Below, in pieces: positions 1 to 43,686 of a DNA stretch of 43,686 bases (position 1 is the stretch's first letter; each line of letters starts with the position of its first letter). Where the stretch lies: positions 1-43,686 of IMG/VR virus record IMGVR_UViG_3300025087_001022; one strand, written 5' to 3'. Origin of the DNA: a virus. Both the position numbers and the translations under genes were made by a program. The notes under the pieces are model-generated. The model did not search any database and was not told the DNA's origin. It saw only the letters and a list, made by a program, of their open reading frames with translations.

Positions 1-479
1 CCGCCAATAGCTCTGTAACACGACCTTTTGAACGCAAGACAGTAACCAGCTAGCCTCGTATCTGCCTCTAGAAATCCGTCTATTTGAGGCGGCCGGTTCG
101 AGCTTTTCCACGAAATTGGGCCAATTAGAAGAGCAAGCGAGCTTTGCATTATATTATTAAACTCTGGCCACCACGTATCCGGAAATACTAAATCGTCATC
201 CGCAAGAACAATCCAATCCGTTTGCAAAGCGCTGGCGTAGTTACAAGCTCGATTATACGCTCCAACAACACCAAGATTAGTACTACTAAGTAGGCGGGAA
301 AATTTCCAGTCCATACCTCGTGGTTCATCTATGTCTTGCGGAACACCGTCGTCGTATATAACGACGTGGTCGGGACCAAAATTGGTGGTTGCTGGAACAC
401 TGTCGAGCATTTTACGGACTCGTTCGGCTCCTCGATAATTTACGCAGACGAGAACGGACGTAGATTTCTTCGCAACCAT
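1..479 (-). CDS. GT2-like glycosyltransferase, N-terminal part (cut by window edge)
   Basis: Minus-strand reading frame starting with ATG at 479-477 and still open at base 1, so only about 159 N-terminal residues are visible. It begins M-V-A-K-K-S-T-S-V-L-V-C-V-N-Y and contains the GT-A features of family 2 glycosyltransferases: an early nucleotide-binding strand, V-V-I-Y-D-D-G, N-L-G-V-V-G-A-Y-N, and the metal-binding acidic motif W-I-V-L-A-D-D-D near residue 95. Such enzymes move a sugar from a nucleotide sugar to an acceptor. The start codon shares one base with the stop of the upstream glycosyltransferase gene (TAATG), so the two are probably co-translated. In a phage they may glycosylate virion proteins, host surface or DNA; the acceptor cannot be told. 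Confidence 0.8.
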   Translation of the reverse strand, partial: MVAKKSTSVLVCVNYRGAERVRKMLDSVPATTNFGPDHVVIYDDGVPQDIDEPRGMDWKFSRLLSSTNLGVVGAYNRACNYASALQTDWIVLADDDLVFPDTWWPEFNNIMQSSLALLIGPISWKSSNRPPQIDGFLEADTRLAGYCLAFKRSCYRAIG

Positions 480-1717
480 TAGGCCAAGCTTTCGTACAAG
501 TTGTCATATGCTCTGGCTAAACAACTGCCTCTCCTTAAAGCAAGTCTATATCTGCTAAGTCTAACACTACTTGGTTGTTGAACAGCGTGCTCGCGTATAG
601 TTTCGCCAAGTTCTTTTACTGTCGCGTCGACGCCAACTTTAGCAACAATGTGCCCAGTCGGGATGTGTGAGAACATTTCAGAGTCGCTGGTTATTACGGG
701 TCTACCAGCCAGAAGTGCCGTTTCTACAGCACCAGATTGGCTCGTAGAATTCACTCGGTATGGAAGTACGATTATGTCGCATAGACCAAGCGTCCGAACC
801 ACTTCGGATATTTCCATGAATCGATCGATTAATAGAAGAGGCCCTAGAGCAGCTGTTTTTTTTACCTTCTCGAATGCAAGATCCTGCCACGGAAAGTTGT
901 GCGACCCGATTATCATTAGTTTGGCGTCAGCAAATTTTCTACGTACAAGTCCCATGGCCTGAGATAGCTGGTAGAACCCCTTATGATCGTTATGAAAACC
1001 GATCGACCCCACAAGTAAAGACGAGTCCACTTTCTCTGGCTCAACTCTTACAAAGTCATCGGCTTCTTGTGCCCATAAACAGTCATCTCTAAGCGCAAGG
1101 GGAAATTGCTTCGGGTTAGACGAGGCTACTACGGCACTTACTTTGTCCGAATGGGTTATTACTTCATCCGACATTCCAGCCCAACCAGTCAGATCTTTTA
1201 TATCTTCTTCTTTTGTGCTGCCCGTGTGGAGATCGAGAACAATTTTTATCTTGGACTCTTTTAACTTGGTTAAAAGTCTCGTAAACGCCGATCGGTCCAG
1301 GAACAAACTAAATTCGTGCTGTATATGGGCCACGGTTACTCGATTTACTAAGCAATCCGCTACCACACTATAAAAATCTGGCGCTCGGGGGTCTTGAGAT
1401 ACTGTTACACAAGGCGTTTTGAGGTGCTCGGTAAAGTAGGATGTGTGCTCCCGTATACCACAATGGATAGACGGATTCACAACCATCGCTACTTTAGCTG
1501 ATCGCACGTAGCCCGGTTTGCTAGAGTTAGCCGAGCCACCCGGCATATTGGCAATTCGCGACGGGAGTTCGTTCACCCCGTGTATACGAGTCCACGCTTT
1601 GTATGACAGGGATTCCGGATTTTTAAAGGCGTTATGAAGGTCTGGATACGCATGAAACAAATCTAGCCATATCCCGGTAGTTTTTTCATCGTTATTTAGT
1701 CCCCGTTCCTCGATCAT
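479..1717 (-). CDS. GT4/GT-B-type glycosyltransferase
   Basis: 412 residues. The C-terminal half carries the Rossmann pattern of GT-B glycosyltransferases: V-G-S-I-G-F-H-N-D-H-K-G-F (about residue 240), K-L-M-I-I-G-S-H, and the donor-binding end D-I-I-V-L-P-Y-R...S-G-A-V-E-T-A-L-L-A-G-R-P-V-I-T-S-D near residues 310-345, typical of GT4. The N-terminal half (V-A-M-V-V-N-P-S-I-H-C-G-I-R-E-H) fits an acceptor domain. The ATG overlaps the stop of the SpeD-like gene as ATGA, and its own stop overlaps the next glycosyltransferase start, giving a tight three-gene unit. Known for the family: retaining sugar transfer from nucleotide sugars. Substrate unknown. Confidence 0.82.
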   Translation of the reverse strand: MIEERGLNNDEKTTGIWLDLFHAYPDLHNAFKNPESLSYKAWTRIHGVNELPSRIANMPGGSANSSKPGYVRSAKVAMVVNPSIHCGIREHTSYFTEHLKTPCVTVSQDPRAPDFYSVVADCLVNRVTVAHIQHEFSLFLDRSAFTRLLTKLKESKIKIVLDLHTGSTKEEDIKDLTGWAGMSDEVITHSDKVSAVVASSNPKQFPLALRDDCLWAQEADDFVRVEPEKVDSSLLVGSIGFHNDHKGFYQLSQAMGLVRRKFADAKLMIIGSHNFPWQDLAFEKVKKTAALGPLLLIDRFMEISEVVRTLGLCDIIVLPYRVNSTSQSGAVETALLAGRPVITSDSEMFSHIPTGHIVAKVGVDATVKELGETIREHAVQQPSSVRLSRYRLALRRGSCLARAYDNLYESLA

Positions 1718-2037
1718 GGTTGTGCAGCGGGAAGCAGATGAAATCCCAAATCAGCTAATTTAGTGTCTAGCTTAGCTACGTCGTAATCTTGACACGACGA
1801 TATGTCTATAAAAGCTGTTTCGAATTCGGGATAGGTTGTTATTACAACAGTTCCAGTTGCGAGTAACGCAACAGCTGTTACTCCAGTTATGTTGGGTTCA
1901 TCTTCGATATCGTATACGATCGAACATCTATTCAGCTCGACAGAATCGAGAGTGGACGCAATCTTTGTAAGAGCGTCCTCGGCGGACTCCTTAGTTGGAA
2001 TCAGGTCGTCAACTTGAAAGTGAAATACGTGGTGCAA
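1714..2037 (-). CDS. SpeD/AdoMet decarboxylase-like protein lacking the pyruvoyl serine
   Basis: 107 residues, start TTG with a good ribosome site (AGAGAGG six bases upstream) directly after an in-frame stop, so the start is fixed. The fold signature of bacterial S-adenosylmethionine decarboxylase proenzyme is visible: H-H-V-F-H-F near the N terminus, then I-T-G-V-T-A-V-A-L-L-A, T-T-Y-P-E-F, A-F-I-D-I-S-S-C. In active SpeD the centre reads L-A-E-S-H-I-S-I-H-T-W-P-E; here it reads L-A-T-G-T-V-V-I-T-T-Y-P-E. The Glu-Ser cleavage pair is Thr61-Gly62 and the catalytic His is Thr67, while Pro70, Glu71 and Cys82 are kept. Self-cleavage and pyruvoyl formation therefore look impossible. Inference: a non-catalytic regulator or inhibitor of host SpeD, or a binding protein. 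Stop overlaps the next start (ATGA). Confidence 0.7.
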   Translation of the reverse strand: MHHVFHFQVDDLIPTKESAEDALTKIASTLDSVELNRCSIVYDIEDEPNITGVTAVALLATGTVVITTYPEFETAFIDISSCQDYDVAKLDTKLADLGFHLLPAAQP

Positions 2038-2101
2038 TTATTGCCTCTCTTAACACGCTTGTCTGTAGACAGACTAAACCTGTTTCACGCCATCGTCAAG
2101 A

Positions 2102-2743
2102 TCAATATTTCTTTAGACGCACTCGAATTCGATCTCGCATGCCGGCGCCTTCTTGGAGACGTTTCATATCTTCCAATACCAAGTCTCGCGGGGACTGACC
2201 TCCGCTCTTTGGCTGAATATCTGAAATTTCGTCTAAGGCAATTCTCGTAGATCGCACGGCTATGTCGGCTTCTTGGTTCGCGTTAGATGCTTCTTGACTT
2301 GCTACGTCCGCTTCTCGTCTTGCACTATTACTTCTTCGAATGGCTATAACAGTTCCGCCAAGAGCCGTAATAATAGCCGCTATACCGGCATAATCAAAAC
2401 CCGTTAGTCGTCCCGCAAATCCGAGTGTGGATGCTAACAGTTCTTGGCGTTGTTCCGCAGCTCTGTCAGATTGATTACGGTGCTGTTCTGCCTTGCCGGG
2501 ATTGTACGTTTGGGGTGTTGGTGGCCCCCCGACAAGATTTTGTTGCAGAGTTTCGGCGCCTAAACGAACATCCTTGCCAAGTATGCGAAGATCCTGTCCA
2601 TAACTAGACACCGTTGAGTCGTCGTGAGATGATAGGGTGTTTCCGACATTTTCGACTAGCGAACCAATCTGACGCTGATCTTCTACAATCCGTTGGTCGC
2701 CCGCGCTTATGCAGCTAACACACAACAATAATGAAACCGCCAT
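2102..2743 (-). CDS. signal-peptide/membrane protein with coiled coil
   Basis: 213 residues from ATG at 2743; a TTG ten codons upstream (2773) is the alternative but would overlap the preceding gene. The N terminus M-A-V-S-L-L-L-C-V-S-C looks like a signal peptide or lipoprotein leader with an imperfect lipobox. A second hydrophobic segment (Y-A-G-I-A-A-I-I-T-A-L-G-G-T-V-I-A-I) lies around residues 117-134, followed by an Ala/Glu/Arg/Ser-rich stretch of heptad character and a basic tail. It follows a small one-helix membrane protein. Topology and neighbours are compatible with a lysis accessory or spanin-like role, but no specific motif proves that. Confidence 0.6.
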   Translation of the reverse strand: MAVSLLLCVSCISAGDQRIVEDQRQIGSLVENVGNTLSSHDDSTVSSYGQDLRILGKDVRLGAETLQQNLVGGPPTPQTYNPGKAEQHRNQSDRAAEQRQELLASTLGFAGRLTGFDYAGIAAIITALGGTVIAIRRSNSARREADVASQEASNANQEADIAVRSTRIALDEISDIQPKSGGQSPRDLVLEDMKRLQEGAGMRDRIRVRLKKY

Positions 2744-2754
2744 TTTGTTACGAG

Positions 2755-2991
2755 TCACAGGATAAGTTTCCAAATACCTATAACAATACCGCTAATGGCC
2801 ACAGCACAGGCTCCGACTACTTGGACTGCTTTTATTGCTCCAGCCTGTCTTAGTGACTCGTTCTCCATTACTCGAATATGCCGCCACTGGTCTTGTCCAT
2901 TAATCTCCATTTTGGCTAACGTAGTTTCTATGCGTTCGATGCTTTGAACTACGAGAGCTAGAGATGTTTCAACCGATGGGTCTGGTGACAT
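2755..2991 (-). CDS. small C-tail-anchored membrane protein, XhlA/holin-like
   Basis: 78 residues. An N-terminal amphipathic, coiled-coil-prone region (S-I-E-R-I-E-T-T-L-A-K-M-E-I) is followed by a charged linker and one C-terminal membrane helix (V-V-G-A-C-A-V-A-I-S-G-I-V-I-G-I-W-K) ending two residues before the stop. This is the architecture of hemolysin XhlA-like proteins and small tail-module membrane proteins that assist holins. The family assignment rests on architecture only. No endolysin was recognised nearby, so a lysis role is inference. Confidence 0.6.
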   Translation of the reverse strand: MSPDPSVETSLALVVQSIERIETTLAKMEINGQDQWRHIRVMENESLRQAGAIKAVQVVGACAVAISGIVIGIWKLIL

Positions 2992-3005
2992 GTGAATTCC
3001 GCGAA

Positions 3006-3344
3006 TCAGGGACCTTCTTTAGAAACGACCATTTTCTTAGCCTGTTCAAGTATACATCGCTGTAGCTGGACAACACCAGAAACAAATTTTGCTAGCCGAA
3101 TGCTAGACATTTTGCCCCACTCATACTCTCGTGGAATAGCCTCGCTATTTGTATTGACTAGTAGAGAACCATCACTCGAAATATGAAACTGTTGGGACAC
3201 CAGCGATAGGAAAGCATTCTTTGGCAGTTTAAGAATTACGAAGTTATCATCTTCGAGTTTTTGTTCTTTCTGATGTTGCATGGCATTGTCGAACGCTTCT
3301 TTTAGCTCTTGGCTGTCGTTAATTTCCATTTGACGTGTCCCCAT
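3006..3344 (-). CDS. hypothetical protein
   Basis: 112 residues, not recognised. Gln/Glu/Lys-rich N terminus, then a mixed segment with F-V-I-L-K-L-P-K-N-A-F-L-S-L-V, and a C-terminal helix (L-A-K-F-V-S-G-V-V-Q-L-Q-R-C-I-L-E-Q-A-K-K). No signal peptide or membrane helix. Its first codons overlap the end of the upstream lipoprotein gene by 26 bases. An internal ATG at codon 6 would shorten the overlap. It is probably soluble and part of the small-gene operon downstream of the fibre gene. Confidence 0.6.
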   Translation of the reverse strand: MGTRQMEINDSQELKEAFDNAMQHQKEQKLEDDNFVILKLPKNAFLSLVSQQFHISSDGSLLVNTNSEAIPREYEWGKMSSIRLAKFVSGVVQLQRCILEQAKKMVVSKEGP

Positions 3345-3633
3345 GAGAGTTGGTTAAAATTTCGGTTTTTTCTAGATCTGTTGGTGGAGCCTGATACTCT
3401 TTGGGGACTACGTAGGGGTCTTTTGGGTACCATGCGCCTCGGTCACATGGCGTCATTTCCTTACTAGGTCCGTGGCTAGTATAAACATCGTGACACGTCG
3501 CTTTTGGTAGGCCACATCGCCAACACCACCCCATGTGTCCTAATTCACAAATGTGAGACTCCACCGTCTCTTGTGTTTGGCACCCGAGACACAAACACAA
3601 CCCCAGAACCACAACGAATTTAGGCAGACGCAC
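3319..3633 (-). CDS. Cys-rich lipoprotein
   Basis: 104 residues. Basic start M-R-L-P-K-F, hydrophobic core and lipobox L-C-L-G-C with the lipidated Cys at residue 18: a clear lipoprotein signal. The mature part has a Cys/His cluster (C-E-L-G-H...C-W-R-C-G-L-P-K-A-T-C-H) resembling a small metal-binding knuckle, then a Pro-rich tail. Phage lipoproteins can act in superinfection exclusion or lysis; no evidence here separates these. The gene overlaps both neighbours (14 and 26 bases), which supports translation within the operon. Confidence 0.7.
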   Translation of the reverse strand: MRLPKFVVVLGLCLCLGCQTQETVESHICELGHMGWCWRCGLPKATCHDVYTSHGPSKEMTPCDRGAWYPKDPYVVPKEYQAPPTDLEKTEILTNSHGDTSNGN

Positions 3634-3850
3634 CTAATTCCGCTTGGAGTTTAGCGAGTTGCGCTAGTTTCTGCGCTCGCTGGTTTTTGATGTTCAACAA
3701 ATTGACCAGTGCCTGCGCTGTCTCAAGTTGCTCTTGTGGATGCAGGTTGGCAAGAGCTTCGATGATCTTGTCACGGGCCGCGTCAATTCGAGCTTTCGAT
3801 TCTTGCTGCGCTAATTGGACCGGAGAAAGAGGGGCTATTTCATCTGACAT
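3620..3850 (-). CDS. small helical protein, paralogue of the adjacent gene
   Basis: 76 residues, start ATG with AAAGGAA about nine bases upstream. It shares the core A-R-D-K-I-I-E-(A/T)-(L/I)-A-(N/E)-L-H-P-(Q/E)-E-Q-L-E-(T/A)-A-Q-A with the next upstream gene, so the two arose by tandem duplication. Predicted all-helical, Lys/Gln/Ala-rich and soluble. No function recognised. A minus-strand promoter lies directly upstream between the two paralogues. Confidence 0.65.
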   Translation of the reverse strand: MSDEIAPLSPVQLAQQESKARIDAARDKIIEALANLHPQEQLETAQALVNLLNIKNQRAQKLAQLAKLQAELGASA

Positions 3851-3876
3851 AGGTAATTCCTTTCTTTGTTGACTAC

Positions 3877-3905
3877 ATTATACCTATTGTAAGTATTTCT
3901 AACAA
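3877..3905 (-). promoter_or_regulatory. sigma70-like promoter
   Basis: On the minus strand TTGTTA (3905-3900), a 17-base spacer and a perfect TATAAT (3882-3877). It lies between the two paralogous small genes and about 27 bases before the start at 3850, so it would drive the small-gene, SpeD-like and glycosyltransferase operon separately from the tail genes. Confidence 0.6.
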
Positions 3906-3909
3906 GGGA

Positions 3910-4128
3910 CTAAATACCGACATCGTGTTTAAGTTTGTCAATCTGTTGTTGCTTGACAACACGTTCGTTTATCGCCCGTAGAGCGTTGACAGCGGCTTGA
4001 GCTGCTTCCAGTTGCTCTTCAGGGTGCAACTCTGCGATAGTCTCGATGATTTTGTCTCGGGCTACCTTTATGCGAATACTAGATTCGTGTCTGGCTATCT
4101 CCAGTGGAGATGGATTACGTGGGGCCAT
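3910..4128 (-). CDS. small helical protein, paralogue of the downstream gene
   Basis: 72 residues. Start ATG is fixed by a strong AGGAGG six bases upstream. The sequence contains A-R-D-K-I-I-E-T-I-A-E-L-H-P-E-E-Q-L-E-A-A-Q-A-A-V-N-A-L and a Lys/Gln-rich C-terminal helix. It is the second copy of the duplicated pair with the gene ending at 3620. It sits directly after the large fibre gene. No known family recognised; possible roles include a small structural or chaperone protein. Confidence 0.65.
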   Translation of the reverse strand: MAPRNPSPLEIARHESSIRIKVARDKIIETIAELHPEEQLEAAQAAVNALRAINERVVKQQQIDKLKHDVGI

Positions 4129-4166
4129 TTTATACCTCCTGCATCAATTGGGTTTACAACAGAGAA

Positions 4167-7100
4167 TCATGCGATCCCTGTTGTGTCGAACTCTACGTAT
4201 ACCGTGATTTGTACATTCATTGTCGTTGGTGTGAATGACCCGCCTGAGATGGTAAGTCGGCATCCTATTCTATCTCCAGCTACAAATGTATCCGTACCAA
4301 TAGGTTGGTCATCATAAGCATATTGATCGTCGGTGGCATTTAGAGCAACACTGAATCCAGTTGTAAACGTATTTTTCGAGACTATATATGTTGCAGTTCC
4401 TGCTGTTCGCGGCTCACTTGCGGCAACACCTATACCCACAATACTACCAGAAAACGGCATTACGTACTCCACATTTGGGTCCTCTAATGTAGAGCTGCCA
4501 GCAACAGGTTTAGCCTCAAATTCAGCGGTCGCTGGAATACCATCCTCTATGAAACACAGCGGTACGACCAAACCTCCTTTTGCCGTGATGCCGTTATTCT
4601 TTGCCTTTAGCACAGAGATGTCATTTACCCTGAGTTCGACAACATTATCAGACGACTCTAATAAGTATGTGTCACCCGCACCGCCTACTCCATCCAGAAA
4701 CAGTTTCTTGGTTGCGGCCATACCGATGTTGCCGGCCGCTAGAATCCGCAAATACTCCGTATTGTTAGCCAGAAGGCGTAGCGCATTGTTGCTTGTAGCT
4801 CCAAATAGCAGATTCCCGGCTGATTCGATATACGCTATTGCGGATGCTGTCACATCGCCGCTGCGGGACCAATTGAGTTTTCGATCTGCCGAAGCACCAC
4901 TTAGTGTTTGGTCTGCCGTGAATGTATTTGCCGCGCTTTTTAACGCGGCATCGTTGATCTGTACGGCCGTCAGCGCGACCAGCGTGCCTTGTTGGTACAG
5001 GTTTCCCGCCGAATCGCCGATCTTCTTGGCCCCATCTGCAACAAACAATTCCGCGGCATTCAGTTGAATCCAGTCCACCGTCTGCCCACTACGGCGAATC
5101 GCGAGGGCTTGCACCGCCGCGCTATCGGCATCATTCGCTCCACGGATCATGAAAAATGACTTGCCGCCAGGATCGAAATCATCCGTCACCTGGAACCACC
5201 ACCGGCGGTTGTCTACGCCACCGCCGCCATCGTGGAAAATAAATATCGGATTTGTCGCCTGGAAAGTTTGCTGCCCCGTGAAGGTGTTGTTGGTGCTCAG
5301 GCGTGGGGTGTCCAACAGCGTCACCCCAAGGTCGTAGCCGTCGATGGTGCCGCCCGCACTTACGGTGAGGTTGCCCGTCAGGGCTACTGTTCCGTCGGCC
5401 TTGAGGAACGCGAGCGAGTCCAGACCGTCTAGAAGCCCCGCGTTCGCGGCGATGCCGTCCTTGATGAGACAGCCATCGACGGTCACGCCGGCCGCTGCTG
5501 TCTTTTCTGCGATGGTATCGGTGGCAACGCCGTCGCCAAACGTTTGAAGACCAGTAAAGGTTTGCGCCGCGTCGTTTCTTGCTACTGTAATGCTGGCATC
5601 TGGAAATGTGACTGTTCGAGTAGCCGATGCCGCGTGATCAAACGTCATCGCGTTAGCAGTCCCGGATTTTATCGCTAGATTCTGGTCGATGGTGACCTTT
5701 CCGTCACCATCAATAGCGATATCTTTTCGGCCAGCATCTGTATCGTTGGTAATGTTGAATTCACTAGCGTCAACATTTACAGACCAGTCGTCGGATGCTC
5801 CTGTAGTGTCTACTAACTTAAGGCTGGGGTCGGCATTGGAGATTGTGATGTCGCCGGTAAACGTAGGGGCCTCATCCAAGAACGCGACGTTTTTTCCTCC
5901 TATGCGTATATAGTCTTCGGTAGTTCCATCCCACAGATACAAATCTTCGTTTGTTCGGTCTAGTGTAAGTTGGCCGTCCCATGTCCGATCTTGGGGACGA
6001 TTAGCCGTAGTGGGGACACCGTCGTAGCCATCTGGCGTACGCCCCTGCTCGATCCACTCCGTGATACGCTCCTTGTCAAGTTCGTTAATCTCATTCCACT
6101 CAGGTATGTTCGGCGGCGGGATACCTATCCAGATTGTAGCCTCTATAGATCTGGAAGGTTGTCGCGTCTCTTCTGGTGTGCAGTCCGGGACTTCGTATCT
6201 CGCACACGAGAGCCCGTAACGGTATTGGACTTTGTAGAGAGGGAGATCGACGAACTCAGATTCTTGGTCGACTTTCGTTCCCCACACCCGAACATTTCCC
6301 GTAGACGCTGTGTCGGATTCGACTCTCTTTTGAACATCTGGTATCCTAACTACGGAATACCCGCGCACAGTTTTTGCTTCTTCAATTCGTTTGTCCGCCC
6401 ACCGTTGCAAGTCGTCCGTGTCGGACAAATACGGAAGAATGACTGTTTTATTGCGCGTTCCGTACTCTGTAACAGCTTCTTCGTCTCCTCTTACTACTGT
6501 GGGGGAAAGACCAGAGTTATTACGGCCGATCAATGTGAACATATTGATCAAGTGGTTTCGACCGGACCCGTAGTGAACCTCTTGAGCATTTTTTCCGATG
6601 ATGTATATGTTTCGCTCTTGCACAGTAAGCGTTTTTGCTGCTGTATATATCTTTCGATCAGCGGGATTTACTTTGTAAGTAGTTTGTCCCTGGATTTGTG
6701 CAAGTGTTTCTATAACATGCGCGGCACTTCCGCGAGCGTCAAAGGTCGTAGGTGTATAAGTAGCCGACGCAATCTTAGTCGAGTCGTAAAGAATAGTCGA
6801 TTCGTTCGGTATACCGCCACTTTGAATGACGTCTTTTATCAGTGCCTGAACATCGCTAGTTCCGGCTGTGTAATCTTTTTCTACTCTGGCTTTATTTGCT
6901 TGAGTGGCCCATGCCCCGTTACACTGGACAACACTGACAGTTTTACCACCGATCGACCGGGTATCGACATTAACCAGGTTGCCCCTATACCACCTAGTGT
7001 ATTCTCGTTCTGGTTCGACGCGAATATCAAGGATTATTTCCCACTCGTTGTTGATATAGGTTTGCGGATCTTCGAGGACCTGGCCAAGTGTAAATTCGGC

Positions 7101-8021
7101 TTTGCTAGACCCGCCATCCTCTCGCCAGTCCCACAAGCCTTCCATCACATCTAGCTTAAGTTTTTGCGTGAACGTATTATCGGCTACGGTGCCAACTGCG
7201 TAACCAGTAGTTTTTGCTGGGCCGGATTGAATTGCGCCAGCCGCGTTTTGTATAGTCACCTGAGTAACGTAAGTGTCTGCGGACAGATTCAAAACTTTAG
7301 TTAACTTGATGTCAGAAACACCAGTTTCAGATGCTCCTGTCCCATCTCTGGTTATTGTAGCTATATTTTCCGACGTCGTTACCGTAAACCCGCCTCCAAT
7401 AGTTGTAGACGTAGCGAGTGGAGATGGCCCGAAAGTTGTCTGCCAGGGAAATGTAAGAACAACTTTCCCATCAGCAGGGAGAGCAGTTACAGCTGTGAAC
7501 GTAAAAGTATAGTCCGAATACTCTCTTGCTGTCGTATTGGACAAAGCTGCTGATAGGGTATGTAATCCGCCTATAGAAAAGTTGGGGCTGGACCCAGGTC
7601 CGTCGATAACGACAGAATCCGTGTCTTGGGTAGTTATTTTTAGATTGTATGATCCGGCAGCAGGATTCGTGATCCCTGTTATGGTAAGGTCGACAGCTCC
7701 AATATCCGTAGTACCGTCATTTTGTCTAGTTACAGTTACGACCTGGCCAGATCTAGTAAGAACAAAAGTCCCGGTTATTTCTGTAGATGATGCTCCAAGA
7801 GTTCCGAATTCGTATCCTGGATCGAATTCGACCAGTATTTTTCCATCAGCTGGCAGAGTTGTAGCCAGAGTAAAGTTTAGGGCATACCCAACCGTTGCGG
7901 CGGATGCTACAAAGCTTGTTGGGACAACCGTTATTCCAGTGAGAGTGGTCCTGGGCTTGGCCGGGCGAACTAGCCACGCATGGACATTATACGGCTCTGG
8001 GATCTGCTGACTTTCGGCCAT
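4167..8021 (-). CDS. tail hub/tip protein fused to Ig-like domains and fibre
   Basis: 1284 residues, modular. Residues about 30-150 and 155-278 are two Ig-like repeats with shared patterns (L-P-A-D-G-K-(I/V), T-(I/V)-T-R, G-(I/V)-(T/S)-(N/D)). Residues about 285-660 form a hub or adhesion domain (W-Y-R-G-N-L-V-N-V-D, V-V-Q-C-N-G-A-W, A-H-V-I-E-T-L-A-Q-I) resembling Gp37-like siphovirus tail-tip proteins. From about 690 it is fibre: L-T-L-D-R-T-N-E-D-L-Y-L-W-D-G-T linker, then Thr/Asp/Gly-rich segments with T-F-T-G-x-Q-T-F motifs, ending in a beta-rich knob. It lies at the host-contacting tail tip. The part encoded at about 4.9-5.6 kb is visibly more GC-rich, suggesting an exchanged fibre segment. 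Confidence 0.8.
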   Translation of the reverse strand: MAESQQIPEPYNVHAWLVRPAKPRTTLTGITVVPTSFVASAATVGYALNFTLATTLPADGKILVEFDPGYEFGTLGASSTEITGTFVLTRSGQVVTVTRQNDGTTDIGAVDLTITGITNPAAGSYNLKITTQDTDSVVIDGPGSSPNFSIGGLHTLSAALSNTTAREYSDYTFTFTAVTALPADGKVVLTFPWQTTFGPSPLATSTTIGGGFTVTTSENIATITRDGTGASETGVSDIKLTKVLNLSADTYVTQVTIQNAAGAIQSGPAKTTGYAVGTVADNTFTQKLKLDVMEGLWDWREDGGSSKAEFTLGQVLEDPQTYINNEWEIILDIRVEPEREYTRWYRGNLVNVDTRSIGGKTVSVVQCNGAWATQANKARVEKDYTAGTSDVQALIKDVIQSGGIPNESTILYDSTKIASATYTPTTFDARGSAAHVIETLAQIQGQTTYKVNPADRKIYTAAKTLTVQERNIYIIGKNAQEVHYGSGRNHLINMFTLIGRNNSGLSPTVVRGDEEAVTEYGTRNKTVILPYLSDTDDLQRWADKRIEEAKTVRGYSVVRIPDVQKRVESDTASTGNVRVWGTKVDQESEFVDLPLYKVQYRYGLSCARYEVPDCTPEETRQPSRSIEATIWIGIPPPNIPEWNEINELDKERITEWIEQGRTPDGYDGVPTTANRPQDRTWDGQLTLDRTNEDLYLWDGTTEDYIRIGGKNVAFLDEAPTFTGDITISNADPSLKLVDTTGASDDWSVNVDASEFNITNDTDAGRKDIAIDGDGKVTIDQNLAIKSGTANAMTFDHAASATRTVTFPDASITVARNDAAQTFTGLQTFGDGVATDTIAEKTAAAGVTVDGCLIKDGIAANAGLLDGLDSLAFLKADGTVALTGNLTVSAGGTIDGYDLGVTLLDTPRLSTNNTFTGQQTFQATNPIFIFHDGGGGVDNRRWWFQVTDDFDPGGKSFFMIRGANDADSAAVQALAIRRSGQTVDWIQLNAAELFVADGAKKIGDSAGNLYQQGTLVALTAVQINDAALKSAANTFTADQTLSGASADRKLNWSRSGDVTASAIAYIESAGNLLFGATSNNALRLLANNTEYLRILAAGNIGMAATKKLFLDGVGGAGDTYLLESSDNVVELRVNDISVLKAKNNGITAKGGLVVPLCFIEDGIPATAEFEAKPVAGSSTLEDPNVEYVMPFSGSIVGIGVAASEPRTAGTATYIVSKNTFTTGFSVALNATDDQYAYDDQPIGTDTFVAGDRIGCRLTISGGSFTPTTMNVQITVYVEFDTTGIA

Positions 8022-8022
8022 T

Positions 8023-10245
8023 TTAAATCCAGCGGATTTTGTAGCGGGCTAGCACCTCAACAAATCTTGCCATTCCCACCCACGTTAGATCGAAAGTGCT
8101 TGGGTCATCAAGAAGATAAAGAACATCACTGGCCGTTCCGTCGTCTTGCTTCCAGTTATTCAAGTCACTAGTTCCGTTGTTTTCTACGGTGAAGTTCGGG
8201 AAGTCTGCGACTAGTCTTTGGTTCGGAGCAAGAGTTCCTTGGTAGTCAAACGTTCGACCAGGAAAGTTCTTCACGGGTAATACAGACATACTGGTTACGC
8301 TACGTGAATCGCCTATTGCGTAATGCGTTCTAAGAGCGTCGATGCCCTGGGTTATCGTTCCTCCGGAGTTTTCTACCCACACATGACACACATAATCTCC
8401 GGATGTTGGATTATCCACGTCAGTTATAACAAGTGTGACATCTGTTCCTGACGCCACGGATGTTCCCCCGCTCCGAGTAATTATTAGCGTATTCCCGGAT
8501 ACAGTAGGCGCCAGAGTTCCGTCAATTTGACTACTGGTTACTTCCCCGGCACCAACATTAGCAATCGTCGTGTTTTCAGGGAACTGAATTTTTATTACAT
8601 CGGTTGCTGCTAATGCAGCACTAAGATCAAATGACAAAGTATACGTCGCATCAATCGTACTGGCTGTCGCTGGGCTTACGGTTAGACTTATGTCCGAGAT
8701 TACTACCGGACTTCCCGTAACTGAGAAATACGTAGATGTAGAATACGTATCTAGAACTATGTCCGATGCGTTGGTAGTTTGGATCGCGCAAGCCCAAGTT
8801 CCGGCTTTTGGATTAGTTACGCCAACAATAACCAAGTTTTGGACGCCGGCTGCTTCGGCCGTACCAGTAGATCTCGTAACCGTTAGTACATTTCCCGATG
8901 CCGCTGCGGTAAGAGTTCCGTCCATAGTCGTACTCGTTGCTGTAACACCGATGAGACTGACTCCCACGGGAAAGTCGATAACGATTTTACCGTCGCTTGG
9001 AATTGACGTGTAGGTTGTAAAAGCAAATGTCCAATCTGCGCCTACGGTATCTTCGGCAGCGTTAGATAAACTAACTGATATACTGGCTAGGCCACCTTGG
9101 TATGGTTTGAACGTTAGTCTCGGGAATACGGGCTGCGCGCCTCCGCCGTTAGTAAGAGAGATTGTTTCGGCAGCTCCGTTAGCCAAATTTTCATAGTCCG
9201 ACTCATCTCCAGATTCCCAGGTTCCTGCCCCACTCCCTTCTACAGAAACGCTTACCCAGCTATTAGCTGTAGGATCTGCCTCAATCGCTGTTTTAAGTGT
9301 ATTCGCCGAACTAGTACCGAACGAAACGTTTATGTCCCTGTTTTGTCCGCGAGCAAGATTAGTGAATCCTTGGGCATCCCCAGTTGCCCATATCCCCGTT
9401 CCCGATCCCTGAACAATTACAGTAACCAATGCGCGGGCATCCTTGCTTCTATCGAGAGCGTCTTTCAAATCGTTGGCCGTAGATGTCCCTGCGTTATAGG
9501 TAATTCTGATATCTTTGGCCCTTACTTCAACTAGTTCTTCGGTGCTGTTGACAAACTTGACTCGTATTCTTTCGCCAGTCGTCCCAGTAGCAACTGCTGT
9601 AACGGTAATATCAGCGTCTAAAGCGACAGCGCCAAAAACTTTGGTCGCATTCAACTCTGTTGTTGACGTAACTACGGCTTGGGCCGCGTTTGTCATCTTT
9701 ACCCGAATATTATTTCCTCTTGGACCAACTTCTTTGGCTGTGAACGTTAAATCGTCGTTTGTAAGAGTGCCCGTATCAGTAATTTTAGTAAGACTAGCTC
9801 TTACTCCTTTTGCCTGTACAGTAGCAGCTGTCTCGGAGCCGTAGTAGAAGGGGTCAGGACAGTAGAAACTAATGTGACACACGATAACCAGTCCAGCAGT
9901 TCCCTGGGGAAACGTCTCGTCTGAAACACCTGTAAACACAGCGTTTATGTAACGGTCGCTGTGCTTGTATAGCTTATTCACGCCTTGCGGGAATGCGTTA
10001 ATTACTTCGTCGAATGCTGTTCGAGCATCCTCAGCCGTAGTTCCAGGAGTTGCGGCATCGGTTCCATAAAAACTAACCGCAATGTCTATTGTTCTCGCAT
10101 CCCAAGGAGGATCTTCCTGGAGTCTGGTTCCATGAGTTTTAGCCAGAACAGCTGGGTTCACGCGTTTTGGAACAGACTCGGTCCACGACTCGGAAACCGT
10201 GGTAAACGTCACATCCCCGTATTTTACAAGGATGGTAGCTGGCAT
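8023..10245 (-). CDS. Dit-like distal tail protein with inserted Ig-like repeats
   Basis: 740 residues. Residues 1-140 look like the N-terminal domain of siphovirus distal tail (Dit) proteins (start M-P-A-T-I-L-V-K-Y-G-D-V-T-F, then F-Y-G-T-D-A, and H-I-S-F-Y-C-P-D-P-F-Y-Y-G). Two related modules follow (G-(E/N)-R-I-R-V-K-type, then Q-G-S-G-T-G-x-W repeats). Residues about 390-510 and 512-640 are Ig-like repeats of the kind found in the next protein (I-P-S-D-G-K-I-V-I-D-F-P, V-L-T-V-T-R, V-G-V-T-N-P). The C terminus (650-740: F-P-G-R-T-F-D-Y-Q-G-T-L) resembles the Dit C-terminal beta domain. Its position between tape measure and hub is the usual place of Dit. Confidence 0.78.
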   Translation of the reverse strand: MPATILVKYGDVTFTTVSESWTESVPKRVNPAVLAKTHGTRLQEDPPWDARTIDIAVSFYGTDAATPGTTAEDARTAFDEVINAFPQGVNKLYKHSDRYINAVFTGVSDETFPQGTAGLVIVCHISFYCPDPFYYGSETAATVQAKGVRASLTKITDTGTLTNDDLTFTAKEVGPRGNNIRVKMTNAAQAVVTSTTELNATKVFGAVALDADITVTAVATGTTGERIRVKFVNSTEELVEVRAKDIRITYNAGTSTANDLKDALDRSKDARALVTVIVQGSGTGIWATGDAQGFTNLARGQNRDINVSFGTSSANTLKTAIEADPTANSWVSVSVEGSGAGTWESGDESDYENLANGAAETISLTNGGGAQPVFPRLTFKPYQGGLASISVSLSNAAEDTVGADWTFAFTTYTSIPSDGKIVIDFPVGVSLIGVTATSTTMDGTLTAAASGNVLTVTRSTGTAEAAGVQNLVIVGVTNPKAGTWACAIQTTNASDIVLDTYSTSTYFSVTGSPVVISDISLTVSPATASTIDATYTLSFDLSAALAATDVIKIQFPENTTIANVGAGEVTSSQIDGTLAPTVSGNTLIITRSGGTSVASGTDVTLVITDVDNPTSGDYVCHVWVENSGGTITQGIDALRTHYAIGDSRSVTSMSVLPVKNFPGRTFDYQGTLAPNQRLVADFPNFTVENNGTSDLNNWKQDDGTASDVLYLLDDPSTFDLTWVGMARFVEVLARYKIRWI

Positions 10246-13200
10246 TTACGGAGACCCGCCTGGCGAGAAACTAGCGATCTGCTGGCCCAGCTGTTGCGCA
10301 ATTAGATTTATATCCATCCCGGTTCGTATTTGGAACTGATTGTTCATAGTCACGTTTGCGCCAGCTACGTTGGTTCCACCTATTACTCCACCGAGTCCCG
10401 GAGTTTCGCCAGCGCCCTTTTCGAGTTCTTGCAACTCGGCTTCGCTGATACCTCCAGAAAGAATTTGTGCAATTTCAGACGCTCCTTGGGTGGTCATAAG
10501 CCCGCCACCAAATGTGGCCTGCAACTGTTCGCCGGCACGAGTACGTTCTTTTTGACGCTCGACTTCGGCCATCATCATGGCATGCGCAGCAGCGCGGGCT
10601 CTTCGGTGCCTTATTTTCTTTTTGCTCGCTCCTCCAGTTATTCCAAGTGCTCGCATCGCGAGTGGCACAGCTATAGCTCCGATTGGGCCGCCTATAAGCG
10701 CTCCTCCAATAGCTCCACCCGCCATCGCGGCGTTTCGTCCCCCAGAACCTCGTCCGCCTAACTGCATTCCTCCACGCCCTATCCCAGCTAGCGCCGCAAC
10801 TATAGCTAACGGAGCCATTCCGCTCATCGCAGCGCCAAATCCTCCAGCTGCTGGAGCTGCACCACCAGCGGCGGCTCCTCCACCCGCGGCGGCTCCTCCA
10901 CCCGCGGCGGCTCCTCCACCGCCGAACAAACTTCCTAGCATAGACATAAATCCGCCACCCCCTGCTGGGGCTGCGCCACCTTGGGCAGCTCCGCCCATCA
11001 TAGATCCCAATCCCGAAGACAGTGAAGATGTCAGACCTTGCGCAACTCCTTGGCCCACGCTTTGAACAGATGCCCGAATCACGGACTTTTGAATGTCTTT
11101 CATGGCATCTGCAAATTTTTTACCGTCCAGAATCATAGCTGTAAACGCGTCGGCTGTGCTAGATTCTACAGAATTCATTGCGCTTTCCCACAGATGTGCT
11201 ACCGTCCCCGCTGTCTGCTTCTCAAGCTCTAGCAGTTCTACATCGTACTCGGCTCTTCGGTCTAACTTAGCTTGGATAAGTTCTTCGTCCGATTCAACGC
11301 CTCTAGCATTAGCTTCTCTTTCGAGCCTTCTTATGTCCTTATTGTATTCCTGATCCAGTTTAGCTTTTTGAAGATTGAGCTTTCTTCCTCCGTTTCGGGT
11401 AACTCTAATCTGCCGATTTAACGTAGCGGACTCGTACCTTGCTTTTTCTTCTGCATCTTTGTTGCGAATTTCCAGTTGACCAGCTCGAAATTTACGCTCG
11501 TTAGCTTCTCGACGACTTGCGATAAGTTCATCGGCGTCCACGTCTATCTCAAATTTTTTGCCCTCGTCTTCTGTTTTTGCTACGGCTATGGCTCTTTGCG
11601 TATTAACTTCTGCTTCATATTCTTCTTGTAGGCGATTAAACTTAAGCCGCAAAGCTTGCTCTTCGTTTTCCGTAGTTTCTTCTATGCCGCGCCGTTTAAA
11701 CTCGTTGAACTTATTCATCGCAACTGATTGTTCGTGGAGTAACTCCGCCTCTCGTGCCGAATAAGCCTCAAAAACAGCCCCAGCTTCGCGTAATGTAAAT
11801 TCATAGTTTTCGAGCGACTTTACTTTACTCTGGGCAGCAGCGTACTGTACCTGAGCATCCTCCACAGCAGCTTTTTTAGATGCCTCGAATAGTTCTCTTT
11901 CATTGCCGAAGATAGGTTGATGTCTAGCGTCCAGCGGTAATGGTCTATCAGCCAGTTTTTTAAGTTCGTCTCGCGCAGCTGTTTGTTCCTCAAGAGCCGT
12001 TTGATAATCAGCACCGAGATTAGCAGCTAATACCCGGCTAGCTCCCTTTCGGATATCGCGAAGTTCCTCCAACGACTTCGCGCCCGACACGCGGCTGATC
12101 CCAGATGCTTTAGCCTTGTCTATTCCCTGTAGATAAGCATCTTGTTGCGCTTTTGCAGCCTTCTCAGCAGCAAAGCTAGTATACAACCAAGCATTAGCGA
12201 TCTCGTAAATTCCCGCAGCGATGAGTCCCCATATGCCTATTTTAGCTCCAACGGACATCTTACCAGCAGATCCAGCCAATGTCGCACCAGTTGCAGCATT
12301 ACCAGCGGCTGTTTGGGCAATAGCTGCTTTTGCAGAAGAGACAGTTATGGCTTCCCACATTCTAGCAACGCCCTTACCCGCAATCACAAGCGTAGCGAGA
12401 GTACCACCAAGAGCGATAGTTGTTGCTGTTATTTTTACGAGCCCATTACCAAGCGGAGACTGGGCCATAACAGACATCACGTCCAACGTCCCCATCAACG
12501 CAGGTTTTAGTGTTTGGAACGATGCAATAATCGGAGCTAGGGCAGAATTTTTTAGCTTTATGTAGGCAGCGGATAGATTATTCGTTGCATCAGCTGAAAA
12601 TCTAAGGGCGGCGCCGGTTTCATTTGTATTATCCCGAAGTTCCTCAAATCTTTCGGATCCTTGGCGAGCCAAAGTCAAAAATGGTGTAAGTCCTCGACGA
12701 TTGAATAGTTGGTTGGCTTGAGCTACAGATATATTTGCGTTTTTGAGATTATCGAGAACTTTCGCAAATCCAAGGGTTTGTACAGATACATCTTGAACCG
12801 AAAGTCCAATATCTGCAAATACGTTTTTCGTGGGCGCTGTTTCGAGACTAACTAATATGTTTCGAAGTGCTGTGCCAGCCGCAGTACCTCGGATACCAGC
12901 ATCAGCAAGCATTTGAAAAATAGCGGCCGTATCTTGAAGAGTAAGTCCAAGGGCTTTAGCTGTCGCGCCGCCTTGCACAAATGCGGGGATCAAATCTTTT
13001 AGCTCGGCTTTAGATTTTACCAGAGTCGTGGCCATGATGTCTGACACCATGCCAGCATCCTGCATACTTAGCCCAAACTGAGTAACAACGTCGGTAACCG
13101 ATCTAGCAACTACCCCTAATTCTTCGGAAGATCCGGCGGCAAGATTCAACGCCGGTTGAATTGTTACTGCTACATTCGTAGCTGATAAACCGGCTTTAGC

Positions 13201-14043
13201 TAACACAGCCATCGCGTCCGCAATTTCTGTAGCCGAAAATACACTCGTCGTAGACATCTGGAGAGCAGAGTCTCGAAGAAGACTGAATTCTGCCGACGTT
13301 CCACGAGTAGCAGCCTGGACCGTAGCCATGGCCTTGTCAAAATCTGACGCGGCAGATATCATCTCACGAGCAGCCAAAGTTCCTATTCCAGCGGCTACAA
13401 ATTCAGGGGCCGACGTAAAACCATGGCCGCCTACAAAACCTCTATTGCGGCCACCGCCACCGCCACCACCACCTCCGCCTCCGCCTCCGCCGCCAGAAAA
13501 GGCCGACGCAAATGCCCCGGTTGACGCCGCGCCTCGAAGAAATCTGAGCCGCCCAGCAGCTGCTTTGGGAGACATCATGGTTGATGCTCCCATCGATCCC
13601 GACGATTTAAATAGTCCTCCCGTTGTGGTCGGAGACTGCGAAAGTGAAAGAGATGATCCGCGGAGTCTGCTTACATTGCTCTGCATAGCAGACTCGTTGG
13701 CCCGTCGAATCGAATCTGCTTCTGCTATAGCTGCGCTAGCTCTGTTCCTCGCAGCCTGAATAAATCCTGCCGTGTAAGAATTCCATTTGGCGGTTGAGTT
13801 CGATACAAGCCTCGACTCTTCCTTCATTGTATCTAACAACGTTCTGTTTACGAATTTTATGGCCCGTCCCATCGACGACAACTCTGCTTGGGCGTGCTTT
13901 GTAGCTGCTTGATACGTTTCGAGAGATAGTTTTCCGCGACCGTAGGCAGCGTTTATCATGTCGATATTCTTCAGAACTTTGTTAAATTCTGTTGTCTCGA
14001 CACGAGCTTTAAAAGCGATTAGAACTTCTTTACTAATAGGCAT
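10246..14043 (-). CDS. tail tape measure protein
   Basis: 1265 residues. Residues about 240-570 are the TP901-type tape measure core (A-A-T-R-G-T-S-A-E-F, S-A-T-E-I-A-D-A-M-A-V-L-A-K-A-G, A-G-I-R-G-T-A-A-G-T-A-L-R-N-I-L). A hydrophobic stretch lies near 520-640, long Glu/Lys/Arg/Ala coiled coil covers about 690-960, and a Gly/Ala-rich, membrane-active-looking C terminus follows. Residues about 184-200 hold 15 consecutive glycines, and a G-G-G-A-A-A triplet repeat occurs near the C terminus. The protein sets tail length and is ejected with DNA. By the usual 0.15 nm per residue the tail would be about 190 nm. The ribosome site (AGGTAGG) lies inside the duplicated chaperone end just upstream. 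Confidence 0.93.
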   Translation of the reverse strand: MPISKEVLIAFKARVETTEFNKVLKNIDMINAAYGRGKLSLETYQAATKHAQAELSSMGRAIKFVNRTLLDTMKEESRLVSNSTAKWNSYTAGFIQAARNRASAAIAEADSIRRANESAMQSNVSRLRGSSLSLSQSPTTTGGLFKSSGSMGASTMMSPKAAAGRLRFLRGAASTGAFASAFSGGGGGGGGGGGGGGGRNRGFVGGHGFTSAPEFVAAGIGTLAAREMISAASDFDKAMATVQAATRGTSAEFSLLRDSALQMSTTSVFSATEIADAMAVLAKAGLSATNVAVTIQPALNLAAGSSEELGVVARSVTDVVTQFGLSMQDAGMVSDIMATTLVKSKAELKDLIPAFVQGGATAKALGLTLQDTAAIFQMLADAGIRGTAAGTALRNILVSLETAPTKNVFADIGLSVQDVSVQTLGFAKVLDNLKNANISVAQANQLFNRRGLTPFLTLARQGSERFEELRDNTNETGAALRFSADATNNLSAAYIKLKNSALAPIIASFQTLKPALMGTLDVMSVMAQSPLGNGLVKITATTIALGGTLATLVIAGKGVARMWEAITVSSAKAAIAQTAAGNAATGATLAGSAGKMSVGAKIGIWGLIAAGIYEIANAWLYTSFAAEKAAKAQQDAYLQGIDKAKASGISRVSGAKSLEELRDIRKGASRVLAANLGADYQTALEEQTAARDELKKLADRPLPLDARHQPIFGNERELFEASKKAAVEDAQVQYAAAQSKVKSLENYEFTLREAGAVFEAYSAREAELLHEQSVAMNKFNEFKRRGIEETTENEEQALRLKFNRLQEEYEAEVNTQRAIAVAKTEDEGKKFEIDVDADELIASRREANERKFRAGQLEIRNKDAEEKARYESATLNRQIRVTRNGGRKLNLQKAKLDQEYNKDIRRLEREANARGVESDEELIQAKLDRRAEYDVELLELEKQTAGTVAHLWESAMNSVESSTADAFTAMILDGKKFADAMKDIQKSVIRASVQSVGQGVAQGLTSSLSSGLGSMMGGAAQGGAAPAGGGGFMSMLGSLFGGGGAAAGGGAAAGGGAAAGGAAPAAGGFGAAMSGMAPLAIVAALAGIGRGGMQLGGRGSGGRNAAMAGGAIGGALIGGPIGAIAVPLAMRALGITGGASKKKIRHRRARAAAHAMMMAEVERQKERTRAGEQLQATFGGGLMTTQGASEIAQILSGGISEAELQELEKGAGETPGLGGVIGGTNVAGANVTMNNQFQIRTGMDINLIAQQLGQQIASFSPGGSP

Positions 14044-14045
14044 AG

Positions 14046-14105
14046 CTACGACCTACCTTTTCGGACCTTAGTAGACCGTGACGCGCGCTTCATAGCGTCT
14101 GCTTC
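14046..14105 (-). pseudogene. second 3' end of the tail-chaperone extension gene
   Basis: Minus-strand codons read E-A-D-A-M-K-R-A-S-R-S-T-K-V-R-K-G-R-S-stop, ending two bases before the tape measure start. The intact gene upstream of tnpB ends E-A-D-A-M-K-R-V-S-R-S-S-K-V-R-N-N-R-R-stop. Fourteen of 19 residues match. All 13 matching non-Met residues use a different codon. This looks like the native gene end left behind on the far side of the tnpB insertion; it also carries the tape measure ribosome site. Confidence 0.75.
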
Positions 14106-14111
14106 CCGTTG
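14092..14111 (-). other. predicted guide/target segment at the TnpB right end
   Basis: If the element ends at TTTCGAG (14118-14112), the 20 bases that follow on the minus strand (14111 to 14092) would be the guide part of an omegaRNA, since TnpB guides are copied from the sequence flanking the right end. They fall inside the native 3' end of the chaperone gene. The boundary is inferred, not proven. Confidence 0.4.
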
Positions 14112-14195
14112 CTCGAAACAAAAGTAGTCACACACATTCGACTACTCTTGCAGATTCTCGGTTCACAGTCAGTTGCGTTGCCATCTTACGATGGC
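14112..14195 (-). ncRNA. putative omegaRNA scaffold / IS605-type right-end hairpins
   Basis: Two perfect hairpins overlap the 3' end of tnpB on the minus strand: a 6-bp stem GCCATC/GATGGC with GTAA loop (14195-14180) and a 7-bp stem AGTAGTC/GACTACT with a 10-base loop (14146-14123) that includes the TGA stop. The run TTTTGTTTCGAG follows. This is the place and form expected for the structured 3' part of a TnpB omegaRNA and the right end recognised by TnpA. Confidence 0.55.
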
Positions 14196-15411
14196 GCGGT
14201 CTCCTACCGACTCCACGAGCGTTTAAAGTCTCCGGGCAACTCCCGGCGACCAGAATATTCTTAGCTGCGTTTAGATCCGCGTTCTCTGTGTGGCCGCAAT
14301 CGAGACATTGGAACACAGCCTGCAAAAGCCGATTCCTAGTGTCTGTATAACCACATGTCGAACACTTCTGGCTGGTATAAGCTGGACTAACAATTACGAC
14401 TTTTGCCCCATGCAGCTTGGCTTTATATTCCAATTGTCGGCGAAATTCGTAAAAATTTGCGTCCAGAATACAACGATTTAACCCAGCCTTAGCCGCCCGT
14501 CCTCGGCCACTCCTTTTGCGGGTCATGCTAACAACTTTCAAGTCTTCAATACAGATTACGCCGTGGTTCTTGGCGATTTCTGTCGTAGCCTTGTGAGTTG
14601 CATCTTTACGTAAATTAGCTATCCGACAGTGAATTCGCGCGGCACGCGCACGGGCCCTTATTCTTCGATTTGAACCTTTTTTCTTCCGAGAAAGTGACTT
14701 CTGGGCACGACGGAGTCGCCGCTTGTTTTTATTCGTTGCTTGGGGATTCTCATATACGACCCCGTTACTTAGAACAGCCAACTTTGTCACTCCTAGATCG
14801 ACACCAACACTTGATAAACTATTTGTCGATATCTCTGTGGCATCGACGTGCAACATAACCGACACGAACCAACGCCCAACATGCTCAGTCACACTAACAG
14901 ACTTATAAGTGCCACGTTGGATAGAGTTCCGCTCACCCGGTTTCATACGAACCCACCCAATTTTAGGTAGTTTGATAGTGTGTTGAATAACGTGTGTGGC
15001 TGACGAAAGTTGAAATCCCCCAACCCGACTAGACCGACTTTTGAACTTAGGGAAACCGGGAGTCTGTCCGATTTTACAGCGGCGAAAAAATGCAGCGTAG
15101 GCTAAATCAAGATTTCGAAGCGCCATCTGAGGGGCACATTTGGAGCTATGGTACATCCACGGAATACCGCCTTGATGCTGCGGTAGGACTTTTAGTGACG
15201 TCAACTCACGATGTAAATCAATAGCACTGGGAATCTTTGGAGCATCTTCTTTCAAAACACCAGATTCAATAGCTGCTTTTCGAGCAGCCCACGCTTCGCG
15301 CTTGCGCTGTAGCCCCCAATTCCACGCCCAACGAGCACAACCAGCATGCTGCAAGAGTCTCTGGCGCTGGGCCGCTGTCGGCTGAATCTCAACTTTTCGA
15401 GACAGTATCAT
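14128..15411 (-). CDS. tnpB: RNA-guided nuclease TnpB (IS200/IS605 OrfB family), apparently active
   Basis: 427 residues, normal length. An N-terminal helix-turn-helix region (L-S-R-K-V-E-I-Q-P-T) is followed by a wedge domain and the split RuvC domain: Asp205 in G-V-D-L-G-V, Glu289 in I-C-I-E-D-L, Asp379 in E-N-A-D-L-N-A-A-K-N-I. The zinc finger is C350-x2-C353...C369-x2-C372. All catalytic and zinc residues are present. TnpB proteins cleave DNA next to a short TAM, guided by an omegaRNA from their own 3' end. No tnpA is present. The start codon lies nine bases after the chaperone stop, leaving no room for a classical left end, so the gene is embedded in the tail operon and probably works like a homing nuclease. 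Confidence 0.92.
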   Translation of the reverse strand: MILSRKVEIQPTAAQRQRLLQHAGCARWAWNWGLQRKREAWAARKAAIESGVLKEDAPKIPSAIDLHRELTSLKVLPQHQGGIPWMYHSSKCAPQMALRNLDLAYAAFFRRCKIGQTPGFPKFKSRSSRVGGFQLSSATHVIQHTIKLPKIGWVRMKPGERNSIQRGTYKSVSVTEHVGRWFVSVMLHVDATEISTNSLSSVGVDLGVTKLAVLSNGVVYENPQATNKNKRRLRRAQKSLSRKKKGSNRRIRARARAARIHCRIANLRKDATHKATTEIAKNHGVICIEDLKVVSMTRKRSGRGRAAKAGLNRCILDANFYEFRRQLEYKAKLHGAKVVIVSPAYTSQKCSTCGYTDTRNRLLQAVFQCLDCGHTENADLNAAKNILVAGSCPETLNARGVGRRPRHRKMATQLTVNRESARVVECV

Positions 15412-15420
15412 AATAACACT

Positions 15421-15708
15421 CTACCGTCTATTGTTCCTTACTTTAGAGCTGCGGCTTACTCGTTTCATCGCATCAGCCTCTTCTCTTTTATATTCGTTCA
15501 ACGCGCGAATCATTTCGTTCAACTGAGGTAGCGTCAGCCGTCGGAATATTTTCGGGGTCATACCCCCAAAATTTATGGCGAGAGCTGCGTAAGCCTTTCT
15601 CCAGGTATGCTCTGGCTTTCTTCGGGCGTCTCGGCCATTTCGATCACGTTTGTCCCGGCGGCTTGGCCGGGACTCGTAGGGTCCGGAGTTTCCTCCGCGC
15701 GTTGCCAC
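15421..15708 (-). CDS. tail assembly chaperone T-extension (gpGT-like, -1 frame)
   Basis: 95-codon frame overlapping the end of the G-like gene by 136 bases and lying in its -1 frame. The upstream part is Arg/Lys-rich; the conserved part (A-A-L-A-I-N-F-G-G-M-T-P-K-I-F-R-R-L-T-L-P-Q-L-N-E-M-I-R) resembles T-extensions that bind the tape measure. It is probably made only as a fusion through -1 frameshifting. The only upstream start is GTG with no ribosome site. I found no canonical X-XXY-YYZ heptamer in the overlap. Its last 20 codons are a recoded copy of the sequence now beyond tnpB (14046-14105). Confidence 0.7.
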   Translation of the reverse strand: MATRGGNSGPYESRPSRRDKRDRNGRDARRKPEHTWRKAYAALAINFGGMTPKIFRRLTLPQLNEMIRALNEYKREEADAMKRVSRSSKVRNNRR

Positions 15709-16094
15709 AAGCCGCTGACAACGAGAACGCTGATCACCCCCTCAAGCAATTGTGGGAATTCTCGATAGGTAAACATTCGCCCGACCTTGGTAAGACTCAC
15801 GGACCAATCACCAACGTCGAGCTGCGACTCAGTTAGACCCTCCTTTCGCATAGCCAACCAGGCCAAGAACAAGATTTTCTCGTACAACGCTTTATCCGGC
15901 TTGATATCACCGGTAATAGCATCAATCTCCTGTTTGGGAGTCAGGATCTCCAAATCTCCGTATTTCACGTAGATTTCGGATATGTCTCCGAGGTCCAGAA
16001 CAGTGAGAGTGTGAGTCTTACCGTCCTTGTCGCTAACCTTGAAACTGTTTACTTGGACCAGGTTTGCCAGGTCTTTAGCTTGGTTATCGGCCAC
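15573..16094 (-). CDS. tail assembly chaperone (gpG-like)
   Basis: 173 residues between major tail protein and tape measure region, the usual place of the G-type chaperone. It contains V-N-S-F-K-V-S-D-K-D-G-K-T-H-T-L-T-V-L-D-L-G-D and an alpha-helical middle (Y-E-K-I-L-F-L-A-W-L-A-M-R-K-E-G-L-T), then a Pro/Glu-rich end that overlaps the T frame. Such proteins coat the tape measure protein before tail tube polymerisation. Assignment is from position, size and the overlapping -1 frame. Confidence 0.72.
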   Translation of the reverse strand: MADNQAKDLANLVQVNSFKVSDKDGKTHTLTVLDLGDISEIYVKYGDLEILTPKQEIDAITGDIKPDKALYEKILFLAWLAMRKEGLTESQLDVGDWSVSLTKVGRMFTYREFPQLLEGVISVLVVSGLWQRAEETPDPTSPGQAAGTNVIEMAETPEESQSIPGERLTQLSP

Positions 16095-16108
16095 CGAACC
16101 TCCCTTTA

Positions 16109-17119
16109 TTAGATTGACGAGATCTCGTTAACCAAAACAGCTCTGAGTTCGGTCTGGTTAATAGCAGCTGCTTGCGACGGGTCTCGAAGTGCCGTGAACG
16201 GAATAGTTTGGGTTATGATCCCAGTATCGTCCACATTCAAATCTACATTCGTCGGAAGGATATGCGGCAACGTAATCGTAAGACTCTGGGCTGTGCCAGA
16301 GCTTGGCACGTTCCCACCAGTGAAGGTCAAAACGAGCTGCTTAGTTGTCGAATTGCGAAACTCGTTATACCGAGCAAACCCGTCGAAATCGGCAACGAAC
16401 GACCCAGAAATCTCGATCTTCCCGCCGCGAACAGGCTCACGAGTCAGCCGAGAACCGATTCGGAAACGATCTGCGTTCAAGTTGTTATTGATGGTTAGCT
16501 CGAAGCTTTCCACGTTTGTCGTAAAGTTGTCATATGACAACGATCCCTCGGTAAACACAATCAGATCGCGTGTTGCGTTAAGGTCGGTATTAACCGTGGC
16601 GGCTACTGTTCTAGCTGACCGATTTTCATCCTCGCCGACAAAGCTGACCGTAGCCGACAGATACGCTCCAATAGCTGCGGATAGCGACAACGAATTGACC
16701 TTGCACCCCTCGTAAATAAAGGCTACGTCGTCATCGGCACCCAAAAAAGACTCCGAGTCGCGATAAATTTCTACTGTAAGCCCCGTGGGAAGAGCATCTG
16801 TAATTCTGAAAGAGTGCGTGTACGCAAAGTCCGCTGGACCAGTCGTAGCAACGGCTCCGAGAGCGTGCTTGAGAATGAATTCCCAGTCGTAGTATGGAAC
16901 GTCAAACGTAACGTCCCCCGCGATACGAAACAGCCCGTTGGCTACGCGCAAGTAGCGCGTTCCAATTTGGTTCAAGCTACCAGAAATAACTCGTTCGTGC
17001 GAGAGTGACAGACTCTCGCTATTGATGTCGAGAAATTTGGTACGGGTTACCGGAGTTCCGTAAGTAGCCTCTTCGCCAAGACCGACGTAAACTTTATGAC
17101 CAAATCCAGCAGTGCCCAT
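16109..17119 (-). CDS. major tail (tube) protein
   Basis: 336 residues. Start context M-G-T-A-G-F-G-H-K-V-Y-V-G-L-G-E-E-A-T-Y-G-T-P-V is typical of phage tail tube proteins, as are the beta-rich body (E-I-S-G-S-F, I-A-G-D-V-T-F-D-V-P) and repeated E-L-T-I-N-N-N-L motif near residue 210. ATG is preceded by AGGAGA. It forms the tube through which DNA passes. Longer than minimal tube proteins, so it may have an extra surface domain. Confidence 0.85.
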   Translation of the reverse strand: MGTAGFGHKVYVGLGEEATYGTPVTRTKFLDINSESLSLSHERVISGSLNQIGTRYLRVANGLFRIAGDVTFDVPYYDWEFILKHALGAVATTGPADFAYTHSFRITDALPTGLTVEIYRDSESFLGADDDVAFIYEGCKVNSLSLSAAIGAYLSATVSFVGEDENRSARTVAATVNTDLNATRDLIVFTEGSLSYDNFTTNVESFELTINNNLNADRFRIGSRLTREPVRGGKIEISGSFVADFDGFARYNEFRNSTTKQLVLTFTGGNVPSSGTAQSLTITLPHILPTNVDLNVDDTGIITQTIPFTALRDPSQAAAINQTELRAVLVNEISSI

Positions 17120-17215
17120 AACATTCTCCTAGTCTTGGCAAGCTAAATAGCTTCGCGTCCACTATCGACCTCATACTATCAGAACCCGAATCCTTTTGCT
17201 AGTAGTTATTTCTTG
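17120..17215 (-). other. leader of the major tail protein gene
   Basis: 96-base gap between the fused tail-terminator gene and the major tail protein gene. It contains an AGGAGA ribosome site and a short AAGCTA/TAGCTT hairpin. A TAGTAT could be a -10 box, but no convincing -35 is seen. Confidence 0.3.
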
Positions 17216-19576
17216 TTACGCCTGTGCCCTAGCCGTTACCTCCAGCGTAAGGCCCACTACAAAAATTCGATCGTGCCTCGCATACTCGTCTTCTTCTGGA
17301 CGTGTGCTAGCTTCCGTTACTAAAACCGACGCAACCTGGCCCTGAGTCGTAGACCCCCCGTTCAGCCCAAGTTGTCGATAACTGACAAATAGGCCAACTA
17401 GTTTGCCCAAAGAGTCGACTCGGTCTTGAGTAACGGCTGCTGTCCACGCGTATTCTTTAGCGTATAGAATGCGGAAGGTATAAACAATGTCGAAGCCTTT
17501 TGGAAACCTGGCCCAGCTATAGGCTGCGTTTTGAAGTTCTACCATACACAGCGGTAGTTGCGATGATATGTCATCTGTTTGAGGATAATCGGCTAAAGAA
17601 CCATACTGAGTTACTCTAGATAACGACAGCCCATCTGTTAGATTGTCGTCTATTAGGGTCATGATCTGATTTGTTATTTGAGTGCCGTCCCATGTATTTG
17701 ACGCGTCTGATGCGAAGATGAATGATAGTTCTCCGAACTCGCCCCAAGTAGACGCTCCATTACCGCCTTGAAGGGCGACTTCGTAAACATTGCTGGTTGT
17801 TAGTCCCGACACAGCAATCGAAGCTTGGGCAGCGACTGTGGTATTTGCGCTACTATACGTCCAAGCAGAGGATGCTGAGTCGTTTTTGATCCGATAGGCC
17901 ACTCTCCAACGATCGATATTTGATGCCGGGAACGAGTCCAAAATCGCTGTAAAACTCGTATTGGCGATAGACGTGATGTGCCCATTAATAGCGGCTGTCG
18001 GTGCTGTCACGCCAGATGTCGGAGCAGCAGATTTGTTTACTGCATTCTGATCTTCCGACCGTAGAGGCCCCCAACGATGAAAAGCCCGTAAGGCAAAATA
18101 ATATGTCGTCCCAACCGTAAGAGGGGTTATCCCATCGCTAAGGGTAAACACGTCGAAACTGGTTTGATCTCCCTGAACTCGCCCCAAGTAGTAAGTATCT
18201 GCGTCAAGATCTGCGTCTACCATAGAAGTCGTATGGACGTGAATTTCGTACCCTCGATCAGCAGTAGGTATAGAAGCATTAAACGTAGCGGCAGACCACG
18301 CAATAGCGACGGACCCATCCGTATTGTCGGTCGCAGACGCAGCGCCCGCGAAGGTCGGAGCAGTTAAAGACGGGGCTGCTGTTTGATTCGTTGTACCTTG
18401 ATCTTCATCGTCGTCGATGTTGACAGCACGTACTACGAAGGAGTAGGTTGTACCAGACACAAGCGGCGTCAAACCATCACTAGTAGTCCATACATCCAAA
18501 CTAGTGCGTCCGGTTGGGACCTCTGCCAGCAGATAAGTATCTGCATCTAAATTGTCGTCTGTCAAAGTCGTCGTATGGACATGGACCTTGTAACCACGAA
18601 TAGCAGCTCCCAACGCTGTCGCAGCAGACCACGCTACTGTGATACTGCCATCTTGGTTGTTTGTCGCTGACGTAGCTCCACCGAAAGTTGGTGCAAGCAC
18701 GGGTTGATGAGCACCAATAGGCCATGACGTGATCGTTCGACCTGTGATATCTGTCGTGAACTGTGCTGACAAATCTACACCAGATCCGGCCAAAGTCGAG
18801 CTGGACCGACACGAGTAGTCGTACTGCGCGAGGTTGCGGAAGCGCATCATGGTCCCGGTCTGCCCGACAAGTGCGCCCGTTCCTGTGCTCGTTCCGTCGC
18901 CCGATGCGTTGTATTGGATCGTGGTCCAACCCGCCGAGATGTCGCGGGCGTCGTGGAATCCCATCACGACGCAGTTTTCGAGCGTCCCCGTGCCGGAGTT
19001 CGTCACACCAATAGACGGTGTCCCAACTGCCACCGTCGGAGCGCGGCCGATCGCCGTACAGTTTTGGATGACACCAGTGGTCCCAGTATTAATGAGAACC
19101 CCTCGATTCCAGCCAATAATCACGCACCGGCGGATCGTCGCGCTGGCGCTGCTATCGATGAGGATCTGATACGTGCGGCCCGTGGTCGCGTTGGCATCGT
19201 AGATGATGCAGCGGTCTACGAGGATTCCCGCCGATGTCGTGATCGAAATAGCCATCGTGCCCGACCCCGAGTGCGCGATGTTCAGTGTCGTGCATCGGAA
19301 ATTCGCTTCGGAGATCGTCAGGATGCCCGTGGTCATGTTCAAGACCGCGCCGCCGCCGAGTCCATCGAAACCCTGGCCGCGCATCTCGCGGTAGCGGGTA
19401 GCGTCAGTAGTCGCTCCGACCATCGTGATGCTCGGTGTAGTCAGAGATTCGTTCACCTGGTTGCCGACTTGTACCTGATCGGCGGTCACAAGGTCGTTAT
19501 CGGTGTCAGCTTCCCAGAGCGCCCACGTCGTGTAGTCTCCAGCAGTCCCAACGGTCTTGACGACTTCGGTGGGCAT
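17216..19576 (-). CDS. fusion: beta-helix + three FN3-like domains + tail terminator
   Basis: 786 residues. Residues about 1-285 have a right-handed beta-helix look (short repeats such as I-L-V-D-R-C-I-I-Y, A-T-I-R-R-C-V-I-I, G-V-I-Q-N-C-T-A-I, G-T-L-E-N-C-V-V-M). Residues 295-400 and 405-520 are two similar fibronectin-III-like domains (G-S-I-T-V-A-W-S-A-A-T...Y-K-V-H-V-H-T; G-T-T-Y-S-F-V-V-R-A), and 523-625 is a third. Residues about 628-786 (I-M-T-L-I-D-D-N-L, L-P-L-C-M-V-E-L-Q-N-A, final F-V-V-G-L-T-L-E-V-T-A) match the size and position of a tail terminator between neck and tube genes. The beta-helix part is visibly GC-richer, suggesting a recent addition. Confidence 0.7.
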   Translation of the reverse strand: MPTEVVKTVGTAGDYTTWALWEADTDNDLVTADQVQVGNQVNESLTTPSITMVGATTDATRYREMRGQGFDGLGGGAVLNMTTGILTISEANFRCTTLNIAHSGSGTMAISITTSAGILVDRCIIYDANATTGRTYQILIDSSASATIRRCVIIGWNRGVLINTGTTGVIQNCTAIGRAPTVAVGTPSIGVTNSGTGTLENCVVMGFHDARDISAGWTTIQYNASGDGTSTGTGALVGQTGTMMRFRNLAQYDYSCRSSSTLAGSGVDLSAQFTTDITGRTITSWPIGAHQPVLAPTFGGATSATNNQDGSITVAWSAATALGAAIRGYKVHVHTTTLTDDNLDADTYLLAEVPTGRTSLDVWTTSDGLTPLVSGTTYSFVVRAVNIDDDEDQGTTNQTAAPSLTAPTFAGAASATDNTDGSVAIAWSAATFNASIPTADRGYEIHVHTTSMVDADLDADTYYLGRVQGDQTSFDVFTLSDGITPLTVGTTYYFALRAFHRWGPLRSEDQNAVNKSAAPTSGVTAPTAAINGHITSIANTSFTAILDSFPASNIDRWRVAYRIKNDSASSAWTYSSANTTVAAQASIAVSGLTTSNVYEVALQGGNGASTWGEFGELSFIFASDASNTWDGTQITNQIMTLIDDNLTDGLSLSRVTQYGSLADYPQTDDISSQLPLCMVELQNAAYSWARFPKGFDIVYTFRILYAKEYAWTAAVTQDRVDSLGKLVGLFVSYRQLGLNGGSTTQGQVASVLVTEASTRPEEDEYARHDRIFVVGLTLEVTARAQA

Positions 19577-19924
19577 CTATCGCGAGTCCCGATCTCGCAA
19601 TACTGTCGGAGCGGCTATCTTGGTGGGTTTCCACGGCGATCGCTTTGTTTTATCCATGATAACAGCCAGAGTATCGCCGGAAATTCCGGCTGCCGTCCAA
19701 TCTATGAAGTAGCGATGCTTATAGCCGTCTGCTGCCGGTACGCTACCACCGAGATTCAATATCAACGGGTGGTCGTCAGGCAATTCCATCGCAAGACCGA
19801 AAAACGACTTCTCGCCCTGTTCTCCAAAGTTGAAGTTCGTCGGATAAGCTGCGATGACGTGACCGCTACGCGAGCCTCGCAGGCTGGTTGCATCGAGTCC
19901 TTTGATAGCTAGACGTACTAACAT
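19577..19924 (-). CDS. hypothetical neck-region protein
   Basis: 115 residues, not recognised. Begins M-L-V-R-L-A-I-K-G-L-D-A-T-S-L-R-G and contains a central beta-prone part (Y-K-H-R-Y-F-I-D-W-T-A-A-G-I-S-G-D-T) with a basic C terminus. It abuts the fused terminator gene and the HK97 gp10-like gene without gaps, so it belongs to the head-tail joining operon. Confidence 0.6.
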   Translation of the reverse strand: MLVRLAIKGLDATSLRGSRSGHVIAAYPTNFNFGEQGEKSFFGLAMELPDDHPLILNLGGSVPAADGYKHRYFIDWTAAGISGDTLAVIMDKTKRSPWKPTKIAAPTVLRDRDSR

Positions 19925-20482
19925 TTATGGTCTGGCTATCTTAATATTCAAAGCCGACTTTATCGTCCGGGTAAGAAACTTGTTTATTTCCCGGGTTAAA
20001 GATCGTTCGACAGCTTCTAGGGCTGGCGCCATAAACGGGCGTGGCTCGATCCCCGGATGCGGGAAATCTGGAAGAGTGGCTCGACGAAAAACGATTCGGT
20101 TCAGATATCTTGAAAAGTATCTGATTTTAGATTTGTTCCGCGCAGAAATCGGATAGTCCTTTTTGATCGTCCCAAATTCTTGAATAACGGCATAGTTTAC
20201 GGGTTTGAGTCCTTCCCCAGCTGTAATCATTATGGCTGTCGTATAGGGAGCGCCGTCGATAATGCTCGACCGCCTGTACATTTTTATAGAATCTTTTAAC
20301 GCGTTAGACTTTTTTGGCGCCCTTCTTTTAGCACTTCTCACAATACGAGCGCCAATTTTTTCTAAAAATTCTTCCGTATCGGGGCCACTCAGGCGACGTT
20401 GCAATTCCCGCGTAGCTTTAATTAACGCACCAAATTGTGTGCGTTCTGGAAGATATCCGATATCCGCTCGACCTAGCCCCAT
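19925..20482 (-). CDS. HK97 gp10-like neck/head-tail protein
   Basis: 185 residues. A basic N-terminal helix (R-I-V-R-S-A-K-R-R-A-P-K-K-S-N-A-L-K-D-S-I) is followed by Y-A-V-I-Q-E-F-G-T and G-I-E-P-R-P-F-M-A-P-A-L-E, the hallmark motifs of the HK97 gp10 family. Those proteins act at the head-tail junction. Its place between head-closure and terminator genes agrees. Confidence 0.85.
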   Translation of the reverse strand: MGLGRADIGYLPERTQFGALIKATRELQRRLSGPDTEEFLEKIGARIVRSAKRRAPKKSNALKDSIKMYRRSSIIDGAPYTTAIMITAGEGLKPVNYAVIQEFGTIKKDYPISARNKSKIRYFSRYLNRIVFRRATLPDFPHPGIEPRPFMAPALEAVERSLTREINKFLTRTIKSALNIKIARP

Positions 20483-20492
20483 AACATACTTT

Positions 20493-20822
20493 CTACGTAG
20501 ACATCATTTTCTGCACAAGGCATTTGTGGAAGTCCGGAGTTTCAAAAGTTCCGTAAGTTTCGACGGACATAATTTTGTAAGTGCTGCCGTCCAACGTAAC
20601 CAGATAGTCTACGGCTATAGTTACGTCAGCGTCAATCCAAAGTTGGTACGTTTCGGTTGCTACGCCTCCGCCCAGGGCGCCAAAAAGATTCGATTGACTA
20701 AGCGGAAGTAATCGCATTTGTGCGTCGGTTTCATCGTTTGCGTGGGTGACAGTCAACTGCGCGGTCGTAGCTGACCGAGAAGACGATTTGACAGTTCCAA
20801 TCTGGTTAAGAAGTTCGCGCAT
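20493..20822 (-). CDS. head closure/head-tail joining protein (putative)
   Basis: 109 residues between the connector and the gp10-like protein, where a head-closure (stopper) protein is usual. Beta-rich sequence (Q-L-T-V-T-H-A-N-D-E-T-D-A-Q-M-R-L-L-P, Y-L-V-T-L-D-G-S-T-Y-K-I-M-S-V) fits such small beta-barrel proteins. Assignment mainly by position and size. Confidence 0.6.
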   Translation of the reverse strand: MRELLNQIGTVKSSSRSATTAQLTVTHANDETDAQMRLLPLSQSNLFGALGGGVATETYQLWIDADVTIAVDYLVTLDGSTYKIMSVETYGTFETPDFHKCLVQKMMST

Positions 20823-21467
20823 TTAGGCAAATTCTGAAACCGATATTTCATCGAACAATTCATCGGCCTCGGTTCTACGGTATCTGTCGACCATACAACG
20901 GAATGCATTCGGAATACCAGACGGATGGTCGTCTTCCACTACCGATAGTTGTCCTATCGTGTAAGACTTGTTTCCCTGGGTTCCCATTTTCTTGTACATA
21001 TACGCAGCGTAGAGACGACACGCCAGATTCAGCTCTACTGGAATTGTTGCATAACCAGCTGTGTACGCTACTTTGATGTTCAATCGACCTTTCGGCCAGG
21101 CATCGTAAGAGTCGGAGTCCTCGTCTGTTCCGATTTTTCGTAGCATGCCTTCGTTTGCGTTTACAAGGTAATCCTCATCGACCGTGAGGTCTCCGCTCGC
21201 TGCAAAGCTCCTCGCTGCGTCGATGTTGACCGTAGTTGGATCTCCAATTATCGGATAGTTTTTTAGCATCAGCATGGGCGTACCGGTGCCGTCGTACTCT
21301 TCGGTGTACGCGGTAGATGCTATGGTTCTATCTAGATATCCCAGAATATTTCGAGTAGCCATGTTGATGGCCAACGTAAGCCTGGTATCATAAGAAGATC
21401 CAGATATGTTCAGAACTTCTTTGAGTTCGGCTAACGTACACAGAGCGTCGGATTCTAGGGTAGCCAT
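20823..21467 (-). CDS. head-tail connector/adaptor (gp6-like)
   Basis: 214 residues. It starts with a connector pattern (L-C-T-L-A-E-L-K-E-V-L-N-I-S-G-S-S-Y-D), followed by helices (A-T-R-N-I-L-G-Y-L-D-R) and a beta region (Y-D-G-T-G-T-P-M-L-M-L-K-N-Y-P-I), then I-K-V-A-Y-T-A-G-Y-A-T-I-P-V-E-L-N-L-A. These are typical of phage gp6/adaptor proteins that bind the portal. Its place downstream of the capsid genes agrees. Confidence 0.8.
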   Translation of the reverse strand: MATLESDALCTLAELKEVLNISGSSYDTRLTLAINMATRNILGYLDRTIASTAYTEEYDGTGTPMLMLKNYPIIGDPTTVNIDAARSFAASGDLTVDEDYLVNANEGMLRKIGTDEDSDSYDAWPKGRLNIKVAYTAGYATIPVELNLACRLYAAYMYKKMGTQGNKSYTIGQLSVVEDDHPSGIPNAFRCMVDRYRRTEADELFDEISVSEFA

Positions 21468-21478
21468 GAATTAATGCC

Positions 21479-21910
21479 TTATGTTGAATCAGATGGACCA
21501 GTGGCTGGCTTCTCCCCTTCCAAAATTTCGTACAGCCCCGTGTGCACGAGTATCGACGCAAGCCGTTGATCAATTCGAACAACTTCTCCCTCGGTAATCG
21601 GTTTGCCATGCAGCTTAGTTGGATTCTGTCCTTTGTATCGAACAGTGCGCATAACCTTGGATTCGGGTTTCAATTGTTCGGGTGCTGGAACACCAGCGGA
21701 TTTTTCGGTAACTCGTGGCTTAGGCAAGACTCGGAAATCCATGGGGAAGGTCTTGCACAACCGCAAAGCCTCGCTAGCCGGAACTTCCCTTGTTTGACCG
21801 GGATGAGACATGGAAAACTTGCCGACATAGCAAGATCGCATAATCCCAAGAAACTGGATCGTCTCGGTCTTTTCTACTTCCTTTGGCGGTTCTATCAATT
21901 GTTTTCCCAC
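21479..21910 (-). CDS. hypothetical head-module protein
   Basis: 143 residues, start GTG overlapping the upstream stop (TAGTG) with a strong AAGGAG eight bases before. Not recognised. Lys/Pro-rich, with V-R-I-D-Q-R-L-A-S-I-L-V-H-T-G-L-Y-E-I-L near the end, a pattern seen in small head or head-tail proteins. It may be a decoration or adaptor-associated protein. Confidence 0.6.
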   Translation of the reverse strand: MGKQLIEPPKEVEKTETIQFLGIMRSCYVGKFSMSHPGQTREVPASEALRLCKTFPMDFRVLPKPRVTEKSAGVPAPEQLKPESKVMRTVRYKGQNPTKLHGKPITEGEVVRIDQRLASILVHTGLYEILEGEKPATGPSDST

Positions 21911-22545
21911 TAGCGATACTCCTTTTCAGCCTCGGCTAGCCACTTGTAATAGGAGCCTTTGGCATAAGTTCTTTGCTCGTCGTTAACTCCTATACTATGC
22001 CATATCTTCACATTCTGCAACAGATACCTTCGGCAGTCGTTAAGCTTGGTATTTCCAGACCACAGCGTCGCATGTGTATTCTTGTAAACGATTCCGGGTC
22101 TATGCTGGAATGCGCGGTAAAGTTTATCCCGTCTCGCAGGTAGGTCTGACCTAAAAAATGCTATATCGGCGTCCTGGTAAGGTTTGGGTGGATCCTGCCA
22201 CAATCCCTCCATATATTCGTCGGCGTCAAGATGAATATACCAGTCTCCATCTTCCCCGATAAGATAGCTAGATCGTTTGGCGATCTCACTAGGCCACGGA
22301 TTTTTTGACCAGATAACCGTGTCCGCCAACTCGTTTGCCGCGTCGAGGGTGCCGTCTGTTGAATACGGCTTTTTGCCTAGCCGTTGATATGGAAACTGCG
22401 CGTAAACCCCGTCAACCACAACCACGTGAACATCCGGTACCGTTCTCCTTGCGCTTTCGATAGCTCGTCGCAGAGGATCGGCGTGTTCCCAGACGTTAAT
22501 GCACAAATAACGCATAGGTTGTACAAAGAGATCCGCCGAGCGCAT
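21910..22545 (-). CDS. GT-A glycosyltransferase-like protein in the head module
   Basis: 211 residues from ATG at 22545; ATG at 22515 (M-R-Y-L-C-I-N-V-W-E) is also possible and neither has a clear ribosome site. N-terminal strand-helix (A-D-P-L-R-R-A-I-E-S-A-R-R), V-H-V-V-V-V-D-G-V-Y, and the acidic motif D-W-Y-I-H-L-D-A-D-E-Y-M-E near residue 106 match GT-A glycosyltransferases with a DxD metal site. It lies between capsid and connector genes, so virion protein glycosylation is a reasonable inference. The fold's substrate is unknown. Confidence 0.72.
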   Translation of the reverse strand: MRSADLFVQPMRYLCINVWEHADPLRRAIESARRTVPDVHVVVVDGVYAQFPYQRLGKKPYSTDGTLDAANELADTVIWSKNPWPSEIAKRSSYLIGEDGDWYIHLDADEYMEGLWQDPPKPYQDADIAFFRSDLPARRDKLYRAFQHRPGIVYKNTHATLWSGNTKLNDCRRYLLQNVKIWHSIGVNDEQRTYAKGSYYKWLAEAEKEYR

Positions 22546-22596
22546 GACGGAGGCAGTCGCGGCGCTCAGCGGATCCCGGGGAGAAACTAGCTGGGA

Positions 22597-24018
22597 TTAA
22601 CCAGCGTTGGCGATACCGTACACCTCACCAACAATATTGTTGGCCGTGTAAGAGATCGTGTTCTTGAAGTCCTTGCGGTAAGTCAAGATCAGCTGGTCCT
22701 GGTCGTAACGAGGGTCAACCCACAGCTTCACAGTCGGCTCACGCCGAGTACCGACCAAGAAGTCGCTGCGATTGGCGCACACGATCAGGGTGTTGGTAGT
22801 CGTAGTCGCATCGTAGACGCCCGAAGCATTCAGGTCCTGACGGCACTCTTCGGACACGATCACCGGGATCCCGTCAAGAGAACCCAACTGACCGTTGAAG
22901 ACCGTGGCATTAGGCCCAAACTTGTCCAGACTGACGACCTCAGCCAACCCAAGCATGCGCATGTAACCCGCAACCGAAGTGATGAAAGCCAGCTTCGAAG
23001 GAGCGACACCGTGTTTGGCCATGTTGGCGCGCATAGTGCGGAGACGTTCCAAGTCGAACGTAGCCCCATCAATGCTCGCGGCGGCCTGAATCATCTTACG
23101 CAGACCGATCAGACCACGGCCGCGGTGCGTGGCAGTGTCCACGTCCGAGTCCTGGTGTGGGTTGGTCGTGTCGCCGTTAAGAATGGTATAGTCCCAGTCG
23201 TGCGCAGCCACCTGAGCAAGCTCGCTGCGAATGAGAGAAACCACTGGGATGATCGAGTCTTCCGTCAACTCGACGCTGAACGGAACAGCCAGACCATACT
23301 TCTTGGTCACCAGCTGCGAGCTGGCAGTCGCGACGTTACCCTTGGTGATAGCAGTCGGAGTATTGGACGTCTCTTCGTTCAAGATCACGACGTTGGGTAG
23401 GGCACCCTGAACCGGGATCGTGAATGGATCGGTTGGCATCCGAATCTCGTTGAACAGCCCAGCAATCTTGGCTTCCAAACGGACCAACTCAGCCAGTCGA
23501 GGGGAGTGATGACTTGGAACCCACTCGTCACCGACCGCGGTGCCGGTCGAATACATGGCCTTCGCAATGGCTTCAGGTTCGGGGCTTTGACGGGCTTCCA
23601 GCATCGCCCTGGCGGCAGCGGACTTAGCCATGGCGTACATGCGCGGAAACCGAGCACGTAGAGCGCGATGGGACTTCATCAACATGACTTCGGGAGCGGC
23701 AGTAACGATGCCGGTACGATCATTATGCTTGATGTAGCCAAGAATCGAGGCAGTCATGTAGACATCGTCGCAAGCCTTCTGGAACTCGGCAGCTTCGTCA
23801 TTGCCCGGATTCAGACTCTTCCAGATAGCTTCGAAGACCGCTGGATCCGTTTCAGACCCCTCGGGCGCAGAGACGGCAGACTTGCTGATTTCGTCGACCT
23901 GCGCAGCTTGCTGGGTAACGAGTTCGCGGGCCTTGTCGAGAGCGCCAGCCTTTACCGCCTTAGCGATATTGGCATTGCGCTGGTTCAGTACTTCTTGTTC
24001 CTTGGTCGTGAGAGACAT
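22597..24018 (-). CDS. major capsid protein, HK97 fold
   Basis: 473 residues. Residues about 1-130 are a helical Lys/Glu/Ala-rich delta-like region. From about 165 the HK97 fold is seen: V-G-D-E-W-V-P, L-F-N-E-I-R-M-P-T-D-P-F-T-I-P, V-A-T-A-S-S-Q-L-V-T-K-K-Y-G-L-A, D-Y-T-I-L-N-G-D, L-E-R-L-R-T-M-R-A-N-M and a C-terminal P-domain strand with Y-R-K-D-F. It follows the protease/scaffold gene. Codon use is more GC-rich than neighbours, as expected for the most highly expressed phage gene. Confidence 0.92.
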   Translation of the reverse strand: MSLTTKEQEVLNQRNANIAKAVKAGALDKARELVTQQAAQVDEISKSAVSAPEGSETDPAVFEAIWKSLNPGNDEAAEFQKACDDVYMTASILGYIKHNDRTGIVTAAPEVMLMKSHRALRARFPRMYAMAKSAAARAMLEARQSPEPEAIAKAMYSTGTAVGDEWVPSHHSPRLAELVRLEAKIAGLFNEIRMPTDPFTIPVQGALPNVVILNEETSNTPTAITKGNVATASSQLVTKKYGLAVPFSVELTEDSIIPVVSLIRSELAQVAAHDWDYTILNGDTTNPHQDSDVDTATHRGRGLIGLRKMIQAAASIDGATFDLERLRTMRANMAKHGVAPSKLAFITSVAGYMRMLGLAEVVSLDKFGPNATVFNGQLGSLDGIPVIVSEECRQDLNASGVYDATTTTNTLIVCANRSDFLVGTRREPTVKLWVDPRYDQDQLILTYRKDFKNTISYTANNIVGEVYGIANAG

Positions 24019-24037
24019 GGTAGTTCCCTTTCGTTAC

Positions 24038-25987
24038 TTATTGGCCTTCGCCGTTAATGCCGGCCAATAGCCGAGCTTCCAGTTCTTGAACACCCGGGAC
24101 AGTTCGATACGCTTCGACTGTCGATTTCGCATCATTTAGATCAGCAACAGCTTTAGCAAGCTGCTCCTTCAGGAGAGTTTCAGCGCTATCCCGCGCGGAC
24201 AGCTTAGCAACAGACTCGGCCAGCTTGGCGTCCACGCTACAGGTCGCATTTTCGACATACTTGGCCAGGAACGAAACCTGTTCGCCGGCCACATGCAGCA
24301 GAAGATCCTGTTCAGTAGCCAGGGCCTTGAAAGTCGGGACGCACTGCGGGACAGGGGTCCCAAGCTTGCTACCCAGCTTGACAATCTGCTCTTGTAGCGT
24401 ATCGAGTTGCTTCTTCAGCTGTTCCATGTTCCCACTTCCTTCCTTCGGTCCGTCTAAAATTTGGGCATTCTTGCCCTTCGCCACCCACTCTATACGAGTG
24501 GCAGGGTCTTTTACAAGAGAAATCTTTGTAACCAGAATATCCGTCATGCGTTTACGAGTTCCCTCACGCACTTTGGTGCACCCGCCTTCGATAGAAAACC
24601 CGCGGTAAACGCCCAAAGAAATGCTTTTCTTGGTGTCTTCGTCGGATACGTAGAACACCCCACACCAGTCACCCGGATGAGCATCAATTTCGGGTTCGGC
24701 GGCCTTAGCGATATAGGATTCCGCGGGCAATACACCCGACGCCAGTTCTGGGGTATGCTCGATGTTCATCTCGCGACTGTGCATAAGCCAGCCGTGCGCA
24801 GCTTTCTTCAGGTCGTCGGCTGAAGCATACTCGTTGTGGCCGTCGGTGCGGTCCGCTGGATAGATAACCGACCGAATAACCGTGTCTTTACCTACAACCG
24901 TTTTGATATCTTTCTTAAACGGCACAAAGAAAGACACGCCAGCGCTCTTCTCAATTGCTGCGTTAGCCTCGTTTTCGACTACTATGGTGGTGTCATCCGA
25001 AACAGAGAAGGAGTAACCCGCAGTAGTAGCAGCAGGAATCAACACGGACCTAGAACTACCCGAAGTAGTCGTAGGTAATGCCATAACTACGTTAGGCACA
25101 ACCGCGGCAGGCGTCGAATCCATAGACCGATAAAATGGCCCGTATTCTTTCACAGGATCGGAAACAACGAAAGTTCCATCGGCAAACATCTTCTTCTCGT
25201 GTTGCTGAGCTATCTTAGCGCCGTGAGCGTTGCGCAATTCAGTCCGCATGCCGCGATGCTCTAGATATTTCTTAGCATCTTCGTCTTCCCACAATTCTGC
25301 GTTGAAAGCGACTGCCAATGAGACGCGGTCGGAGTCCCCCCGTTTGCGGCCGTGGGCAATAACAACTCCATCGGTAGACTCTTTCGCTGCCTGAGATAGC
25401 TTTTGGTCGCTGGGGTGCGAGTCTCCCATACCGTGCATAGCTTTCTCGACCGAATCGCTTTCTTGCGGGATGTTGATCTCGAATTCGAACAGAGTAGCTG
25501 GATGCGTTTCGGTCAAACTAAGAGCACTCAACAGTTCGTGTGGTTGTCCGTTCTCGTCGAGTTCGAAACGAACGTCCGTCGACTCGCCAGCGGACGTGCG
25601 TACTTCCAGAGCGTCCTCTGTTTTGATGAAATACAAAGTAGACTTAGACAGTTTGGTTTTAAGGTCGCCTGGCAACATGTTCATCTGCTCCTTGGAAGGT
25701 TTCACTTTGATACCGGCTTTCACGGCGGCACGCACGATTCGGGTGTATACTTTCTTTCGATCCGACTCAGGGTACGCCGAGCCAAATTGCGAGAATCTGG
25801 CCAAGGCATTTCGAATGTGGGCCTCGTCGTGAATAGGGAACATGTAGTTGGTTGGGTCCGCATAGCTGGACGCCATCTCGGGAAAACCGGCTGGCGGGGA
25901 CATATGGCCGTCTTTGCGTGGAGCAATGCCAGATTGCTTTGCTCTCGCTGCTTGGGCTTTCTTCTTGCTATCTTCTGCCTTGGCCAC
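24038..25987 (-). CDS. prohead protease (XkdF/S78-like) fused to scaffold
   Basis: 649 residues. Residues 28-100 form a small helical module (Y-M-F-P-I-H-D-E-A-H-I-R-N-A-L-A-R-F). Residues about 345-490 match XkdF/peptidase S78-like proteases: I-Y-P-A-D-R-T-D-G-H, A-A-H-G-W-L-M-H, M-N-I-E-H-T with the candidate catalytic His, then L-P-A-E-S-Y-I with the candidate Ser, and Y-R-G-F-S-I-E-G. Residues about 520-649 are a coiled-coil scaffold (L-K-K-Q-L-D-T-L-Q-E-Q-I-V-K-L). Protease-scaffold fusions direct prohead assembly and then cleave scaffold. Gene order portal-protease-capsid is standard. Confidence 0.83.
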   Translation of the reverse strand: MAKAEDSKKKAQAARAKQSGIAPRKDGHMSPPAGFPEMASSYADPTNYMFPIHDEAHIRNALARFSQFGSAYPESDRKKVYTRIVRAAVKAGIKVKPSKEQMNMLPGDLKTKLSKSTLYFIKTEDALEVRTSAGESTDVRFELDENGQPHELLSALSLTETHPATLFEFEINIPQESDSVEKAMHGMGDSHPSDQKLSQAAKESTDGVVIAHGRKRGDSDRVSLAVAFNAELWEDEDAKKYLEHRGMRTELRNAHGAKIAQQHEKKMFADGTFVVSDPVKEYGPFYRSMDSTPAAVVPNVVMALPTTTSGSSRSVLIPAATTAGYSFSVSDDTTIVVENEANAAIEKSAGVSFFVPFKKDIKTVVGKDTVIRSVIYPADRTDGHNEYASADDLKKAAHGWLMHSREMNIEHTPELASGVLPAESYIAKAAEPEIDAHPGDWCGVFYVSDEDTKKSISLGVYRGFSIEGGCTKVREGTRKRMTDILVTKISLVKDPATRIEWVAKGKNAQILDGPKEGSGNMEQLKKQLDTLQEQIVKLGSKLGTPVPQCVPTFKALATEQDLLLHVAGEQVSFLAKYVENATCSVDAKLAESVAKLSARDSAETLLKEQLAKAVADLNDAKSTVEAYRTVPGVQELEARLLAGINGEGQ

Positions 25988-25990
25988 GTC

Positions 25991-27355
25991 CTAACTCCTA
26001 TTCTTTTGGAACGTTACAAACTCAGGTTCCGGAATACTCCATCTTTCCACTGACTTGATAGTAGCAGACGAATCGTTGGAAATCAATCTCGGTTCTGAAT
26101 CTGAGTTTCGGTCTGTCAGTTCCGTATCTCGTCTACCATCACGGTGTTCCAAAGTGTCGCCCGTTCCAGGAGGCGTGGAACCAGCCGAAATTGGAAATAG
26201 CTCTTCTCCTCTTTCGTCTTGCAGAGCCGGGAAACCAAGTTTCAAAAGCGCCTGATTTCTGGTGATTAGTCCGTCACGCCAGAACCCGCGTATCTCCATT
26301 CGGTAGTCGTGGACCGACTCTGAAGACGTAAGCACACCGTCGAAATTAGCTTCGAGATTGATTCCTACCTTGTTGAAAATTTCGAAGTTCAGCCTGTCCA
26401 AAATCATATTAACCATCGGTCGCAAAGTATTGACCAAGAATAGATGTCGTTGTTCCGCCAAATTTGCTTGGGTCAACCCCGATGTCATGCCTATTACGCC
26501 CGATGGTACGCCACGAGACGCAAGAATGCGGGTCATGCTCTCATGCATCAGGTCTTTGAATTGCATGTCCTGGAAAGACGGGGCAATGTTTTTGACCTTG
26601 AGGCCAGCCGTAAGAATAGCCATGCCGTGTGCTTTAGATGATCCTGCGAATGCGGACCGCCAACTAGCACGCAGCCTGCGCCTGGCTGTCAGCGTCAGCG
26701 GTTTCTCCGTTTCCAGGACAACACTCGGCATGGCGTTGTTTCCAAAGAACACGACGTTATATCGCTGGGAATGCCAGTCAGCTAAAAGAGCTTGTCTCGC
26801 TGCTTGATTGTCGGACATTCCTCGAACAGAGTTCAAGGGGTCAAAGTTTTTGATCATGAATACTTCGTCTGGTGTGAACGTCTTAGTTCGACCGAGGGCC
26901 TGTTCGAAATCGTATCCGGCAATAAGCTGGTTGGTCGTAGACTTAACCGTTACCTTGTCCGGGCGCATGGGAAAATACGCAACCGTAGTTCCATCAATTA
27001 TCGACTTGTGAATCGGCACGTCTCCGAAAATACTCAAATACCAAATACACGCTTCCAAGAACTCATCCCAAAGCATGTATTTGTTTGGTCGTTCGACCAA
27101 TTTGAACAAGGGGTCTGTCCGCGAGATAGGATCCATGGACTGGGTTTGCGGATTCCAAATCGATGGGGTAATTGGAACCGATTTAGCGTTAGTTGCAATA
27201 GCTTTGATAGCTACGTAATCCCATACCGTCTGGAGTGACAGGTCAACAGTTCGAAGAACCTTTTCGTCTACGTCCGAAGCTGGGCCAACGTCCAGGAATG
27301 GCGGCTCTTCTTCCGCTTTGTTAAACCATCTAGAAATCGATTTCCACGTCCCCAT
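25991..27355 (-). CDS. portal protein (HK97 family)
   Basis: 454 residues from ATG at 27355, two bases after the previous stop; a longer frame to 27460 would overlap the upstream gene and adds an atypical Cys-rich extension, so the shorter start is chosen. Motifs: V-D-L-S-L-Q-T-V-W-D-Y-V-A-I-K-A-I-A, P-N-K-Y-M-L-W-D-E-F, F-T-P-D-E-V-F-M-I-K-N-F-D-P, A-M-P-S-V-V-L-E-T-E, and R-N-Q-A-L-L-K-L-G near the C terminus, all typical of HK97-type portals. It forms the dodecameric DNA gate of the head. Confidence 0.92.
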   Translation of the reverse strand: MGTWKSISRWFNKAEEEPPFLDVGPASDVDEKVLRTVDLSLQTVWDYVAIKAIATNAKSVPITPSIWNPQTQSMDPISRTDPLFKLVERPNKYMLWDEFLEACIWYLSIFGDVPIHKSIIDGTTVAYFPMRPDKVTVKSTTNQLIAGYDFEQALGRTKTFTPDEVFMIKNFDPLNSVRGMSDNQAARQALLADWHSQRYNVVFFGNNAMPSVVLETEKPLTLTARRRLRASWRSAFAGSSKAHGMAILTAGLKVKNIAPSFQDMQFKDLMHESMTRILASRGVPSGVIGMTSGLTQANLAEQRHLFLVNTLRPMVNMILDRLNFEIFNKVGINLEANFDGVLTSSESVHDYRMEIRGFWRDGLITRNQALLKLGFPALQDERGEELFPISAGSTPPGTGDTLEHRDGRRDTELTDRNSDSEPRLISNDSSATIKSVERWSIPEPEFVTFQKNRS

Positions 27356-27357
27356 GT

Positions 27358-27873
27358 CTAATAGGCTTCTTTCTCTGCCGATTTCTGTAACTTTGGCGTA
27401 GTTGGACGAACAAGCATAACACGGAAATAGAGATCTTTCGTAGTATCTTTCGACCCACAACGCAGGACAACATCTTCTTTGTCTATCAACTCAGCAGACG
27501 TGAAAATACCCTTGGACTTATAGATAAATTGTTTTACGTACGCTTCCGTGGCTGGGTCAGATGTTGGGACTATGATCACGTTTTCGGGCGCAAACTTTCC
27601 CCGCTCTTGCCGAAGGAACAACTTTTTAGCTATCTCTTCCACGGTGACAGGAAGAAGCAAATCAACCTGTTCTTTATCCAACAGCATGATTGCGACTTCA
27701 TAGCCATCAGCTATCTTGTCGAGTGTGACAATCGAAGTTTCTTGTTTTGGAGCGATCACAACACGCTCAGCGGGTTTGTCGGTAATATTGGAGGCCGCAC
27801 AGCCCAGGATTGTCGCAAGTAGAAAGAAGTCGATGATTCCGTGTTTGACTAATGGGTTAAGGTTCATGGTCAA
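27358..27873 (-). CDS. putative lipoprotein between terminase and portal
   Basis: 171 residues; the second Met (27867) is an equally good start. The N terminus has a hydrophobic segment and lipobox-like I-L-G-C with Cys at residue 25, suggesting an exported lipoprotein. The mature part is a mixed alpha/beta domain (V-I-I-V-P-T-S-D-P-A-T-E-A-Y-V-K-Q-F). A lipoprotein between terminase and portal is unusual. It could be a superinfection-exclusion or host-modifying gene (moron). No family recognised. Confidence 0.6.
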   Translation of the reverse strand: MTMNLNPLVKHGIIDFFLLATILGCAASNITDKPAERVVIAPKQETSIVTLDKIADGYEVAIMLLDKEQVDLLLPVTVEEIAKKLFLRQERGKFAPENVIIVPTSDPATEAYVKQFIYKSKGIFTSAELIDKEDVVLRCGSKDTTKDLYFRVMLVRPTTPKLQKSAEKEAY

Positions 27874-27935
27874 GGCCCTTCATAGTTTACAACCTTTGAC
27901 ATGGTATCACTTGGCCCAGCTGTTCGCTACGACAA

Positions 27936-28121
27936 TTACCGAATCAAATGTTTGGCTAGGGTGTATATCGACGCGACCAATTCGGCTTTGCTGGCCTCTA
28001 ATGCAGCGATCTGGGACTCAAGCTCTAGTAATAGCTCAGTCGCTGCAACCATCTTGATAGCAGCTTCTCGATCTACTACTAACTCTTCATTAGTAAGTTT
28101 TACAAAGTTGGAACAGACCAT
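27936..28121 (-). CDS. small coiled-coil protein
   Basis: 61 residues; ATG two bases after the terminase stop. The sequence is a single long helix with heptad pattern (L-L-L-E-L-E-S-Q-I-A-A-L-E-A-S-K-A-E-L). Unknown function. No strong ribosome site, so it would depend on coupling to the terminase gene. Confidence 0.5.
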   Translation of the reverse strand: MVCSNFVKLTNEELVVDREAAIKMVAATELLLELESQIAALEASKAELVASIYTLAKHLIR

Positions 28122-28123
28122 AG

Positions 28124-29167
28124 CTAATAGGCAATCCCGGTATCGTCTGGATCTAGTTGCGCATCGTCCATGTCGTCCCCAGATACGTCGATATCTTCGA
28201 AAGACATTCCTCGAAGTTCCGAAATATCTTCCGTGGGTATTTTCGTTTCGTCCTCGGTCTCGGCATCTTCTTTGTTTGTTTCGCTATTTCTATCTTCGTG
28301 TGCAATGTCCACTGAATGGATCTCGGGCATACCTCGAAATCCCTCCATTTTCAACGCAAGTGCAACCGCCCCCGCAGCAGCGTCGGCCACGTCCTTTCGT
28401 CCTGTATTCGTATGGTCGATCTTTTTGCCGCCCTTCGTCCAGATCAAATCGGCTAAGTTAGAAAATAGGGGCCCATAGTCATAAAAGCTAAGTACGCCTG
28501 AAAAAATAGCCTCGTACAAAGTTTCGTGGGCTTCAGTAGTTCGGTCGACCGAGTATTCAATACAGGTTATTCCTCTAGCTTCGATGTTTTGTCTGGCCTG
28601 GACAGACGCAAACTTGTCCATAGACACCTGCGCAATATAGAATCCCCGATCGGCAAGTTGGTACACTAAATTCTCCATGGCTTGGATTCGAATGGCCCCT
28701 CCCATCATCTGGGGCGTGATCTCTTGGACGAAGTCTAAGTACACTCGTTGCCGCTTGTGGTCCCAGTGGGCCATGGCTATTCCGGTGTAGTCCCGATTCT
28801 CTGACAAGTCGAACCGCAAAACGTATCTCGCACTAGCTCTTGGGCGGAACCAATTCTGCATTTGCAATCCGTCAATAAACGGATGCCCTTTTCGTTCCGA
28901 ATCGATACGATTAAGAATTAGCTGTATATCGGGATAGACCCGCAACTTACCTGCTACCGGAGGTTGGCTTGCGTAGTCCCGCATAGCCCCGACAGGATTC
29001 CGAACGTAGGCTTCTTGAAACCTCTTGAACGAAATCTTGGGACTGAATTCCCAAATGGGGGCAATTACAGCCAAGCGTCCCTTGTGCAAGTAGGCTTGGA
29101 CCTTAAAGTCCTCCTTACGCAGTGTGGCTGGATCAGCCGTAACTATCTGTTCAGCTTGTCTAGACAT
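28124..29167 (-). CDS. terminase large subunit, nuclease half
   Basis: 347 residues from ATG at 29167, which overlaps the phosphatase stop by eight bases; an upstream start at 29251 would overlap by 92. It has the TerL segment I-W-E-F-S-P...Y-V-R-N-P-V-G-A-M-R-D-Y-A and the RNase H-like nuclease: V-L-R-F-D-L-S-E-N-R-D-Y-T-G-I-A with the first Asp, V-S-M-D-K-F, and K-D-V-A-D-A-A-A-G-A-V-A-L-A with the last Asp. The C terminus is a long acidic tail. The ATPase half is encoded separately about 0.9 kb upstream. Confidence 0.85.
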   Translation of the reverse strand: MSRQAEQIVTADPATLRKEDFKVQAYLHKGRLAVIAPIWEFSPKISFKRFQEAYVRNPVGAMRDYASQPPVAGKLRVYPDIQLILNRIDSERKGHPFIDGLQMQNWFRPRASARYVLRFDLSENRDYTGIAMAHWDHKRQRVYLDFVQEITPQMMGGAIRIQAMENLVYQLADRGFYIAQVSMDKFASVQARQNIEARGITCIEYSVDRTTEAHETLYEAIFSGVLSFYDYGPLFSNLADLIWTKGGKKIDHTNTGRKDVADAAAGAVALALKMEGFRGMPEIHSVDIAHEDRNSETNKEDAETEDETKIPTEDISELRGMSFEDIDVSGDDMDDAQLDPDDTGIAY

Positions 29168-29798
29168 TTTCAGAAAAACGATATAGTATTTCTGAAAGCG
29201 GTTTAACACAAAAGTTTGGGCACAACCTGCGTTCTTTCCATTGCGCGCCAATAATCAGGCCCATCGCATTACCGACGTCTAGACCAAATACCATCAGCGC
29301 CAAAAACGCGATAGTATTACTTCTCGTTTGACCGGCTGCACAATGGATCAAAACAGATTGGACGGGTTTTATGTCGCGTAAAAAGTTTTCGATCCCCTCC
29401 AACGGTGGATTCGATTCGGTCACAAGGCTTCGACCATCCGCATAATCAATTACCAGATCTCTACTCTTGCTTGTTTTATTGACTACGTGGTTGCAGCTAT
29501 GGTCCGGATAGTCGTTCCTCCAAATATGCACGACTCGGTCGAAGCGATGCGAGAATAAGTCACACGCATATCTGTCACCAACAAAAATACCAGGAACAAT
29601 TTCTACGTAGTGCGGATTATGCGCGTGTGGCGGGGTATGCGGCGAGTTTGGGTGTGCTCGATTCTGGTGCATACAATTATCTGTCATAGCAGCGCCTAAC
29701 GCCTTTCCGACATATTCATAGTCGAGTCTTGGGCCTACATCCCTAATAACCGAGTGTTTCGGGCCAATGTCTCGAATTTTGCTCACGCCAACTTCCAT
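29160..29798 (-). CDS. dual-specificity protein phosphatase
   Basis: 212 residues. The Cys-dependent phosphatase signature H-C-x5-R-S is complete: H152-C153-A-A-G-Q-T-R159-S160, within V-L-I-H-C-A-A-G-Q-T-R-S-N-T-I-A. Other DSP features are I-F-V-G-D-R-Y-A (70-77) and an Asp candidate for the general acid in V-I-D-Y-A-D (118 or 121). The first 65 residues are a His/Asn/Pro-rich extension. Enzymes of this family remove phosphate from Tyr/Ser/Thr, or from RNA or lipids in some branches. It overlaps both neighbours and lies between the two halves of TerL, so it is expressed with packaging genes. Substrate unknown. Confidence 0.82.
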   Translation of the reverse strand: MEVGVSKIRDIGPKHSVIRDVGPRLDYEYVGKALGAAMTDNCMHQNRAHPNSPHTPPHAHNPHYVEIVPGIFVGDRYACDLFSHRFDRVVHIWRNDYPDHSCNHVVNKTSKSRDLVIDYADGRSLVTESNPPLEGIENFLRDIKPVQSVLIHCAAGQTRSNTIAFLALMVFGLDVGNAMGLIIGAQWKERRLCPNFCVKPLSEILYRFSENV

Positions 29799-30124
29799 CC
29801 GTGCGGGTGTTTAGCAAACGTCTCTCTGTCCGCCCCCAAGAATCCGATCAACTTACCGTGTTTGCATTTCACATCATCTATCGGTAAGTCGTCGGGGTTG
29901 TCGTAAATGATTGCGCACTTGCATATGCCGATCAGCTGCAACGGAAAGAAAACGGTTCCTTGTGGCATACATTTTTTTGCGTGCGGTTGTATGATCCGTG
30001 TTACGTATTTGGTAATGGCTTGACGTCTAGCTGCAACCGAGTCGAAGTCCTCTTCTCGGACCAGGATAAGAAAGGCTCCATTACCCTCCTTCGTCGTTTC
30101 GCGACTCGCCTTGACTCTCAACAT
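29783..30124 (-). CDS. hypothetical protein between TerL halves
   Basis: 113 residues, not recognised. It starts inside the end of the TerL ATPase gene (44-base overlap) and ends within the phosphatase start (16-base overlap). It contains C-M-P-Q-G-T-V-F-F-P-L-Q-L-I-G-I-C-K-C and D-V-K-C-K-H-G-K-L-I-G-F-L-G-A-D, so several Cys/His could bind metal. Possibly inserted with the phosphatase as one cassette. Confidence 0.55.
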   Translation of the reverse strand: MLRVKASRETTKEGNGAFLILVREEDFDSVAARRQAITKYVTRIIQPHAKKCMPQGTVFFPLQLIGICKCAIIYDNPDDLPIDDVKCKHGKLIGFLGADRETFAKHPHGWKLA

Positions 30125-31355
30125 CTTCGACTACGTCCTTCTGGAGCTTAATGATTTCAGCTCCTGTCTTGAAGTCTACCTCCTTTCCGTGTGTTTTGAT
30201 ATATTCAATTTCTTGGCGTTGAAAGTCCTCCATGGAAACGCTACTTGATATGCATCCGACTTTATAATCGTACGGAAATCTCGACTCTGACGAAGAGATA
30301 AATGTGTCGCGCAAACGTCTAACCTGTTCTTTACCAGCTGCCGAACCCCCACCATGCTTGTTAGCTTCGTCTATGTTGGCAAAAAATACGTCATGTCCTT
30401 CCATACCCTCTGACTTGGAATGCCCGCAGATAATCAAAACTTTCCCGTCATCCAGTTCTATATCAGTTGACCGAGGATTTGCTACGCCTTTGAAAAACGG
30501 ATTATTCGAGATCATTGCTCGAACTTGACTAAAGATCGTTCGCTTAGCCTGCTCCTCCGACGTAGCCACCGTCAAACACACAATAGGCTTTGTCGACTGA
30601 AGGCCAAAATAATCGTGTGGGTCTTTCAACGCAAGCAAACGGGCCGCTGAGTAAGTAACGCACGCAGCTGCTACTGTCGAGTTATGCGTTACGATATCAT
30701 CACGAGTTACGTAAGTTCCGTCCGGGTGAGCTACTCGTATGCATCGACTGGGGTGTATGCCAACGGGAACTATGGATTGAAAGGCTCGATATTTTTTAGA
30801 GCTATGAGGAAGTGTGGGTATACACGCCATCGGTCCGCCACCGAAAGACATAAACAATCGTATGGCTCTTAGCGAGACTACTTCCCACTCGTCTGTTTTC
30901 GGGTTACCGACTTTCCACAGATGGTCATCTGAACACCGGGTCCAAGAGCCGTCGTTAAAAGTTACTTTGTAATTTGGTAGCAGTCCTCGATCGTAGATGC
31001 AAGAAACAGTCGTTACTTCTCCTGTGCCGGAAATTATTTCATCTTGAACGTATAGATCTCCGATCGGCTTCCAACCGTTTGGGGTAAGGACTGGTTCATC
31101 TATTACTTGGCTTTTTCCGCCGCCCTTCCCGATCTCGACGTAATACTCGTGCACAGGTGGCGACAAGATCAATTCCACTAACCGCAATACGTTGGGATAC
31201 AGATTTCTCATGTTGCCGTATGCTGGAGAAGTAAAGAACTCCGTTGGACTCGGCAAATAGAACCTCCGATTAGCTGACTCCAACAACCGACCGCGAGTCT
31301 CTGCGTCGGGGGCTAGAGCAAGTGCTTGTGCGAGTTCGCGTGGGGATTGTTTCAT
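30081..31355 (-). CDS. terminase large subunit, ATPase half, with mini-intein
   Basis: 424 residues including an intein (about 82-225). Extein: Walker A G76-K-G-G-G-K81 then, after splicing, S226-T-V; Walker B V-F-F-A-N-I-D-E (D329, E330) followed by A-N-K-H-G; a motif III-like S-S-S-V-S-M. TerL ATPases drive DNA into the prohead. The frame ends after a charged tail without any nuclease domain, which is in the gene at 28124-29167. Without splicing the Walker A is disrupted, so packaging depends on it. The ATG overlaps the stop of a -1-frame extension of the upstream gene (ATGA). Confidence 0.85.
   Translation of the reverse strand: MKQSPRELAQALALAPDAETRGRLLESANRRFYLPSPTEFFTSPAYGNMRNLYPNVLRLVELILSPPVHEYYVEIGKGGGKSQVIDEPVLTPNGWKPIGDLYVQDEIISGTGEVTTVSCIYDRGLLPNYKVTFNDGSWTRCSDDHLWKVGNPKTDEWEVVSLRAIRLFMSFGGGPMACIPTLPHSSKKYRAFQSIVPVGIHPSRCIRVAHPDGTYVTRDDIVTHNSTVAAACVTYSAARLLALKDPHDYFGLQSTKPIVCLTVATSEEQAKRTIFSQVRAMISNNPFFKGVANPRSTDIELDDGKVLIICGHSKSEGMEGHDVFFANIDEANKHGGGSAAGKEQVRRLRDTFISSSESRFPYDYKVGCISSSVSMEDFQRQEIEYIKTHGKEVDFKTGAEIIKLQKDVVEDVESQGESRNDEGG
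30681..31112 (-). other. mini-intein in TerL Walker A (144 aa)
   Basis: Residues S82 to N225. Block A: S-Q-V-I-D-E-P-V-L-T-P-N-G-W-K-P-I-G-D-L. Block B: G-S-W-T-R-C-S-D-D-H-L-W. Block F: R-C-I-R-V-A-H-P-D-G-T-Y-V. Block G: I-V-T-H-N followed by Ser. There is no homing-endonuclease block. The combination of block-B Trp, block-F Cys and block-G Thr is the signature described for class 3 inteins, although a Ser at position 1 also allows class 1 chemistry. Excision restores G-K-G-G-G-K-S-T. Confidence 0.8.
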
Positions 31356-31444
31356 ACTAGGTCTGCGTCGGTGTCATCGTTCTTTCTACGCCGATATTGT
31401 AGCACGTCTTTCGTTTCTAGCTTCGCATCAACTACAACAAATTT
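31352..31444 (-). other. possible -1 frameshift extension reaching terL
   Basis: The heptamer A-AAT-TTG (31444-31438) is in frame near the end of the sulfotransferase-like gene. A -1 slip there adds 28 codons (V-V-V-D-A-K-L-E-T-K-D-V-L-Q-Y...D-L-V) whose TGA overlaps the TerL ATG as ATGA. A 6-bp stem TTGTAG/CTACAA follows the heptamer at once, closer than the usual spacing. This -1 frame has no usable ATG, GTG or TTG start of its own upstream. A simple mutation or sequencing frameshift would look the same. Confidence 0.35.
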
Positions 31445-32313
31445 TTGTCGATGTAAGTGCTGGTGTGGTGCGGCATCGGCATGCGCAAGAATTGGCTCAA
31501 TTGTTTCAACTGTTCGTCTGGAAATTCCACTAACTCTCTGTAATCGACAACGAACAGGTTCCCCGATTTGTGCGCTGTAACCGGCAGGGCATTCGTATAT
31601 TGTTCTACTGCGTCTGCAAAAGACTTTGGGTCGAGCAAGTCAGGCCGCGTATGGGACGTGACGATCACCTTACCATAGTCCGTCAGTGCGTGGGCCAGGT
31701 AGAAAATATTCGTGCTCGCGATAACCGATGTGACGACGCCTCGACACGACATACCAAATGAATGCACTATGTCCGCGTGTTTAGACACCAAACCCAAGAT
31801 GTCGTCGCTAACATCCAACCCACGAGGTCGTTTGCTAATGGACGCGGCAATATGTAACCCAGTCTCTGTTGCCCACCTGTTCTCGCCAAACATGCCCGAT
31901 GGCTCCGCTCGTATGGCGTCTCGACTTGGGGTTGGTATACCAGCCTGGAACAAAATAGACCTAATTAACGCGGCGCCCCGATGATGCGCCGATGCAACGT
32001 AGATCGGTTCTGGTGCGCTGCTTCGTTGTTGCTTCAATGGGAACGGGTGTTGCCCGCTATATAGAAAGTTCCAATGCTGTCTTGAAAAACATTCTTGGCA
32101 CATCGAGTTGTTTGTAAACTCGGACGTATACATCCCCGTCTGGTACAGCTGGTAGTGCAAAGCCTGTGTGTAAACTCCACATCGGTTGCACTTACCAAAC
32201 GGCTTCGCCTGATAACTCCACAAAAGTGGTTGGATTGGCGGAATTGGAAAAGCGTCACTTAGACTTGAGGTCATCCAAACACTTCGCAGCTTCGTCTGGT
32301 CCGATAGCCCCAT
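31432..32313 (-). CDS. sulfotransferase-like protein with N-terminal zinc ribbon
   Basis: 293 residues (or 280 from ATG at 32274). Cys42-x2-Cys45 and Cys72-x2-Cys75 suggest a zinc ribbon. From about 103 the pattern I-Y-V-A-S-A-H-H-R-G-A-A-L-I-R-S-I-L resembles the sulfotransferase P-loop (usually R-S-G-T-T-L), but the key Ser/Thr are missing. Near 254-279 V-V-D-Y-R-E-L-V-E-F-P-D-E-Q-L-K-Q-L-S-Q-F-L fits the family's C-terminal helix. Function is tentative. Two codons before the stop lies a slippery A-AAT-TTG; see separate entry. It overlaps the TerS-like gene. Confidence 0.55.
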   Translation of the reverse strand: MGLSDQTKLRSVWMTSSLSDAFPIPPIQPLLWSYQAKPFGKCNRCGVYTQALHYQLYQTGMYTSEFTNNSMCQECFSRQHWNFLYSGQHPFPLKQQRSSAPEPIYVASAHHRGAALIRSILFQAGIPTPSRDAIRAEPSGMFGENRWATETGLHIAASISKRPRGLDVSDDILGLVSKHADIVHSFGMSCRGVVTSVIASTNIFYLAHALTDYGKVIVTSHTRPDLLDPKSFADAVEQYTNALPVTAHKSGNLFVVDYRELVEFPDEQLKQLSQFLRMPMPHHTSTYIDKNLL

Positions 32314-33025
32314 TAGCTATCTTGTTGAGAATCACTGTGTCTTGCTTTCTCGTAGCCTCTCTTATCAAGTCTCCCATAACGATCTCGATGTTAACCTGTG
32401 TAGCATTTATCGGCTTTTGATCTTCGCGGTCTCTGACCTGCTGTATGACTCCGAGCTTTTGTCCAACCTCAATATACTTCGCAACAAGATCCGCTTCTTG
32501 CTGAATCGACTTGAGATACTCCGATGTTGAGACACCGTTGTGCGATGGCGAGTCTTTCTTGACTACGCGAGACGTAGGTTTATCTGGGTCGATCGGCTGG
32601 GGGTTGTTGATATCCAAAGACTGGAGTGCGTAAGTTTCAGTCATCGAGATGGACTCGTGCTGGCCTGACTCGTAATTTCGTTGGATCTTTCGTAACGCCA
32701 GCATCTTATTCTGGACAGCTCCAGAAAATTGGGTCAAGGCTGTGTGACCGTCGATCTGGATCATGTCGTTTGCTCGCTTTGCGAGAACGGCTAGGGCGTC
32801 ATAAAGAGTTTGTCTGCGCCAACCACAATCTTTAGCGATTTGTTCGGGGGTGTCTCCGGTTGCTAATTTGACAGCTAGTAGGTCAGCATTCTCTACATCT
32901 GCCCACTCGGGTTCAGACATCAGATCGATGTCTAGTTTGCCCTCTTTGATCGCGATGATATCGGCTTTCAGATAGGATATCTGTTGCTGTAATTTCGCAA
33001 TTCTCTCGTCAGATTCTTTTGTCAT
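32255..33025 (-). CDS. terminase small subunit-like DNA-binding protein
   Basis: 256 residues. N-terminal coiled coil (R-I-A-K-L-Q-Q-Q-I-S-Y-L-K), then a helix-turn-helix (D-T-P-E-Q-I-A-K-D-C-G-W-R-R-Q-T-L-Y-D-A) near residues 58-80, and helical C-terminal parts (Y-L-K-S-I-Q-Q-E-A-D-L-V-A-K-Y-I-E-V-G). Position before TerL and a HTH plus oligomerisation architecture fit TerS, which recognises packaging sites. The ATG overlaps the stop of the preceding small gene (ATGA). Confidence 0.68.
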   Translation of the reverse strand: MTKESDERIAKLQQQISYLKADIIAIKEGKLDIDLMSEPEWADVENADLLAVKLATGDTPEQIAKDCGWRRQTLYDALAVLAKRANDMIQIDGHTALTQFSGAVQNKMLALRKIQRNYESGQHESISMTETYALQSLDINNPQPIDPDKPTSRVVKKDSPSHNGVSTSEYLKSIQQEADLVAKYIEVGQKLGVIQQVRDREDQKPINATQVNIEIVMGDLIREATRKQDTVILNKIANGAIGPDEAAKCLDDLKSK

Positions 33026-33270
33026 TCAATATCTGCTAACGGTTGTTTGGGTGGGGTGATATTCCACGCTGCTCGTAATATAACAGCTGCGTGTTCATTG
33101 GCACAGTGCATACGCTCTTTGAGAACGAAGTTGGAATCGAGAGTTATCTTGTTCTTTTCGTAGTGGATGTAACGAGCCTTTGCCTGTGAGTAAGAGAGTG
33201 GGTTTAAGTCGTCGTCTGTCTCTAGGAAGACTGGAAGTTTACGGGCATGTTGGAAAGAGATGATCCACAT
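33022..33270 (-). CDS. hypothetical protein, first gene of the minus-strand operon
   Basis: 82 residues, not recognised: M-W-I-I-S-F-Q-H-A-R-K-L-P-V-F-L, with Y-S-Q-A-K-A-R-Y-I-H-Y-E-K-N-K and C-A-N-E-H-A-A-V-I-L-R. Overlaps TerS by ATGA. No clear ribosome site; a TATACT lies just upstream of the start, so transcription may begin very close to the ATG. Confidence 0.55.
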   Translation of the reverse strand: MWIISFQHARKLPVFLETDDDLNPLSYSQAKARYIHYEKNKITLDSNFVLKERMHCANEHAAVILRAAWNITPPKQPLADIE

Positions 33271-33570
33271 GAGTTGGAGTATAACACGGGTTTGTTGGAA
33301 GGGAATAGCCTAATAGGCTCTACTTGGGGGTTGAAGGAAAATTGGATGGGTTGTGAGCCAGTCTAACAGTGCGCCGGCTAGTGTATCACAAGTGAAAGCG
33401 AATAATCCCCCCTCCACCTATTCACAAGTGAGTATGGTGTAATACACCGCTAGTTCACCTTTACAACCTATCCCTTTATTCTACAAAGCTTTACGTTTCA
33501 CGTAGGTAAATTCTACCTACTTGGCGAAAAGCGCCATTTATAAACCCTTACACAACAACACCTTATTTTC
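33271..33570. promoter_or_regulatory. divergent control region with operator-like palindromes
   Basis: No gene for about 400 bases between divergent operons. It holds palindromes AGCCTA-A-TAGGCT (33308-33320), two copies of TCACAAGTGA (33386-33395 and 33422-33431, 36 bases apart), GGTGT-AAT-ACACC (33436-33448) and a 7-bp inverted repeat GTAGGTA/TACCTAC around 33502-33520. These are plausible binding sites for a repressor such as the two-HTH protein at 39045. Confidence 0.45.
33279..33284 (-). promoter_or_regulatory. candidate -10 box for packaging operon
   Basis: TATACT on the minus strand, nine bases before the start codon of the 82-aa gene. No good -35 hexamer is seen at 16-18 bases, so this would be an extended or activator-dependent promoter. 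Confidence 0.3.
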
Positions 33571-33670
33571 GGCACGGCCCGTGCTATGTTTTCCTTTGCC
33601 GCTGGCAGTAAGCCAGGGTCACCATACCCTTTTGTATGGTGTCTGCCCTTGTCGGGCGGAAAGGCTATCA
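33571..33670 (+). promoter_or_regulatory. structured 5' leader of the plus-strand small-gene region
   Basis: Consecutive hairpins precede the first plus-strand gene: GCACG/CGTGC, CTGGC/GCCAG, CACCATAC/GTATGGTG (8 bp perfect) and GCCC/GGGC, followed by the ribosome site GGAAAGG before ATG at 33671. Could be a regulatory leader or the first part of a processed RNA. Confidence 0.4.
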
Positions 33671-33850
33671 ATGTCCGTGTACACCTACACCTATGCTAAT
33701 GGCAAGGTGTTCACGGTCGTCACCGGAACTAGCGCCAAACGGCGCAAGTCCATGGCGCATAAAGACTTGTCCCGTCGCATAGTGCGGCGGGAATCGAAAG
33801 GTGCGAACATAACCCGTTCACAAGCGAATGCTTGTGGACAAGGATTGTAA
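33671..33850 (+). CDS. small basic protein
   Basis: 59 residues, ATG with GGAAAGG upstream. Begins M-S-V-Y-T-Y-T-Y-A-N-G-K-V-F-T-V-V-T-G and ends in a Lys/Arg-rich part (S-A-K-R-R-K-S-M-A-H-K-D-L-S-R-R-I-V-R-R-E-S-K), so it could bind nucleic acid. The coding DNA itself contains perfect hairpins (CACAAGC-GAAT-GCTTGTG near the end). Not recognised. Start of the downstream gene follows within two bases. Confidence 0.6.
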   Translation: MSVYTYTYANGKVFTVVTGTSAKRRKSMAHKDLSRRIVRRESKGANITRSQANACGQGL

Positions 33851-33851
33851 A

Positions 33852-34148
33852 ATGGAAACTAAGAAAAACGAAAAATTGCCTGCTACGCTCCCCACCCTGG
33901 ATATCACGGGACCGTCCGGATCTATCAGGTTGTTCCTGGCGGCTTTGAACGATCCGTCCGCGAAGCGGCGTTTCCGTGCTCCGGAAATCACGGTTGAAGG
34001 GAAGTCCGTCCGTCCCAAGGGGCAGATTTCCCCGCAGGCCGTCGTCAATGCTTTCAAGGCCAAAACGGAAGACGAAACCTCCCTGGCTTTGGGAAACGCT
34101 CTGAGGCTCGGCTTCTCCGCGGAGGTGAACGGGTATACGCTCACGTAG
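33852..34148 (+). CDS. hypothetical protein
   Basis: 98 residues, ATG with AGGA seven bases upstream inside the end of the previous gene. Sequence K-L-P-A-T-L-P-T-L-D-I-T-G-P-S-G-S-I-R-L-F-L-A-A-L, then S-P-Q-A-V-V-N-A-F-K-A-K-T-E-D-E. Not recognised; soluble. Confidence 0.62.
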   Translation: METKKNEKLPATLPTLDITGPSGSIRLFLAALNDPSAKRRFRAPEITVEGKSVRPKGQISPQAVVNAFKAKTEDETSLALGNALRLGFSAEVNGYTLT

Positions 34149-34162
34149 TAACCAAGCGGAAA

Positions 34163-34196
34163 CGTGCCGCCCGTCCAGCATAGGACGGGCGGCACG
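34163..34196 (+). other. 14-bp perfect stem-loop between genes
   Basis: CGTGCCGCCCGTCC and its exact complement separated by AGCATA. Very stable, but no U-run follows, so it is not a standard terminator; it may be an RNA processing or protection signal between the two genes. Confidence 0.6.
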
Positions 34197-34213
34197 CGAA
34201 CAAGGATAACGTC

Positions 34214-34681
34214 ATGCGGCATATGCCCAAAGCTATTGTGTGTTCCAGCCAGTATCGCCTAATCTGGAGTAAGAAAACGCGACAAACTGCCCAATTCGCC
34301 TTCTGGACAGAGTTGGGGAAGGCCCTGGATACGGCACAACGTCCGTACTTGGAAAAGGCTACTCCGGTTAGGTCAAGCCACAACGGGTACGATTTTGTTG
34401 TCGGGACCGTCCAAAAGGATATGGTCCCGTGCAAACTGCCGATCCGCGACGAAACGGCGGGATCGCTTCGTGCCGCCCCGTACTTGGCGAACGAAGTAAC
34501 GGTCTACATACAGACACCTTGGCAACGTGACGCATTGCTAGGTGTAGCAGAACGGTTCAAAACGCTACAGATAGATGCTGGAAATGAGAAGGTAGCCGCT
34601 ACGTTGCGACTACCAGATAAGGCAGGTTGGGCGCGTCAAGTAAACCTGGACGGCGGCAAAATTGCCGCAGAATTGGAGTAG
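34214..34681 (+). CDS. hypothetical protein
   Basis: 155 residues, ATG with AAGGA upstream. Not recognised: M-P-K-A-I-V-C-S-S-Q-Y-R-L-I-W-S, N-G-Y-D-F-V-V-G-T-V-Q-K-D-M-V-P-C-K, V-T-V-Y-I-Q-T-P-W-Q-R-D-A-L. Mixed alpha/beta, soluble. Early-gene-like position. Confidence 0.65.
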   Translation: MRHMPKAIVCSSQYRLIWSKKTRQTAQFAFWTELGKALDTAQRPYLEKATPVRSSHNGYDFVVGTVQKDMVPCKLPIRDETAGSLRAAPYLANEVTVYIQTPWQRDALLGVAERFKTLQIDAGNEKVAATLRLPDKAGWARQVNLDGGKIAAELE

Positions 34682-34683
34682 TC

Positions 34684-34902
34684 TTGAACATACAGGCGAT
34701 CGAACAGAACGAGCAAGACCGTAAGGTCGCAATCCTCGCCGCCGTTACAAGGATAACGGACGCGAACGATAAACTCTTACGTGGGGAAATAAGCGGTGTT
34801 CACCTTATTGCCTCGATGCGGTTGGCAATAAGAGAGTTTGACAACGACATAGCTATGGCGGAGGATGCGCTTTCTATGCAAGTTTGCAAAGTACGGCGCT
34901 AG
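34684..34902 (+). CDS. small helical protein (TTG start)
   Basis: 72 residues from TTG three bases after the previous stop, with GGAG five bases upstream overlapping that stop. Sequence is all-helical (E-Q-N-E-Q-D-R-K-V-A-I-L-A-A-V-T-R-I-T-D-A-N-D-K-L-L, I-A-S-M-R-L-A-I-R-E-F-D-N-D-I). Unknown function. Confidence 0.58.
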   Translation: MNIQAIEQNEQDRKVAILAAVTRITDANDKLLRGEISGVHLIASMRLAIREFDNDIAMAEDALSMQVCKVRR

Positions 34903-34987
34903 CGCAAGTTTTCCTTGCGTCGCGTAACAGCTCGGCTAAGCCGGGCTGTTCGGCGTTGACCATATTCAACTCCGTGAAATCACGGGC

Positions 34988-35176
34988 GTGAATATGTTCA
35001 ATTCCTTCCAAAACTTCCTGTCTGCCGCCCTGGAAGCGGCAGATGATCCCGTGTTGCGGGATCATGTGAGGGCCCTATTGAGGGCCTATTTAGAGTTTCG
35101 GGATGGTACGGGCATGGTAGCGCCCGTTCGGCCCAGTCCAGCTCCAGTCCCGGAAATTTGGGACGGAATATCCTAG
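34988..35176 (+). CDS. small hypothetical protein
   Basis: 62 residues from GTG (or 60 from ATG at 34994). M-F-N-S-F-Q-N-F-L-S-A-A-L-E-A-A-D-D-P-V-L-R-D-H-V-R-A-L-L-R-A-Y-L, then a Pro-rich tail. The codons for D-D-P-V-L-R-D-H contain a perfect 9-bp hairpin. Weak ribosome site. The preceding 34903-34987 holds only hairpins. Confidence 0.45.
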   Translation: MNMFNSFQNFLSAALEAADDPVLRDHVRALLRAYLEFRDGTGMVAPVRPSPAPVPEIWDGIS

Positions 35177-35327
35177 AAGGCTTCCGCCAAGGTGTCTAGT
35201 CGATGATCGACTAGGCATCCTGGCGGGAGTCTACCAAGGCGATCCACCCGATATCCGCAAGCCCACCGCCCCGCACGGGCAACAAACCAAGGGGCTTAGG
35301 CGGATATCCGTCGATCAATCCCGACAA

Positions 35328-35401
35328 CCCATCGAGGGCCTGGCCCGGATATCCGGGAGGGCCTGGCAAAATCATCGGTTCAATTCCGATGCGATGGGCC
35401 A
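35328..35401 (+). ncRNA. tRNA-like element (acceptor and T-arm, no normal anticodon arm)
   Basis: CCCATCG (35328-35334) pairs with CGATGGG (35392-35398), followed by encoded CCA. The T-arm ATCGG-TTCAATT-CCGAT is canonical. The part where D and anticodon arms should be holds two direct AGGGCCTGG copies flanking palindrome CCCGGATATCCGGG. It mimics a tRNA 3' half. Confidence 0.5.
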
Positions 35402-35763
35402 GCAGTAATCCATACACCCTAACGGCAGGAAAACAACAATGCTGTTTATGTAGCGCCTGGCCAGGATGGCGCGGTATAAATTGGCCGCTGCTAGGCAGTC
35501 TAACCGACTTCTCGGCCTAGCTTCTATGAACTAGAGAAGTTGGAATTAGCGGATGAGCGGGCGCAGCTTTAGCGAACCGTTTCCGCGCGGCCTCGAAAGA
35601 GAAGGCCGGTCCGCGATGCGCATCGCGGAGAAGGAACAACATCCGAAGACGCGCGCCAGATGCTCGTTATGGAATCTGGTTCTAATTGCGCGTTCTTAGG
35701 ATGCCAGGATAGCGGCGACGATGCTATCCAACAGGCACGGGCAACGGATTGCCCGTGCCGCCT

Positions 35764-35834
35764 CGGCCGGGATTGTAGGAATGATAGCTTCTACAGTCTA
35801 GGTTAATCGGGTTCGATTCCCGGTCGGCCGACCA
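35764..35834 (+). ncRNA. tRNA-like element with encoded CCA, atypical centre
   Basis: Acceptor CGGCCGG/TCGGCCG, discriminator A, CCA at 35832-35834; T-arm TCGGG-TTCGATT-CCCGG. Only 36 bases separate acceptor and T-arm and they form a single bulged stem (TGTA/TACA) with no D-arm and no standard anticodon loop. Either a degenerate tRNA or a functional mimic. Confidence 0.5.
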
Positions 35835-36103
35835 TAAGAGGAGTACGCCGTGAGCGCATTTGATATGCGTTCGCGTTTGTATTCCGTTCCGGCGGCGATG
35901 TGGTATGTAATGTGATACGTAATGTGATGTGTAATGTCACACACAACTACATACGCCGCCGGATTCTATCTAGGTAGGCCAACAAGGAAGGGATAGTTCC
36001 ATCATTCCGATGGACACCTTCGCCCGCTAGCCTGGTCTACTGTTAGAGCCAAGCCCGGATCACTAAGATTCGGGCGGCATTACTAGCGGGCAATCTTCTC
36101 TGG

Positions 36104-36270
36104 TATCCGGCCAAGGCCATCGGCTGGATATCCGTCCGCAATAAACAGATGGCCAGTCAACCGTGATACAAAGCACGGTCGGGTTATTTGATGGTAAACC
36201 CGCGACATACATTAGATGTCGAAAGGCAATCTCGCTAATTGCCGAGGGACCGCCTGAATCAGGCGGTCCC
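36104..36270 (+). ncRNA. structured RNA element, copy A
   Basis: Six stems: P1 36104-36112/36122-36130 with loop AAGGCCATC; loop GGCCATC can pair with GATGGCC at 36148-36154 (pseudoknot); P2 ACCGTG/CACGGT; P3 CGGGTT/AACCCG enclosing GATGG; P4 CGACAT/ATGTCG; P5 GGCAAT/ATTGCC with CTCGC loop; P6 12-bp GGGACCGCCTGA/TCAGGCGGTCCC. Copy B at 37413-37557 has the same order with different but still paired stems and conserved loops. It ends 10 bases before tRNA-Leu. Confidence 0.75.
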
Positions 36271-36280
36271 TACATCACTT

Positions 36281-36368
36281 GGGCGTGTGGCGAAACGGCA
36301 TACGCGCGGGATTCAAAATCCCGTTCCGGTAACACGGAGTGCAAGTTCAAATCTTGCTGCGCCCACCA
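36281..36368 (+). tRNA. tRNA-Leu (anticodon CAA)
   Basis: Complete class II cloverleaf with encoded CCA: acceptor GGGCGTG/TGCGCCC (two wobbles), anticodon stem CGGGA/TCCCG with loop TTCAAAA (anticodon CAA at 36314-36316), long variable arm, T-arm GCAAG-TTCAAAT-CTTGC. Confidence 0.93.
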
Positions 36369-36397
36369 AGCGGAATCATCCGCATCGGAGTGTAGAG

Positions 36398-36493
36398 ATG
36401 AAAAAAGTTAAGGTTTCGCTCCCAGTGGAGCAAACAAACAACATCGTCGCGGATGCTATCCGCGACTTCTGGGACGAACAGGTGGCCGAATGA
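36398..36493 (+). CDS. 31-aa hypothetical protein
   Basis: M-K-K-V-K-V-S-L-P-V-E-Q-T-N-N-I-V-A-D-A-I-R-D-F-W-D-E. ATG with GGAG seven bases upstream; stop overlaps the next start (ATGA). A perfect 9-bp stem GTCGCGGAT-GCT-ATCCGCGAC lies within the codons. Unknown function. Confidence 0.55.
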   Translation: MKKVKVSLPVEQTNNIVADAIRDFWDEQVAE

Positions 36494-36879
36494 AAATAAT
36501 CGAGACAGCCACCTTGATTACCCTTGCTGCGGCAGATGCTGCCCAGCATGGGCGCGAAATAGAGCCGGGGGTTTATCTCACAGCAAAAGGGTCCGGCCCG
36601 CCCGGACAGCAAACCACGGTAGTCGAGACCGTGGCCCAGGGCCCTATTGAGGCCATCGAGCGGATATCCAAATCCGCCTTCGCGGGCGCGGGACATATCC
36701 ACGCGGACCCCGCCAAGGCGGGGGAGAATGCCATCGCGCGGGCTAAGATCGCCCGCGACAAGGATCGCCAGATTGAGTTGATTTGGCGGACCAAGGCGGA
36801 GCGCGACCAAACGCTCCGCGACCGCGAGAGGGCGGCACGTAAAGCCTACTTGGGCCGTAGAGGCCCCCGGAGCCGGTAG
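36490..36879 (+). CDS. hypothetical protein, charged C terminus
   Basis: 129 residues, ATGA-coupled to the previous gene. N-terminal A-T-L-I-T-L-A-A-A-D-A-A-Q-H-G-R-E-I-E-P-G-V-Y, then a helical Arg/Lys/Glu/Ala-rich part (A-R-A-K-I-A-R-D-K-D-R-Q-I-E-L-I-W-R-T-K). Codons form repeated perfect hairpins, e.g. CCCCGCC-AA-GGCGGGG, CGCGGGC/GCCCGCG and CGGAGCG/CGCTCCG. Not recognised. Confidence 0.62.
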   Translation: MKIIETATLITLAAADAAQHGREIEPGVYLTAKGSGPPGQQTTVVETVAQGPIEAIERISKSAFAGAGHIHADPAKAGENAIARAKIARDKDRQIELIWRTKAERDQTLRDRERAARKAYLGRRGPRSR

Positions 36880-36891
36880 TTGGAGAAAACG

Positions 36892-37065
36892 ATGTCGCAT
36901 GCGCAAAGATTCGCTGATGTAGCTACGTATTGGCGCGATCGCGCCACGTCGGCTAGCACGCTGGTTGATACGGTGGATGCCGCTACCAAGGCATTCGCTG
37001 CTGATGTACTGTGCGAATTCGTTCGGGGGGAACCGCTCCCCGAGTGGATGTCCGTACCCGAATAG
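36892..37065 (+). CDS. small hypothetical protein
   Basis: 57 residues, ATG with GGAG six bases upstream. M-S-H-A-Q-R-F-A-D-V-A-T-Y-W-R-D-R-A-T-S-A-S-T-L-V-D, helical, then E-P-L-P-E-W-M. Contains the 16-base palindrome TGGCGCGATCGCGCCA. Unknown. Confidence 0.58.
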   Translation: MSHAQRFADVATYWRDRATSASTLVDTVDAATKAFAADVLCEFVRGEPLPEWMSVPE

Positions 37066-37083
37066 GGCATCGGTGCCGCTCAG

Positions 37084-37197
37084 ATGATGCATCCAAAGTG
37101 CGCGTGTTGCGGCGACAAAATGTGGGTTCAAGTCGACGACGATTCGTGGATCGTCTGTCCCTTTTGTAAGGAGGAGGAGAGATGTTCGAAAACGTGA
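37084..37197 (+). CDS. zinc-ribbon microprotein
   Basis: 37 residues from ATG at 37084 (second ATG at 37087). C-A-C-C-G-D...V-C-P-F-C forms two Cys pairs about 16 residues apart, a compact zinc ribbon. It overlaps the next gene by 16 bases, and its last codons carry that gene's ribosome site. Possibly an RNA- or protein-binding knuckle. Confidence 0.55.
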   Translation: MMHPKCACCGDKMWVQVDDDSWIVCPFCKEEERCSKT

Positions 37198-37400
37198 TCG
37201 CACTAGCCAAGGCGGCGCACTGGGCATCCGCCCAGAACGAAGCCGCTAATCTGTTCGTCGCGAGACCGGGATGCTGGTATGCGATGCACATCTCGCTTGC
37301 GGCGCGCTTGCAGGACATCCACCGCATGCAAACACTGGCCCGAGCATTCGGGGACCGCGAGGCCATCGCGACGGAAATTCGGACGATCCGGGGGCGATAA
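37182..37400 (+). CDS. small helical hypothetical protein
   Basis: 72 residues, ATG preceded by GGAGGAGAG. M-F-E-N-V-I-A-L-A-K-A-A-H-W-A-S-A-Q-N-E-A-A-N-L-F, W-Y-A-M-H-I-S-L-A-A-R-L-Q-D-I-H-R-M. All-helical; unknown function. Followed by RNA element copy B. Confidence 0.6.
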   Translation: MFENVIALAKAAHWASAQNEAANLFVARPGCWYAMHISLAARLQDIHRMQTLARAFGDREAIATEIRTIRGR

Positions 37401-37412
37401 AGAATCTGTGGG

Positions 37413-37557
37413 CGTTCTGTCAAGGTCATCGACAGAACGTTTGTTCGGTTAAGCGATGGCCAGTTAGCCGCGACAGAAACCGGCCGGGTTCTTCGATGGG
37501 AAACCCGCAGTTAGACACTGGAAGGCTGACCTCGCGGTTCGCCAAGGGATTTATCCC
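37413..37557 (+). ncRNA. structured RNA element, copy B
   Basis: P1 CGTTCTGTC/GACAGAACG (37413-37421/37431-37439) with loop AAGGTCATC; loop GGTCATC pairs with GATGGCC (37455-37461); P2 GCCG/CGGC; P3 CGGGTT/AACCCG enclosing GATGG (37485-37507); P4 CAGT/ACTG; P5 GGCTGACC/GGTTCGCC with TCGC loop; P6 GGGAT/ATCCC. P1 differs from copy A at six of nine positions with pairing kept. It lies directly in front of the gene at 37588, so it may be its 5' leader. Confidence 0.75.
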
Positions 37558-37587
37558 CACATCTTCAAACCTAATTGGAGGATGAAC

Positions 37588-37803
37588 ATGGAAATCATTA
37601 TGACGACCGAGCAACTCCGGAAGTTAGTTCATGCTTTTCGGCGAGGTGATGATCATCCACCGTTCATTACCATTGATCCAAAAGTCAATTACTTCGTTGA
37701 CCTGGTGGTGGGCAAGGAGGACTTCCAGTACGTAGAAGGACTGTACAAGGCTGAGATTATCGCAGAAATAGAAGAGCGTGAATTTTATAAGGAGAATAAA
37801 TGA
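37588..37803 (+). CDS. hypothetical protein
   Basis: 71 residues; ATG at 37588 has GGAGG six bases upstream, whereas ATG at 37582 directly abuts it. M-E-I-I-M-T-T-E-Q-L-R-K-L-V-H-A-F-R-R-G-D, acidic C-terminal helix. Unknown; stop overlaps a tiny frame (ATGA). Confidence 0.62.
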   Translation: MEIIMTTEQLRKLVHAFRRGDDHPPFITIDPKVNYFVDLVVGKEDFQYVEGLYKAEIIAEIEEREFYKENK

Positions 37804-37871
37804 GGTTGGAAGTTGTAGCATCCTTTTGCGAAGAAACGGTCGTCGCTCCTCCGTATCGTTTGGGCCATTAG
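37800..37871 (+). CDS. possible 23-aa peptide
   Basis: M-R-L-E-V-V-A-S-F-C-E-E-T-V-V-A-P-P-Y-R-L-G-H. Start overlaps previous stop (ATGA) and has GGAG five bases upstream. It runs ten bases into tRNA-Val. Could be a leader peptide or chance. Confidence 0.35.
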   Translation: MRLEVVASFCEETVVAPPYRLGH

Positions 37872-37935
37872 CTCAATCGGCTAGAGCGCCTGCCCTACAC
37901 GCAGGAGGTTGTAGGTTCGAGTCCTACACGGCCTA
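37862..37935 (+). tRNA. tRNA-Val (anticodon TAC)
   Basis: Cloverleaf with D-arm GCTC/GAGC, anticodon stem CCTGC/GCAGG and loop CCTACAC (TAC at 37896-37898), T-arm GTAGG-TTCGAGT-CCTAC. Acceptor GGGCCAT/ACGGCCT has one A-C mismatch and a terminal G-T; no CCA is encoded. Confidence 0.85.
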
Positions 37936-37971
37936 TTAGACTGCCAAAATCCCGTGAGTCATTGTAGCTTT

Positions 37972-38195
37972 GGAGCATGGTAACATCGCGGGAGCACGGG
38001 AGCATCTCGGGAGCATTCTATAGAGCCTATAAGATGCTCCGGGAGCATCGGGAGCATCCCGCGGAGCACGTGGGAGCACAGATAAAATAAGGCGGGAGCA
38101 CCGGGAGCATGCGGGAGCATGCTCCGGGAGCACGGGAGCATAGTGGGAGCATTGGAGCACGGCACGGGAGCACGAAGGAAGGAGCTTGGGAGCAT
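37972..38195 (+). repeat. array of GGGAGCAY repeats (about 17 copies)
   Basis: Units NGGAGCA(T/C) begin at 37972, 37990, 37998, 38009, 38041, 38050, 38062, 38072, 38094, 38103, 38113, 38126, 38134, 38145, 38153, 38166 and 38188; 14 read GGGAGCAY. Spacing is irregular (8-32). Two inverted units form GATGCTCC-G-GGAGCATC (38033-38049). The last unit supplies both ribosome-site-like GGGAG and ATG of the next gene. May be an iteron-type origin or regulator-binding array. Confidence 0.8.
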
Positions 38196-38526
38196 GAAAA
38201 TCGTAATAAACACCTGTTTTGGCGGATTTGGCTTAAGTAAAGAGGCTGTCACGCGGATGGCCGATCGAGGGTGCCCAGAAGCTATCCAGCATCTGGCCAA
38301 CGTGAAGATGTGGAATGCGGATGAAGGCGGCACCCTCTGGCACGACCTTTCCATCATCCCGCGGGACGATCGCGACCTCGTAGATGCTGTAAAACATCTG
38401 GGCGTACAAGCTGACGGAAATTATGCGCGGCTACGCATTGTCGAAATACCAGACGACGTGAAATTTTACATCGCGGATTACGACGGAGTTGAACATATCG
38501 CGGAAGTCCACCGAACCTGGAACTAG
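38194..38526 (+). CDS. hypothetical protein
   Basis: 110 residues from the ATG embedded in the last GGGAGCAT unit. M-K-I-V-I-N-T-C-F-G-G-F-G-L-S-K-E-A-V-T-R-M-A-D-R-G, then L-W-H-D-L-S-I-I-P-R-D-D-R-D-L-V-D-A-V and Y-A-R-L-R-I-V-E-I-P-D-D-V-K-F-Y-I. This pattern is common in small phage proteins of unknown function. An upstream in-frame extension would translate the repeats and is rejected. Confidence 0.68.
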   Translation: MKIVINTCFGGFGLSKEAVTRMADRGCPEAIQHLANVKMWNADEGGTLWHDLSIIPRDDRDLVDAVKHLGVQADGNYARLRIVEIPDDVKFYIADYDGVEHIAEVHRTWN

Positions 38527-38556
38527 CCTAATAAGCAAAGCTCAAAAAACGCGCTA

Positions 38557-38636
38557 GGAAGCCCCAGGAACGATTTTCAGCCGATGAGGTTCTCCTCCCC
38601 CTCGCATCCGCTGTTTTTTCGCGTCCTGGGGCTTCC
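38557..38636 (+). other. large stem-loop, 13-bp perfect outer stem
   Basis: GGAAGCCCCAGGA (38557-38569) pairs with TCCTGGGGCTTCC (38624-38636). The 54-base loop forms an inner stem (CAGC, GATG and AGG against CCT, CATC and GCTG), and a T6 run lies within it. Could end transcription of the small-gene region or be an RNA itself. Confidence 0.55.
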
Positions 38637-38996
38637 CTGCGATTCTAGCGGCATACCTACGGCCAACCGCCAACCGTCTTTTAACACATCCACCTTTGAG
38701 GCCACCCTCCAACATTCGCGGCGGTTTTTCTACTTTGCTGGGAAATTCTGATTATAACCCGGCTATAGATATACGCCTCTCCTACTACTACTACATCTTT
38801 CTCTTTCTCTTATAAATAAGAATAAGAGTTATATAGAGTATAAAGAGTCTAGTGTTTGGTTTCCCAGTTTTTTTTATTTCCACGTGGGGCCAACAAAAAC
38901 GAATATCCATGTTATAGATATACGACGGCTACGACTCACCAATCTTGTTTTTTATACTATTGACATGTTCATTCATTTCTAGCAAAATTATTCCAT
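38637..38996 (+). promoter_or_regulatory. AT-rich control region with direct repeats and promoter
   Basis: No gene. Contains direct repeats TATAGATATACG at 38764-38775 and 38913-38924, a hairpin CTCTTAT/ATAAGAG, and TTGACA (38960-38965), 17-base spacer, CAAAAT (38983-38988) in front of the two-HTH gene. The repeats may bind that regulator. Confidence 0.5.
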
Positions 38997-39044
38997 GTGT
39001 TCGACAGAAAGTTGTTAGATAACTATTTACGAAGAAAGTTACAT

Positions 39045-39587
39045 ATGAACGATAAAAAAGATCTTGGTAATCTTGTCCAACACATTCGGATGGCTAATAG
39101 GATGTCCCAAGCAACCCTAGCAGAGCTGCTGTTGGTCACCCCGATGTCCATCAAACGTTCCGAAACCGGAACGTCGTCCGAAAAAACCATTCTGGACATA
39201 TTGGATGCGATACTGTACCGCCAAGACCAACTCGGTCTGGACCCCGACGTCATCACCCAACTTCAAACCATCCTTAAATCCAGAGAAGATGCCATAAAAT
39301 TGGCTCTTACAAAATCGGGACCTGGGAAGATTCTATCCTCAGTCGATTTTCTATTCATAAGAAAGAGGATTTTGGATCTCAACCAAATAAACATGGCGAT
39401 GTGCATGGGCACTACCCAATGCACCATTTCTCATTGGGAATCTAAATCGGCCCGTGGCATCAAACCACACCAAGCGGCAAAATGTATCCGTATTGCGGCA
39501 GACTATTTGGCGGAGAAAAATGGCGTTTCTAGGGAAGATGCTGAAAGAGATCTCTTCGACAAGTTGGAGCGAAACAGACTCCTGTGA
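39045..39587 (+). CDS. regulator with two XRE-type helix-turn-helix domains
   Basis: 180 residues from ATG at 39045 (GAAGAAAG six bases upstream); an upstream ATG at 38997 lacks a ribosome site. Residues about 5-60: L-V-Q-H-I-R-M-A-N-R-M-S-Q-A-T-L-A-E-L-L-L-V-T-P-M-S-I-K-R-S-E. Residues about 105-165: F-I-R-K-R-I-L-D-L-N-Q-I-N-M-A-M-C-M-G-T-T-Q-C-T-I-S-H-W-E-S. Both match Xre/Cro HTH folds with the W/S-E motif. Likely controls the array downstream and perhaps its own promoter. Stop overlaps the next start (GTGA). Confidence 0.82.
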   Translation: MNDKKDLGNLVQHIRMANRMSQATLAELLLVTPMSIKRSETGTSSEKTILDILDAILYRQDQLGLDPDVITQLQTILKSREDAIKLALTKSGPGKILSSVDFLFIRKRILDLNQINMAMCMGTTQCTISHWESKSARGIKPHQAAKCIRIAADYLAEKNGVSREDAERDLFDKLERNRLL

Positions 39588-39814
39588 AACTTCCTCCTGT
39601 TTACTTCTACTTACGACTCGCTTTCGAGGATCCGACATACCTTATGGGCATAGGCGCGCGAGCCAGACTTACCAAATTTCCGTGCGGGAATACAGGGTCT
39701 TTATCTAGTACCTCAAAAAGCGTGTATGGATACAGAATCGGCAGTGTTTGTGCCAGTAAAGTCGGAAACACGTACAAGAGTTGGTGCAGCTCCCCCCAAG
39801 AACAAATCATATGA
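39584..39814 (+). CDS. tandem small-protein family, member 1
   Basis: 76 residues, GTG start overlapping the regulator stop. M-K-L-P-P-V-Y-F-Y-L-R-L-A-F-E-D-P...F-P-C-G-N...G-S-V-C-A-S...Y-K-S-W-C. Shares family pattern M-(K/R)-L-L-N-P-x-Q-F-Y-x-R-x-A-F-E at the start and S-V-C-S...K-S-W-C at the end with five later genes, and a variable middle. Function unknown. Confidence 0.65.
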   Translation: MKLPPVYFYLRLAFEDPTYLMGIGARARLTKFPCGNTGSLSSTSKSVYGYRIGSVCASKVGNTYKSWCSSPQEQII

Positions 39815-39888
39815 TCATTACCATCACACTCCTGCTGCAAACGAAAGCTGCTGTTGGCATCTTGTGGTGTCAAAACTTCTCGGCGTGA
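39811..39888 (+). CDS. possible 25-aa hydrophobic peptide
   Basis: M-I-I-T-I-T-L-L-L-Q-T-K-A-A-V-G-I-L-W-C. ATGA overlap with the previous gene and GTGA overlap with the next frame. Could be a small membrane peptide or a broken family member. Confidence 0.35.
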   Translation: MIITITLLLQTKAAVGILWCQNFSA

Positions 39889-39968
39889 AAGGAAGGAATA
39901 GATGGCCTAGTTGGATTATTTCTCGCAATGATCTCTCTACCTGCTCGTCCGGAAGGTATTACTTTTAG
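39885..39968 (+). CDS. possible 27-aa peptide
   Basis: GTG start overlapping the previous stop; M-K-G-R-N-R-W-P-S-W-I-I-S-R-N-D-L-S-T-C. Ends one base before the ATG of family member 2. Evidence is only the overlap chain. Confidence 0.28.
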   Translation: MKGRNRWPSWIISRNDLSTCSSGRYYF

Positions 39969-39969
39969 C

Positions 39970-40188
39970 ATGAAACTGCTCAACCCCGTTCAGTTTTATC
40001 ACCGAGGTGCTTTTGAGGATAGATTCGGTCTTTTCGGCGTGTTCCCAAGCGGTAGATCCGCTTGTTGGGCATACAATTTCATGGCCGCAGCATCAGAAAT
40101 TAAGTCTTACGAAATTTCTGGGTGTTGTAGGGCAAAAGCGGGAGCAATTTACAAGAGCTGGTGTAACTCACTGTCAAGACGAAAATAA
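39970..40188 (+). CDS. tandem small-protein family, member 2
   Basis: 72 residues. M-K-L-L-N-P-V-Q-F-Y-H-R-G-A-F-E-D-R-F-G...I-S-G-C-C-R-A...I-Y-K-S-W-C-N-S. Start chosen at the family-conserved ATG, although the frame is open further upstream. The Cys and Trp near the end are conserved. Confidence 0.65.
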   Translation: MKLLNPVQFYHRGAFEDRFGLFGVFPSGRSACWAYNFMAAASEIKSYEISGCCRAKAGAIYKSWCNSLSRRK

Positions 40189-40200
40189 CAACTCCTGCTG

Positions 40201-40419
40201 TTGAACCCGTTACAATTCTACGTCCGGTCGGCGTTCGAACATCCGCGCTTACGCATATCACAGGCACTTCCCTGCCACGGGAACGAATTTCGTTTCTATA
40301 CAACAGATATAGCCTCTTATGTGTCATCGTCCAGATACAAGAACATCGATTCGAGCCTTTGTGGCAGCTTACCAACTTTTAAAAGTTGGTGTGAAGCGGG
40401 CGCAGGCAATCACACATGA
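40201..40419 (+). CDS. tandem small-protein family, member 3
   Basis: 72 residues; start is TTG at 40201 (or CTG at 40198/40195), since family residues L-N-P-L-Q-F-Y-V-R-S-A-F-E begin there and no ATG is available. Also A-L-P-C-H-G-N and F-K-S-W-C-E. Stop overlaps the next ATG (ATGA). The lost ATG may mean poor expression. Confidence 0.6.
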   Translation: MNPLQFYVRSAFEHPRLRISQALPCHGNEFRFYTTDIASYVSSSRYKNIDSSLCGSLPTFKSWCEAGAGNHT

Positions 40420-40646
40420 AACTCCTCAATCCAATTCAGTTTTACATAAGACCGACGTTCGAGAATCCCCCCAAGTATGGTCGATCGCCGCTTCCCTGTT
40501 GTGGGGGCACCCGTCTGAATGGCAGAAGTCTCGCTTACTGTTTTGTGTCCTTTCTAGGGCGTGGGCTAAGACTGTCCAGTGTGTGCAGCGACACGATAGG
40601 ACCGACTTCCAAAAGCTGGTGTGAGTCTGTAAGGGGTATCGTGTGA
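40416..40646 (+). CDS. tandem small-protein family, member 4
   Basis: 76 residues. M-K-L-L-N-P-I-Q-F-Y-I-R-P-T-F-E-N-P-P...L-P-C-C-G...L-S-S-V-C-S-D...S-K-S-W-C-E-S. ATGA overlap upstream, GTGA overlap downstream: translation of members 3-5 should be coupled. Confidence 0.66.
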   Translation: MKLLNPIQFYIRPTFENPPKYGRSPLPCCGGTRLNGRSLAYCFVSFLGRGLRLSSVCSDTIGPTSKSWCESVRGIV

Positions 40647-40861
40647 AGTTGCTAAACCCGGCATATTTTTACACGACAGCCGCGTTCGAATATCCCTTTT
40701 TCTTTCGCGGTATCACGTTCCCATGCGGGAAAACAGGACACTTCACAAAACCTGTGCATCCTGCCATCGTATCGCTGTCGGGTAGCCCACAGAAAATTTC
40801 GAGTGTTTGCAGCAACACCTTCAAAAGTTGGCTTAACGGCTACCATACCCGATTTGTGTAA
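40643..40861 (+). CDS. tandem small-protein family, member 5
   Basis: 72 residues, GTG start. M-K-L-L-N-P-A-Y-F-Y-T-T-A-A-F-E-Y-P...F-P-C-G-K...I-S-S-V-C-S-N-T-F-K-S-W. The final Cys is replaced by Leu, unlike members 1-4. Confidence 0.65.
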   Translation: MKLLNPAYFYTTAAFEYPFFFRGITFPCGKTGHFTKPVHPAIVSLSGSPQKISSVCSNTFKSWLNGYHTRFV

Positions 40862-40866
40862 AAAAG

Positions 40867-41391
40867 ATGTATAAAACAACTAATCCCGATCTTCCAACAG
40901 TTCTCGAATCCGGGGATCTCGGCCTGAAATTGCATTGGCCGTTTTTTCACCACGATTTCGCTGTGGATGTTCGTGTTATCGGGATACAAAACCTCCGCTA
41001 CGTCAAAAATAGCGAGGAAAGGGCGTGGGAGAGCATCTACCTGGAAAATGGCGTCGTAGCGCACTACGCGCACAAGTTTGTCAAATGGAGCCACGGCGAA
41101 GATCCAGAGTTTGCTGTTGTCCCACAGCTAAAATTGCTGTCAGAAATAGTTAGTCAGTTTGACAAGGTCGACGAGCCCATCGGGCATGCCATACAACTGG
41201 GCTACGAAGTATTCCTAACGGTAGAGGAATGTTATGCGGTGTTCCGAAAGGGGCGAAAAGCAAAGAAGCATCGCATGCTGTATAAGTGGAGACGGAATGC
41301 CCTGAGAGAATTGGCGCGCCAACGAGGCGTCGCTGCCGAAGACTTGAATTTTCCCGAGCGGCGAAAGAAAATCTACGCACGTAGAGGATGA
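40867..41391 (+). CDS. hypothetical protein inside the small-protein array
   Basis: 174 residues, unrelated to the flanking family by eye. N-terminal M-Y-K-T-T-N-P-D-L-P-T-V-L-E-S-G-D, middle F-V-K-W-S-H-G-E-D-P-E-F, and a basic C terminus (K-K-H-R-M-L-Y-K-W-R-R-N-A-L-R-E-L-A-R-Q-R-G) that could bind nucleic acid. Weak ribosome site. It separates members 5 and 6. Confidence 0.65.
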   Translation: MYKTTNPDLPTVLESGDLGLKLHWPFFHHDFAVDVRVIGIQNLRYVKNSEERAWESIYLENGVVAHYAHKFVKWSHGEDPEFAVVPQLKLLSEIVSQFDKVDEPIGHAIQLGYEVFLTVEECYAVFRKGRKAKKHRMLYKWRRNALRELARQRGVAAEDLNFPERRKKIYARRG

Positions 41392-41394
41392 TAG

Positions 41395-41628
41395 ATGCGT
41401 CTGCTAAATCCGCTACAATTTTACGTTCGTAAGGCGTTCGAGTTTCCTCTTGTTTCGTGCCCAAGTACTCTTCCGTGCCACGAAAAGATGATCCGGGGAT
41501 CCACAATAATTCTCTCAACAGATTTTGTATCCGGTATCGGACATTCTCGGCGTATTTCGAGTGTGTCGTCCAGCAAGCATGACGTAGGGTTCAAAAGCTA
41601 CGTCGAAACTACAAATGTGGTCGTATGA
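41395..41628 (+). CDS. tandem small-protein family, member 6
   Basis: 77 residues, ATG with AGAGG seven bases upstream. M-R-L-L-N-P-L-Q-F-Y-V-R-K-A-F-E-F-P...L-P-C-H-E...I-S-S-V-S-S-S...F-K-S-Y-V. The C-terminal W-C is Y-V and the second Cys is Ser. Stop overlaps the next ATG. Confidence 0.66.
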   Translation: MRLLNPLQFYVRKAFEFPLVSCPSTLPCHEKMIRGSTIILSTDFVSGIGHSRRISSVSSSKHDVGFKSYVETTNVVV

Positions 41629-41861
41629 AAAAGCTGGACCCATCTGATCGAGTTATCTACACCTTCGAGGTGTGGTACAACGGCTGGGAATCAGACAACA
41701 AGGCATGGATCATGCAAAACAAAAAGGGCGGCACCTACTGCGTGATGACGTCTCACGGAACTCCCTACGTGAGCAGCAAGAAGGCGCTCGACGACCAGAT
41801 CAAGCGATACAAGCAAGTCTTGGCCAACACAATCCACGCGAGAAATATGTTGGACCAATGA
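41625..41861 (+). CDS. hypothetical protein
   Basis: 78 residues, ATGA-coupled on both sides. M-K-K-L-D-P-S-D-R-V-I-Y-T-F-E-V-W-Y-N-G-W-E, G-G-T-Y-C-V-M-T-S-H-G-T-P-Y, then a Lys-rich helix. The beta-rich first half suggests a small binding domain. Unknown. Confidence 0.65.
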   Translation: MKKLDPSDRVIYTFEVWYNGWESDNKAWIMQNKKGGTYCVMTSHGTPYVSSKKALDDQIKRYKQVLANTIHARNMLDQ

Positions 41862-42130
41862 AAGAACAGCCCCCAGAAAACTTCGTGATAGGTCCGGCAA
41901 CTATCCACGACATCCAGTTGTTTTTTGGCGACGAAGATGCAGAGCGACTCGATGAATTTTCAACCTGGGAGGACGTCGCCGTAGCATCCGGATTCTTTCC
42001 GTCAAGGACCCAAGCCATGAAAAACGGATGGGGCGGTCCTATCCCCGTCGGGTGGACTGAACGCGGGTTTGGGCGGCTTACGCCGACTCAATTCAAGCAC
42101 AAAGTATTTGTTCTGAAGATAGGTCCGTAA
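41858..42130 (+). CDS. hypothetical protein
   Basis: 90 residues from the ATG overlapping the previous stop. F-V-I-G-P-A-T-I-H-D-I-Q-L-F-F-G-D-E-D-A-E-R-L-D-E-F, then S-R-T-Q-A-M-K-N-G-W-G-G-P-I-P-V-G-W and F-K-H-K-V-F-V-L-K. Not recognised. Confidence 0.62.
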   Translation: MKEQPPENFVIGPATIHDIQLFFGDEDAERLDEFSTWEDVAVASGFFPSRTQAMKNGWGGPIPVGWTERGFGRLTPTQFKHKVFVLKIGP

Positions 42131-42133
42131 GTT

Positions 42134-42244
42134 ATGTTAAGGATAGTTAATGTATCGACAATTCGCGAACTTCGGGGGGAATCTAAATCGTCTGGATTCC
42201 GATACGGTCCTGAATGGACAAAAATAGGACTGGTGAAGGTATGA
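42134..42244 (+). CDS. 36-aa hypothetical protein
   Basis: M-L-R-I-V-N-V-S-T-I-R-E-L-R-G-E...W-T-K-I-G-L-V-K-V. Starts three bases after the previous stop and ends in an ATGA overlap with the next gene, which supports translation. Confidence 0.45.
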   Translation: MLRIVNVSTIRELRGESKSSGFRYGPEWTKIGLVKV

Positions 42245-42498
42245 GCGACAGTGAACTAGAAGGAAATCGAAGTATGACCAATAAAGAGACCGCGGCTCAC
42301 ATCAGAGCCTACGAAGCTGAGGCTGTTCATTCGCTTTTTTCTTGGGATACCGATGGGTGCGGCGACAAGCAACACATTCGTTTTGTACAACACCGGAACA
42401 ATCACTGGAAGGGCGGCGGGGTTCACGAGTGGAAGAAGTTCGCACTGGATTACGCAGATTTAATAGAACATGAGCCGGATGTGGAGATCGAGGGATGA
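42241..42498 (+). CDS. hypothetical protein
   Basis: 85 residues from the ATG overlapping the previous stop. T-N-K-E-T-A-A-H-I-R-A-Y-E-A-E-A-V-H-S-L-F-S-W-D-T-D-G-C-G-D-K, V-H-E-W-K-K-F-A-L-D-Y-A-D-L-I. Unknown. ATGA overlap to the Nudix gene. Confidence 0.6.
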   Translation: MSDSELEGNRSMTNKETAAHIRAYEAEAVHSLFSWDTDGCGDKQHIRFVQHRNNHWKGGGVHEWKKFALDYADLIEHEPDVEIEG

Positions 42499-43379
42499 GC
42501 GATAATTCCTACGAAAAAGAACTTGCCGCATTCCACGTGAAACATCCCCAGTGGCGCGCGTCTATAAATCGCGTAACCAGGGGTAGGTTTTGGAATGGTA
42601 GTGACGGTATGCCGGACCGGCTTTCAAGAATGCCAGATTTTTCTATCGAAGAAGTCACCGCAAAGAGGGGAGACATCGAGATAAATAACGGGCTTTCCAA
42701 TAGAGGCGTCGTTGCGACAATTGCCGGAGAGCTGAAACAAATTCGAGACAGGTGGCACAAGAATGCCCAGTCCGTATTTGCGTGGATGTCCCACGAATCG
42801 GATGAAGACATCTCGGATGAAATTGTTGTGGTCACGCGACGCGGATCAAAATTAATTGCTCTCCCTGGAGGCAAAATAGAGCCTGGAGAAACCGCAAAGC
42901 AGGCGCTAGTCCGAGAGGTTTTAGAGGAGACTGGGATCGAGTTGGACGATTTGCGTTGGACCGATGAACTTTTTTCGGGGATAGCCTACGGACGTCGCGT
43001 TGTTGTTTATCCTGTACAAATAGACCAACACGCCCTTGGCGGATCGGAGGATGGCATCACCGCGCATTGGGTCAAGGCGACGGATATTGCCGGTCGAAAA
43101 TCTGCGTTCAGACGATTCAATAAATTGGTACTCGAAGAAGCACAGAAACACGACAGGGCGCGAGAAAAACAGACCATCCGCGAGATGAAACAATCTCTGG
43201 ATAATATCCGTTCGAGTGGGAGCAGCCGTCGCGGAAGGGATCTGTGGAGCGATCCAGAAGCGGACAGAGATCGATTTCTTCGAGATGTCGGCTACTATGA
43301 TCGCCCGCACTACAATTTCACAAACGGCGGTTCTCATCCCGACGAGTGCCGCTGTGGGAGCTGTAACGGGGGGCAATGA
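42495..43379 (+). CDS. Nudix hydrolase with extra N- and C-terminal regions
   Basis: 294 residues. The Nudix box G-x5-E-x7-R-E-x-x-E-E-x-G is complete near residues 123-145 (G-G-K-I-E-P-G-E...R-E-V-L-E-E-T-G-I). Members hydrolyse nucleoside diphosphates linked to another group (dNTPs, ADP-ribose, NAD, RNA caps). The first 110 residues are an unrecognised domain; the C terminus has charged helices and a C-R-C-G-S-C cluster. Start overlaps the previous stop (ATGA). Substrate unknown. Confidence 0.85.
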   Translation: MSDNSYEKELAAFHVKHPQWRASINRVTRGRFWNGSDGMPDRLSRMPDFSIEEVTAKRGDIEINNGLSNRGVVATIAGELKQIRDRWHKNAQSVFAWMSHESDEDISDEIVVVTRRGSKLIALPGGKIEPGETAKQALVREVLEETGIELDDLRWTDELFSGIAYGRRVVVYPVQIDQHALGGSEDGITAHWVKATDIAGRKSAFRRFNKLVLEEAQKHDRAREKQTIREMKQSLDNIRSSGSSRRGRDLWSDPEADRDRFLRDVGYYDRPHYNFTNGGSHPDECRCGSCNGGQ

Positions 43380-43562
43380 TACTACGTGTAACAGATGCAC
43401 GATTATGGGTCTAGTCGTTGAGCGCGTCCGGCTCCCAACAATCGCGACGCCTTGGAAGTCATACACCCAGGGTCCGCACAAAGCGGGACGACTAGACTCT
43501 CTTTTTGCTATTTGAACGTTGGATCGGCCCCGATTTATGATTAAACTACCTGAACATATTCG
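43380..43562. other. convergent intergenic region with 10-bp inverted repeat
   Basis: GTCTAGTCGT (43409-43418) and ACGACTAGAC (43488-43497) form a perfect inverted repeat around 69 bases of GC-rich sequence. A 36-codon frame (43405-43515) lies over it but has no ribosome site. Possibly a bidirectional terminator or an RNA. Confidence 0.4.
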
Positions 43563-43686
43563 TTACTCTGGCTCCACAGTGGGGTCGATGTCGAGGTCGG
43601 GGTCGAGGTCGGGGTCGATGTCGAGGTCAAGGTCGTGGTCGATGTCGATGTCGTGGTCGGAGTCGCGGTCGTGGTCGGGGTCGGGG
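43563..43686 (-). CDS. C-terminal end of a protein with (X-Asp)n repeat (partial)
   Basis: On the minus strand the tandem hexamers read as alternating Asp: P-D-P-D-H-D-R-D-S-D-H-D-I-D and so on, ending I-D-P-T-V-E-P-E-stop at 43565-43563. Every Asp is GAC and almost every partner codon also ends in C. The 5' part lies beyond the window. Asp-rich dipeptide tails can bind calcium. Could also be only low-complexity DNA. Confidence 0.45.
   Translation of the reverse strand, partial: PDPDHDRDSDHDIDIDHDLDLDIDPDLDPDLDIDPTVEPE
43583..43686. repeat. tandem hexamer repeat GGTCGN-type
   Basis: About 17 imperfect copies of a 6-base unit (GTCGAG, GTCGGG, GTCGAT and similar) reaching the window end. It explains the (X-Asp)n frame on the minus strand. 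Such repeats can also be the place where an assembly stopped. Confidence 0.8.

What the first reader, a model, noticed from the sequence alone, without database searches (positions are those of the whole stretch)
14046..15480. TnpB insertion flanked by two differently coded copies of the tail-chaperone 3' end
Seen: the T-extension gene ends just before tnpB (15421-15480) and a second, homologous end lies just after it (14046-14105). They share 14 of 19 residues, and all 13 shared non-Met residues use different codons. Known: mobile elements that insert in essential genes sometimes carry a replacement gene end, and recoding protects it from the element's own nuclease. Inference: this TnpB unit carries a synonymous replacement of an essential gene end, so insertion is harmless and the new end is immune to its guide.
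Basis: partly seen in the sequence, partly recalled or inferred. Interest (0 to 1): 0.87.

Follow-up and report, generated by a model that had tools for sequence, protein, structure and literature searches.

The report
RNA-guided nuclease carrying replacement gene end
In this bacterial virus, a gene for an RNA-guided DNA-cutting enzyme (TnpB) sits inside the end of a tail-assembly gene, where its predicted guide matches the displaced original end, while a differently spelled copy of that end lies in front of it, keeping the tail gene whole and probably out of the enzyme's reach.

Summary
The chaperone ends ...EADAMKRVSRSSKVRNNRR* just before tnpB, and a homologous end, EADAMKRASRSTKVRKGRS*, follows it, running into the tape-measure start. 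They share 14/19 residues, and 0/13 shared non-Met codons are the same.

New evidence: tnpB ends in a strong hairpin plus GTTTCGAGCAACGG. The nearest phage TnpBs end in the same motif (GTTTCGGAGAACGG). The next base, where the guide should begin, is window 14105, exactly the first base of the second end. So the predicted guide is the displaced native end. The copy in use mismatches it at guide positions 3, 6, 9, 12 and 18.

The layout recurs. Of 100 phage tnpB clusters, four (this one, L081, L105, L155) carry a homologous gene end in front and the displaced end starting at the guide. Flank-swap nulls did not reach these scores, and 0 of 51 cyanobacterial chromosomal tnpBs show it. L151 is a weaker fifth.

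Best reading: a TnpB homing cassette that replaces the gene end it cuts. This is an RNA-guided counterpart of fungal mitochondrial endonuclease ORFs that carry a foreign C-terminus (Allomyces, Glomus). Cutting, homing and immunity are inferred. No tnpB-free close relative was found. I found no published phage or TnpB example in the papers held.

The parts
15573..16094 (-). Tail-assembly chaperone, first frame (G-like, 173 aa)
   Evidence: ORF between the tail-tube gene (16109-17119, PF18906) and the tape measure; no Pfam or PHROG hit of its own; named by position
15421..15708 (-). Chaperone extension frame (T-like), ending in the copy in use
   Evidence: Open frame overlapping the first ORF; ends in EADAMKR, as chaperone ends do in other IMG/VR contigs
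15421..15480 (-). Carried (recoded) gene end, EADAMKRVSRSSKVRNNRR*
   Evidence: In frame with the chaperone; 14/19 aa identical to 14046-14105, 0/13 shared codons
14128..15411 (-). tnpB, 427 aa, no adjacent tnpA; RuvC residues D205, E289, D379 and the zinc ribbon present
   Evidence: Pfam and PHROG hits; alignment A1; ISDra2 TnpB 8bf8, E=2e-51
14118..14151 (-). 13-bp hairpin at the tnpB 3' end (predicted omegaRNA 3' stem)
   Evidence: MFE -17.8 kcal/mol against -8.8 +/- 2.2 for shuffles, z=-4.1
14106..14119 (-). Right-end motif GTTTCGAGCAACGG (predicted last bases of the omegaRNA scaffold)
   Evidence: 3 mismatches to GTTTCGGAGAACGG, exact in L027, L028 and L060; 0 of 200 shuffles as good
14086..14105 (-). 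Predicted 20-nt guide GAAGCAGACGCTATGAAGCG = codons of E A D A M K R of the native end
   Evidence: Follows the right-end motif; no other site in the window within 3 mismatches; mismatches the carried copy at 3, 6, 9, 12, 18
14046..14105 (-). Displaced native gene end EADAMKRASRSTKVRKGRS*; also holds the likely ribosome-binding bases of the tape-measure gene
   Evidence: AAAGGTAGG lies just before the TAG and the tape-measure ATG
10246..14043 (-). Tape-measure protein, 1265 aa
   Evidence: PF10145 E=1.8e-36, phrog_1533

Best explanation
A phage-borne, transposase-free TnpB works as an RNA-guided homing nuclease. Its omegaRNA, made from the 3' end of tnpB, ends at a conserved right-end motif, and the guide is the sequence right after it: the native 3' end of the chaperone gene. 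In a co-infecting phage that lacks the cassette, TnpB would cut the native end, and repair from the carrier would copy in the cassette, [chaperone end + tnpB + right end]. The cassette brings its own differently coded chaperone end, so the chaperone stays whole and the carrier is not cut (mismatches in the seed, and the native end is detached from its TAM). The displaced native end stays as the guide, as the right homology arm, and as the leader of the tape-measure gene. Shown: anatomy, intact catalytic residues, right-end motif, coincidence of guide start with duplication start, mismatches, recurrence. Inferred: transcription and processing of the omegaRNA, cleavage, homing, immunity, and the origin of the carried end from a diverged phage with later selection for recoding.
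For: Duplication confirmed and non-random. The right end was placed independently from the nearest TnpBs (L027, L028, L060 exact; L029, L018, L019, L026 close), and it falls on the first base of the duplication. Three further unrelated loci have the duplication starting within 3 nt of the right end: L081, a DUF6440 lipoprotein gene, guide QESIFY, with the displaced copy missing about 19 residues just after the first 18 guide bases; L105; and L155, where both copies are also followed by a terminator-like hairpin. L151, a Lar-like zinc-finger gene (by eye), is weaker. Guide versus copy in use: 5, 9, 7, 9 and 9 mismatches in 20. Synonymous codons: 0/13 in the window and 0/18 in L081, product of the P values about 2e-6, without a GC3 difference. 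Controls: 1000 and 4000 flank swaps stay below the hits; 0/51 chromosomal tnpBs. Catalytic residues intact. Published homing parallels: fungal mORFs (PMC3630166) and TnpB as a gene drive in plasmids (PMC11870625).
Against: No close tnpB-free relative was found, so the empty site is not shown. No right-end family at above 50% TnpB identity exists for the window; the boundary rests on a 14-nt motif from 41-45% relatives with 3 mismatches, and the nearest cyanobacterial chromosomal TnpBs do not show that motif. L105, L155 and L151 share codons about as often as unlinked homologues would (9/22, 7/16, 4/8), so full recoding is not general. The TAM of this TnpB is unknown. Four of 100 clusters is a minority.
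Confidence: 0.7

Rival explanations
1. Passive version: an IS607-type tnpB inserted near the end of the chaperone gene, and ordinary recombination with a diverged phage happened to restore an intact gene end upstream. The nuclease now does nothing for spread; the codon difference is just divergence.
For: tnpB is transposase-free here. L105, L155 and L151 show ordinary synonymous divergence. Most phage tnpBs in the survey lack the layout.
Against: tnpB is intact with all RuvC residues. In L081 the displaced copy keeps its first 18 guide bases while the residues just after them are lost. No shared codon at all in window plus L081 (0/31, expected about 10) is more than neutral saturation gives. 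The layout recurs in four unrelated genes.
Confidence: 0.2
2. The second end is an unrelated tandem duplication or a small peptide gene of the phage, and tnpB landed between the two by chance.
For: Both ends are in frame and end in a stop; the motif is conserved in chaperone ends.
Against: The downstream copy begins mid-gene, without its own start, exactly at the predicted right end of tnpB. The seven tnpB-free contigs with this motif show it once. The same coincidence is seen in other genes with other tnpBs.
Confidence: 0.05
3. Assembly chimera of two phage strains in the metagenome.
For: The only other contig of this phage, L002, starts inside the tape-measure gene, so the junction is not confirmed by a second assembly.
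Against: The breakpoint falls at the predicted right end of tnpB, and independent assemblies show the same layout in other genes.
Confidence: 0.03

Closest known systems
Fungal mitochondrial mobile endonuclease ORFs with a foreign C-terminus (Allomyces macrogynus atp6; Glomus sp. atp6, atp9, cox2, nad3; PMC3630166)
   Same: Order gene - carried C-terminus - endonuclease - displaced native C-terminus; protein more conserved than DNA (Glomus atp6 copies 91% aa, 63.5% nt identity); inferred homing
   Different: Protein-guided LAGLIDADG or GIY-YIG enzymes in mitochondria; here an RNA-guided nuclease in phages, whose guide is the displaced end itself, so the target is written into the junction
IS607 / IS200-IS605 TnpB-omegaRNA elements
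   Same: Protein family, RuvC residues, omegaRNA at the 3' end, guide taken from right-end flanking DNA; TnpB shown to act as a gene drive in plasmids (PMC11870625); IS607 TnpB shown to be RNA-guided (PMC11061315)
   Different: No adjacent tnpA, no left end between the gene and tnpB, and a replacement gene end restores the interrupted gene
Free-standing phage homing endonucleases (intronless homing, T4 seg genes; PMC2988022)
   Same: Stand-alone nuclease gene in phage, spread in mixed infection
   Different: Protein-guided; cut site hundreds to thousands of bases from the gene; no duplicated target-gene end described in the passage read
Prophage TldR (nuclease-dead TnpB) with its own flagellin gene (PMC13418256)
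   Same: Phage TnpB relative paired with a variant of the gene it targets
   Different: TldR lacks RuvC activity and represses a host gene; here RuvC residues are intact and the target is a phage gene end

Membership tests
TnpB (OrfB_IS605/IS607) | HTH, OrfB and zinc-ribbon domains, RuvC D/E/D | tested here: met
   PF12323, PF01385, PF07282; D205, E289, D379 invariant in A1 and aligned to solved TnpB
TnpB (OrfB_IS605/IS607) | omegaRNA scaffold ending at the element's right end, guide beyond it | tested here: met
   3' hairpin z=-4.1; right-end motif shared with nearest TnpBs. Sequence evidence only; no RNA data
TnpB (OrfB_IS605/IS607) | RNA-guided cleavage next to a TAM | not testable with these tools
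   Needs biochemistry; TAM unknown
IS607 insertion sequence (complete) | Adjacent serine-recombinase tnpA and a left end | tested here: not met
   The chaperone stop lies 9 bases before the tnpB ATG; no ORF between. Relatives L026 and L069 do have tnpA-like ORFs (by eye)
C-terminus-replacing homing element (mORF type) | Carried C-terminus in frame with the gene, then the nuclease, then the displaced native C-terminus | tested here: met
   also in L081, L105, L155
C-terminus-replacing homing element (mORF type) | Displaced copy matches element-free relatives better than the carried copy does | tested here: inconclusive
   No element-free close relative in the collections searched
C-terminus-replacing homing element (mORF type) | Nuclease cuts element-free alleles and spreads in crosses | not testable with these tools
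   No isolate or experiment available
TldR (nuclease-dead TnpB) | RuvC residues lost | tested here: not met
   All three acidic residues present

The most novel reading that the evidence does not exclude
Phages carry natural RNA-guided home-and-rescue drives: TnpB cassettes that cut an essential gene's end, replace it with a synonymous copy recoded at every codon by selection, against self-cutting and against recombination between the two copies, and keep the displaced end as the stored guide.
Probability: 0.4. Interest if true: 0.9.

Novelty: new variant of a known kind. Interest (0 to 1): 0.76.

Why it matters
It gives a concrete, testable answer to what stand-alone TnpBs do in phage genomes and how they can sit in conserved gene ends without killing the phage. 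It would link TnpB to the C-terminus-replacing homing elements of fungal mitochondria, show a natural counterpart of the recoded rescue used in engineered gene drives, and give ready-made guide, target and immune-copy triplets for laboratory tests.

Tried and rejected
Close relatives of the window were sought with the tape measure, tail tube, chaperone and tnpB in IMG/VR and INPHARED: only one overlapping contig of the same phage and distant phages. tnpB in GTDB genomes: 25-26% relatives only. An alignment of eight diverse TnpBs was too divergent to scan with. Empty sites for L081, L151 and L155: none. Many high-scoring flank pairs in the first survey were low-complexity frames (L086, L078, L021, L065) and were dropped after filtering; L009 and L138 look like repeat domains. 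I first placed the window's right end directly after the hairpin, then 4 bases earlier at ...GCAA; the comparison moved it to ...ACGG. In all three placings the guide lies in or runs into the displaced end and mismatches the carried copy. The right-end motif was not found near the tnpBs of the nearest cyanobacterial genomes. Rfam found only two tRNAs. Literature searches found no phage or TnpB precedent for the replaced end; no bioRxiv collection is held as such, so an unpublished precedent is possible.

Full report
OBSERVATION. The window is a 43,686-base IMG/VR virus record. On the minus strand the order is tail tube (17119-16109), chaperone frame 1 (16094-15573), chaperone extension frame (15708-15421), tnpB (15411-14128), a second chaperone-like end (14105-14046) and the tape-measure gene (14043-10246). 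The two ends are EADAMKRVSRSSKVRNNRR* and EADAMKRASRSTKVRKGRS*: 14/19 identical residues, 0 of 13 shared non-Met codons the same, 3.9 expected from the window's codon usage, P=0.007. GC at third positions does not differ (6/13 versus 7/13), so a shift in codon usage does not explain it.

IS THE MOTIF A CHAPERONE END? A degenerate scan of IMG/VR for EADAMKRxS returned seven contigs. Six end a frame with ...KKEADAMKRKSRYS* and run straight into a tape-measure-like start; the seventh ends EADAMKRATDS*. All show it once, with no tnpB there. So the two copies in the window are two versions of a conserved gene end, and single copies are normal.

WHERE DOES THE GUIDE START? TnpB guides are taken from the DNA flanking the right end of the element (established for IS200/IS605 and IS607 TnpB; PMC8612924, PMC11061315). 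The 3' end of tnpB forms a 13-bp hairpin (14151-14118; -17.8 kcal/mol, z=-4.1). The closest TnpBs in phage contigs (41-45% identity) end in a common motif before unrelated flanks: GTTTCGGAGAACGG exactly in L027, L028 and L060, close forms in L029, L018, L019, L026 and L057/L058. The window has GTTTCGAGCAACGG at the same place, with 3 mismatches, 0 of 200 shuffles as good. The next base is 14105, the first base of the duplicated end. Two independent lines, an RNA-end motif from other phages and the amino-acid duplication in this phage, give the same base. The predicted guide GAAGCAGACGCTATGAAGCG therefore spells the native gene end. It has no other match within 3 mismatches in the window, and it mismatches the copy in use at positions 3, 6, 9, 12 and 18.

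RECURRENCE. I compared translated flanks of tnpB in 139 loci, 100 clusters at 90% tnpB identity, mostly IMG/VR contigs plus INPHARED phages and a few genome loci. Four loci stand out in two tests: L105, L155, L081 and the window score 141, 108, 74 and 72 against a maximum of 57 in 1000 swapped-flank pairs, and 71, 108, 74 and 72 in a stop-anchored test where the next locus has 37 and 4000 swaps reach 42. Among 51 chromosomal tnpBs of cyanobacteria the anchored maximum is 33. L151 is a weaker fifth case.

L081: upstream is a DUF6440 lipoprotein gene ending ..KESIFYDRETGVMYLGVRSANQLALTVLLNADGTPMLYQDAP*. After the right end GGGGAGTGTCAA, whose GTGTCAA end is shared by L075, L080, L088, L124 and L125, comes CAGGAGTCGATTTTCTAC (QESIFY), then, after a loss of about 19 residues, MTVLLNADGTPMLYEGAT*. 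No shared non-Met codon is the same (0/18). The loss starts just after the first 18 guide bases, as expected if the guide is kept and the rest is free to decay.

L155: right end GTTCAA, then the displaced copy; both copies are followed by a terminator-like inverted repeat. L105: right end TTTGCAA, copy of 57 residues, 25 identical. L151: right end TAGTTCAC, shared with L142, L149 and L162. In all five the displaced copy starts within 3 nt of the right end, and the copy in use mismatches the 20-nt guide at 5 to 9 positions. Codon identity is ordinary in L105 (9/22), L155 (7/16) and L151 (4/8), so complete recoding marks the window and L081 only. The product of their P values is about 2e-6, but the pair was picked after the fact.

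MECHANISM. Best reading (0.7): an RNA-guided homing cassette, [replacement gene end + tnpB + right end], with the displaced native end serving as guide and right homology arm. In the window the displaced end also holds the likely ribosome-binding bases of the tape-measure gene. The nuclease residues are intact (D205, E289, D379). Published IS607 TnpB TAMs are AGGAG or GAGGG (PMC11061315); the bases before the carried copy are GAGAA. This TnpB's TAM is unknown, so that is only suggestive. Expression, cutting and homing are not shown.

COMPARISON. The layout is that of the fungal mitochondrial mobile endonuclease ORFs that bring a foreign C-terminus (PMC3630166; first case Allomyces atp6), with an RNA-guided enzyme in place of LAGLIDADG or GIY-YIG. 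TnpB as a gene drive is shown in plasmids (PMC11870625). Intronless homing is known in T4 (PMC2988022). I found no report of a TnpB carrying a replacement gene end in the papers held. Hence: new variant of a known kind.

LIMITS. No tnpB-free close relative; the right end of the window's element rests on 41-45% relatives; one assembly covers the junction; the frameshift joining the two chaperone frames is assumed from the family, not tested.

Noticed in passing
L081/L123 and L125 (contig IMGVR 3300031993_000229): The L081 phage contig carries a second tnpB about 21 kb away (70% identical to the first) with the same type of right end and a different guide.
   Followed up: no
L088/L128, just after the right end: The sequence after GTGTCAA reads TGCATGGACTGACTCGAACCTCGT; GACTCGAACC is the reverse complement of a tRNA T-arm, so this TnpB guide may target the end of a tRNA gene.
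   Followed up: no
L018 (LR745208, 485-kb uncultured phage): A stand-alone tnpB with the same right-end motif (GTTTTGGATAACGG) lies just before what looks like the start of a large-terminase gene; no recoded end was detected.
   Followed up: partly
L105, 4230-4320: The element's 3' region holds two direct copies of GCGCGCGCGGATGTTTGCA, one of them at the right end, as if the right end had been duplicated.
   Followed up: no
L155, about 3700-3830 and 2440-2490: Not only the gene end but also the terminator-like inverted repeat after it is present in both copies, so the replaced stretch extends past the stop codon.
   Followed up: partly
L120 (Mycobacterium phage Empress) and L114 (Klebsiella phage ZCKp20p): Isolated phages with tnpB in antisense between structural genes (tape measure / minor tail; two minor capsid ORFs); possible laboratory models although no replaced end was detected.
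   Followed up: no
window 1-13509 versus L002: A second contig of this phage (52,658 bases) is 100% identical over tape-measure residues 179-1265 and begins inside that gene; the full genome is probably larger than the window.
   Followed up: no
window 36281-36365 and 37862-37935: Two tRNA genes on the + strand in the right-hand part of the window.
   Followed up: no
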